A DNA stretch of 39,535 bases from IMG/VR virus record IMGVR_UViG_3300045921_000261, positions 1 to 39,535 of that record; one strand, 5' to 3'. The notes under the pieces are model-generated. The model worked only from the letters and a program-made list of their open reading frames with translations. It was not told the DNA's origin and made no database searches. This document shows, piece after piece, positions 1 to 39,535 of this stretch (position 1 is its first letter; each line of letters starts with the position of its first letter). This stretch comes from a virus. A program made the position numbers and the translations under genes.

Positions 1-86
1 GAAGCCAAGTGCGCGCTAAATCTAAATGCTTTTGTGTGTGTATCATACGGAGATTTTCTGTACACTATCTGGACAGCTTTCGGTCT
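1..86. other. Left edge, non-coding flank of integrase
   Basis: This short stretch lies downstream of the integrase stop codon. It is AT-richer than the rest and contains no convincing gene. An attachment site often lies next to an integrase gene, so attP or attL could be here, but I found no convincing matching repeat at the right side of the window. Confidence 0.3.
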
Positions 87-1316
87 TCACTGAACCCTTC
101 CGGACCCAAAAACTCGCGCTGCCATCTGCTCGATGACGCTCTTGCGGCGACGCAAATCCTCCGCCGTATAGTGCATCGTCATCGCCCCACGAGAGTGGCC
201 CATCATCGCGAGCCGGTCACTCATGGCCACCGCAAGCTGGTCGGCCATAGTAGCATGCGCCCGTCGAAACGAATGCCATCCAAGCCACGGCATTCCAAGC
301 CGAACGCCAGTCGGCCGCAAGACGCGGTTGAAAAGGTTGTGCAAATCCACTGGCTTTCCGGTTCGCCCGGCGAAAACCGGTCCGTTCGGACGCTCGATCT
401 GCTTCAGGTACGCAAGAACAATGTCAATCAGCGGGATCGTGCGGCGCCTGGACGGCTGCTTGACGCTGCCGTACTCCCCGTTCGCCCACTGCCAGCGCAC
501 CAACAGGGAGCGTGGTGGTATCACTTCATCTTCGTGTTGCCGATACTCGTCTGTGAGGTTTACGTACTCCCACTTCAGTCCGGCAATCTCCGCGCCGTTC
601 ATACTGGAAAACGAAGCCAGCATCGCGACGCCTCGCGCTGGGTCAGGCAGCACGGAAAGCACTTGCGAAAGCTGCTCGACCGTAGGCGCGTGCCGGGGCT
701 TTGTGTGCATGCACTCGGGCAATGTCACCAGAGCCGCAGGATTGCGTCCCGTGAAGCATCCGACTCGCTCAGCGTAGGAAAACATCGCAGAAATGACGAC
801 GTTCGTGTTCCGCACTGTCTTTGTGGAAAGGCCCTTGGCCCGCATTGCGCTGAGGGCTTTCTGCACGTCTGTTACGCCGACGTCACGCATTCGCATGCTG
901 CCCAGAAACGGAAGAATGTGATTCTTGAGAAGCGAGGCGTATTGAAGACGGGTGTTTTTCTTCAGCATGTCCACATGCCCCGGAAGGAACCGCTGTGCAA
1001 CGAACTGCGCCACGGTCAGCACTGATTGCGGTGTCGCGTTGTTCTGATCCAGCTTGCAGAGGTAAAGGTCCCACGCGAGTCGGCGAGCCTGCTTCTCGGT
1101 CAGATGGTGTGGTCCGCGAGCCGGGCCAAGCGCGACAAGCTTTGACCAACCACGTCGCAGGGTTCCATCTGCGCTGATTTGATCTTCCCGCCATCGCAGC
1201 TTCCACTGTCCGGATTCCACGCGCAACTCGCCGCATTGTTGAAGTCGTTTCCTGGCCATATGAGGCGAGGATACGGGAAACAATGCGATCGGGCGGACGG
1301 CAGCGCCAACAGTCAT
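87..1316 (-). CDS. int: Tyrosine recombinase / phage integrase
   Basis: Site-specific recombinase expected to integrate and excise the phage chromosome. I start it at 1316 (409 aa) because that ATG overlaps the upstream stop as ATGA and follows a purine-rich AAGGAAG; a longer reading frame to 1547 would run through two upstream genes. An N-terminal SAM-like core-binding domain lies at about residues 95-190 and the catalytic domain at 205-400. Visible catalytic residues are K286 in VKQPSRRR, H348 and R351 in WHSFRR, H374 in MGHSRG and Y383 in MHYTAED. The usual first catalytic Arg (R-x-x-E) is Asn240 in MNGAEIAGL. It is the last gene of the early operon, so its expression is tied to the early promoter. 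Confidence 0.9.
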   Translation of the reverse strand: MTVGAAVRPIALFPVSSPHMARKRLQQCGELRVESGQWKLRWREDQISADGTLRRGWSKLVALGPARGPHHLTEKQARRLAWDLYLCKLDQNNATPQSVLTVAQFVAQRFLPGHVDMLKKNTRLQYASLLKNHILPFLGSMRMRDVGVTDVQKALSAMRAKGLSTKTVRNTNVVISAMFSYAERVGCFTGRNPAALVTLPECMHTKPRHAPTVEQLSQVLSVLPDPARGVAMLASFSSMNGAEIAGLKWEYVNLTDEYRQHEDEVIPPRSLLVRWQWANGEYGSVKQPSRRRTIPLIDIVLAYLKQIERPNGPVFAGRTGKPVDLHNLFNRVLRPTGVRLGMPWLGWHSFRRAHATMADQLAVAMSDRLAMMGHSRGAMTMHYTAEDLRRRKSVIEQMAARVFGSGRVQ

Positions 1317-1528
1317 GCGGCCACTTCCTTCTTGACTTCCGAAACAGCACGAGGCAGAAGACGCCACCAAGTCCGCGCTGCGCGATGCGCCTGAAGCAAC
1401 GCTAAGCCGATGCCGGCGCGAACTATGATCAGCGCTCGAATGCCCTGGAGTAGCGGGTCTACGCCGGTTAGCACCCAAAACAAAAACAGGGTAAAAAGTA
1501 CGGCGAACAAGGCGAACCCCAACATCAC
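1313..1528 (-). CDS. Small membrane protein, unknown function
   Basis: 71 aa. The N-terminal third is strongly hydrophobic (ALFAVLFTLFLFWVLTGV, about residues 6-23), predicting one membrane helix, and a second moderately hydrophobic segment (ALIIVRAGIGLALL) follows before a basic tail. Both ends overlap neighbours by the four bases ATGA: the ATPase stop upstream and the integrase start downstream. A GGAGG sequence precedes the start at good spacing. The tight coupling is the main reason for accepting it as a gene. I do not recognise a family. Confidence 0.7.
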   Translation of the reverse strand: MMLGFALFAVLFTLFLFWVLTGVDPLLQGIRALIIVRAGIGLALLQAHRAARTWWRLLPRAVSEVKKEVAA

Positions 1529-2874
1529 TTGACCTCCATCGGGCCATGCGTCACCCGCGTCACCAGAATCTGAAGCCCAGATTGCTCCGCCGCTGCTTCA
1601 AACGCGGCAAACGTTTCTTCGTCCAAGCATTCCGCGTTGTCCATGACCACCAGCGGCAGTTCACCCGCACGAAGACGTGCGACGCGCAAAGCTACCTGCA
1701 CCTGCTTCGCGCGATTCAACCGCTCAAATGGGATGCCGTCGACAAAAACAGATGGGCAGTTTCCGTCCGTGCGAATCTCCACGCCAGGAATGGGCAGTTT
1801 GCCAGCCAGTTCAGCGGCGAGCGCATCCAGGGAATTGATCTGCTCCGTCAATTTTGCTGAGTGCTGGCTGAGTACTTCGGCCTCGATCAATGCCTTATCC
1901 GCAGCGGCCCTCAGGCCTGCCGCACGCTCCAGCTCAGCTGTCACCTGCTCCAAGCGGGCCACTTTTTCCAATAAGCCCTGCCGCTCTTCGCGAAGCGGCG
2001 TAGCTTCTCTCGTAAAGAAAGCATTGGCTTCGTTGACGCAGTCAGCAATGTCGCGATCCCTTTGCGCCTGCCTGGCCGCGCGCTTTTCCCGCAAAAGTGC
2101 GATCTGTTCATCGATGGCGGCCATATCCGAAGCCGCCTGGTTAATCAGGTTTTGCTTTTTTGTTTCGACCTCCCGGCGAACCTTAGCCTCTAGCTGTGCA
2201 AGCGTGGCACTGATTTCCGTCTCACGCTCGTGCGCCGCGACAAGATCCGAACCGACCTTCGCCGCGTCGTCCGCGGGAAGGTTTCTCATGATTTCCTCAG
2301 CGTGCGAGCGCTTCCCACGGGCGGAACCATTGATGCCGGTCCGCTCATCATAAAGGCGCGCCCGGAGGCGCCCTAGAGCCTCTAGGGCGTGGCCCTCACA
2401 ATCAGAGGGCTCGACAGTGACGCCGCATCTCTCCAAAATCTGCTCTGGGGTTACCTTGAGGGGCATTGCCTCGATCAGTAACCGACAGCGTTCCCGCGAG
2501 TCTGCCAGCATAAACTTGACCGGGTCGGCGGACACGCCGTCGATCAGCATTTCCACCAGGGCCTTCGGTGGTAACTTTGCTTTCAGCCCGTCTGGCCCGG
2601 TAGCTGCCAAGTCAGCCCTTTTGCCGTTACGCGGAATGCGTTTACGGATCGTTGTCTCATCGTCCAGGACCAGGACAACCTCGCCGGCATCCGCTCCCTT
2701 GCGAACCAGTGTGGCGTCATAGCCGCCACCGATCAGAGACTTCAGCGCTTCGATGACGCTTGTTTTGCCTGCGCCATTACCTCCGGTAATGAGCGTTACG
2801 CCAGACGGCCGCAACCGGATCTCGGCGGCTTCCACGCCAAGAATGTTCGATATTCTCAACAGGGATGCCTTCAT
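1525..2874 (-). CDS. SMC/SbcC-like AAA ATPase
   Basis: 449 aa. A Walker A motif GGNGAGKT lies at about residues 31-38, a long Glu/Arg/Ala-rich coiled coil occupies about 190-330, and a C-terminal Walker B reads LVVMDNAECLDEE. This is the split-ATPase layout of RecF/SbcC/SMC proteins in miniature. The signature-loop region reads LNRAKQVQVALRVA rather than LSGG-type. Phage versions are commonly found beside exonucleases and are thought to help in recombination or repair of DNA ends. I start at ATG 2874, which overlaps the upstream stop as TGATG; a GTG at 2883 in the same frame is the alternative. It sits two genes from the YqaJ-like exonuclease, suggesting joint action. Confidence 0.8.
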   Translation of the reverse strand: MKASLLRISNILGVEAAEIRLRPSGVTLITGGNGAGKTSVIEALKSLIGGGYDATLVRKGADAGEVVLVLDDETTIRKRIPRNGKRADLAATGPDGLKAKLPPKALVEMLIDGVSADPVKFMLADSRERCRLLIEAMPLKVTPEQILERCGVTVEPSDCEGHALEALGRLRARLYDERTGINGSARGKRSHAEEIMRNLPADDAAKVGSDLVAAHERETEISATLAQLEAKVRREVETKKQNLINQAASDMAAIDEQIALLREKRAARQAQRDRDIADCVNEANAFFTREATPLREERQGLLEKVARLEQVTAELERAAGLRAAADKALIEAEVLSQHSAKLTEQINSLDALAAELAGKLPIPGVEIRTDGNCPSVFVDGIPFERLNRAKQVQVALRVARLRAGELPLVVMDNAECLDEETFAAFEAAAEQSGLQILVTRVTHGPMEVK

Positions 2875-4136
2875 CAAAACCACCCCGCTCGCGTGTCGAC
2901 GTCTGTCGCAACAACTGATGCAGGCGCAACTACTGCTTGGTTGGCATGCTCCGCAAGCTGTTTGCGCAAGGCATCTGTTTTTGCGCGCGTGGCGGCCGCC
3001 GCATTGCGGCTCATTGCGTCGACGGCTACATCTGCGCTAGCCTCATCAGGGTAAAACTCAGCAGCGATCATAGCCGCTTGAGATGCCTCGTCCTCATCGC
3101 CTTCGTCGATAAGTTCCAGATCATCAACCGGACCAGCAATTCGCCGCGGTGCGGTTCCCATCGCCTCTCGAAACTGAATCGACTGCTCCAGAAGTTTCTG
3201 CTTCAGGTCGGCTACAGTTTCTGCGCGAAATTCCAGTGAGACACCGTACTGCTTAACGGCTTGTCCGTTATGCCGTGTCAGGTATGGACGCAGGACCATG
3301 CGGAACGGGACACCAGAGAGATATCCCTGCCGCCAGTCGCCACGTCCGGTTAGTGTCCGGAAAATCTGAAGCGCGGAGTATACCTGCGTGATCGAACGAA
3401 ATCCGCTGGTGTGAAAGTACGCCGTACCGCCCAGTCGGATCTTGTTTGCCAATTGAAGCTTCAGATCTCCGGACGGCTTGCACGGTGACGGTTGCTCCTT
3501 ATTGCCGCTGGTCACCGGCCTTGAAAAGCGGCAGCCATTCGACCAGCACGAATTGTGCAGAATAACGTATCGCGATCCGGCAGCATCGGCGAGCGCGGCT
3601 GCTTGCTTCTCTTCGGCCGTTGCGGACTTGTCCTCCGCAACAAACGATACTAGCCGTTGCGCGTCAACGCCGTTTCCTCGGCACCGAAGCTGAGTTGCAC
3701 TCCACATAGCAAAGGACGTCTCGAACGGATCGTCGGACAGGAAAATCACATCAATCTCCGTCGGCATTGGGCCGTGCGCCTCGATCGCGTCGAAGTCCGG
3801 CTCCATCCCTTCTCCAGACGGTCGGCCAAACGTAAAAAACGGCAGCTTGCGCGGGTAGTTCGCTTCTGGCGCATTCGGCAAAAACTCCCGATATGCTTTC
3901 TCCGCTTCAGCTCGGGTAGCGTACTGGTGCCGCTTCGCATCCTTGCCTACACCGACCTCGATCCACCACTTGACCATCCCAGGAGTGTCAGTAGCCTGCG
4001 TGTAGACGAGCAGCGCTTTTCCCTTCGGGGCGCCGATCGATATCTTGAGAATTTTGGGCTCCCGTATGATTGGGCTGCCACTCAAGTCGTGCGTTACGCC
4101 GTACAACCGCGAAAAGTCAATCTGTGAGTCCGTCAT
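2874..4136 (-). CDS. phiC31 gp3-like metal-binding protein (recombination directionality factor family)
   Basis: 420 aa. The central region has the pattern seen in phage proteins annotated as hydrolase/metal-binding or recombination directionality factor: FLSDDP near 132-137, CRGNG at 152-156, then C197, C202 and C219 followed by KPSG, LGGTAYFHTSGFRSI and LSGVPFRMVL. The four Cys suggest a zinc site. The C-terminal 100 residues are acidic then Ala-rich and probably disordered. In phiC31 and Bxb1 the family directs serine integrases, yet here the integrase is a tyrosine recombinase, so a general DNA-recombination role is also possible. It starts 13 bases after the exonuclease stop with AAGGGA as ribosome site. 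Confidence 0.65.
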   Translation of the reverse strand: MTDSQIDFSRLYGVTHDLSGSPIIREPKILKISIGAPKGKALLVYTQATDTPGMVKWWIEVGVGKDAKRHQYATRAEAEKAYREFLPNAPEANYPRKLPFFTFGRPSGEGMEPDFDAIEAHGPMPTEIDVIFLSDDPFETSFAMWSATQLRCRGNGVDAQRLVSFVAEDKSATAEEKQAAALADAAGSRYVILHNSCWSNGCRFSRPVTSGNKEQPSPCKPSGDLKLQLANKIRLGGTAYFHTSGFRSITQVYSALQIFRTLTGRGDWRQGYLSGVPFRMVLRPYLTRHNGQAVKQYGVSLEFRAETVADLKQKLLEQSIQFREAMGTAPRRIAGPVDDLELIDEGDEDEASQAAMIAAEFYPDEASADVAVDAMSRNAAAATRAKTDALRKQLAEHANQAVVAPASVVATDVDTRAGWF

Positions 4137-4149
4137 AAAGTGTTCCCTT

Positions 4150-5091
4150 TCAGGCCGGATAAACTCTCAAGCTACGAACGGTGGATGGCGCCACCGTGTA
4201 ACCCTTCCGATAGGTAGCTCGGTAGGTGATTCGAGTGCCGTTCGCCCGCACTGCCTGCCTATCGCCCAGTGCCGACTTTAGCTGTGCCCCAAGTGACTCC
4301 TTCAACTCGCGAGCTTCCGCCTCGATGCGCTGCGCGTCCGCGTACTCCTTGGCCAGCTGCTCCAGGGACGGATCGTCTTCAAATTCGCCTGGCGCATCGT
4401 CGATCAGCGCCAGCAGCGCCGAACCTTGACAGGACTTCCGATAGCAGCATTTAGCGCAACGCCGGTCGCCAGGCGCTAGGCGCTCCGGCATCTCGCCGGA
4501 TTGCACCATGGCCCATGTGCGAATCTCGGCGTCCATCAGGTTGCGAATTAGCACATCATCGCGCTCGACATCCCACCAGAGCAGTTGCCAACCGTCCGGC
4601 CAGAACACCGCATAGGAACCCCACTGCCAGCCGGTAACCATCAGGCCGTGTTGCACCTGCAAGATGTAGTCTTCGGGAATTCCGTCACGCTTGATTCGGT
4701 GAAACGACTCCCGCCCCACACATTTGATTTCCAGGTAACCCGGCCGGACCAGTCCGCCCTGGCCAGAGACTTCTTCCACGCGGCGGTCCATGTGGACGCC
4801 AAGAAATTCGTAGTAATTGTGGCGCTGAGTGCCGACAACGCGCACCACGCGATTTGTCGCTCGCGCATACTTGTCGGCGATCAACGCCTCCATCTCGCGG
4901 CCCCGCTCCATCGCGGCGGTCTCTTCGTCCTCGTAATCCGGAATGACGCCGCGCTTATCCATTACCAGCCGCCGCCGGCATCCATATCCGATGTTCATCG
5001 CCGCGGCGGCATCCGATCCGCCGATCATCGTCCGGCGCTCAGCAAGAAAATTCGAACGCGCAGTGCGGCGATCATCAGCGGCAGTTATCAT
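4150..5091 (-). CDS. YqaJ-like PD-(D/E)XK exonuclease with Cas4/AddB-type cysteine pattern
   Basis: 313 aa. GGSDAAAAM at 24-32, RGREME at 63-68, D102, EIK at 121-123 and QVQHGL at 145-150 are the motif series of YqaJ/lambda-exonuclease nucleases, which resect DNA ends for single-strand annealing recombination. Beyond the nuclease core there is C212-x2-C215-x5-C221, plus C38 near the N-terminus; this is the spacing of the iron-sulfur ligands in Cas4 and AddB. A helical, Glu/Ala-rich tail follows. It overlaps the upstream gene as ATGA. No RecT, Erf or Red-beta partner is visible; the ATPase or gp3-like protein may take that place. Confidence 0.82.
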   Translation of the reverse strand: MITAADDRRTARSNFLAERRTMIGGSDAAAAMNIGYGCRRRLVMDKRGVIPDYEDEETAAMERGREMEALIADKYARATNRVVRVVGTQRHNYYEFLGVHMDRRVEEVSGQGGLVRPGYLEIKCVGRESFHRIKRDGIPEDYILQVQHGLMVTGWQWGSYAVFWPDGWQLLWWDVERDDVLIRNLMDAEIRTWAMVQSGEMPERLAPGDRRCAKCCYRKSCQGSALLALIDDAPGEFEDDPSLEQLAKEYADAQRIEAEARELKESLGAQLKSALGDRQAVRANGTRITYRATYRKGYTVAPSTVRSLRVYPA

Positions 5092-5291
5092 CGTTTCTCT
5101 TTCTGTGGCCGCGAGCGCTGCGCTAAGTCGGTAATGTGCGTGATTGCGACGTGCAGTATCGCTTTCAGCTGGTGCGGGTCGCCTCCCGTTAGCTCTAGCC
5201 CGTAACGAATGACGTCCTTTGCTAAGGTGTGATGACCGTCCATCTGGGCGATACTCATTGCCAACTCATGGCTTGTCTGGATCGCGCTCAT
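5088..5291 (-). CDS. Small hypothetical protein (67 aa)
   Basis: 67 aa, His-rich in the middle, ending in a basic tail (QRSRPQKEKR). It is accepted because GAGGG lies six bases before its ATG, its start shares a base with the upstream stop (TAATG) and its stop overlaps the exonuclease start (ATGA). No domain recognised. Its position immediately before the exonuclease suggests an early or recombination-linked role, which is inference only. Confidence 0.6.
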   Translation of the reverse strand: MSAIQTSHELAMSIAQMDGHHTLAKDVIRYGLELTGGDPHQLKAILHVAITHITDLAQRSRPQKEKR

Positions 5292-5632
5292 TATTGACCC
5301 TCACGATTAGCGAGGGCGGTGACGCAAGGAGAATCGTCACCGCCGCTCGCTTGCTCGCCAGGCCGAGCGCCGGCAAGATGGACGGGGCTGTTTTTGATCG
5401 GAAGCGGGCGTTTCCTCCCCCGCTTACTCCTTTCACTTTGATCAGCCCCGGTAAGCCGTCTCCATACTGTGGCCACGTAGTCCGCCCGGCTAGGGTCATC
5501 CTCTTTGTCAAGCGGAATTCTTCGCCGATTCACCGTGACTCGGTTACCGTTCTGAACATCGTGAGTTTTACTCAGCGACGATCCAGAAAAACTACACTTG
5601 CCGTCAACGTAGAACGAATCGTCGCGTTTCAT
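5291..5632 (-). CDS. Small hypothetical protein (113 aa)
   Basis: 113 aa, charged, with an Asp/Tyr-containing N-terminus (MKRDDSFYVDGKC) and a basic RGRKR patch in the second half. I start it at ATG 5632, which overlaps the stop of the preceding membrane protein gene as ATGA; the same frame is open further upstream to 5806, but that part is a shadow of that gene. The downstream junction is TAATG. No family recognised. Confidence 0.55.
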   Translation of the reverse strand: MKRDDSFYVDGKCSFSGSSLSKTHDVQNGNRVTVNRRRIPLDKEDDPSRADYVATVWRRLTGADQSERSKRGRKRPLPIKNSPVHLAGARPGEQASGGDDSPCVTALANREGQ

Positions 5633-5835
5633 CTCGCCACCAGCCTGATAACAAGAACAACCACCACGCCCGCCAGCAACGATGCGATTGACGCTGCACA
5701 CGTCAGCATCTTGCGCGATCTGGCCGCGTCTTGCTTGGCCTCTATCAGCGCGTACATGGCCGCAGCTGGATGTCGATTTGCAAGAGCCGTCTCGCAATCC
5801 CGCCATCCCTGCTCGTAGCTGTCAATTTCAATCAT
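5629..5835 (-). CDS. Small C-terminally anchored membrane protein
   Basis: 68 aa. A hydrophilic N-terminal half (MIEIDSYEQGWRDCETAL) is followed by one clear hydrophobic helix near the end (MLTCAASIASLLAGVVVVLV) and a short RLVAR tail, so a tail-anchored or single-pass protein is expected. GGAGGGG precedes the start, and both ends overlap neighbours as ATGA. Function unknown; small membrane proteins in early phage operons often have exclusion or host-takeover roles, but nothing in the sequence proves it. Confidence 0.65.
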   Translation of the reverse strand: MIEIDSYEQGWRDCETALANRHPAAAMYALIEAKQDAARSRKMLTCAASIASLLAGVVVVLVIRLVAR

Positions 5836-6161
5836 TTCCCCTCCCCGAGCGACGAGCTAGGCATCGGGGCAACCGGAATGGTGATTTCGCCCTCGGATTT
5901 CAGCTCTTCAACGGTGACCACGCAGCCCACGCCGGAGGGAACAAGGAATGTTCTGGCTGGTACCCGCGTTAATGCCTCTTGCTCTTCCTTCCCACACCGC
6001 ACGTGGATTTGATACAGACGAACTGAACCATCGGCTGGTGGGTATGCGGTTACGATGAGCAGATCCAGGGCGCCTGGCAGCGCAATACGCATCGGCGTGA
6101 CGATTGGATTGGCAAATGCAGTGCAAGCCAGCACCGCCACAGATAATTTACGAAAAGTCAT
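5832..6161 (-). CDS. Small exported protein (signal peptide)
   Basis: 109 aa. The N-terminus MTFRKLSVAVLACTAFA is a short Sec-type signal peptide with probable cleavage after AFA. The mature part is about 90 residues with two Cys (HVRCGK and GVGCVV) that could form a disulfide in the periplasm. AAGGAG lies seven bases before the ATG, one of the best ribosome sites in the operon. The stop overlaps the next gene as ATGA. I recognise no family. Confidence 0.65.
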   Translation of the reverse strand: MTFRKLSVAVLACTAFANPIVTPMRIALPGALDLLIVTAYPPADGSVRLYQIHVRCGKEEQEALTRVPARTFLVPSGVGCVVTVEELKSEGEITIPVAPMPSSSLGEGK

Positions 6162-6194
6162 CCGGCAACTCCTTTTTTGACCCTTCCCTGAAAA

Positions 6195-6551
6195 TCAGGC
6201 AGCGAACCGGTTGACAGTGGCCGCAGCCAAAGTAGGCGGTGGAAACTCCGAGAGATCCTGCCAAACCCGTATGGCAATCAGCCGATATTCCTCGTTCAGA
6301 TGAACCCGGAATCTCATCCGCGCGATCTCCGACTGCCGCTTGTGAATCTCGTTGAACCCAAAAATCACCAACTGAATCTGACGCTTCGTCACCCTGGCTC
6401 TGCGGGCTATCTCATCACCGGGAACACGGGCCTGCCACATGCGGTAGATTTCCCAACGAACTGAATCTGGCGGCAGTACAACGGTTTGCAATTTTTTTTG
6501 GACTATCTGTCCTGGAAAACGCACAACATTGTTCAAGATGTTTGCCTCCAT
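6195..6551 (-). CDS. Small helical protein with helix-turn-helix-like segment
   Basis: 118 aa. Residues about 30-62 (SVRWEIYRMW, then GDEIARRARVTKRQIQLVIF) look like a helix-turn-helix as in small phage regulators or terminase-small-like proteins. The rest is helical and basic. It begins nine bases after the stop of the preceding gene. A DNA-binding role in controlling the early operon or in recombination is plausible. Confidence in the gene is good, in the function low. Confidence 0.6.
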   Translation of the reverse strand: MEANILNNVVRFPGQIVQKKLQTVVLPPDSVRWEIYRMWQARVPGDEIARRARVTKRQIQLVIFGFNEIHKRQSEIARMRFRVHLNEEYRLIAIRVWQDLSEFPPPTLAAATVNRFAA

Positions 6552-6560
6552 TTCTCTGCA

Positions 6561-6827
6561 CTACAACGCGGCGCGCGTTCCGGCCGATCTCTTAAACTCG
6601 TCGAATCCGGGGCACTCCATCTCTGCCAGTTTCATTTCCAGCCGCAGGGAAACAGTGTTCCCAACGCGATCAAACACCCGATCCTTGACTTGCTGTTGCG
6701 ACAGCCCGGTTTGCCCAGCCAGCGTACGGATGACGTTCGGATTTTCGAGCAGCCACGCCGTTCTCTTGGCATTCAGCTCTGCCATCGCGTCCTTGCACTC
6801 TTTCCGAAACCACCCTGCGACGTTCAT
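6561..6827 (-). CDS. Small hypothetical protein, possible HTH
   Basis: 88 aa, starting MNVAGWFRKECKDAM. The middle segment LAGQTGLSQQQVKDRVF resembles a helix-turn-helix. The start at 6827 is chosen because it overlaps the stop of the RHH-like gene as ATGA; the open frame extends to 7052 but would cross that gene. Second gene of the early operon, where regulators are common. No family recognised. Confidence 0.6.
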   Translation of the reverse strand: MNVAGWFRKECKDAMAELNAKRTAWLLENPNVIRTLAGQTGLSQQQVKDRVFDRVGNTVSLRLEMKLAEMECPGFDEFKRSAGTRAAL

Positions 6828-7015
6828 TGCCCTTTTCTCCCGCGGCCGATGTAAAGGCTCACGGCCAGCGTTACCAGGTCTTGAACTGTCATCTTCCTCG
6901 CTTGCGCCTCCTCCTTCAGGCGTGAATGAAGCGAATACGGCAGCCGGACATTGACCTGGACCCGAATCCGATCCAAGTCTGGTACGATGCTGCTTGCTCG
7001 CTTGCTTGCTATCAC
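6824..7015 (-). CDS. Ribbon-helix-helix (CopG/Arc-like) DNA-binding protein, first early gene
   Basis: 63 aa. After a basic N-terminal arm, IRVQVNVRLP forms the expected beta ribbon and LHSRLKEEAQARKMTVQDLV the two helices of an RHH fold; RGRKGQ ends the protein. Such proteins bind operators as dimers and often repress their own promoter. The start is a GTG at 7015 with no Shine-Dalgarno. It lies seven bases after a -10 element, so a leaderless transcript is predicted. A 13-bp palindrome lies in that promoter, making this protein or the divergent one at 7079 the likely ligand. Confidence 0.7.
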   Translation of the reverse strand: MIASKRASSIVPDLDRIRVQVNVRLPYSLHSRLKEEAQARKMTVQDLVTLAVSLYIGRGRKGQ

Positions 7016-7022
7016 GTGGTCG

Positions 7023-7052
7023 AGTATGGGGGGAAATTCCCCAAGCTGTCAA
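7023..7052 (-). promoter_or_regulatory. Early leftward promoter
   Basis: Read on the minus strand: TTGACA (7052-7047, full consensus), an 18-base spacer, then CATACT (7028-7023). The predicted start is at about 7016-7015, on the GTG of the first gene. The spacer holds a palindrome that a repressor could use to block RNA polymerase. Confidence 0.6.
7030..7042. promoter_or_regulatory. Candidate operator palindrome
   Basis: GGGGAAATTCCCC is a perfect inverted repeat with a single central base. It lies wholly between the -35 and -10 of the early promoter and in the 63-bp gap between two divergent RHH-like genes, the position expected for a switch operator. Confidence 0.55.
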
Positions 7053-7078
7053 GAGGAAACTTCGCCGAGGAATGCTAA

Positions 7079-7384
7079 ATGGCTGATATAAGGGCGAATC
7101 GAGTTCCGGATGAACTGTTGGATCGCATCAAGCACGCGATCGTTAACCGCAAGGTGTCTTCGATCCGTGAAGCCGCCATCGAAGCATTTGAGGAGTGGCT
7201 GGCCAAGGGAGACGACGTGTCCAATCGAAAGCCGATGATTCCAGAAGAAGCGCTTGCTTACCTGGATTTCTTGGAGAATGGAGATCCCGACGCAGTTCGC
7301 ATTGTCCGCGAGTTTGTCTGGAACCACGCCAGAAGGAAACCAGTACTCCACAGTACTTCAGCTTTAATGAAAAAAGGTCGATAG
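7079..7384 (+). CDS. RHH-like regulator, divergent from the early operon
   Basis: 101 aa. NRVPDELLDRIKHAIVNRKV followed by SSIREAAIEAFEEWL has the helix spacing of CopG/Arc or antitoxin-like RHH proteins, and an acidic middle leads to a C-terminal helix and basic tail. GAGGA lies eight bases before the ATG. Its position opposite the early operon suggests a repressor that maintains lysogeny or an anti-repressor. No toxin-like partner follows. The RHH assignment rests on pattern only. Confidence 0.65.
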   Translation: MADIRANRVPDELLDRIKHAIVNRKVSSIREAAIEAFEEWLAKGDDVSNRKPMIPEEALAYLDFLENGDPDAVRIVREFVWNHARRKPVLHSTSALMKKGR

Positions 7385-7399
7385 GTATGATGATTAAGC

Positions 7400-7621
7400 A
7401 TGCTCATCGAAATGCGCCAGATTGTGACCCAGGCCGACATCGAGAACGTGTTGGTGGCTCGACGCCAACTGCGTCGTGCGCAAAGGCTGGTAACGCGCCT
7501 GGAGGGAACCCTGATGGCCAAGTTGAGCCGGGGTGCAGAAACGGAGCCTGGACCACTCGATGCGAAGCTGGCCGCAAGGGTAAGGAATGGCGCCGTGGAG
7601 CACTATGTCGAGATCTCGTAG
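7400..7621 (+). CDS. Small hypothetical protein (73 aa)
   Basis: 73 aa: helical, with an Arg-rich helix (VARRQLRRAQRLVTRLE), then GAETEPGPLDAKL and a short strand-like end (VEHYVEIS). This layout resembles small phage proteins of unknown function found in early regions. It starts 16 bases after the RHH gene. Another frame from ATG 7387 is open through it to 7959, but that frame looks like a shadow here. The ribosome site is weak. Confidence 0.5.
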   Translation: MLIEMRQIVTQADIENVLVARRQLRRAQRLVTRLEGTLMAKLSRGAETEPGPLDAKLAARVRNGAVEHYVEIS

Positions 7622-7662
7622 CCGCCGCGGCGGTACTCGTGGCCACATCCTGCGGCCCAGCC

Positions 7663-7959
7663 ATGCCGGAGCAAAGCAAGCCGTTTTCTTCGCTAGCGCC
7701 CGGTCAGGTGATCAATGCGAAATACGCGGCCCCGTGCGCACCAACGAAGGAAGGAATGGATGTGATTGTGAAATGGATGGCGCGCGGCGAACAGGAAGAG
7801 GCCGCACTGGCCATGATCCAGCACCGCGCCGTGGTGATTCAGGAAGGCCAGCTGGTGAGAGTCATTGATCCAGGCATCATCCGGACAGAGATTCGCCCAA
7901 GCGGATCGCTCGTGACGTGTTTTGTGCCGCGGGAAATCGTATCCGCGTGGATTCGCTAG
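7663..7959 (+). CDS. Small protein with possible lost lipoprotein leader, uncertain start
   Basis: 98 aa from ATG 7663; the frame is open from 7387 without another convincing start. The codons just upstream would encode RDLVAAAAVLVATSCG, which looks like a short lipoprotein signal with a lipobox Cys, but no ATG, GTG or TTG introduces it in frame. An ATG at 7605 is one base out of frame with it. The C-terminal part (RVIDPGIIRTEIRP, FVPREIV) looks like well-structured coding sequence. Either a one-base frameshift disrupted the leader, or translation starts at 7663. The stop overlaps the convergent tail gene by four bases. Confidence 0.5.
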   Translation: MPEQSKPFSSLAPGQVINAKYAAPCAPTKEGMDVIVKWMARGEQEEAALAMIQHRAVVIQEGQLVRVIDPGIIRTEIRPSGSLVTCFVPREIVSAWIR

Positions 7960-8648
7960 CTCACCCGAACCATGAGAACGGAACCGTTACGGTATAGTCC
8001 ACCAACAGGCACGCCTCCAGCCGAGGCCGCGCTGTCATTGGCGTAGTTTCCGAGCCCCGACAGCAAGATGTAGCCGCCCGAATTGATGGTTAATGGATTG
8101 ATTGTCGTCGGCGAAGTGGAGAAAATGCGCAATGATCCAGAAAGAACATCGATCGACCAAGGCCTGGTGTTGTCGTCCAGATCGATTTGGCCGCCCTCGG
8201 CACTGTCAACTCGTCGAAAGAAAACAGGGGACTCCAGCCCGATGACAGTACACATGCCGGTCGCGCGATCAATGCGCAAAGCGGTATCGATCAGTGTCCC
8301 GGCGTCATTGAAGCGCTCAATGATAAAGTTGGATCCGGCGTTGGAACCTGACTCGGCGATCGCCCCTAGGCCAACACGAAATCGATTCGCGCCGGCGGTT
8401 TGAAGTGCGATGGAGCGCGACGTCCCAGCGGATCCAGTGATGTCGATCGACGACCCAGGAACGCCGGAAAAAGTTGCCCTCCGATCTGTGCTGAGAAAGA
8501 CATTGGAAAGCACATGCCCGTCGCCATTGACGTTATCTGCCCACGTTCCGAACTGGGCAAGAAGCGTTTCCATCAAAACCTGGCTGAACCAACGGGCGGT
8601 ACGCGGCGGAACAGGGGCTTCGAGGTCGCCGTATGTGAGCCACGCCAT
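7956..8648 (-). CDS. Phage tail fibre / tail tip protein
   Basis: 230 aa, last gene of the late operon. A short N-terminal head (WLTYGDLEAPVPP) is followed by beta-rich, Gly/Ser/Thr-rich sequence typical of trimeric fibres, with a segment rich in RIDRATG and LSGSLRIFS-like strands. The end GGVPVGGLYRNGSVLMVRVS is a common C-terminal block in phage fibre proteins. Probably a distal fibre or receptor-contact part. It ends convergently against the rightward gene before it. Confidence 0.7.
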   Translation of the reverse strand: MAWLTYGDLEAPVPPRTARWFSQVLMETLLAQFGTWADNVNGDGHVLSNVFLSTDRRATFSGVPGSSIDITGSAGTSRSIALQTAGANRFRVGLGAIAESGSNAGSNFIIERFNDAGTLIDTALRIDRATGMCTVIGLESPVFFRRVDSAEGGQIDLDDNTRPWSIDVLSGSLRIFSTSPTTINPLTINSGGYILLSGLGNYANDSAASAGGVPVGGLYRNGSVLMVRVS

Positions 8649-8652
8649 TTTC

Positions 8653-8886
8653 TTAGTCGCCCTCCTCTTTCTTCATTGCTACAAGCTCATCTCCGTTGAG
8701 CATGAACTGTGCAAACTCATCTTCTGTTGTTCCGGCAAAAAGAGTTCTTGCCGCAACCTCCAGCGCCTCCAGGCGAACCTGACGTGCAATCGCCAACTTA
8801 TTGGCTTCCTCCTGGATTCCATGAAGAATTGCCATTTGCGCAGCTGTTAGCTTGAGACGGGCTGCTTCTTTCATCTTCTGTTCCAT
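8653..8886 (-). CDS. Small helical tail-region protein (77 aa)
   Basis: 77 aa, nearly all helix, Ala/Glu/Gln-rich (LEALEVAARTLFAGTTEDEF), ending in acidic GDELVAMKKEEGD. It lies four bases upstream of the fibre gene start and one base after the preceding stop, all in the same direction. It might be a fibre assembly chaperone by position, but no family is recognised. Confidence 0.55.
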   Translation of the reverse strand: MEQKMKEAARLKLTAAQMAILHGIQEEANKLAIARQVRLEALEVAARTLFAGTTEDEFAQFMLNGDELVAMKKEEGD

Positions 8887-8887
8887 T

Positions 8888-9145
8888 CTATGCCTCTGGT
8901 TCCTGTTCTGGTTCTCGGACGATCGACACCCGCGAGGCGATAGCGTTGAGAATGGCTTGACGAGCTGCCTCTACCTGCGCTAGGGCCGCCTGAGTCGATT
9001 CGTCCGGGTAGTCGAGGGCAGCCTGTTGCGCAAGCTTCACAGCAATATTGAGAATCGTATCTTCGAACGGCGGCAAGCCGCGAGCAGCCCGCCCAGCGTC
9101 GATAACGGATGTATCGTAGTCGAATGTGATCCTGTAAGTCGGCAT
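8888..9145 (-). CDS. Small hypothetical tail-region protein (85 aa)
   Basis: 85 aa. A beta-like start (MPTYRITFDYDTSVID) is followed by helical Ala/Gln-rich sequence (AALAQVEAARQAILNAIASR) and an acidic end. It begins immediately after the stop of the 658-residue fibre protein, with no spacer, so it is translationally coupled. Function unknown; probably virion or tail assembly related. Confidence 0.55.
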   Translation of the reverse strand: MPTYRITFDYDTSVIDAGRAARGLPPFEDTILNIAVKLAQQAALDYPDESTQAALAQVEAARQAILNAIASRVSIVREPEQEPEA

Positions 9146-11122
9146 TTAAGCACCTATTAAACCGTGGCCTGCGTTCGCGTGAAGGTCATCAATGAGCGCC
9201 TTGACGCGCTCCGCGAGTTGCGGCAACGTCACCGTCGCAGTGTCGAAGGACGATCGTGTTGCCGTTCCAGTTGCAGTGCTCCATCCTGTTCGGCGAGTGA
9301 CTAATACTGTTTGGCCGGATAGCTGAATAAACGGAGAAGAGCCCCCGTTAACAAAAAACCTGCTCGTGCCAGCTGGATCTGCTAAAGACAGAATTGAATC
9401 GGTAGTGTTTGGCACGATCCCAATAAAGCCTCTACTAATGCCGTTCCGGCTTATCGAAAGAAGTCCTGGCGCCATAGCCGAACCGTTGGTTCCGGAAACG
9501 GATGAGCCGTTTAACACTGTTCCTTCGTAAGCGATGAAATCGTTACTAAGATACCCTTCCCATGCCTTAGAGGAATCCACCAATCGAATCATTTTCCCGC
9601 CCGATGCGTTGGGGTTAAGTGTCAACGAAACGGAACCGCTGGTGAGGGTTATCACTGCATCGTCAATCGAAAGATTTCCGCTAGAATCTGCACGAAGCTT
9701 TCCAGTGGCATAGCTGGATCCGCCAACGCGCATGGTTTGAAACCATGCGCCACTATTGCCTCCATCCGTGCCTATCCACCCTATGTTCACCCCGAGGCTG
9801 TCGAATACACGAAACTTGCCCGGCTTGCCGCCGCCACCGCCGACATCGATTTGGTTCGAATCCAGCTTATCTGTCGACACACTCCCGGCGAGAAGCCTAC
9901 CACCGGCGATCTGGCCCACGCCTGGCGTGATCGTGACTCCCATTTGTTTTGGTGTCGTGCCATCAACAATCGAATTACGGCGGTTGTTCGTGTCTTGCGA
10001 GACGAACCAAACCGTGTACGTGATAGCCGAACCCATGGGAAACCAATCCGTAGCGGCGCCAGGGCCGACGAATGGGCCAAGCTCAACATCAGCCCCAGAT
10101 GCGGGCCGGAGCACGAGGTAGATACCGCCCCATCGAGAATCACCGGGTGGCGTGAATTTTGGCACCAGCCGCCACCGAGCGATACCGTCGACGGTATGCC
10201 CTGTTTGCACCTCTACGCTCGCACCAGCCACGTTCGCCGCATACTCTACGCCAGGGCCGCCAACCTGGGGTGACACGACAACGTGGACATGCTTCGTGTG
10301 GCCGGGAACAATGGTGTTTTCCCGCCCACTCGTATCAAACGGGTTGAGATAAATCGTGAACGGCGCCGCAGCGCCAACCGGCCATAGCGGAGACTCGTAG
10401 CGAAGATCCTCCCGATCCACAGAAGCGTGGGATGTTCGTGCTCCGTCGGAATACTCAATCCACACCTGATATCCGCCCAGTTGTCCATAGCGTGGTCCGG
10501 CATCGTTTGTCCAGGTGAAGCCGAATTGCCAGTGCTGCTGTCCTCCGGAGTCCGTTCGGTATCGAACGCCATTCACCCATCCATCGGATCCGTTCAGGGC
10601 AGAAATAGAGGCTGCCTGCGGAGCGCGTTCGTCGCCAACGCCAACCGTCGGTGGAGGTGATGATACGGGTGGCGATACCGTGACATCCACAAACGGCGAC
10701 GAGGGCAATTCGTTCATACGAATTTCCGATCCGCTAACCGCAATGATTCTCCATCGTCGCGTTTCACGCGGTGTCGGATGCATAATCACAAGGGTCCAAT
10801 CCAGAGCGATATGGAAGCGGACACCTTTGGATTGCGGCTGCGCACCGGGCCCTACGTGCGTCGCGTATTCTTCGTCTGCGCCAGCTTCCAAGACGCCATT
10901 GTTGTAGAACGGCACTTCATTGAATCCGCCATCCTGCAAAAACAGATACACTCGGTCGAAATCGCCAAGTGGCGTTGGCGGCGTATAGGGAATGCGTATC
11001 TGCGTCATATCCGCGCCCACGGTCACGACCGGGGTACCGAGCGTGATGTTCCCCAATGTCCCGACGCCGCCGATGCCGCCAACAACTGCGCCCTTTCCAC
11101 CAATGATGATGTAGCCCGGCAC
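9146..11122 (-). CDS. Large modular tail fibre protein
   Basis: 658 aa. The first 400 residues contain repeated Ig/FN3-like beta modules; two related strand ends read TIVPGHTKHVHVVVSP and SIVDGTTPKQMGVTITPG. Next comes GRLLAGSVSTDKLDSNQIDV, a fibre-type linker, then a Gly-rich stretch and a beta-rich tip with FRVFDSLGVNIGWIGTDGG. The C-terminal 50 residues form a short helical end (LAERVKALIDDLHANAG). This is the organisation of central or side tail fibres in siphoviruses. It directly follows the hub gene. Confidence 0.75.
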   Translation of the reverse strand: MPGYIIIGGKGAVVGGIGGVGTLGNITLGTPVVTVGADMTQIRIPYTPPTPLGDFDRVYLFLQDGGFNEVPFYNNGVLEAGADEEYATHVGPGAQPQSKGVRFHIALDWTLVIMHPTPRETRRWRIIAVSGSEIRMNELPSSPFVDVTVSPPVSSPPPTVGVGDERAPQAASISALNGSDGWVNGVRYRTDSGGQQHWQFGFTWTNDAGPRYGQLGGYQVWIEYSDGARTSHASVDREDLRYESPLWPVGAAAPFTIYLNPFDTSGRENTIVPGHTKHVHVVVSPQVGGPGVEYAANVAGASVEVQTGHTVDGIARWRLVPKFTPPGDSRWGGIYLVLRPASGADVELGPFVGPGAATDWFPMGSAITYTVWFVSQDTNNRRNSIVDGTTPKQMGVTITPGVGQIAGGRLLAGSVSTDKLDSNQIDVGGGGGKPGKFRVFDSLGVNIGWIGTDGGNSGAWFQTMRVGGSSYATGKLRADSSGNLSIDDAVITLTSGSVSLTLNPNASGGKMIRLVDSSKAWEGYLSNDFIAYEGTVLNGSSVSGTNGSAMAPGLLSISRNGISRGFIGIVPNTTDSILSLADPAGTSRFFVNGGSSPFIQLSGQTVLVTRRTGWSTATGTATRSSFDTATVTLPQLAERVKALIDDLHANAGHGLIGA

Positions 11123-11123
11123 T

Positions 11124-14100
11124 CTACACGACTCCCTTGAAAATTACGGAATCGCCATCGCTGTCTAGCGTCACAAGCGTTGAGCCATCGGCATCCAGGG
11201 ATTCTCCGGGTGCCGCGTGAATGAACACGTCATTCGGTCCAGTTCGCTTGATTTCCAGGACTCTGCCGACGCGCGACGCCCCAGAGATCATGTAGATGTT
11301 GATGGCATTCGACGTGGTATTGGCGATGATCAGCTCATCCTCCACGGTTACTGTCGCGTCGGCCGTCACTTCCCGCATCATCGGTGGCTTTCCGTACAAA
11401 TAGATTTCCCGCCAGGGGCTATACTGCTCTGGTGATTCGACGCCGCCTCGATGGATCATGACCGGGAACACCAGCAGCGTTTGATTGAGCGCATTGTCAA
11501 CCTGAATCGATAAGGTTTGCTCAAAGCCTTCTTCGGCGTTGTCGATTTCGACAGGTGCGCCGTCGATCCAATTAGCATCTTCCACGATGAATTGAGATGT
11601 CGCATCCGGCTGGGTTTCCCAGACGCCCTCGATCGTGAGCACGGTGGCACTGTTCGACGCGATGAGACGGCACTGACCCTTTCCGGTTCCCGCGATGATC
11701 CGCACCTTGCGGCCCCGCTCCTCGTTCACCGTTAGGCCGCTTGGAGCAGCGTAGTTCACGAATTTAGCGTCGCCGATTGTGGATGGCCCGAATGTTGTCG
11801 ACTTGGCCCGGATGACAAAAGCATCGCCAGGCTCAACGCCGGCAGCCAGCGGGTCCGGTGTGACCGTGAAGGTGTCTGCCGTGTTTGCCACAATATTGAA
11901 GTCCAGCGGAGGCGCCGAACCGTCCGAGCGGTCGGAGATAATCGACAAAACCCGACCGGCCAGTTCGTTCGTCACCCATGTCGATCCCGCGCGGCTGATT
12001 GTCGAACTGGTAACGCCCGTCACTTCATCGCCGACTATGCCGACGTGCCACCCGATCTTCGCGCGAAGCCGTATAGCCGCAATGTCCTTCGAAGGCGGGC
12101 CAACCGTGCGGACATTCGGCGGTGTCCCAACGATCACCGTAGAAGACTGCGAGGCGCTTTCGGCGAATCTGGAGATGCGATTTTGGTCGTAACTCGCGTA
12201 GACGCGATAGCCGCTTGTTCCAGCCGGCCACTCAATGCCATCCAGCACCACTCTGCAGGTGTTTGTTCCTACCGGCGTATAGACGCCGAACACTTCAGAA
12301 AGGGAGGTCTCGTACCCATCGCCGTTGACTCCCGACAACGCCACAAAGATCAACTGACCACCAGGCAGAGATCCTCCCGTGGCGGACGTCGACACAGTGC
12401 CAATAACCGGGAATCCGGGCAGAAGGTGGTTCAGCGGCAGTTGCCCAGTGACATCGACGAAGGCCGCCCAATCTCCAGCAGCCAGGAGCGAGTAGCGCTG
12501 AGTCAAGCGCATTTGCCGATCAGTGGCGGAAAGCAGCGGGTTGCTGGAGATGGGCGCTTCGAGATTTGGGAACCATGGTTGCGGAGGTAGCCGGCTGATG
12601 ATTCGTTCGCTCGGAACTGGATCGGCGCTTACGTCGGCGGGTTTCGGGCCAACAAGCAGGTCGTACATGCTGTCCGTCACCGCTCGGCCTGTGATGGTTA
12701 CGGAGTAGTCGTCATTCAGCTGCCAGCTGGTGATTCTGTACTTCTGGCTTCCGCCAGGCACATCTTCGTGATTGATGCTGCACACCATGCCTGGCTCAAC
12801 GTCGAGCGCCAGGATGGTCGACCGAAACGATACTTGCCTAGCGGCCTTGCGTTCCGCCTCGGTGACACCGCCCAGCTCCTCCCGTAGCCGAATTGCAGCA
12901 ATACGCAAGGCTTGGCTTTTCGATGAACAACCACTGAGATTCATTTCGCTTTTCAGGTACAACGGGCCAGCCGCACCGGAAATCAAGTTGGCGTGATCCG
13001 CGTCCTGCACCGTGACGCTGTTGCCCGCGAAGTCGAACTCTTCATCGGCAAAGTGAACTGTCAGGTGGTTGAATGACGCACGCAGCGGACGAATCTCCAG
13101 CGAATCCAAGATTATGTTGCCAACGGTAAATGCGGATACTGCTGAAGCATTGGCCCTAATTCCCAGTTTCAGTTTTCCGAATGAGAATACGTAGTACCCC
13201 AGCGCATTGGCAAGGATTTCCTGGATCCAGTCGCGTAATGGCTTCTTTTCTCCAATGACCCCGCGAAACTTGAACTGTGTTTCTGTTCCCGTTCCGATGA
13301 GCCGATCCACTACGTCGCTTGCAATTGCTGCGCATGAGATGGCCGCGCCAACATCGAAGTAATTCGCCTGTACGGAAGCGGAGGCATTGCGCAACGCCCT
13401 GGCGCGCAACACTGCGTTGATTGCAATCCAAAACGGATTCGTCAAGCTCGGAGCAAGTACTCTAGTCGACAAATCGTTCCACTGCCAGCCATTTAGGCCG
13501 CCAGTGACGCTTGCGATCATTTCGTGATCCGTCGGCCTCGACAGTTGCAAACCCTTAGCGTCGGTTCGCCGGAGTTCAAGAAACGCGGTTCCGGCCGCGA
13601 ACGTATTCTCGTAGGTAGATCCGCCATCGAAGACCTTTCGCCAGTCTCCGTTGACTTGGTTTCCTACCTGTCCAAGAGAAAAGAACTCATCAGCCCCCGC
13701 CGGATCGTTGCCAGGGGCGAATCTAAGACCCATGCTGCCTGGACCGTGATTCGATTGTCCATCCAACGTGTGACGAAGCGGGTCTTGGTCGATCTGTGTT
13801 AGCGGCCCCTCGCCAATGATGCCGAGCGCTGCGTAAAAATCTGATTCGTCTCGCCCCGCAGCGATCTTACAGCGAACTGGCATCCGTTTATCGGTGTAGA
13901 TTTCCGGTATGACTTGATCGTAAATGGACTCGTCGACAATCGAGGTACTGGTGATGCTCGATCGCCGAAAGCCCCAAACGCCAGTGGAGTTGTCCCGGAT
14001 ATTGACGCCTTGCGGCTTTACCGCTACTGCGCCATACTGCCTTTGATTCTGGTGGGCGAGACACCCGTTGGGCGTGTCCAGACCCTTGTCGCAGTGTGTC

Positions 14101-15074
14101 GTCGAGGCGCCGGGAAAGTGCACGAGGTCGCGCCCCTGCGCGCCTTCGGTCCATGTGCAGTTCACACCGTCAGCGAATTCTTTCCAGCAACTGCGGCTGA
14201 CGTCACGTGGTGGATACGGCAACGTCAGCTCGTAGAACCCATCTGCCGCGGTTACTGAAAATTCGGGACCAGCATCGATCGGCCCCCATTCAACAATCTC
14301 GCCGCGCCATAAATCCAGCTTGATTCCAGTGCCAACATGGAAAAGGGAAAACTCAATTGCGGCGCGCACCAAGTCGACATCGTTGGCAAGATCGCGCATC
14401 ACGCGATCGGCGTTTCCAAAAACGAACTGCGCCTGGTCGGATTCTCCGTTCATTGATTGGCCGATAGATGGCCGATTCACCAGCCTCGCCTGGTACAACT
14501 GGGATCCGATTGTGCAACGTCGGTCCGACACAAAAATGGCTGGATAGCCTACCTTCTTAGGCTGAATCTTTACGAGAGGGATCAACTCTTGTGGCTGCGC
14601 CCGCAATGCAGCGGGCAAATCACCAGACGGAAACCGCAACTGCGTTGCGTTCAGCGTGTATGTGGGTGTGCTTGTTGGTATTTCAACGAGCACAACGCCG
14701 ATCGAACACACTGCCGCCCCAAGCATCTGCCACGTGAGTGGTTCCTCGGAGAACCTTACGGTATACGCGGTTACACCTGATCCGTCATCATTGGGGGCAT
14801 TGAACGTGAACGGCTGGTACGGCCCCTTGCGGGCCTCCCAGAAATCGCGGAGGGCTATTCGGTCGCTTTCACGCAGCGCTGAGCGCCGGATCGTCCACCT
14901 GCGCGCCCCGGTGCCGAGCAAATACCGCTGCTCGATCTTGGCGTTAGCAGAACCGAACGCGTGGACGGCAACCGTGTAATCACGCGTCATCTCCAGCGGG
15001 TACTCAGGCAGGATCGGGAATGTCCCAGAAGGTGATATTTCGGGCACCTCGATGTTGCCGATGAAGTCAGGCAT
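11124..15074 (-). CDS. Giant fused tail tip / baseplate hub protein
   Basis: 1316 aa. Residues 1-130 match the pattern of the separate 136-aa gene next door (RRWTIRR, ALRDFWEARKG, PFTF), that is a DUF2460/gpM-like tail-tip domain. Residues about 150-350 look gpL-like and carry C296, C306, C328 and C338 with TTHCDK and NGC, the iron-sulfur cysteine layout of lambda gpL-type proteins. Residues about 540-820 resemble a gpJ-type hub. The remaining 500 residues are beta-rich repeats, and the end (GESLDADGSTLVTLDSDGDS) is fibre-like. In most siphoviruses these are three or more separate genes. It must sit at the tail tip and contact the cell. Confidence 0.75.
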   Translation of the reverse strand: MPDFIGNIEVPEISPSGTFPILPEYPLEMTRDYTVAVHAFGSANAKIEQRYLLGTGARRWTIRRSALRESDRIALRDFWEARKGPYQPFTFNAPNDDGSGVTAYTVRFSEEPLTWQMLGAAVCSIGVVLVEIPTSTPTYTLNATQLRFPSGDLPAALRAQPQELIPLVKIQPKKVGYPAIFVSDRRCTIGSQLYQARLVNRPSIGQSMNGESDQAQFVFGNADRVMRDLANDVDLVRAAIEFSLFHVGTGIKLDLWRGEIVEWGPIDAGPEFSVTAADGFYELTLPYPPRDVSRSCWKEFADGVNCTWTEGAQGRDLVHFPGASTTHCDKGLDTPNGCLAHQNQRQYGAVAVKPQGVNIRDNSTGVWGFRRSSITSTSIVDESIYDQVIPEIYTDKRMPVRCKIAAGRDESDFYAALGIIGEGPLTQIDQDPLRHTLDGQSNHGPGSMGLRFAPGNDPAGADEFFSLGQVGNQVNGDWRKVFDGGSTYENTFAAGTAFLELRRTDAKGLQLSRPTDHEMIASVTGGLNGWQWNDLSTRVLAPSLTNPFWIAINAVLRARALRNASASVQANYFDVGAAISCAAIASDVVDRLIGTGTETQFKFRGVIGEKKPLRDWIQEILANALGYYVFSFGKLKLGIRANASAVSAFTVGNIILDSLEIRPLRASFNHLTVHFADEEFDFAGNSVTVQDADHANLISGAAGPLYLKSEMNLSGCSSKSQALRIAAIRLREELGGVTEAERKAARQVSFRSTILALDVEPGMVCSINHEDVPGGSQKYRITSWQLNDDYSVTITGRAVTDSMYDLLVGPKPADVSADPVPSERIISRLPPQPWFPNLEAPISSNPLLSATDRQMRLTQRYSLLAAGDWAAFVDVTGQLPLNHLLPGFPVIGTVSTSATGGSLPGGQLIFVALSGVNGDGYETSLSEVFGVYTPVGTNTCRVVLDGIEWPAGTSGYRVYASYDQNRISRFAESASQSSTVIVGTPPNVRTVGPPSKDIAAIRLRAKIGWHVGIVGDEVTGVTSSTISRAGSTWVTNELAGRVLSIISDRSDGSAPPLDFNIVANTADTFTVTPDPLAAGVEPGDAFVIRAKSTTFGPSTIGDAKFVNYAAPSGLTVNEERGRKVRIIAGTGKGQCRLIASNSATVLTIEGVWETQPDATSQFIVEDANWIDGAPVEIDNAEEGFEQTLSIQVDNALNQTLLVFPVMIHRGGVESPEQYSPWREIYLYGKPPMMREVTADATVTVEDELIIANTTSNAINIYMISGASRVGRVLEIKRTGPNDVFIHAAPGESLDADGSTLVTLDSDGDSVIFKGVV

Positions 15075-15083
15075 AGCGCTTTC

Positions 15084-15494
15084 TTAAGCGAGTTCGATCA
15101 GCTCCAGGTCTGGAACGTCCAGTCGGCCGGTCCGCAGCGCCTGGGACCATGCGCCGCGAAAGCAGACGGTGTAGCGCCCGGTCGTCGCGGCGCCGGTCGG
15201 GTCAGGCGTGAACTTCGGCGACGTGTCCCACGGGTCGTAGAAGTAAAACGGCTCAAGGCCTCCCCGCCTCGCCTCGAAGAATGCCCGGAGGGTAGCCAAT
15301 TGCGCTGATGTCAGGCGCTTTGAAAGCCGCCATGCCTTGCGGCTATTGCCGACGCCCAGGATCACTCGGCGTTGAGACTCGCCATTCGCATACTCGTTCA
15401 TCACAACCGGATAAGACCGAGAATGGACGAACGAGGAAAACAAAGACGCTGGGAGTACTGTGGTCGGCGTAGCGTTGTGAACAGACCCTGGCAT
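15084..15494 (-). CDS. DUF2460/gpM-like minor tail protein
   Basis: 136 aa. RKAWRLSKRLTSAQLATLRAF, then FEARRGGLEPFYFYDPWD and YTVCFRGAW are the family pattern of small tail-tip proteins. The same pattern opens the adjacent 1316-residue hub, so the two are paralogues. It lies nine bases upstream of the hub gene start and probably forms a ring connecting tail tube and hub. Confidence 0.75.
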   Translation of the reverse strand: MPGSVHNATPTTVLPASLFSSFVHSRSYPVVMNEYANGESQRRVILGVGNSRKAWRLSKRLTSAQLATLRAFFEARRGGLEPFYFYDPWDTSPKFTPDPTGAATTGRYTVCFRGAWSQALRTGRLDVPDLELIELA

Positions 15495-15513
15495 AACACC
15501 ACCTTAGAGCGGC

Positions 15514-15732
15514 CTACCGCTCGCGCTGACGATCTAACGGTACTCCTGGCGTTTCATCAAATACGGCACGCAAACGATTACCATAGAGTCGCTCGATGGA
15601 ATGGAGGTGTGTACAGCGCCCCTGCCACGTTGCGACATTATGAACAAACGTCAACCGCACGATCTCCGCACAAAACGGACAGGTTTGCAGATACACTATG
15701 CCATTCGACTTCAGTTCTAATGTGTGGCGCAC
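15514..15732 (-). CDS. Small Cys/His protein, possible zinc ribbon
   Basis: 72 aa from a GTG start. TCPFCAEIVRLTF, then NVATWQGRCTHLHSIERLYG gives C-x2-C followed by C-x-H-x-H, a plausible metal site. The first bases overlap the end of a short open frame after the phosphoesterase. No family name is certain. It lies between the phosphoesterase and minor tail genes and is probably part of the late transcript. Confidence 0.55.
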   Translation of the reverse strand: MRHTLELKSNGIVYLQTCPFCAEIVRLTFVHNVATWQGRCTHLHSIERLYGNRLRAVFDETPGVPLDRQRER

Positions 15733-15771
15733 AATACCTGCATCAGTTTCTTGCGCGTGATCGTATACATC

Positions 15772-16344
15772 TCACGGTTGATTGTTTCGTGTCCGGCCTT
15801 GAGCGGACTCTGCGCGATGAATATGAGCCGTGACAATAGGTTTCCCTGCCCACTCAGCCGTGTCACGAATCGCTGACTCGTTGTACCAATAGCCGTGCCC
15901 CCACAAATAACCACCGAGGTCAAACCAGCCATCATCAATGTCATATGGGCGCGTTTGAGCGCCCCGGACGGCGTTCTCCAGTTGCGTTTTGAGTTCTCCG
16001 GCGCAATGCGCAACGATAGCCTTGGGATGGTTCTGTAGCTCCCACAGCCGCCAATCATGATTACCCCAGGCGACATGCGTTGGCTCGTATCTCGCAAGAA
16101 AGTCTAGCGCCGCGTTGCGATCCGGAAGAATGGGTTCGGCCTCGTCCCTCGTTCCCGAGGCACCAGAGCGAAATGCAGCCGTGTCCACGATGTCGCCAAG
16201 GTGAAAACGAATACACGGGTTGAAGCGCCTTGCGAACTCCAACACTCCCGCTGCAACCGTATTCTCTATCAGGTGCCCGTGCGTGCAGCCTATGGCCATC
16301 ACGCGGCGCCACGGTCGCACTAACGCCGGCGCGGTTCTTTTCAC
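15772..16344 (-). CDS. Calcineurin-like metallophosphoesterase, possibly truncated
   Basis: 190 aa. The metal-binding motifs of the family are all present in order: GCTHGH near 18-23, LGDIVD near 49-54, WGNHDWR near 92-98, GH near 155 and AHIHR near 173-177. These phosphodiesterases hydrolyse nucleic acid ends, nucleotides or protein phosphates; the substrate is unknown here. The protein stops only about 14 residues after the last motif, where relatives normally continue. A different frame stays open beyond the stop to 15717, so the original end may have been lost by frameshift. It lies between lysis and tail genes, an accessory position. Confidence 0.75.
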   Translation of the reverse strand: MKRTAPALVRPWRRVMAIGCTHGHLIENTVAAGVLEFARRFNPCIRFHLGDIVDTAAFRSGASGTRDEAEPILPDRNAALDFLARYEPTHVAWGNHDWRLWELQNHPKAIVAHCAGELKTQLENAVRGAQTRPYDIDDGWFDLGGYLWGHGYWYNESAIRDTAEWAGKPIVTAHIHRAESAQGRTRNNQP

Positions 16345-16392
16345 CGTGGTCCGTTCCCTACACCCTGGGGCCGACTGAAGCCACGTCGTGTG

Positions 16393-16740
16393 TCATTTGT
16401 GTAGCGCCTGGATCAGTAAGGACATAACTCCACCAGCGGCCGCACTCGCACCGATTGCCATGTATCGCAGGCGATTCAGATCTTCAATGCGTTGATACAG
16501 TTCCTCGACCTTCTGGTTTATAGCTTCAATCTGTTTCTTTTTGGCCCTCGTGTACTCATCGTGCTCCGCCCATCGTTCATCGTTACGATTCAATCGCCCA
16601 TTGGTCGTCTTGGCCTCGGCGAGAATTTGCATCAGCGTGTCACGCACAAATTTCTCAAATATTGCAGTGGATGTCTCCATTTGAGTTAGGCGCGTGTGAA
16701 TGTCGGCAACTCCAGCCTGAACTCTCTGCATCTCGGTCAT
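16393..16740 (-). CDS. Coiled-coil protein with C-terminal membrane helix, XhlA/holin-associated type
   Basis: 115 aa. A long amphipathic coiled coil (heptads through about residue 85, for example KKKQIEAINQKVEELYQRIE) ends in one hydrophobic helix (YMAIGASAAAGGVMSLLIQAL). This is the topology of haemolysin XhlA-like proteins and lysis accessory proteins. It adjoins the holin candidates and amidase. ATGA overlap with the upstream gene supports it. Confidence 0.65.
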   Translation of the reverse strand: MTEMQRVQAGVADIHTRLTQMETSTAIFEKFVRDTLMQILAEAKTTNGRLNRNDERWAEHDEYTRAKKKQIEAINQKVEELYQRIEDLNRLRYMAIGASAAAGGVMSLLIQALHK

Positions 16741-16976
16741 CTTTCGCTACGTTCACCGGCCTGTTTTCCGGTTACATCCTCAGCCTCATAGGCAACAGAA
16801 GCAGGAGTTCCGTCTGGGTTATGCAGACCCGCTACGCGTGTCAGAAGAACCTGAATTGCGCCAAGCGTCACATGAGCAAATTTCGCCCATTCATCTGACA
16901 GACCGGGAACACTCGGCACAATCACCTGAAGGCAAGCAGCAATGGATTGCAGCACCAAGATACTCTTCAGAGTCAT
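16737..16976 (-). CDS. Small membrane protein, holin candidate
   Basis: 79 aa. The first 18 residues are hydrophobic (LKSILVLQSIAACLQVIV), a second mildly hydrophobic stretch (FAHVTLGAIQVLLTRVA) follows, and the end is charged (GKQAGERSER). This size and shape fit a holin or lysis helper. It is coupled by ATGA on both sides. Confidence 0.5.
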   Translation of the reverse strand: MTLKSILVLQSIAACLQVIVPSVPGLSDEWAKFAHVTLGAIQVLLTRVAGLHNPDGTPASVAYEAEDVTGKQAGERSER

Positions 16977-17284
16977 GACATGCCCTCCACCGGCTGGACC
17001 TTAGCGGTCAGCAGTCGGCGCATCAGCGGGACCAGCATGGGGTTGTTGTGCGTGGCGTTGACGAGATAGAGCGCGAACGTCACCAGCTCCACATCGCCCA
17101 GCTCGCCAATCAGCGCCGCCGAGCGTAGAGGCCCACTCGTCAGTGCGCCAACAAGCTGCTCGATCTCTGCCCGCCGTTCATTCGGCAGAGAGGGATCAAC
17201 CACTGTTCCCGCCAAGTATGAACGGATGGATCCATCCTGTTGCCGCTCGTGAAAGGGAATCAACGCAATTCCTTGCCTTACCAT
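16973..17284 (-). CDS. Hypothetical protein in lysis region (103 aa)
   Basis: 103 aa, mixed helix, no signal peptide or clear membrane segment; the stretch LVTFALYLVNATHNNP is only moderately hydrophobic. The start follows the amidase stop by one base and the stop overlaps the next gene as ATGA. Its role is unknown; genes at this place can be endolysin regulators or small virion proteins. Confidence 0.55.
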   Translation of the reverse strand: MVRQGIALIPFHERQQDGSIRSYLAGTVVDPSLPNERRAEIEQLVGALTSGPLRSAALIGELGDVELVTFALYLVNATHNNPMLVPLMRRLLTAKVQPVEGMS

Positions 17285-17285
17285 C

Positions 17286-17819
17286 TCACTTACCTCCTCC
17301 CATCTGCTTTATGAACTCCGAGACCTGTGCTCGGAACAGATCGCAGACGTCTTTCTTAGGAAGCCTTGGATTCCAAGGCAGGACCGCTACATCCCATTTG
17401 CCGTTCTTGTTCGTCGGCGCCTCCCAATGCTGAAACACCGTCTGCGGTGTAACAGGGATCCCGTAATGGACGCACAGCACGGCTGCTAGCTTGGCCATGC
17501 TCAGCCATTGCTCGTGCAAGAACGGAAACGGTCCCGGATCGAATGGCCGCTCCTTCGCGTTCGCCATGCCGCAGACGGCGATCCCAATGCTGAATGAGTT
17601 CATCCCGGCGACGTGCGCGGCGTACCCGCTTTTGCCAAGGGGTTGACGACAGTTATCCGCGATGGAGTGCTTTCCGGGGATCCATCGGCCCTGACCGTCT
17701 ACACAGAAGTGATAGTGCTGTAGTTCCTTATCTGAAGGCCCGGGCGAACCAGCGGTCCAGTGACAAACTATGCGCAGGGGCTTGCATTTCGGCAGCGTCG
17801 CGCGAAAGTCATTCTGCAT
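17286..17819 (-). CDS. N-acetylmuramoyl-L-alanine amidase endolysin
   Basis: 177 aa from ATG 17819; the longer frame to 17855 would extend further into the upstream gene. It is an Amidase_2/PGRP-type zinc enzyme that cuts the amide bond between muramic acid and the peptide stem. The likely zinc ligands are His in IVCHWTAG and His in VFQHWEAP, with Asp in GKWDVAVLPW. AAHVAGMN and SIGIAVCGM are family blocks. No signal peptide is present, so export would need a holin, which fits the neighbouring small membrane proteins. Confidence 0.88.
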   Translation of the reverse strand: MQNDFRATLPKCKPLRIVCHWTAGSPGPSDKELQHYHFCVDGQGRWIPGKHSIADNCRQPLGKSGYAAHVAGMNSFSIGIAVCGMANAKERPFDPGPFPFLHEQWLSMAKLAAVLCVHYGIPVTPQTVFQHWEAPTNKNGKWDVAVLPWNPRLPKKDVCDLFRAQVSEFIKQMGGGK

Positions 17820-18084
17820 GAGTAAACTCGCCGTTCGTGTTGAACCGGTCCACAAGGGTACTGATGATCAGCATTACAGCTTCTACCAGCTGAGGCACAA
17901 ACTTGGCCGCCGTTGGACTCAACGTCTTGAGGGTGGAAGACAGCATCTCAGAAACGAACTTCGCCTTCTCCGGTCCCCGTTTAGGTCCGGGAAACAACCG
18001 CTCTGCCTCCACCACCGCGGCGGATATCTGCGCGATGGATCCGATCACCACGAACGTGATTCGCACCGCCTCAAAGACTCCCAT
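17809..18084 (-). CDS. Small membrane protein, holin candidate
   Basis: 91 aa. The N-terminus MGVFEAVRITFVVIGSIAQISAAVV has a hydrophobic segment, and a second one (LVEAVMLIISTLVDRF) lies near residues 65-80. Basic and helical sequence lies between. It overlaps the amidase start by 11 bases, the classic holin-endolysin pairing. It is the strongest holin candidate of the three small membrane proteins here. Confidence 0.6.
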   Translation of the reverse strand: MGVFEAVRITFVVIGSIAQISAAVVEAERLFPGPKRGPEKAKFVSEMLSSTLKTLSPTAAKFVPQLVEAVMLIISTLVDRFNTNGEFTHAE

Positions 18085-18107
18085 GCTCTCTCATCTCCTT
18101 TCCTTCC

Positions 18108-19988
18108 TCAGAATGCCCCCACCAACGGCGTAGCGGCGTTCCAGACCTTGACCGCTCCGATTTGCCCACCGTTCTTGCCTCGCGTCGCATACTTCAGATT
18201 GCGTGGCGCGTATCCCGCCCAAACCCAATCGCGGGCGCGGATGTGGTCGAATCGCGGGTCCCAATCCGCCGTGTTCTTCTTCCGCCACTCCGCCCGCAGC
18301 GCCGCGAACGATGAGCCAGTATCGTCCCCCGCGACGAACGGAGTATTCGTCACCCAAGCGTAGAACTTCCCGATGCCCCGAAAGGTCGGGTCAGCTATCT
18401 GCATGTCTTCGTTCAGGTCGTTCGCGCCACAGGTGCCGATTGATTTGATACCGGAGTAGCCGTTACCGAGTGATCCGACAGCGAAGTTACCCGCCCCGTT
18501 GTAATCGCACTCGTCCATCAGGTTGTCTACGGTGGTGCCTAAAGGGTAGGCTTTGGGCCGCAGCACGCCAGTTCCGGTGTCATAAAGCGCATTGGAGGTT
18601 AGTTGCTTGAACATACCCGCGAATCCCGGCTCGGTTTCCGAGAACCTCAGAGAGCACTCGCGGATATTACCAGTGTTGTTATATATATAAGCCTCTTGCG
18701 TTGGCCCACCTAGCGCCGAGACGAGACAAGAAAAGTAAGTATGTCCCGCCAACAAATTGAAGCGCGTGATTTGCGGATATGGCGGCGACGAACCGCCAGA
18801 CGCGAACGTTAAAACGTCGCCCGCGTCACTGTCATATACCGTCCGCAACGCCTCAAAAACGTTGTACTCCCGAAGCGTGCCGTTTGGGTCAATGGTATTG
18901 GTGCCCTGGAAGTGCGGGTTTTCCGCCAGTGAAGCGTAGTAATTACCCCGGATCGTCCCGAATCCATTCCTGACCCCGCCACTGGTCGCGCGGCTCAGAA
19001 TGAAGTTATCCTCCTGAACATAAGGAAGAATGGTTGAGACACTGCCAGAGCCGGGGCTCCAGACCGCACCAAAGCCTGACGTAGTGCCCGGCGCGGCGAG
19101 TAGAATGTTGCGCCGCGCCACCAGCCCAGCACAAGTTAGGCAGCCAAGGCCGCGCTCCAGGTAGTTGTCCTCGAAGACCAGTCGCCCAGTGGTGAAAGCG
19201 TTATTGCCGGACACCACAAACGGGTTCTTTTCCGTCTGACTATCTTGGTTGATGACATCAATAGCCCGGCTGTTACGGACTTCGAACACCGCCGCCGCGT
19301 TCATCGTGCTCTCTACTCGAACCTGGGAAGAGTCCTCAAGCGAGCAGTAGTTCCACACCCACGAGAAGTTACTGCCCGCGGGGTTGAACCAGATAGCCAG
19401 GTTCGACGTCGATCCAAGTCGACGGATACGCCCGTAGGTGCAATTGACCATGCCAGTGCCCGTCGTGCTCGCGCCGCGCCAGATCCGGCCATTCGGTCCG
19501 CCCTCCGTCGAGCGAAACTCGGGCATGTTGGCAAAGCCCGTTCCGTTCAGGTTTACCTTGGCGTTCGCCTGGTTAGTGGCTGACCCCACGCGTAGGATAT
19601 AAGACTGCCCCGATACGCTCCCGTCGATCTCGAACACGCCGCCCTGCTCGATGTTCAGCGGCGCATTGTTCAGCTGGCCATTCCCGCGCATCCGCAAGAG
19701 ACCTCCCGCGTCGATGCGCAGGTTGCCCTGCACCACCAGAACGAACGTCGTTGTGTCTGCCGGGGATGTGCCGAACGTTCGCTCGTCCGTCACAGTCACG
19801 GTATGGCCGCTCGCGATCGTTGTCTGCGCCGTTGATGTGCCGGGAATCCCGCCGCCGCACGAGGTCCAGGTGGAAGCCGCGTTCCAGTTGCCGCTCGCCG
19901 CGGACGTGCAAGCTAGGGCAGATCCGCTATACGCGAGAGCGCCCAGAAGAATGAGACGACCGAGCCGACGATAAATACTGTGAACCAT
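18108..19988 (-). CDS. Exported right-handed beta-helix protein (G8/pectate-lyase-like)
   Basis: 626 aa from ATG 19988, preceded by GAGGGG and 13 bases after the previous stop; an ATG at 20021 in frame is weaker. MVHSIYRRLGRLILLGALAYSGSALA is a clear Sec signal peptide. Mature sequence begins with SGNWNAASTWTSCGG, GIPGT and SGHTVTV, a G8-like block that precedes parallel beta-helix folds. Repeated short strands with Asn ladders (FEDNYLERG, RGNYYASL, REYNVF) run through the middle. Such folds are common in polysaccharide lyases and phage depolymerases. A signal peptide on a late phage gene is unusual. No catalytic residues could be assigned. Confidence 0.7.
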   Translation of the reverse strand: MVHSIYRRLGRLILLGALAYSGSALACTSAASGNWNAASTWTSCGGGIPGTSTAQTTIASGHTVTVTDERTFGTSPADTTTFVLVVQGNLRIDAGGLLRMRGNGQLNNAPLNIEQGGVFEIDGSVSGQSYILRVGSATNQANAKVNLNGTGFANMPEFRSTEGGPNGRIWRGASTTGTGMVNCTYGRIRRLGSTSNLAIWFNPAGSNFSWVWNYCSLEDSSQVRVESTMNAAAVFEVRNSRAIDVINQDSQTEKNPFVVSGNNAFTTGRLVFEDNYLERGLGCLTCAGLVARRNILLAAPGTTSGFGAVWSPGSGSVSTILPYVQEDNFILSRATSGGVRNGFGTIRGNYYASLAENPHFQGTNTIDPNGTLREYNVFEALRTVYDSDAGDVLTFASGGSSPPYPQITRFNLLAGHTYFSCLVSALGGPTQEAYIYNNTGNIRECSLRFSETEPGFAGMFKQLTSNALYDTGTGVLRPKAYPLGTTVDNLMDECDYNGAGNFAVGSLGNGYSGIKSIGTCGANDLNEDMQIADPTFRGIGKFYAWVTNTPFVAGDDTGSSFAALRAEWRKKNTADWDPRFDHIRARDWVWAGYAPRNLKYATRGKNGGQIGAVKVWNAATPLVGAF

Positions 19989-20001
19989 GCTTTCCATCCC
20001 C

Positions 20002-21879
20002 TCATTGCAGTACGTAGCCATGCCTGACCACTCGTCCGTGCCCGAGCATGTAGCCGAGCATGTTGAGCGCGACGGTCGTGTAGTTCTGGCCCCGGATCTT
20101 GCCCGAATCTTGGTTTCCGAAATTCAATGACGCCATCGACGCAAGGACGTCATGAGCGACCGTCTGATACGTCGAATCCCCCGTGTAGTAGTAAAGAAAA
20201 GCCGCCGCTGGCCCGATCGAGATAGCAGTCAGAAGATTCGATTCATAATTCGTGGACGAACTTGTGCAGTTGTACTCGCAGATGAGTCGATTCGAAGTGA
20301 TCGGATACAGCGTCCGCGCCCTCAACGATCCCGATGGAGGTAAGTACCAGTTGGCGATGAAGTGATCTGTGAAATCCTTGATCCACCGCATGGGTCGCGG
20401 ATCGCGCGTCAACCCGTTCCCGGCGCCGCTTCGCTCGTCCTGCGACCACTCGTAGTAGTCCATGAGCGCGAGTGTCGCCAGGCCCGACATCCACGTTTGA
20501 AACTGCTGACCGTGCGCTACGTTAGGGATCGTCATCTCATCGAGAGATTGTCCGAGTACCGAGACCGCATCTTCAAGAGACGCGAGTAGAGCAACCCAGT
20601 TCGACACGCCACACTCGTTTGTCATCCGGCGAGCCACCCATAGGCTCGCCGCGTTACATGCCCGAAATGCCTGAATCGTGTTGATCACAGCGTAGGCGTT
20701 GTCTCGCAACGATGCGCCTTGCGCCTTGACCGGATTCGAGTAGTTGCTGAGAAACTGATTCAGGTTTAGGAAAACGGCCCGCCGCCATTGCGGAAGCTCC
20801 GGCCCCATGATCGCCAACCCGGTCGTAAAACGTTGATAGGACTCGATCCCGGCATTGGCTAGGATGCGCCCCACATACCACTGGGCTATGGTTTGCGCGC
20901 ACGCTCGAAACTCCGGCTTCTCCACGATTCGAGCGCCTTCCCAAAACCACGCCTGGCCCTGGTAGTACCAGACGCCATTCTCGCCGCTACTGCTGAGTGA
21001 GAGCGCATTGGGCGAGGCGATCGCCGGGTTCGAGTAGACAATCTGTCCAGTCGCTTCGTCGCAAATCTTACGGCTCGTGTCAGAGCCGTTCGCTTGCTGC
21101 CGCCACTTGGTTCGGAGAGCCGTTCGCGTGCTCGCTGCGATCTCCTGAAACGACGACGGATAGGACAATGAAACGGGCACGATGTCTTGGATCGTGATCG
21201 CGATCGTGTGCACCCGGATGATTTCGCCGTCGGTGTATCCATCGCCATCCAAGTGCTTGATCGACGTGATCACGATGTTTGCCGCGCCGAGTGGCGCATT
21301 GCTGGCAACCGCCAAGTCGATGTTCATGTGCGATGCCGAGTTGCCTGTAATCAGCCACGCCTGCTTTGCGGCGTTCCACGCCAGCGCCGCTCCGTGGTCA
21401 TAGCGCGGATTACGCAACAGAGTCACGCCCTGAGGCAACGTGATTGCGTGCGCTGTAAACACGCTTGAGTTCGATCGCCGTACACCGACCCGGAGATCGG
21501 TCCCGCCGGTGGTAAGTGGTGACTGCCTCGTAGTCTCGCCGCAAGACCCCCATTGCGTCTTGACATAAAACGGATTGTTCGTCGAGCAGCGATTATAGAT
21601 AAAGAACGGATGAAAACCTTGCGGTAGATTATTGGACCGACTGACGAACCGGAGCGAAGAAGTAGTGGAATGCGGCGTCGTCGCTGTCACTAGGTCCGTG
21701 TCTACGTCTACCGAGTCAACCGCATAGCCGTTCACCCATACTGGATGTAGCCTTAAGTGTGCCGAATAGCCACGATAGACGCGGCCCGCGCCCAGTCCGG
21801 TGATGTAGGGCTGGATGACTACCTCGACTTGCGAGAAACACGCGCTGGTAATCAGCAGAAACGCAGCAAGTCGGATCAT
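20002..21879 (-). CDS. Exported large protein, beta N-domain plus helical toroid-like domain
   Basis: 625 aa from ATG 21879, with GGAGG before it and an ATGA overlap with the previous stop. MIRLAAFLLITSACFS is a short signal peptide. About 210 residues of beta-rich sequence follow, with two Cys (NRCSTNN, WGSCGE). From about residue 260 the protein is helical with spaced aromatic motifs (VWYYQGQAWFWEGA, MSGLATLALMDYYEW, SNLLTAISIGPAAAFLYYYTG). This spacing recalls alpha/alpha toroid glycan lyases or glycosidases, but no family is certain. It sits between the beta-helix protein and fibre-like exported protein. Confidence 0.65.
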   Translation of the reverse strand: MIRLAAFLLITSACFSQVEVVIQPYITGLGAGRVYRGYSAHLRLHPVWVNGYAVDSVDVDTDLVTATTPHSTTSSLRFVSRSNNLPQGFHPFFIYNRCSTNNPFYVKTQWGSCGETTRQSPLTTGGTDLRVGVRRSNSSVFTAHAITLPQGVTLLRNPRYDHGAALAWNAAKQAWLITGNSASHMNIDLAVASNAPLGAANIVITSIKHLDGDGYTDGEIIRVHTIAITIQDIVPVSLSYPSSFQEIAASTRTALRTKWRQQANGSDTSRKICDEATGQIVYSNPAIASPNALSLSSSGENGVWYYQGQAWFWEGARIVEKPEFRACAQTIAQWYVGRILANAGIESYQRFTTGLAIMGPELPQWRRAVFLNLNQFLSNYSNPVKAQGASLRDNAYAVINTIQAFRACNAASLWVARRMTNECGVSNWVALLASLEDAVSVLGQSLDEMTIPNVAHGQQFQTWMSGLATLALMDYYEWSQDERSGAGNGLTRDPRPMRWIKDFTDHFIANWYLPPSGSLRARTLYPITSNRLICEYNCTSSSTNYESNLLTAISIGPAAAFLYYYTGDSTYQTVAHDVLASMASLNFGNQDSGKIRGQNYTTVALNMLGYMLGHGRVVRHGYVLQ

Positions 21880-23381
21880 TGAACCTCCATGGCGATGCTC
21901 ACAAGATCCGGCGGGTCTGCCGTGGTCGTGTCGGACGTTCGAGCCAGCCGCCAGTAGAACATCTCGTTCGCCGCGCACCCGGTTACGGTTGCCGTCAATG
22001 CGGAGCTTTGCACCAGGCCGCTTGCCGTTCCGGAAGCGGCCATTGTAATCGTCTGCGCCGTGTTCCACGTGGCGGACGCAAGGGTCTCGCCAGAGCCTAC
22101 ACACGCCGTCCGAAAGGCGAAGACCATGTTGCCGGACGTGGATGACGAGCGGGCCTGAAGCCGCACGGTCACGCTCGCGAACGTCGCGGGCAGCGCGAAG
22201 CCAGCCATCACATACTGATCGTTAGCTGTGAATCGCAGAACACTCGATAGAATGATGCCGTCTTCGACGGCCACCAACGAAGGACCGCCAGTCAGCGGGA
22301 TCGAGACGCCCCAGGCCGGTACGGTCCCAGAGTTGATGCCAGCGTACCTGACCACTTGCGGGCCACTCCCACCGCCGCCGCCAGACGTCGAGATCGTGAC
22401 ATTCGTCGCATCGAGCGCCCCGTTGTCCGCGCTGGTGATTGTGACGTTAGCCCCGGCGATCAGATTGATGTTCGTGCGGAATGGTGTCAGTACTGCGCCA
22501 CCGTTGACACGCAACCCGAGGCCGGGGCGCGTTGCCCGATTGCCGGCGGAGTCTACGCCATAGACCAGTCCGGCATAAGGAAGCCCCATCGGCAGCTGGA
22601 AGTCTAGCGCCTGCTTCGTTCGTAACGGCGTCATGCCCTTGACGTTGTCAACGCCGTCCTCTGCTTCGGATTGTGTCGCTACATCAAATCCGCCCCCGCC
22701 GCCCGTGGCGGCGATCGTAATTGTGGTTTCGTCGTCCCCCGGCGAGTCGCCCGCAGTGATCGTGACGTTCGCCCCGGCGATGAAGTTCACGCGGCCGCGT
22801 TGTGTCGCATTCGACCCGCCGTTGGCGCGAAGCGTCTGGTAGCGTAGTGTCGGAGCGCCGCTCAGTTTGGCATAAGCCAAGGAGGTCAGCCACGATGGAT
22901 CGCTGTAAGATCCAGCCGTGGTAACACAAGTCGGGCATGAATAAGCACCAGACCCCGAGTCATACTGGAGCGGCGATGAACTACTGAATAGAGCGCGCGC
23001 CGCAGAGGACCAATCAGTGATATCGTCGGCAACAAGCGGCCGGAACAGGGGAGCACCGCTGCCAGACGTCGGTCCGATGAATGCATAGCGCTGTGAGGTG
23101 GTCGCCGTGCCAGTGCCGCCGTTAGCGATTGCAAGCTGGCCGGTGATTTTCTCCGCCCCCAGCGTGTTGAGCCAGGATGGATTGTTGTATGTTTGGCTCA
23201 ACCGAACAAAGAATGCTTGGTAGTCGCTCTCCTGTGCTGCAACCGCGCCGGTTCTTCCAAAGACACTGTCAACACTGCCGCCACCTCCGCCACCGCCACC
23301 AGTACGAGGCGGGAACACAGTTCCGACGCCCTGCCCAAGCACTACGCCGCATAGGACTAGCAATCCACATGTCAGGCGCAT
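21876..23381 (-). CDS. Exported fibre-like protein with signal peptide
   Basis: 501 aa. MRLTCGLLVLCGVVLGQG is a signal peptide. The mature part starts with a Gly run, then SVFGRTGAVAAQESDYQAFF and IANGGTGTATT, blocks seen in phage tail fibres and in surface repeat proteins. EDGVDNVKGMTPLRTKQAL and two copies of FIAGANVTIT/LIAGANVTIT follow. The C-terminal 150 residues are a beta-sandwich-like domain. Tail fibres normally have no Sec signal, so the protein is either a fibre that reaches the virion by another route or a secreted adhesin. It begins one base after the preceding stop. Confidence 0.7.
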   Translation of the reverse strand: MRLTCGLLVLCGVVLGQGVGTVFPPRTGGGGGGGGSVDSVFGRTGAVAAQESDYQAFFVRLSQTYNNPSWLNTLGAEKITGQLAIANGGTGTATTSQRYAFIGPTSGSGAPLFRPLVADDITDWSSAARALFSSSSPLQYDSGSGAYSCPTCVTTAGSYSDPSWLTSLAYAKLSGAPTLRYQTLRANGGSNATQRGRVNFIAGANVTITAGDSPGDDETTITIAATGGGGGFDVATQSEAEDGVDNVKGMTPLRTKQALDFQLPMGLPYAGLVYGVDSAGNRATRPGLGLRVNGGAVLTPFRTNINLIAGANVTITSADNGALDATNVTISTSGGGGGSGPQVVRYAGINSGTVPAWGVSIPLTGGPSLVAVEDGIILSSVLRFTANDQYVMAGFALPATFASVTVRLQARSSSTSGNMVFAFRTACVGSGETLASATWNTAQTITMAASGTASGLVQSSALTATVTGCAANEMFYWRLARTSDTTTADPPDLVSIAMEVQ

Positions 23382-23382
23382 C

Positions 23383-23763
23383 TTACGGCTGCCTCCCGAC
23401 GATGTATCCGGTGACAGATGAGCCGTTCGAGCATGACCAACGGATTCCGCCGGTCATCTTTCGGCCCTCCGGATACCATTGGATCCAGTGCTCGCCGGCC
23501 CTGACAGTAATTCCTGGGCCAACCAGGGCACGGGGGGTGCTTTGCCTGTCCGTAACGGTACAGGTGATGTCCGATCCGCTCTCGTTAGACAGGGTGATCA
23601 TAATCACCCATATGGTCGTTGTGGTCACGTCCGTGGCCGTCGCCGGCACTAGGGCGGGGTCCATATCAACCACGCGCGATAGTGCCGCTGGCCTAGGGTT
23701 TAGAGTTTGCCCATTTGCCGTAAGCATGGCCGCAAGGAGAGCGGCCGCCAGTAGCGGTTTCAT
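23383..23763 (-). CDS. Small exported protein
   Basis: 126 aa. MKPLLAAALLAAMLTANGQT is a textbook signal peptide; the mature part is about 107 residues with one Cys pair (SDITCTVTD and IRWSCSNGS). GAGGGGCGAAAAT precedes the ATG. First of four consecutive genes with signal peptides between the tape measure and the lysis group. The mature sequence looks like a small beta-sandwich. Family unknown. Confidence 0.65.
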   Translation of the reverse strand: MKPLLAAALLAAMLTANGQTLNPRPAALSRVVDMDPALVPATATDVTTTTIWVIMITLSNESGSDITCTVTDRQSTPRALVGPGITVRAGEHWIQWYPEGRKMTGGIRWSCSNGSSVTGYIVGRQP

Positions 23764-23789
23764 ATTTTCGCCCCTTCTCTTCTGACGAT

Positions 23790-26700
23790 TTAGTTAGTGA
23801 TAGTGCCAGGCGCTACCTGCAACCCCAGCATTTGGCGCCGCCCAAAGTTCGACCGCAGAGCGCTCATCGCCGCGGCTTGGACTGTCCGTGGATTCTCGGC
23901 GACCGCCTCGACCGCCTCGCCACGAAGAACCGCTGTGGTCGCCGGGCCATCTAGCTTCACGACTATGGATTGATTGCCGATCGATGCCGCCGATGCCGCC
24001 AACTGGTCAATCGGAGAACCATTCATGAACCCTTGCCGCTGAACCAGCCTTCCGTTTTTTTGCACGAACGATACTGGGGTTACTGTTCTAGCAAGTGGAC
24101 CAACCCCTTGGCCAGTTGACATTGCATACAACTCGATGAGGTCGCGGATTTGCGGTGAACGAATTGCGACGTCGAGATTCCCGCCGAACTGCTGCTTTGC
24201 CTGCTGCACGATCTGCTGCAGAAGGCCCCTGTCATTGAGGTCCACTCCGTATACTGCTTTAATCTTCTCTTTTGCTTTTGATTCCGCACCCTTGAAGAAC
24301 AGCCGCGCCAAGCCAGCCCCGAAACCGATTCCCGCGCCAATCAACGCCCCAATAGGTCCGCCGAACTTTGCCCCTATCAACGCGCCGCCGGCCGTTGTCA
24401 TTCCGAGACCGGACCATCCGCCACGTTGCAGGCCTATAGCTGCGAGAATTCCGCCACCTGCCAGCATGCCTCCGCCAAGTTTGCCGTAAACACCTGGTCC
24501 GCCAATCCCGAAACCTGGCATACCGAGGCCTAACTGCTTCGCTCCGAGGTTGCCGAGTCTTGTAAGAGCGCCACCGAGCCCGGCGCCGAGCCCCGAGATA
24601 CCACCTACGGCACCCATCGCGCCCATGCCTTGCACTGGGCCAGCAAATCCGGGTGTTCCGCCCGGAGCTCCTGGGAATCCTACGCCGCCGCCCATGCCGC
24701 CGATGCCGATGCCCGCGGCTCCGAAAATGCGACCAAGCGGCGAGACGCCCCGGCCTCCTGCGCCGCCATTCCCGGCGAGCATGGTTGCAACCCACGACGC
24801 TGCAAACTCGCGAAGCGGAGTGAGCAGCGCCGTTCGAAGCACGTTGCGTACCGCGTCGCCAAAACTGCGGGTACGGGTGAGGAGCGCGTCGAAAACGCTT
24901 CCCGCAGCCTGCCGCAACTGATCAAACTGCCTCTGGTAAGCATCCCTGGCGATCTCAGCTTGTCGAATGGCAGCATCTTCCTGGACAGCCGTGATTTGCG
25001 CTTGCGTTTCGACCGCAATTTGCCTCGCCCGCTCAGAAGACTGCCGGAGCATGGCGTCACGTCGAGTGGCGATCAGGTTTTCGGATACGCCAGCCAGGCG
25101 AAGGAACGTTTCCTCTGCCTCAATGCGAAGTTGTGTCTCTTTTTCAATCAGTTCCGTACGGACGCGAAGGGTTTCGAGAGCGGCAGCCCTTTCGATCTCG
25201 GCCTTGCGTGCCTCAAACAAAATACGCTCCTGCACGCTCCCTTCGCCAAGTTGCCGCTCAGCTCGAAGCTGTGCATCGCGCGAGATTTCAATCTCTCTGA
25301 GGCGAAATTCAGACGCCGATCGCACCGTCTCCCTGCCGAGACGTGCAATCTCACGAGCGGTATCCGCCTGCGCTTGGCTGCGGAATGCCAACAACTCACG
25401 CTCGGAGTCCATCCACTGCTCGCAAACCTTCCTCTGTGCTTCCCCAGCATCCTTGAAGGTTTTTTCCATTTCAGCTCGAATGCGGATTTCTGCCGCTTTA
25501 TTGATGTCAACGCGCGCTTGCGCCGTGCGGCCGTACTCAGCAAGTTCGCGGTCTCGCTCCCGGATTATGCGGTCGATTCCCCTCAACTGTTCGTCTTCGG
25601 CGCGTTGCAGGATTTCACGGGCGCGTCTGGCGGCATCCGCCACTTTCTTTTCTTGAGCCTCGACGTTTGCAGTGAACTGAAACGGCGGGCGGCTGGATCC
25701 AGGCCGAACGACACGGAATTCAGAAGCCACATCGGAAAATGTGCCCATCGGCTCAAGCGGCGCGCGGCTGCGATCACCAAGATCGTCTATGCGCTTCTTC
25801 AGGCGATCCACATTCGCGTAGGCTAGATACGCTGCGCCAGCGATTCCTGCCAAAACCAGAGCCACTGGGTTGGCGATTGTTGCTGCCCGCAGGACCGCGA
25901 ACGCCGCAGCGAGACCCTGGATTGCTACCGTAAGCTTGTATATTCCAGCCACTACTGCGGCGCTTAATAGAAACTTGCCGATTACGGCGCCATACTGTTC
26001 AATCGCTACCCGATTCTCATTGAACCAGCTGGCGGCGGATTCGAGGGCCGGTATCAGAGTTTCGCGAATCAACAGCGCCAGCTTCGGCATCTGCGTCGCA
26101 AGAATTGCATCTGCTGTTTTCTTGAACGCATCGCCGAGGTTGCTGAGAGATACCCCGGCTTTTGTCGCAACCGCTTCGTTAAGCTTCCCAAACTGCTTCT
26201 GAGCACCTTCGACAACGGCGATTACGGCTTCATTGCCTGGAACGATTCCTTCGCTAATTGCCTTCTTCATCTTGACTACGCTCACCCCGAAGGCGTCCGC
26301 GACATACTCCAATGCTGGAATGCCAACGTTGCGCAACTGGCGCATTTCTTCGCCGGTAAGTCTTCCTGCTGCTTTGATTTGCCCGAGCGCTGTGATCAGG
26401 TCGTTCATTTTTCCGACCTTATCCTGCCCGCCGATCGCTCCGACCGTGGCGGATACCGCCTCAAGGGTTGGTAGTAGATCCTCAGCGCTAAAGCGAAACG
26501 CCAGGAGCCTTTCCGTTCCAACTAAAAGCTCGTCAAATCCTAAAGGCGATTTGATCGCGAGATCCTGAACGTCTCGAAAAATCTGGCGAGCCTTTTCCGC
26601 ACTGCCAACGAACGCCTCGATCCCGATGCGTGCTTGCTCGAAATCAATTGCTGCCCTGAATCCGGTTCCGGCAGCTTTTACAAGACCTAAAGCGCCGGCG

Positions 26701-26867
26701 AGTTTCAACGCTTGCTGCGTGAACCTGCTGAACTCGTTACCAGCAATTCGAGCTGCCCGCGTGCCCACCTGCTCGACGCCGCGGAGCTCAGCATTTACCG
26801 TTTTAATGTTTTTAACGGCACCGGAGGCGTCTGCCTCCAGAACCAGTCGGAGCGTGTTGTCTGCCAC
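23790..26867 (-). CDS. Tail tape measure protein
   Basis: 1025 aa. The N-terminal tape-measure domain (FEQARIGIEAFVGSAEKARQ; RLTGEEMRQLRNVGIPALEY) is recognisable at about 75-200. A membrane-like segment (FAVLRAATIANPVALVLAGI) lies near 325-350. A long charged coiled coil runs from about 400 to 650, followed by a Gly-rich stretch and a C-terminal region. The length sets the tail length: about 1000 residues predicts a tail of roughly 150 nm. It follows the chaperone genes, the standard order. Confidence 0.9.
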   Translation of the reverse strand: MADNTLRLVLEADASGAVKNIKTVNAELRGVEQVGTRAARIAGNEFSRFTQQALKLAGALGLVKAAGTGFRAAIDFEQARIGIEAFVGSAEKARQIFRDVQDLAIKSPLGFDELLVGTERLLAFRFSAEDLLPTLEAVSATVGAIGGQDKVGKMNDLITALGQIKAAGRLTGEEMRQLRNVGIPALEYVADAFGVSVVKMKKAISEGIVPGNEAVIAVVEGAQKQFGKLNEAVATKAGVSLSNLGDAFKKTADAILATQMPKLALLIRETLIPALESAASWFNENRVAIEQYGAVIGKFLLSAAVVAGIYKLTVAIQGLAAAFAVLRAATIANPVALVLAGIAGAAYLAYANVDRLKKRIDDLGDRSRAPLEPMGTFSDVASEFRVVRPGSSRPPFQFTANVEAQEKKVADAARRAREILQRAEDEQLRGIDRIIRERDRELAEYGRTAQARVDINKAAEIRIRAEMEKTFKDAGEAQRKVCEQWMDSERELLAFRSQAQADTAREIARLGRETVRSASEFRLREIEISRDAQLRAERQLGEGSVQERILFEARKAEIERAAALETLRVRTELIEKETQLRIEAEETFLRLAGVSENLIATRRDAMLRQSSERARQIAVETQAQITAVQEDAAIRQAEIARDAYQRQFDQLRQAAGSVFDALLTRTRSFGDAVRNVLRTALLTPLREFAASWVATMLAGNGGAGGRGVSPLGRIFGAAGIGIGGMGGGVGFPGAPGGTPGFAGPVQGMGAMGAVGGISGLGAGLGGALTRLGNLGAKQLGLGMPGFGIGGPGVYGKLGGGMLAGGGILAAIGLQRGGWSGLGMTTAGGALIGAKFGGPIGALIGAGIGFGAGLARLFFKGAESKAKEKIKAVYGVDLNDRGLLQQIVQQAKQQFGGNLDVAIRSPQIRDLIELYAMSTGQGVGPLARTVTPVSFVQKNGRLVQRQGFMNGSPIDQLAASAASIGNQSIVVKLDGPATTAVLRGEAVEAVAENPRTVQAAAMSALRSNFGRRQMLGLQVAPGTITN

Positions 26868-26883
26868 GTTTATTGTCGTCGAC

Positions 26884-27231
26884 CTACGATTGAGGCACCC
26901 TTTGCGCCGATTGCTCTAGCCGCTCCTGTTCAGCCTGCAGTGCGAGCAGCGCTTGAAACTCGTCGAATAGAATGTCCTCTGGCGTGTAAACTACACCCGC
27001 CTTCATCGCTAGTTTGATCTCAGCCGCGCGCATCAGGGCTTCGCCCTGCGGCGTCGCAAGGCCACGATTCAACAACTCAATGCCGCATTCTGCGCAGGGC
27101 GAATCGCCGGCATCGGGGCACATCTCTACGCCCGGACAGAGCAGCTTATCGTCCCGCCGGAGAGCCCAGTACGCCAGCAGAGCATATCCGGGAGACTCCC
27201 AGCCCTCGCCGGGCGCTAAAATTCCGGGTCG
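26884..27231 (-). CDS. Tail assembly chaperone, second part, reached by frameshift
   Basis: The only ATG in this frame is at 27123 (79 aa), but the same frame is open back to about 27231 and reads as real protein (GWESPGYALLAYWALRRDD, then KLLCPGVEM). It contains no ATG, GTG or TTG upstream of 27123. The preceding gene ends at 27216, so the two frames overlap in a 14-base window bounded by a TGA in this frame and TAG in the other. The arrangement is that of lambda G/GT: a -1 frameshift makes a long chaperone fusion. It has two CxxC-like pairs, and it lies directly before the tape measure. Confidence 0.7.
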   Translation of the reverse strand, partial: RPGILAPGEGWESPGYALLAYWALRRDDKLLCPGVEMCPDAGDSPCAECGIELLNRGLATPQGEALMRAAEIKLAMKAGVVYTPEDILFDEFQALLALQAEQERLEQSAQRVPQS

Positions 27232-27815
27232 TCAGTACTCCCAGCGAGTTCCGCTAACACCTCGGTTACAACCACCACCTTGTGAACCACCGGAACTTCG
27301 CTTGCGTAACCAGTGACGGAAACTCGTAAAGCGTCATAAAGATCGGCATCCGCAGCCCAGTTGGTGCGAAGAATCTGGCGGCCGCGACGCCCCTGCACCA
27401 GCCTCATAGCCTTGCGGCGATAGGCCTGGACTTGCGCCTGCGACGGAATGCGGATGACATGCACCGTGTCCGCGCCGGGAACGCGCATGCGGATCTCAAC
27501 CTGCGAACCAGTGCGGGCAATTTCATCGATCCGTGTCCGGCGGAGCTGGTCCACGATCCTCTCCGCCTCGGCGCCGTCCACGATGGTTTCATTTTGTCGG
27601 ATCAGTGCGACCAGGTCTGCCGCCGCGGTAGCTCCACCCTCCACTTCGGTGTGTGTTTCGCCCCGGCCCGCCGGAGAAAAAACGATCTCCTGCGAGGTGG
27701 AGTAGTCAATCCACTCCTGGTCGGTAGGCCAGCGCACCACGACGGTTTTATCGCCGTCGGGATGGGGGATGACAATCTCAATGTTTGCCGTTACGTCGAA
27801 CTGCTTCTGCTCCAT
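27216..27815 (-). CDS. Tail assembly chaperone, first part
   Basis: 199 aa. A beta-rich N-terminus (FDVTANIEIVIPHPDGDKTV, VRWPTDQEWIDYST) is followed by helices. This position, between the tail tube and tape measure, is where G-type chaperones lie. It ends DDPEF then TAG. The downstream frame starts one base back in the same place, so a part of the ribosomes probably continues into it. No typical slippery heptamer is obvious. Confidence 0.7.
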   Translation of the reverse strand: MEQKQFDVTANIEIVIPHPDGDKTVVVRWPTDQEWIDYSTSQEIVFSPAGRGETHTEVEGGATAAADLVALIRQNETIVDGAEAERIVDQLRRTRIDEIARTGSQVEIRMRVPGADTVHVIRIPSQAQVQAYRRKAMRLVQGRRGRQILRTNWAADADLYDALRVSVTGYASEVPVVHKVVVVTEVLAELAGSTDDPEF

Positions 27816-27836
27816 TGCTCTCCTCTCTTGCCAGCT

Positions 27837-28883
27837 TTAAGCGCCGGAAGCGTTGCCGATGCCGTCCTGCTCACACTTCGTCACCATGGTCAACAGGCCG
27901 TTGGTCGGGTGCCATAGGGGTGAACATTCAACTTCTACCGTCACCAGTCCGTCGGCATCGCCAATAGTGGCGGTTCGAAACGCGACTTTGTGAAACGTTA
28001 CCGTCGTGCTGTGATAATCTGAGCCAGAAATCAGCGCACCCTGTAGGCCGATAACGGCAGTTCCGGTCGTTTGTGCTTTCAGGGTAGCCAGTTCAGTTGA
28101 CCCGTTCTCGAATCGCGCCACAAACTTCAGGCTGGCGGCGCGGTCTCCAAACTCCATTCGCCCCCGAATCGAGGCGTTGTCTTGGGAGCCGGAACCCGGA
28201 TAGAATCCGCTATCGAGCCGCGTGTTGTTACGGAAGCCCCATTCCAGGCTGACTAAATTCCGGTTACTGACGTAGTTGACGCCGTTGATGATTACGGTCG
28301 CCGAGCCGGCCGGGAGCGAGTGTTCAACGAAGGGCGACGGAATTGTCAGTCCACTTGGTTCGGTGATCTTGCCGCATCCAACAAGATCGATGTTGATCTT
28401 CGCGCTTTGCCGGCCGGGTCCCGTCGCTAGAGTCACCATGAATCCCTCTACCACGTTTCCAACCAGCATTCGATCCAGAACCGCAGAACCTCCCGGTCGA
28501 ATCGCCTCGATGAACGAAAAGGCTGGGAGTTCGATTCCAGCGGCTACGGGGTCCTGCGGCGTGCAGGTATAGGTGAATACCGGTGCCGTGCCCGTCTTCA
28601 CTCGATTACCGAGCCCGAAAGCGCCGACCCAGGCCATGATTTCACTGGTGATGTACTTCTCCATTGAAAACGCCGTGTCCCAATGGCTAAGGAATACCTG
28701 GCTGGCAAACTCGTTGCCCTTGCCGATGTCCTGGGCATCATCCTCCACAACTAGGTTGGTTTCGGATAGCGTCGCGTTGGTCTTGGTCAGGGACCACAGA
28801 TCGCCGACGACGTTCGCCGTCTGCAGCGCAGATTGGCGCTTGTAGCCGAACGCGATCTTGGTCTCGCGAATATTAGCGGGCAT
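27837..28883 (-). CDS. Major tail tube protein
   Basis: 348 aa. The sequence is beta-rich with a start KRQSALQTANVVGDLWSLT and NEFASQVFLSHWDTAFSM, followed by many strands and the pair EWGFRNNTRLDSGFYPGSGS. Length, location after the tail terminator and before the chaperones, and fold pattern fit a siphovirus tail tube protein. Its start overlaps the 48-residue gene upstream by 11 bases. Confidence 0.75.
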   Translation of the reverse strand: MPANIRETKIAFGYKRQSALQTANVVGDLWSLTKTNATLSETNLVVEDDAQDIGKGNEFASQVFLSHWDTAFSMEKYITSEIMAWVGAFGLGNRVKTGTAPVFTYTCTPQDPVAAGIELPAFSFIEAIRPGGSAVLDRMLVGNVVEGFMVTLATGPGRQSAKINIDLVGCGKITEPSGLTIPSPFVEHSLPAGSATVIINGVNYVSNRNLVSLEWGFRNNTRLDSGFYPGSGSQDNASIRGRMEFGDRAASLKFVARFENGSTELATLKAQTTGTAVIGLQGALISGSDYHSTTVTFHKVAFRTATIGDADGLVTVEVECSPLWHPTNGLLTMVTKCEQDGIGNASGA

Positions 28884-29019
28884 CGCTCACCTCCGTGTCT
28901 CCTTCTACCTCGACCACCACCTGGACGTAACCCTTCGCCATTAGCGGCGCCAGCGCTTCGGGCGTAGGCTCTACTTCGACTACGTCGCCATCGGGCGATC
29001 GCATCTTCACGATTTCCAT
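28873..29019 (-). CDS. Small hypothetical protein (48 aa)
   Basis: 48 aa starting MEIVKMRSPDGDVVEVEPTP and ending VEGDTEVSDAR. It has the pattern of short virion or connector proteins with a KGY motif (LAPLMAKGYVQVVVE). The start overlaps the upstream stop by one base (TGATG) and its end overlaps the tail tube start, so it is coupled on both sides. A similar small protein lies at 30274-30477. Function unknown. Confidence 0.6.
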   Translation of the reverse strand: MEIVKMRSPDGDVVEVEPTPEALAPLMAKGYVQVVVEVEGDTEVSDAR

Positions 29020-29492
29020 CACTCGTCTCCTATTTCTGTAAAACTAGTTGCGATCTCGAAAAAGTCGATGCCCTCTTCATCCGGCTGCCGGGAAATCGAG
29101 GGCGTGTTCATCGGGTTGCACGCTGGGTGTATCGTTGCGTACTGAAGTTCGATAGTGCCGCCAGCCGGGATTCCTTTCGTAAAGGCGCGGAACATCCGGT
29201 AGTAGGCGGAACTGTCTGTGCTCGATTCCACGCCAGATTTCAGGTAAACCGAAACGCCGTGCTGCCATCGTTCAAAACCGCCCTCCTGCGCCGCCACCTC
29301 TGTGCCTTGCCAAGCCACTAAAATTCCCGGCGCCGGCATGATGTAGAGCTCGCGAAAAAGGCTGATCTTGTGCGGGTAATTGTCGTGATAAGCGACGATA
29401 CGGTTCGGATCACCGCCGACTTCTGCGACCAGCCCGGGGACCAGCCGCATTTGCGTCACGAGCGCGTTGATGAGATCCGCCGGGTTGATCAC
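29019..29492 (-). CDS. Probable tail terminator
   Basis: 157 aa from a GTG at 29492. ADLINALVTQMRLVPGLVAE opens it and PGILVAWQGTE, HGVSVYLKSG and FFEIATSFTEI follow, the mixed alpha/beta outline of tail terminators (lambda gpU-like). It lies between the connector genes and the tail tube gene, as expected. The terminator caps the tail and joins it to the head. Assignment relies on position and size. Confidence 0.6.
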   Translation of the reverse strand: MINPADLINALVTQMRLVPGLVAEVGGDPNRIVAYHDNYPHKISLFRELYIMPAPGILVAWQGTEVAAQEGGFERWQHGVSVYLKSGVESSTDSSAYYRMFRAFTKGIPAGGTIELQYATIHPACNPMNTPSISRQPDEEGIDFFEIATSFTEIGDE

Positions 29493-29508
29493 TTCTTGGT
29501 TTTGCCCA

Positions 29509-29955
29509 CTAGCTGCGGAGCGCTTTCTCTAACGCCAGCCGCCGCGCGTTCTGCATGAAAAAGATATTGGCCGACTTCACAACCGCCATTCGGTTCTTCG
29601 GCGAATAGACCAGCCACGGTTCGATTCTCGTGTTGGCGTGTCCAGCCAAGCGCGCGTGGCGGGTGGTTGGGAATGCCCGCGCCGACGTCTCGCTGACAGA
29701 TCGAACGCTGACGGCTCGCTTCATACGGCCGGTGTAGTACAGGTTCCGCTTGTTGCCGAGGCCGTACTTTGTTTTGCGGATTGCGTAGGGCTTCTTCAGA
29801 GGTTTCGCCGGAGTGTCCGCCGGCCCCTGCGCTAAAGAGATGCGGTTCATCACATTCCCAAGCGCAATGTTGCCCAAAAGAAACATCTGCCGCTGGGAAA
29901 AATTCAGCCGACCGAGCTCTAAGCGACGCTTTACGTAGCATTTGATGAATCCCAT
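29509..29955 (-). CDS. Head-tail connector / minor tail (gpZ-like, HK97 gp10-like) protein
   Basis: 148 aa, basic. FSQRQMFLLGNIALGNVMNR, PLKKPYAIRKTKYGLGNK and YYTGRMKRAVSVRS show the conserved order of small basic neck proteins. A competing frame from 29489 to 29941 is also open but is Cys/His-poor, irregular and judged a shadow. It lies between the joiner and terminator genes. Confidence 0.65.
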   Translation of the reverse strand: MGFIKCYVKRRLELGRLNFSQRQMFLLGNIALGNVMNRISLAQGPADTPAKPLKKPYAIRKTKYGLGNKRNLYYTGRMKRAVSVRSVSETSARAFPTTRHARLAGHANTRIEPWLVYSPKNRMAVVKSANIFFMQNARRLALEKALRS

Positions 29956-29959
29956 TTAG

Positions 29960-30277
29960 TTACACCACCCGGCGAAGCAACAGCGTGTAAGTTAGTGCCA
30001 TTCCGGCGTCTACCCGTTCGATCAGGTATTGCAGTCCGTTAATCACCAGCCGTCCGTTATGTGTGGGCGGCGTGACAAAATCGGACTTTCGGACGACCAG
30101 CCGGACGCGAACGCCAAGCGGATCAGCCTCCTCCTCTGCCCCGCGAATCGGGATTGCGCGAATGGTGAGTGCGGCGCCGAGCGGATCGTAGATAACTGAC
30201 TGGCCGAACGTTTCGATCTCCACCGTGCGGACGCGCTCCAACTCCGCTGGCCAACTGAAGCCAGGAGGTACGCTCAT
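29960..30277 (-). CDS. Head-tail joining protein (lambda gpFII-like position)
   Basis: 105 aa, beta-rich with an N-terminal loop (PPGFSWPAELERVRT) and RLVVRKSDFVTPP, LQYLIERVDAGMALTYTLLL. Size and location after the capsid and before the neck protein match a head-completion or head-tail joining protein. Its start overlaps the stop of the preceding 67-aa gene as ATGA. Confidence 0.6.
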   Translation of the reverse strand: MSVPPGFSWPAELERVRTVEIETFGQSVIYDPLGAALTIRAIPIRGAEEEADPLGVRVRLVVRKSDFVTPPTHNGRLVINGLQYLIERVDAGMALTYTLLLRRVV

Positions 30278-30477
30278 TTCTTTCTTGGTTTTCTGGCCTC
30301 ACCTGATGGTGGTTCCGTCTCAACGGATGGTTGTTCCTTTGCCGTATCATTGACTGGCTCCACCCATCCTTCCGCCAGAAATCTTTCGACGTCCTGCTCA
30401 GGCAAAGAAACAATAGAGCCGGGCGGGAAGAATTGTCCCCGCCCGGCAATGATGGAGATCATCGCTCGATAGGTCAT
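30274..30477 (-). CDS. Small hypothetical protein (67 aa) in head module
   Basis: 67 aa. The N-terminal half (ISIIAGRGQFFPPGSIVSLP, RFLAEGWVEPV) is compact and resembles small phage proteins seen just after the capsid gene; the rest is Glu/Ser/Lys-rich and likely disordered. It begins 13 bases downstream of the capsid stop and overlaps the next gene as ATGA. Confidence 0.6.
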   Translation of the reverse strand: MTYRAMISIIAGRGQFFPPGSIVSLPEQDVERFLAEGWVEPVNDTAKEQPSVETEPPSGEARKPRKK

Positions 30478-30490
30478 CGCTATGCCCTGG

Positions 30491-31510
30491 TTAGAGCACT
30501 GTCGCGCAGAGCGAAGCGTTCGGGCGGTATGGGACCACCAACGGAGCGCTCTGAGTCATGATCATGCGAACAGATGGGTCGTTTTCCAGCCACGACTTAG
30601 TGAAAAACGGAAGCGCTTGCATGCCGGCCGCCTCGTCCATAATCGCGCCGTAGGCCTGATAGCCCATCAAGTCGCCAGCCATGATTACGGTTCCGCTTGG
30701 CAGCATTTTCTGAAGGTTTCCGGAATCATCTTTGTAAGTGCCGGAATACACCCAGATGTTGAAGCCGTCGATGGTGCCCATGTAGGTGCCGCCGTCGTCG
30801 ATCTTCGCGTCGAGGCGCATCGGTCCGCCACCTGTCGCCCGAAGCAGATCGAGGCGCTGCTTCACCTCGGAATCTGCCCGAAAAACTTTCCAGGCGTTGA
30901 TGTCCATGACCACATTGCGTGCAGCTGATCCCGATTTCTCAAAGATGAGCTCGCCCCATGTTTGCAAACTGTCAAGAGGCTTTACCCCAGACTCACCCCA
31001 TTTGTTGGGTGTCGACAATGCCACCGTCAACGCGGAATCGCGACCGAAGTTGACAACGGTTGTCTGATACTTCTCACCAGACACCGTGATCGCACCCAAA
31101 CGAAGCGCTGAGGCAGCCATCCATTCCAAGCGGCGATCAAGCCGGCGGCGGTGATTGATCAGCTCATCGGTAACGATTCGCTGCATTCGCTGTTCGGGGC
31201 TCAGATTGCCTCCGATTGGCTCCCCCTTGTACCGCTTGATAGCGATGTTTGGCTGAAATGGTGTTTTCGCCTTGATATAGGCCGGCTGAAATGTCTTGGT
31301 GATGAAGCCCTGTGCCTCCACTACCCGCCCCTCGACGAGCGGAGAGACAAACGGAGCTAGCCCCATGACGTCGTTCTCGAAGTCGAAGTGAATCTCCTCC
31401 GAGGTTTCGGTTTGCACGTTGGGGAAGAATGTCCCCAACAAGAACGACGGTGGCATTTGTAGGCTATTGACCACCGCTGTCAGGTTATTTGTTGAAAAAA
31501 GATCTGGCAT
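30491..31510 (-). CDS. Major capsid protein, lambda gpE family
   Basis: 339 aa. The start (LFSTNNLTAVVNSLQMPPSF and LLGTFFPNVQTETSEEIHFD) and the later blocks YKGEPIGGNLSPEQRM, VMDINAWKVFRADSEV and IWVYSGTYKDDSGN are diagnostic for the gpE type of HK97-fold capsid proteins. GGAG lies six bases before the ATG. It follows the decoration gene, the lambda order. Confidence 0.9.
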   Translation of the reverse strand: MPDLFSTNNLTAVVNSLQMPPSFLLGTFFPNVQTETSEEIHFDFENDVMGLAPFVSPLVEGRVVEAQGFITKTFQPAYIKAKTPFQPNIAIKRYKGEPIGGNLSPEQRMQRIVTDELINHRRRLDRRLEWMAASALRLGAITVSGEKYQTTVVNFGRDSALTVALSTPNKWGESGVKPLDSLQTWGELIFEKSGSAARNVVMDINAWKVFRADSEVKQRLDLLRATGGGPMRLDAKIDDGGTYMGTIDGFNIWVYSGTYKDDSGNLQKMLPSGTVIMAGDLMGYQAYGAIMDEAAGMQALPFFTKSWLENDPSVRMIMTQSAPLVVPYRPNASLCATVL

Positions 31511-31531
31511 TGTTTTCTCCCGAATTCCTCA

Positions 31532-31900
31532 CTAGACGGCGGCCTGAGCCGGCACCAAATGAATGTCCTTGACACGCAGCCCTTCTGTGACGCTGCCAAC
31601 AGTGTGTCCCGTGCCGAGAACTACCTTGTTGGCATTGAAGCTGCCCCGAAAGAAAGCGATAGTCACCACATCACCGGCAGAGGCATTGGTTGCCTCAGCC
31701 AGAATACAGTCCGGGGTCTGAGAACCGTCCCCGGCGGCCGAGGCGGAAAGCGTGTATTTCCCGCTCGCGGTGATTCTGCCCAGGACCGCTCCCCTCGGGA
31801 GGTTTTGCCCGCTAACCAACGTGATCTGCCGGCTGAGATACTCGCCACCGACAAGCAATTGGTCCGGGCTGTAGGCCGTCGACGAAAAAGATGCTCTCAT
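31532..31900 (-). CDS. Head decoration protein, lambda gpD family
   Basis: 122 aa. The conserved middle QITLVSGQNLPRGAVLGRIT, then CILAEATNASAGD and TIAFFRGSFNAN identifies the gpD-type trimeric decoration protein that stabilises the capsid. AAGGAG precedes the ATG, inside the end of the protease gene whose TAA is directly adjacent. Confidence 0.88.
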   Translation of the reverse strand: MRASFSSTAYSPDQLLVGGEYLSRQITLVSGQNLPRGAVLGRITASGKYTLSASAAGDGSQTPDCILAEATNASAGDVVTIAFFRGSFNANKVVLGTGHTVGSVTEGLRVKDIHLVPAQAAV

Positions 31901-32356
31901 TTAGTTCACTCCTTCCTTCCTGGTTTCCACGCCGATCATCCGGTTGCCGTACGTAACCATCTCGCGGCGCATAGCGGCGTCTTCGTCCTCTTCTGCCATA
32001 CCGGGCGCTCCGACTTTCGGGTTACCCAGTTTCTCCATTGCCTCCTCAAAAGGCTGCTTTGCGGATGCAGTCGCAAGCGGCGCCTTCTTCAGCAATGCAA
32101 CCGCTGACTCGGCGGACATGTCAGACTCAAATGCGAGGTAGTTGGCCAACTCGGTGCGGCCAACCGCTTCAGTAGAGGAGAGGATTGCCCTGATCCGTAC
32201 GCGCTCTGACTGAGCGCCGGATTCAGTTCCCGCCTTGAAACCACGAGCCTCGGCCGCGGTCAACTCTACTGCCTGTTGGTCATTCGCTTCTACTGGTTGT
32301 TGAGGGTCGGCAGCGGACCGCGTGGGTTCCGCCGCTGGGATTCTGGGGTCAGGCAT
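31901..32356 (-). CDS. Nested scaffold protein (Nu3-like internal start)
   Basis: An in-frame ATG at 32356 is preceded by AAGGAGG at eight bases, the strongest ribosome site in the head module. It would give a 151-aa protein (MPDPRIPAAEPTRSAADPQQ then helical and acidic) equal to the scaffold part of the protease gene. This is how lambda makes Nu3 inside C. Separate production is inferred from this site. Confidence 0.65.
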   Translation of the reverse strand: MPDPRIPAAEPTRSAADPQQPVEANDQQAVELTAAEARGFKAGTESGAQSERVRIRAILSSTEAVGRTELANYLAFESDMSAESAVALLKKAPLATASAKQPFEEAMEKLGNPKVGAPGMAEEDEDAAMRREMVTYGNRMIGVETRKEGVN

Positions 32357-33253
32357 GATTATGCCCTCCTTTTTAGTCGTTGCTCTGGCGGAACCGCCAA
32401 AGATTGTTTGCGCCATGGCTTTTCCTAGCTCGGCGCGAAAGTCTTCCAATGTCTGCTCGAACGTGGCGATGGTATCCACCAGTCCCGCTTCGACGGCGTC
32501 TGAACCGTCATAGATCTGAGCTTCGGTCGCCCGCACAGCTGATTCGTCCATATGGCGCCCTTCGGCGACGTAGGTCACGAAACGGTCGTACTCACGATCC
32601 ACCATCGCTTGCAACATCGAGCGGGTTTCCTCACTCAACGGCTGATGTGGGCTCAAATCGTTTTTATGCTTGCCCGCGTAGATCGCGGTCGGCTTTATGC
32701 CGGCGCGATCATTTCGTTTCGAGAAGTCATAATGCATAGCGATCACGCCGATCGAACCGGCGCCGCCCGTGCGCGTAATCGAAATTCGCTCCGCCTGTGA
32801 CGCGATCGCATAGGCCGCGGAGTAGGCCGAGTCGTCGACCGCTGCCCAAACCGGCTTAGCGCGCCGGGCTGTGCGGATCGCGTCAAGTGTGTCCCAAATT
32901 CCAGACACCTCGCCGCCATAGCTTTCAAGACGCAACAGAATGCCCCTTACATTCGGATCCTTGACGGCTGCCGCTATGTCGTCCCGAATCTCGTCGTAGC
33001 TAACCGTACCCGAGGGCGCCGTTGCATAACGATTGACAAGCGAACCCGCGAGGTCGATGATACGGATACCCTCTCGCTCCGCAGAAAGTTCTGGAGCCCG
33101 ACGAACGTTGTCGGCGCCACGCAAATCCGCAGCAATGACCGGGGCATCAAAGCCAATCCGTGGCGCGAGCACGTTCATCACGACCTGCAACTTTGCCGGA
33201 TCCATCATCAGCGGCTTGTTGAACAGTCTTTGGGCGATGCGAATGTAGTCCAT
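31901..33253 (-). CDS. S49-family head maturation protease with scaffold tail (lambda gpC-like)
   Basis: 450 aa. The first 270 residues are an SppA/S49 serine protease: LLRLESYGGEVSG near 107-117, the probable nucleophile S145 in SAYSAAYAIAS, GAGSIGVIAMHYD, and the partner K197 in GKHKND. The remaining 150 residues are charged and helical (Glu/Ala/Gln-rich), the scaffold region. It cleaves scaffold and itself during capsid assembly. It contains an internal start at 32356 that would make the scaffold alone. Confidence 0.88.
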   Translation of the reverse strand: MDYIRIAQRLFNKPLMMDPAKLQVVMNVLAPRIGFDAPVIAADLRGADNVRRAPELSAEREGIRIIDLAGSLVNRYATAPSGTVSYDEIRDDIAAAVKDPNVRGILLRLESYGGEVSGIWDTLDAIRTARRAKPVWAAVDDSAYSAAYAIASQAERISITRTGGAGSIGVIAMHYDFSKRNDRAGIKPTAIYAGKHKNDLSPHQPLSEETRSMLQAMVDREYDRFVTYVAEGRHMDESAVRATEAQIYDGSDAVEAGLVDTIATFEQTLEDFRAELGKAMAQTIFGGSARATTKKEGIIMPDPRIPAAEPTRSAADPQQPVEANDQQAVELTAAEARGFKAGTESGAQSERVRIRAILSSTEAVGRTELANYLAFESDMSAESAVALLKKAPLATASAKQPFEEAMEKLGNPKVGAPGMAEEDEDAAMRREMVTYGNRMIGVETRKEGVN

Positions 33254-33276
33254 GGTGAAATAGCTGGTTCGAAACG

Positions 33277-34851
33277 CTAGGCGGCCGCGGGTTGATCTTC
33301 CGCCTCTTTCGTTTGTTCTTCTGGTTCATCCGCGCTTAAGTTGAATGAACCCGCCATTCGAACTTTATCCAGACCAAGTTCTTTTATGCGCGCGCGTTCA
33401 CGAGCCTGCTGATCGAGTACTTCCTCCCAGTCAGACCCTTGCTCTGCGCACTCATCCTCCAGGGTCGACACCATCGAGTCCATGCGCAGCCTTGCCGCTT
33501 CTACTTCCTTGACTGGGTCCACCCACCCGCGGCCAGGCCCGAGCCATTTCGCGCGTGAGTATGCGAATCGGTTTGAGTAAAAATCTGGGGCGTCGACCAC
33601 TCCCGCGTTTATGGCTTCTTCTAGCCACAACTCGTAAACCGGCTGTGTCCACTGTTCGGTGAAGAACCGCCGGAACGCCAGAAAATACCGCCAGGCCTCC
33701 AGCAGTCCAGCCCTGGCGCTCGAATAGTTTGTTTTCGAGAAATCCTTCATGATCAGCTCGTATGGCAGGCCAACGGCAACGCCGATGTGTCTGGCCATAT
33801 GCTCGGTGAACGTACCAAACGCCGACGCAGGCCTGGCTGGAATATGCGAGTGAACATCATCACCCGGCATCAGTGGCAGAATCGCTCCGCCCTGCATTCC
33901 TGCCCGATACTGACGAGTCCGGGCATCGTATACTTCGCCCATGTCTTGGCCAGTAAACATCTGTGCGACCTGATCGGGCGGCATGGGTGTTTTGACAATC
34001 AAAGAAACCATCGCATTCACGATCGCCGCTTGCAGTTCTGCTTTGCGGTAACGGTCGAGCATGAAAAACTCGCCCATGGTCGAAGCAAATGCTGGAATTC
34101 CGCGATTCTGCCCGGCACGTTCCCGGTCGAACACGTGAATCACGCGGCGCCGGCCCCATTTCGATCGCGCCGGTACGCGCTCCCACTCAGAGGCACCGGC
34201 AGACCAATTCAACGTGCAATCCCCAGGGTGCGTTGTGCGAATCCAGTAGGCCACCGGAGCGCCGAAACTGTCGATTTCCACTCCGCCGCGCAGGCGGTCG
34301 GTGTCCACCTGAAAATGTGGAGTGGACAGCCGGTCTGACTCTATGACTTGGATACGTGTTCGGTACTTCGAGCCAGTTTCAAGCCACAGTGGTAGCGCTA
34401 GGGCCTCCCCGTTAATCAGAACCGACTTCGCCACCAGACGAGTCAAACCGGCAAACGTCTGCATGCGTGTGGCGTCGCAATCAGTCGTCAGTGACCACGC
34501 CCGAAACTCTGCCTCGACCTTGTTCCCCCACTCGATTGCCCATTCAACGTCCTTGCCCAGCGCGCGATAGTCTGGAATCGAATACAGGCGAAGCCCTGTT
34601 CCGATGACATTGTCAACGGTTGTCCGGATGGCGCCCGACGCGATGCCGTTATTGCGGTCCAGATCCCGATTGCGTGCCCGGAGAATCTCAATGTCCGGTA
34701 AGAGGTCTGCGTCAGCCGAACCGCTTCCTGGATTCCATGAGGCCAGCTCCCGCGGACTGCTCGCGCCATAAAACGAACCTCCGCCGAAAGCCGAAACGAG
34801 TCTCGCCCCATGCCATCGGACTACCGGTTTTTGTGTCTGCATTGGCCTCAA
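33277..34851 (-). CDS. Portal protein, lambda family
   Basis: 524 aa. DLDRNNGIASGAIRTTVDNV, GTGLRLYSIPDY, IHVFDRERAGQNRGIPAF and LPYELIMKDFSKTNYSSARA are the hallmark blocks of lambda-type portal proteins. The dodecamer forms the DNA entry channel at one capsid vertex. The tail is acidic (SADEPEEQTKEAEDQPAAA). It overlaps the gpW-like gene as ATGA. Confidence 0.9.
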   Translation of the reverse strand: MRPMQTQKPVVRWHGARLVSAFGGGSFYGASSPRELASWNPGSGSADADLLPDIEILRARNRDLDRNNGIASGAIRTTVDNVIGTGLRLYSIPDYRALGKDVEWAIEWGNKVEAEFRAWSLTTDCDATRMQTFAGLTRLVAKSVLINGEALALPLWLETGSKYRTRIQVIESDRLSTPHFQVDTDRLRGGVEIDSFGAPVAYWIRTTHPGDCTLNWSAGASEWERVPARSKWGRRRVIHVFDRERAGQNRGIPAFASTMGEFFMLDRYRKAELQAAIVNAMVSLIVKTPMPPDQVAQMFTGQDMGEVYDARTRQYRAGMQGGAILPLMPGDDVHSHIPARPASAFGTFTEHMARHIGVAVGLPYELIMKDFSKTNYSSARAGLLEAWRYFLAFRRFFTEQWTQPVYELWLEEAINAGVVDAPDFYSNRFAYSRAKWLGPGRGWVDPVKEVEAARLRMDSMVSTLEDECAEQGSDWEEVLDQQARERARIKELGLDKVRMAGSFNLSADEPEEQTKEAEDQPAAA

Positions 34852-35084
34852 AAAGTTGCGTAGACGGACCGCCGGGCGGCCGTGGTTCCAGCCGCCAGAG
34901 CCGCTATCTTTGACTCAAGTTCCGCTCGGTACTTCTGCAAATCGCTTAACTGAGCCGCCTGATAACGAACGCGACTTCCGTCGAGCGCCTCTACTTCAAC
35001 GACGCTCGCACCAACCATCAAGCGGTGAATAGCCGCCTCTACCTCCGCCAGCCTCGACTGCGCTTCACTTAGGGTCATAGCCAC
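34848..35084 (-). CDS. gpW-like head-tail joining protein
   Basis: 78 aa, mainly two helices with a beta hairpin (SVVEVEALDGSRVRYQAA); EAQSRLAEVEAAIHRLMVG opens it and QKYRAELESKIAAL closes the fold. This is the gpW family layout, placed between terminase and portal as in lambda. It overlaps the terminase gene end by ten bases. Confidence 0.78.
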   Translation of the reverse strand: MAMTLSEAQSRLAEVEAAIHRLMVGASVVEVEALDGSRVRYQAAQLSDLQKYRAELESKIAALAAGTTAARRSVYATF

Positions 35085-37003
35085 GGATCAGCTGGCCGAA
35101 TTGGCCGAATCTCGATGTTTCGCGGCGCAGACGCCATTTGCGGAAGCAGCTGCAGCCGCATTGCCGTGAATCGCTCCCACTGGAACTTGGTCCAGCGGTC
35201 CAACTGCAACAGCGCCGCCAGCGCCTCGTTGTAGACCGCACAATCCAGGGGCTCGTTCCGCTTACCATCCTTGCGCCACTCCACTTTCCCATTGGCGGTC
35301 ACCACCTTTGTCTCCGCAGTCAAGCCCTGCAACACCCACTCCTCGTACTTCGGAAGATGGATCCAGCCGCGCGGATAAGCCTCGCCAGCCGCGGGTGCCG
35401 GCATGCGCAGCCGGCCGTAGATTGATTCCTTGGCGACGCTGACGCCGATGGTCACGATGCGCAGCCCGCCGCGCTTTCGCGCCTCATCAACCGGCGAAAT
35501 TGCCTGAATCAGCTGCTGCTGGTCATTTCCACCACGGACAGCAATTACCGTCCTCGGCAGATTGATCGAGGCACCCATGCCGCCATAGGCCGGCTGGGCG
35601 TAACGCTGACAGAACAGGTACGTTCGTTCCGGGCGGTAGTTGCAGTCGATCCCAGCCAACCACACCGGTATGCGGCCGCCCGCGGCATGTGGGAAATCCC
35701 GCTCCAGGAATGTTCGCAGCCTGTCCCACGGCAGGTCAGTCGACGTGTCTCCATTGAAGACGTGGTAGCCGATTGACCAGCTTTCATGATTCGGCCCCCA
35801 TGCTCGTAATTCACACTCGATCCGGTCCAGTTGCACGTCGGCGGCAAGCGTCAGTACGGATGCCGATGCCGGAACAATCTCAACATCGAAAGGCTCTGCA
35901 CGATCAATCAACCTACGGTAGTCTGGGGCCTCTCCTGGCTCCTTCCATGTCTCTGCAAGGACAGTGTTTATGAATACCTTCAGCGTCTCGCGGTCGGTTT
36001 TTGCAAACAGAAACTGTTCTGCGATTTCGCCCCAGGTCCGGATCGGAGAATAAAGACGAGAAAGCCAAAAACCCGGTATCTTCGAACCGGGATTCTGGGC
36101 TACCCAGGCGCCGTTCTCAAGCATCCAGGGTTTCCGATAGTGCGGAATAAAGCCGGAACACCCCTCGCACTCGTAATGCGCGTCGTCTACTGCGATGTCG
36201 CGCGACTCCAGTACCTGGCTGCCATCGAAATAGCCGGTCCGTGTGCCCCACCTGACGCGGTCAAACACGAGCACTTGACGATGACCGCAGAACGGGCAAG
36301 GAACGTAAAACTGCCGCTGATCGCTTTGCTGATACGCCCGCTGAATCCGGCTGCTACCGTCAACCGTCGGCGTCGACGCCATCACAATCTTGCGGTTAGG
36401 AAAGTTTTCCGTCCGCTTCTCGGCCAGTGCGCACGGATCCCCTTCCGTTCCAGCAGATGCGGTGTAACGATCCACCTCATCGAGGCAAAGATACCGAATC
36501 GGCCGCATCGCCAAACCACTGGGGCTGATCGCACCAACGAGCGTGACGTGACCTCCGCGAAACTTCTTGTGGAGAGTCGTGTTCCCAGAGTCCCGGCTCT
36601 TGACCTCCATTACCTTGCCCCGCAGCGATACCGTGTCCCGAATCATCGGCGCGATACGGTCTTTCGATAACGCCTTTGCGTCTTCCTCCCGAGGCTCGAC
36701 AATCAGCACCGGGCCAGGATCGACATCGATCACAAAACCGAGCAGATTCAAGATCACTTCGGTTTTCATGAGCTGCGATCCACACATCAGCACAACCCGT
36801 TCACACGGATGCGAGGGGCTGACACACTCCATCGGCTCTTTCTGGAATGGCCAACTCACCCACTTGCCGCGGACCGCCGACGCCTCACTCGACAGGTGAC
36901 GGTTATGTTCCGCCCAGGAGGCCACAGTAAGCTCTGGCGGAGGCACCAATGAGGGTGTCGATGCCGCAAGGATCGCCAAAGCTTGTTTGCTCCAGCGAGC
37001 CAT
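35075..37003 (-). CDS. terL: Terminase large subunit, GpA family
   Basis: 642 aa. The packaging ATPase/nuclease. Deviant Walker A CGSQLMKT at 74-81, Walker B YLCLDEVD at 171-178, a zinc-binding pair C236/C239 (PCPFCG) and C279/C282, and nuclease acids D389 and D393 (AADVQLD) and D453 (GIDCNY) match the GpA type. The start overlaps the small subunit stop by one base. GpA-type enzymes in lambda and relatives cut at cos sites, so a cohesive-end phage is likely. Confidence 0.93.
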   Translation of the reverse strand: MARWSKQALAILAASTPSLVPPPELTVASWAEHNRHLSSEASAVRGKWVSWPFQKEPMECVSPSHPCERVVLMCGSQLMKTEVILNLLGFVIDVDPGPVLIVEPREEDAKALSKDRIAPMIRDTVSLRGKVMEVKSRDSGNTTLHKKFRGGHVTLVGAISPSGLAMRPIRYLCLDEVDRYTASAGTEGDPCALAEKRTENFPNRKIVMASTPTVDGSSRIQRAYQQSDQRQFYVPCPFCGHRQVLVFDRVRWGTRTGYFDGSQVLESRDIAVDDAHYECEGCSGFIPHYRKPWMLENGAWVAQNPGSKIPGFWLSRLYSPIRTWGEIAEQFLFAKTDRETLKVFINTVLAETWKEPGEAPDYRRLIDRAEPFDVEIVPASASVLTLAADVQLDRIECELRAWGPNHESWSIGYHVFNGDTSTDLPWDRLRTFLERDFPHAAGGRIPVWLAGIDCNYRPERTYLFCQRYAQPAYGGMGASINLPRTVIAVRGGNDQQQLIQAISPVDEARKRGGLRIVTIGVSVAKESIYGRLRMPAPAAGEAYPRGWIHLPKYEEWVLQGLTAETKVVTANGKVEWRKDGKRNEPLDCAVYNEALAALLQLDRWTKFQWERFTAMRLQLLPQMASAPRNIEIRPIRPADPWL

Positions 37004-37467
37004 CAGGCAACCTCCTTCGACTTTTTGACAGAGTAATCCAGTTTGGCCGGAAGATTAGTGAGTGCTTGGTTTAACTCAGCCGACAAGCGATCGCGAACCA
37101 TGCGCTGATCCGTCATTGCGGCCAACTGTGCCGAACAGCGGTCAGCGACAGCCATCACCTGATCGCGCACGGTCTGAAATACGACGGCCCACAAATTCGC
37201 CACTTCCTTGGTCTCTACGAGCTCACCCCTACGCTCTTTCAGTTCCAGCTCGCGAAGACCTGCTATTGCAATCTCCTTGCGGCGCTGGGCCTCAGAGGTT
37301 GAGATCTGTTCTTTCCCGGCTTCCCGCTTAGCGCGCCTGATCTGCGCTTCGGCGATGATCTCCTCAGGGCTTTTCCCCTGCCTGAGTTTTCGCGACACCA
37401 GTGCTTTGGTTACCCCGGCGCGCTCAGCAAGTACAGTAACCCCTTTGTTTACAAACTTTCCAGCCAT
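37003..37467 (-). CDS. Terminase small subunit (Nu1/DUF1441-like)
   Basis: 154 aa. An N-terminal helix-turn-helix (GVTVLAERAGVTKALVSRKL) is followed by a long basic and Glu-rich helix and ERRGELVETKEVANLWAVV, the Nu1-type DNA recognition layout. It binds the packaging site and recruits the large subunit. The ATG at 37467 lacks an evident ribosome site. It overlaps the large subunit gene by a single base. Confidence 0.82.
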   Translation of the reverse strand: MAGKFVNKGVTVLAERAGVTKALVSRKLRQGKSPEEIIAEAQIRRAKREAGKEQISTSEAQRRKEIAIAGLRELELKERRGELVETKEVANLWAVVFQTVRDQVMAVADRCSAQLAAMTDQRMVRDRLSAELNQALTNLPAKLDYSVKKSKEVA

Positions 37468-37527
37468 GTAACTAGTCTTTTTGTGCGATAAAGAAACTCG
37501 CGCGCGAGCTACTGCCAGGAAGGACCC
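37468..37527. other. Short gap before terminase
   Basis: No gene. It holds the leader of the small subunit gene and no convincing Shine-Dalgarno. Confidence 0.4.
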
Positions 37528-37881
37528 TCAATCTGTAGATGCCACCGGCGACGCGAGAATGACCCGTACGCCCCCGCTGCGATATGCCCGCGGCCGGACC
37601 ATCCTGGCCCTCGTCGCCTCCGTTAGCAGCCTCTCTGGCATCAGCACGGGTATCCGGCGAATCTTCGCCAGCGTCGAGACGGGCGCCCGGTCATAGCCGA
37701 TAGCCGTCCGGTCGCCAGCCGCAGCAGGCCCGAGCTCCGGCCGCTGCACCAGGCGCACCGCCTGCCCGATGAAGAACGCCTGGCCAGACTGGACCAGGCG
37801 CAAGGCGCGGCGCGCGGACGTGTGCCCGATGCACTGACCGCGATGATTGATGATGGTCGTGGATACAGACACTCGTGGCAA
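37528..37881 (-). CDS. Hypothetical protein preceding terminase (117 aa)
   Basis: 117 aa. INHRGQCIGHTSARRALRLV and GQAFFIGQAVRLVQRPE give a compact beta/helix start, and a basic end (VRPRAYRSGGVRV) follows. The frame opens at TTG 37881; GTG 37872 is an alternative start. It is the first gene after the predicted late promoter. I do not recognise a family; an HNH-like or regulatory role cannot be excluded. Confidence 0.55.
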   Translation of the reverse strand: MPRVSVSTTIINHRGQCIGHTSARRALRLVQSGQAFFIGQAVRLVQRPELGPAAAGDRTAIGYDRAPVSTLAKIRRIPVLMPERLLTEATRARMVRPRAYRSGGVRVILASPVASTD

Positions 37882-37920
37882 TGGCTCGACTGACGATATT
37901 GTCGCTATCGCGCCCTAGGC

Positions 37921-37942
37921 CGGGTATGCCCGCCAGGGTATG
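37921..37942. promoter_or_regulatory. Candidate operator near late leader
   Basis: CGGGTATGCCCG (37921-37932) is a near-palindrome (10 of 12) and GGGTATG recurs at 37936-37942, 14 bases later. Both lie in the leader between the late promoter and the first late gene. They may bind a regulator or antiterminator; nothing else supports this. Confidence 0.25.
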
Positions 37943-37982
37943 GGCTTACTGAGGCAGCCCTATGTGAGCATCTGTATATCCA

Positions 37983-38011
37983 GTTTTATTGCAGCTCTGC
38001 GGGCCTGTCAA
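37983..38011 (-). promoter_or_regulatory. Probable late promoter
   Basis: Read leftward: TTGACA (38011-38006), 17-base spacer, TAAAAC (37988-37983). It is the best sigma-70-like promoter in this intergenic region and faces the terminase genes. Transcription would start at about 37976, leaving a leader of nearly 100 bases before the first gene. Confidence 0.55.
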
Positions 38012-38052
38012 GAACATTTTTGCCAAGTAATGTTTTAGGTTGGCCGAGCTGG

Positions 38053-38067
38053 CGGGCCGATGGCCCG
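38053..38067. other. GC-rich hairpin
   Basis: CGGGCC, loop GAT, GGCCCG: a perfect six-base stem with a three-base loop. It lies between the late promoter and the 10-bp repeats. No T-tract follows on either strand, so a terminator is doubtful; a packaging or protein site is possible. Confidence 0.3.
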
Positions 38068-38080
38068 GCGGGCAGCGTTT

Positions 38081-38120
38081 GTCCGGCTTTGTCCGGCTTT
38101 GGTCGGCTTTGTCCGGCTTT
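38081..38120. repeat. Helically phased 10-bp tandem repeats
   Basis: GTCCGGCTTT occurs at 38081, 38091 and 38111, with a two-base variant (GGTCGGCTTT) at 38101. The unit equals one helical turn, so all copies face the same side of the DNA, typical of a cooperative protein-binding array. It lies about 70 bases upstream of the late promoter and about 620 from the terminase small subunit gene. Confidence 0.7.
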
Positions 38121-38136
38121 GGTAGTCGCCAGGCCA

Positions 38137-38150
38137 CGTGAGTCCTCTGA
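38137..38150. repeat. 14-bp direct repeat, copy 1
   Basis: CGTGAGTCCTCTGA recurs exactly at 38305-38318, 168 bases away. Both copies flank the control region upstream of the rightward accessory genes. Confidence 0.6.
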
Positions 38151-38304
38151 GTTCGCTGAGTCGTCCGTTCCACCCTAACCGCATAGAAACAGAAAAACGC
38201 GCACACACCACACTGTGTGCATTTTTCTTTCGCGCGAGGCTCAGGTTCCTGGAGATGACTCAGAAGACTCACCACTGAGAAGTCCCGTGTTTTCTGTTGC
38301 TCAG

Positions 38305-38335
38305 CGTGAGTCCTCTGAATTTTGCCAGAGGACTC
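38305..38335. repeat. 14-bp direct repeat copy 2 within a 10-bp inverted repeat
   Basis: GAGTCCTCTG (38308-38317) and CAGAGGACTC (38326-38335) form a perfect inverted repeat with an eight-base loop. It begins inside the second copy of the 14-bp repeat. It lies 25 bases upstream of the -35 of the first rightward promoter, so an operator is more likely than a terminator; no T-tract follows. Confidence 0.55.
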
Positions 38336-38359
38336 AAAAGCGGCAAAAAACAAAATCAA

Positions 38360-38388
38360 TTGCTCGCATTACTGGGAATAGGTAGCAT
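38360..38388 (+). promoter_or_regulatory. Rightward promoter P1, leaderless type
   Basis: TTGCTC (38360-38365), 17-base spacer, TAGCAT (38383-38388). ATG 38396 lies seven bases further on, where transcription should start. The flanking ACTGGG and GGTAGCAT recur at the second promoter. Confidence 0.6.
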
Positions 38389-38395
38389 GACTGGT

Positions 38396-38620
38396 ATGGA
38401 AATGCCAGACGACGTCCGCCAGTGGTTCCGGCAGCAGGGAGCGCGCGGAGGCAAGATCGGAGGAAAAAAGCGCATGGAAAGCCTGACGGCGGAGGAGCGC
38501 TCTGCGCTGGCGCAAAGAGCAGCTGCGGCGGTAACTATGACGCCGGAGCAACGAAGCGCGCGTGCGCGTAAAGCAGCGGTCGCGCGGTGGCAAAAAAAAA
38601 TCACAAAACACCCAGAATAA
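38396..38620 (+). CDS. Small basic GG/KGG-motif protein
   Basis: 74 aa from ATG 38396 (an ATG at 38387 lies inside the -10). VRQWFRQQGARGGKIGGKKR is followed by LTAEERSALAQRAAAAV and MTPEQRSARARKAAVARW. This repeated (TxEERSA...A...R) pattern occurs in short uncharacterised proteins of many environmental bacteria. It is basic and could bind nucleic acid. It is predicted to be translated from a leaderless mRNA. Function unknown. Confidence 0.65.
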   Translation: MEMPDDVRQWFRQQGARGGKIGGKKRMESLTAEERSALAQRAAAAVTMTPEQRSARARKAAVARWQKKITKHPE

Positions 38621-38624
38621 GCAC

Positions 38625-38653
38625 TTGCATTCCAGACTGGGTTTGGGTAGCAT
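38625..38653 (+). promoter_or_regulatory. Rightward promoter P2, leaderless type
   Basis: TTGCAT (38625-38630), 17-base spacer, TAGCAT (38648-38653), then six bases to ATG 38660. The block ACTGGG-N4-GGTAGCAT is shared with P1, so the two promoters are probably copies or use the same regulator. Confidence 0.6.
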
Positions 38654-38659
38654 AGACTC

Positions 38660-38722
38660 ATGGGCCGCCCCCTGGTGAAAGGGGGCAATCAAGGAGATGG
38701 CACGCATGGACAAGCAATTTGA
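38660..38722 (+). CDS. Possible leaderless 20-residue leader peptide
   Basis: ATG at the predicted transcription start opens a 20-codon frame (MGRPLVKGGNQGDG, then THGQAI) that contains a hairpin and overlaps the next start in another frame. It could be a leader peptide controlling the following small ORF. Only position and the promoter support it. Confidence 0.3.
   Translation: MGRPLVKGGNQGDGTHGQAI
38667..38686 (+). other. Leader hairpin
   Basis: GCCCCCT, loop GGTGAA, AGGGGGC: a perfect seven-base stem, four bases before an AAGGAG ribosome site at 38691. It may affect translation of the small ORF that follows. Confidence 0.5.
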
Positions 38723-38777
38723 ACCGGCGGTAGAGATGGTGAAAGGCAAAATCCGAGCTCCGAGGCCCGGGCTTTAG
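38706..38777 (+). CDS. Possible 23-residue small protein
   Basis: ATG 38706 is preceded by AAGGAG at nine bases, a near-ideal site. The product is MDKQFEPAVEMVKGKIRAP followed by RPGL. Too short for family recognition; the strong ribosome site is the evidence. Confidence 0.4.
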   Translation: MDKQFEPAVEMVKGKIRAPRPGL

Positions 38778-38787
38778 GATCAAACTC

Positions 38788-38883
38788 ATGAACGCAACAA
38801 ACGCAAAATTCGAACTGGTTTTTTGGGGCGGCGCGGTGACGTATATGCCGCGATACCGCGGTAGTGTCCTAAATCTGCGTTGA
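38788..38883 (+). pseudogene. Small ORF truncated by a repeat element
   Basis: 31 codons. Residues 1-24 (MNATNAKFELVFWGG and AVTYMPRYR) read like a genuine protein start, but the frame then enters the 30-bp repeat at 38860 and stops eight codons later. The downstream part of a former gene was probably displaced when the repeat arrived. Confidence 0.4.
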
Positions 38884-38889
38884 ACCGAA
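38860..38889. repeat. 30-bp direct repeat, copy 1
   Basis: Starts GGTAGTGTCCTAAATCTGCG. It is identical to 39454-39483. The two copies are 594 bases apart in the same orientation and bracket the 92-aa gene. It may be the end of a mobile element or a cassette border. Confidence 0.85.
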
Positions 38890-38900
38890 ACCCTCGATCC

Positions 38901-38929
38901 TTGCCGTAGCAACCGCTTGCTGTTAGCCT
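38901..38929 (+). promoter_or_regulatory. Rightward promoter P3, leaderless type
   Basis: TTGCCG (38901-38906), 17-base spacer, TAGCCT (38924-38929), then six bases to GTG 38936. Same architecture as P1 and P2. Confidence 0.5.
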
Positions 38930-38935
38930 GGAATC

Positions 38936-39214
38936 GTGCCACGGAAAAACGATCTCCAAGCACTTCGGCGGTTGATTGCCGAAGCCCACACGATTCTCTC
39001 CACCACCACCCTTCCTCAAGGCCGCGCTGAAGCTGCCCTCGAAAAGCTTGTGGCATCGCTGAAGCTCGCCGATCTCCTGCTTGAAACACCTCCTGCCGTG
39101 GCCCTTGGGAAACGCGGCGGTCTAAAGACGGCAGAGCGTGGGCCGGAATACTACGCCAAGATTGCCGGTATGAGGAAGACGCGGGCGGGCGGACGTAAGC
39201 CCAACTTGAACTAA
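38936..39214 (+). CDS. Small GG-motif protein
   Basis: 92 aa from GTG 38936. An N-terminal helical half (LQALRRLIAEAHTIL, ALEKLVASLKLADLLL) is followed by GKRGGLKTAERGPEYYAKIA and MRKTRAGGRKPNLN. The end shares the GG, TAER and basic-tail style with the 74-aa protein at 38396. It resembles small proteins in Acidobacteria of unknown role. It has no Shine-Dalgarno; the promoter predicts a leaderless mRNA. It sits alone between two copies of the 30-bp repeat. Confidence 0.65.
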   Translation: MPRKNDLQALRRLIAEAHTILSTTTLPQGRAEAALEKLVASLKLADLLLETPPAVALGKRGGLKTAERGPEYYAKIAGMRKTRAGGRKPNLN

Positions 39215-39324
39215 TCACCCACGACAACACACCAATCAAATTAATCGTGTTGTTGCACCACATTCTCGTCTCGTGTCCCGACAGGAAAGCGGGGAGGCAG
39301 CAACGGAAGCGGCGTAGAAATCAA

Positions 39325-39358
39325 AACCCCGCAAGATGTTGCAGCATCTTGCGGGGTT
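39325..39358 (-). terminator. Strong hairpin, probable leftward or bidirectional terminator
   Basis: AACCCCGCAAGATG, loop TTGCAG, CATCTTGCGGGGTT: a perfect 14-base stem. Read leftward it is followed by TTTTGATTT, a terminator-like tract; read rightward no T-run follows. It separates the 92-aa gene from sequence to the right. Confidence 0.7.
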
Positions 39359-39407
39359 CAAAACCCAAATTCCCTAGCTGAGGAAATGACCACCCTTTTG
39401 AAAGTGG

Positions 39408-39429
39408 CGGGCTTTTCTATATTAGCCCG
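39408..39429. other. Small inverted repeat
   Basis: CGGGCT and AGCCCG with a ten-base AT-rich loop (TTTCTATATT). It may be a second weak terminator between the hairpin and the 30-bp repeat. Confidence 0.35.
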
Positions 39430-39453
39430 ACCCCCACCAATTTTTCAAGATCA

Positions 39454-39483
39454 GGTAGTGTCCTAAATCTGCGTTGAACCGAA
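39454..39483. repeat. 30-bp direct repeat, copy 2
   Basis: Exact copy of 38860-38889, same orientation. Directly after it begins the GC-rich tandem repeat at the end of the window. Confidence 0.85.
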
Positions 39484-39535
39484 GCACCCCGGCGCGGCGT
39501 CGAGCACCCCGGCGCGGCGGCGAGCACCCCGGCGC
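39484..39535. repeat. 20-bp GC-rich tandem repeat at window end
   Basis: Two full units and 12 bases of a third: GCACCCCGGCGCGGCGTCGA, the same with GGCGA at the end, then GCACCCCGGCGC. The only difference is one base (T or G). The array continues out of the window or marks an assembly limit. Confidence 0.8.

Follow-up and report, generated by a model that had tools for sequence, protein, structure and literature searches.

The first gene of a leftward operon of recombination and integration genes in this viral DNA encodes a short ribbon-helix-helix (RHH) protein, RHH1, which probably acts as a leaderless Arc-type autorepressor of that operon through an operator placed in the spacer of its own promoter. 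The DNA analysed, here called the window, comprises an entire IMG/VR virus record (39,535 bp), possibly a fragment. The observed basis of this reading is the RHH fold of the protein, a promoter-like site with its spacing, the order of the genes in the operon and the recurrence of an RHH gene in first position among related phages. In the mechanism that we propose, RHH1, encoded at the head of the leftward early operon, would be translated from an mRNA that lacks a leader. It would probably bind the palindrome GGGGAAATTCCCC, which lies between the two boxes (-35 and -10) of the RHH1 promoter, and, once bound, would block RNA polymerase, giving a burst of early expression and then self-repression of the operon.

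Organization of the leftward operon

Both the late genes (terminase at 35075-37003, portal, S49 protease, major capsid protein E and tail) and the early genes (87-7015) are read leftward, with the exception of a short rightward stretch at 7079-7959 and of the ORFs at the right end. Two large secreted-looking proteins, of 637 and 700 aa, are encoded among the tail genes at 18108-22104. The early region and the start of the rightward stretch hold the following features.

87-1547, minus strand: tyrosine integrase (PF14659, 3e-8; PF22022, 9e-8; PF00589), the last gene of the leftward run
1525-2883, minus strand: AAA_23/SMC-like ATPase (PF13476, E = 2.6e-12)
2874-4136, minus strand: Gp3-like protein (PF18897, E = 1.3e-18; Pfam name recombination directionality factor-like)
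4150-5091, minus strand: YqaJ/RecE-like recombination exonuclease (PF09588, E = 4e-25; PHROG 434, E = 7e-48)
6195-6551, minus strand: 118-aa ORF with a stretch that looks by eye like a helix-turn-helix, GDEIARRARVTKRQIQLVIFG, and no significant family match
6561-6827, minus strand: 88-aa ORF that overlaps the RHH1 stop by ATGA (translational coupling)
6824-7015, minus strand: RHH1, GTG start, 63 aa, Arc/CopG-like RHH protein, first gene of the leftward operon
7023-7052, minus strand: leftward promoter, TTGACA at 7052-7047, 18 bp, CATACT at 7028-7023
7030-7042, no strand: palindrome GGGGAAATTCCCC, which fills the promoter spacer; candidate RHH1 operator
7079-7384, plus strand: RHH2, ATG start, 101 aa, with an RHH-like N-terminus (IRANRVPDELLDRIK...SSIREAAIEAFEEWL) and two further predicted helices
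7400-7621, plus strand: 73-aa ORF that follows RHH2; a separate promoter-like site precedes it

The operon runs from RHH1 through several small ORFs to the YqaJ exonuclease, the Gp3-like protein, the AAA ATPase and the integrase, with junctions that are mostly overlaps or short gaps and one interval, 5292-5628, of uncertain gene content. This gene order and the family matches bear out the proposal, made in the preliminary description of this DNA, that integration and recombination genes are joined in one operon, which RHH1 heads. The Gp3-like protein, which shares the operon with the tyrosine integrase, has no homologue in the phage collection. The 88-aa ORF matched no family in Pfam or PHROGs and no toxin family, and no ant-like gene was recognisable among the operon ORFs scanned, some of which remain without assignment.

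RHH1 as a ribbon-helix-helix protein

By fold and sequence comparison, RHH1 is a member of the RHH (MetJ/Arc) superfamily. Nearly all of the 50 matches listed in a Foldseek search were RHH proteins, the best being ORF56, CopASO, Arc, ParG and CopG, with a top probability of 0.99 at E-values above 0.1 for a single-sequence model with a pLDDT of 70. Sequence searches matched RHH1 to CopG_antitoxin in Pfam (E = 1.4e-4, which falls under the curated cut-off), to an Arc-like repressor in PHROGs (5.4e-4) and to ORF56 in the PDB (2k9i, E = 0.014), and a hand-made RHH profile ranked it first among the 418 ORFs of the window. The earlier reading of the left protein as RHH-like is upheld by these results. 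In the strand VQVNVRLP of RHH1, Q-x-N-x-R is placed as are Q9, N11 and R13 in Arc (MPQFNLRWP), residues with which Arc touches DNA. Searches of viral, phage, plasmid and Acidobacteria sets yielded no close homologue of RHH1. The best Bryobacterales match (L074:614-1668) is an RHH protein encoded directly after a ParA-like ATPase, that is, a ParG-type partition protein.

The leftward promoter and its palindrome

The divergent ORFs at 6824-7015 (minus strand) and 7079-7384 (plus strand) are separated by 63 bp (7016-7078), within which the minus strand reads TTGACA-N18-CATACT with GGGGAAATTCCCC inside the spacer at 7030-7042; the gene arrangement, the promoter and the placement of the palindrome had all been described before and are confirmed from the sequence. 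This site is the best promoter-like site in the first 8.7 kb, and a match as good, 4-9 nt ahead of a given position, is found for 0.027% of positions. When 20 other gene starts in the window were tested for a promoter, that of ORF 7400 alone approached the score of RHH1. The CATACT box ends 7 nt from the RHH1 GTG, and the start codon would therefore lie at or next to +1, giving a predicted transcript that is leaderless or nearly so.

The promoter is a stronger signal than the palindrome. Palindromes with arms of at least 6 number 20 in the window against about 19 expected, a chance level that makes GGGGAAATTCCCC unremarkable by itself. Its position within the 18-bp spacer is mildly unusual: shuffles of the 48-bp promoter region produced a palindrome as tight in 2.1% of cases (p = 0.021). 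A phage-wide operator or regulon working through GGGGAAATTCCCC was considered and rejected, as no further copy with two or fewer mismatches is present in the window.

Comparison with known RHH regulators

In the immI region of phage P22, mnt and arc diverge over 90 bp and the promoter reads TTGACA-TGATAGAAGCACTCTAC-TATATT, the spacer of which holds the Arc operator; the candidate operator GGGGAAATTCCCC occupies the same position in its spacer. The P22 region (X01916) is the closest model for the window, both having divergent small regulator genes and a TTGACA promoter on the arc or RHH1 side. P22 Arc, of 53 aa, is an early self-limiting repressor and has the Q-x-N-x-R strand in common with RHH1. 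Unlike RHH1, which is predicted to be leaderless and heads recombination and integrase genes with no ant recognised, P22 arc has a ribosome binding site and a leader and controls ant, within a second immunity system.

Autoregulation of this kind has precedents, in that it is common for viral RHH proteins to bind and repress the promoter from which they are expressed (PMC5569661). The small RHH regulators of archaeal viruses, SSV1 F55 and SIRV1 SvtR, act at their own and at other promoters, and SSV1 F55 maintains lysogeny without CI (PMC5569661). F55 differs from RHH1 in its archaeal promoters, its tandem ATAGATAG sites and its control of several promoters (PMC5569661), whereas one candidate site is seen here.

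RHH genes at the head of related YqaJ-RecT operons

Single-sequence scans of viral contigs for RHH1, RHH2, YqaJ, the integrase and the Gp3-like protein found no close relatives; an alignment search with the YqaJ exonuclease yielded 64 viral loci. Among the closest YqaJ relatives (about 33-36% identity), a short RHH gene stands first in the YqaJ-RecT run wherever the upstream DNA sufficed. The RHH proteins of these loci, 42-53 aa in length, are of three types.

Type A, METKMLQVRLPEALH...: twelve contigs, divergent from the terminase gene
Type B, MQKRNVLIKLSPEAH...: fourteen contigs that include the start, several of them behind tail genes related to window 7956-11122
Type C, MKDGMIKLQAPIPEALQ...: the Bryobacterales genome contig L017 and viral contigs L075 and L103

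In types A and B, the RHH start codon follows 5-7 nt after the end of a promoter-like site that ranks in the top 0.15-1.3% of positions; type C has a weak promoter (top 12% of positions). Since the RHH gene comes first in all three types and the promoter is close in A and B, a leaderless or near-leaderless RHH gene at the operon head is a recurring layout, and by sequence the window would represent the same layout with a fourth, different RHH protein. Like RHH1, the related genes (L075-L103, L126 and L017) are the first of their operon and have their start codon just after the -10 box; behind them lie small membrane-protein-like ORFs and then YqaJ. Unlike the window, the related loci have no divergent RHH partner and carry other inverted repeats, and the conservation of the palindrome for which a comparison had been suggested was not seen, GGGGAAATTCCCC not being common to the related phages. 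RHH1 itself aligns with the type A protein over 28 residues only, at 39%. The layout may have been inherited once within this YqaJ clade, and the RHH types need not be independent. Bryobacterales prophages that share the tail and terminase genes, and viral contigs with a related terminase, have late genes alone in common with the window and hold no RHH pair. At L064:5151-19978, in a Bryobacterales genome, large unrelated genes come one after another behind the related tail module and are maybe a defence island.

Within type B, strand residues and promoter repeat vary together, as expected if each RHH protein reads its own promoter (autoregulation), in a sample of two subtypes only. B1 proteins (MQKRNVLIKLSPEAH) occur with the repeat GGTTAGA-N14-TCTAACC, in small variants, around the -10 region, and B2 proteins (MEKRNIAISLSPEAH) with CATGCT-N8-AGCATG, which spans the -10 region and the start codon. 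The consistent differences between the two proteins are mostly in strand residues 2-9, where B1 has V-L-I-K and B2 has I-A-I-S, with L7A and K9S at presumed DNA-facing places. The B1 inverted repeat stood out from shuffles in L076 and L086 (p 0.002-0.014) and less so in L081 (0.08); those of types A, B2 and C each fell within the shuffle range, leaving B1 alone as significant.

RHH2 and the rightward stretch

RHH2, which faces RHH1 across the gap and has a positive coding score, may be an RHH protein, a likeness first seen by eye. Its model (mean pLDDT 64) has helices at residues 11-22, 29-43, 56-66 and 71-85, two of them at places that fit an RHH strand-helix-helix; the residues three and five positions ahead of the proline (N and R) are not hydrophobic, unlike those of Arc. 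The hand-made profile placed RHH2 second of the 418 ORFs, yet two of 300 of its own shuffles outscored it (one of 300 on repeat). Comparison with the RHH families of Pfam and PHROGs gave no match, nor was there a solved sequence of note, and a search of the model against the PDB returned chance-level helical matches with no RHH protein among the matches listed. No homologue of RHH2 was detected in 257 Bryobacterales genomes, in 29 related phage records or in the phage and plasmid collections, and 396 genomes across Acidobacteriota gave no credible match. No good rightward promoter was found for the gene: sites within 9 nt of the start reach the 25% level at best, and the distal ones are weak even at their best.

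Three elements of the preliminary description are not supported by these results. Its reading of the right protein as RHH-like found no family, fold or homologue behind it, with a profile score barely above shuffles; a conserved RHH1/RHH2 pair is not borne out, RHH2 being missing from the relatives; and nothing was found for the antirepressor role in the suggested repressor/antirepressor pair. By analogy, the closest known layout would be one of two repressors, as in mnt/arc, and not one of repressor and antirepressor.

Further along the rightward stretch, TTTAAT-N17-TATGAT (7363-7400) lies 8 nt before the ATG of ORF 7400-7621 and ranks in the top 0.09% of positions, which makes this ORF a second possible leaderless gene. 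The frame at 7594-7959 has a lipoprotein-like segment, LVAAAAVLVATSC; ATG, GTG and TTG are absent ahead of it in the likely place, and the next start is a GTG at 7639.

It is quite possible, if somewhat short of an even chance, that RHH1 acts as an early autorepressor and that the rightward genes, namely RHH2, ORF 7400-7621 and the frame that follows, are a small set of cargo (a moron) with no role in a switch. Such an arrangement is compatible with the autorepressor reading, the sole difference being that RHH2 would play no part. The RHH2 stretch is oriented opposite to its flanking genes, between the tail and early modules, is not conserved in relatives and has a separate promoter-like site ahead of 7400, all of which suits cargo; it suits cargo less well that a mere 63 bp separates the starts of RHH2 and RHH1, that RHH2 comes second of the 418 ORFs by RHH profile, and that G+C is not sharply different.

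We hold it unlikely that RHH2, on the lysogeny side, and RHH1, on the lytic side, both read the 63-bp gap as a two-repressor switch that dispenses with a helix-turn-helix repressor. The divergent genes of 101 and 63 aa over 63 bp invite comparison with P22 mnt/arc, of 83 and 53 aa over 90 bp, and the contig has an integrase yet no HTH_3 domain. HTH_3 (PF01381) was absent from all six frames of the contig, which may be a fragment, while 14 of 14 control genomes were positive; the earlier statement that the window lacks a CI/Cro-like repressor is correct as regards HTH_3 in these six frames and as regards the ORFs that were compared with Pfam. A repressor could lie outside the contig ends, because the 39,535-bp record may be a fragment. 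The same combination, an integrase without HTH_3, occurs in a 58-kb type A contig. If RHH1 were in the place of Cro or Arc, RHH2 would by analogy be in that of CI or Mnt, and the region resembles lambda CI/Cro in having divergent genes over a short operator region and a regulator first in the early operon; unlike lambda, RHH takes the place of helix-turn-helix and the contig has no HTH_3 match. Set against the switch are an RHH fold of RHH2 that the searches did not support, the lack of recognisable similarity between RHH2 and P22 Mnt, the lack of a good rightward promoter and the absence of RHH2 from all relatives. The switch is a minority reading because RHH2 has no convincing promoter, demonstrated fold or relative, and we think it quite improbable that a temperate phage here chooses between lysogeny and lysis via nothing more than two divergent RHH repressors, the first standing in for CI and the second, leaderless, for Cro. 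Were RHH2 a repressor, lysogeny would here be switched with no CI-type protein involved.

A toxin-antitoxin pair of RHH1, as antitoxin, with the coupled 88-aa ORF at 6561-6827 is very improbable, for although RHH1 has weak CopG_antitoxin and BrnA-antitoxin matches and the two genes overlap by ATGA, neither Pfam nor PHROGs links the 88-aa ORF to a toxin family and the RHH genes of related phages precede small membrane-protein-like ORFs and YqaJ.

Likely host and contig ends

The regulators of phages of Acidobacteria, which are abundant and hard-to-culture soil bacteria, are largely unstudied, and a recurring tiny, leaderless or near-leaderless RHH gene ahead of a YqaJ operon would offer a simple rule for locating early promoters and operators in uncultured phages. 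The likely host group of the present phage, as distinct from a host assignment, is the Bryobacterales (Acidobacteriota), probably in soil, because terminase matches concentrate in that order (58 of 257 Bryobacterales genomes, best 50-55% identity, against 11 of 396 genomes drawn phylum-wide across Acidobacteriota) and one right-end ORF is akin to Bryobacterales and Sulfopaludibacter proteins. A terminase search of the genome-contig collection gave no confirmed match.

One contig, L002, is 99.8% identical to the window over 33683-39484. An exact 30-bp direct repeat, GGTAGTGTCCTAAATCTGCGTTGAACCGAA, lies at 38860-38889 and 39454-39483 and brackets a 0.56-kb stretch with an ORF at 38936-39214. The repeat is also where L002 terminates, and the window itself continues for 52 bp more, into GC-rich tandem repeats; the right end may therefore represent a junction left by a mobile element or by assembly. 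Between the two copies, at 39325-39358, is a strong, terminator-like inverted repeat, CCCCGCAAGATGTTGCAGCATCTTGCGGGG.
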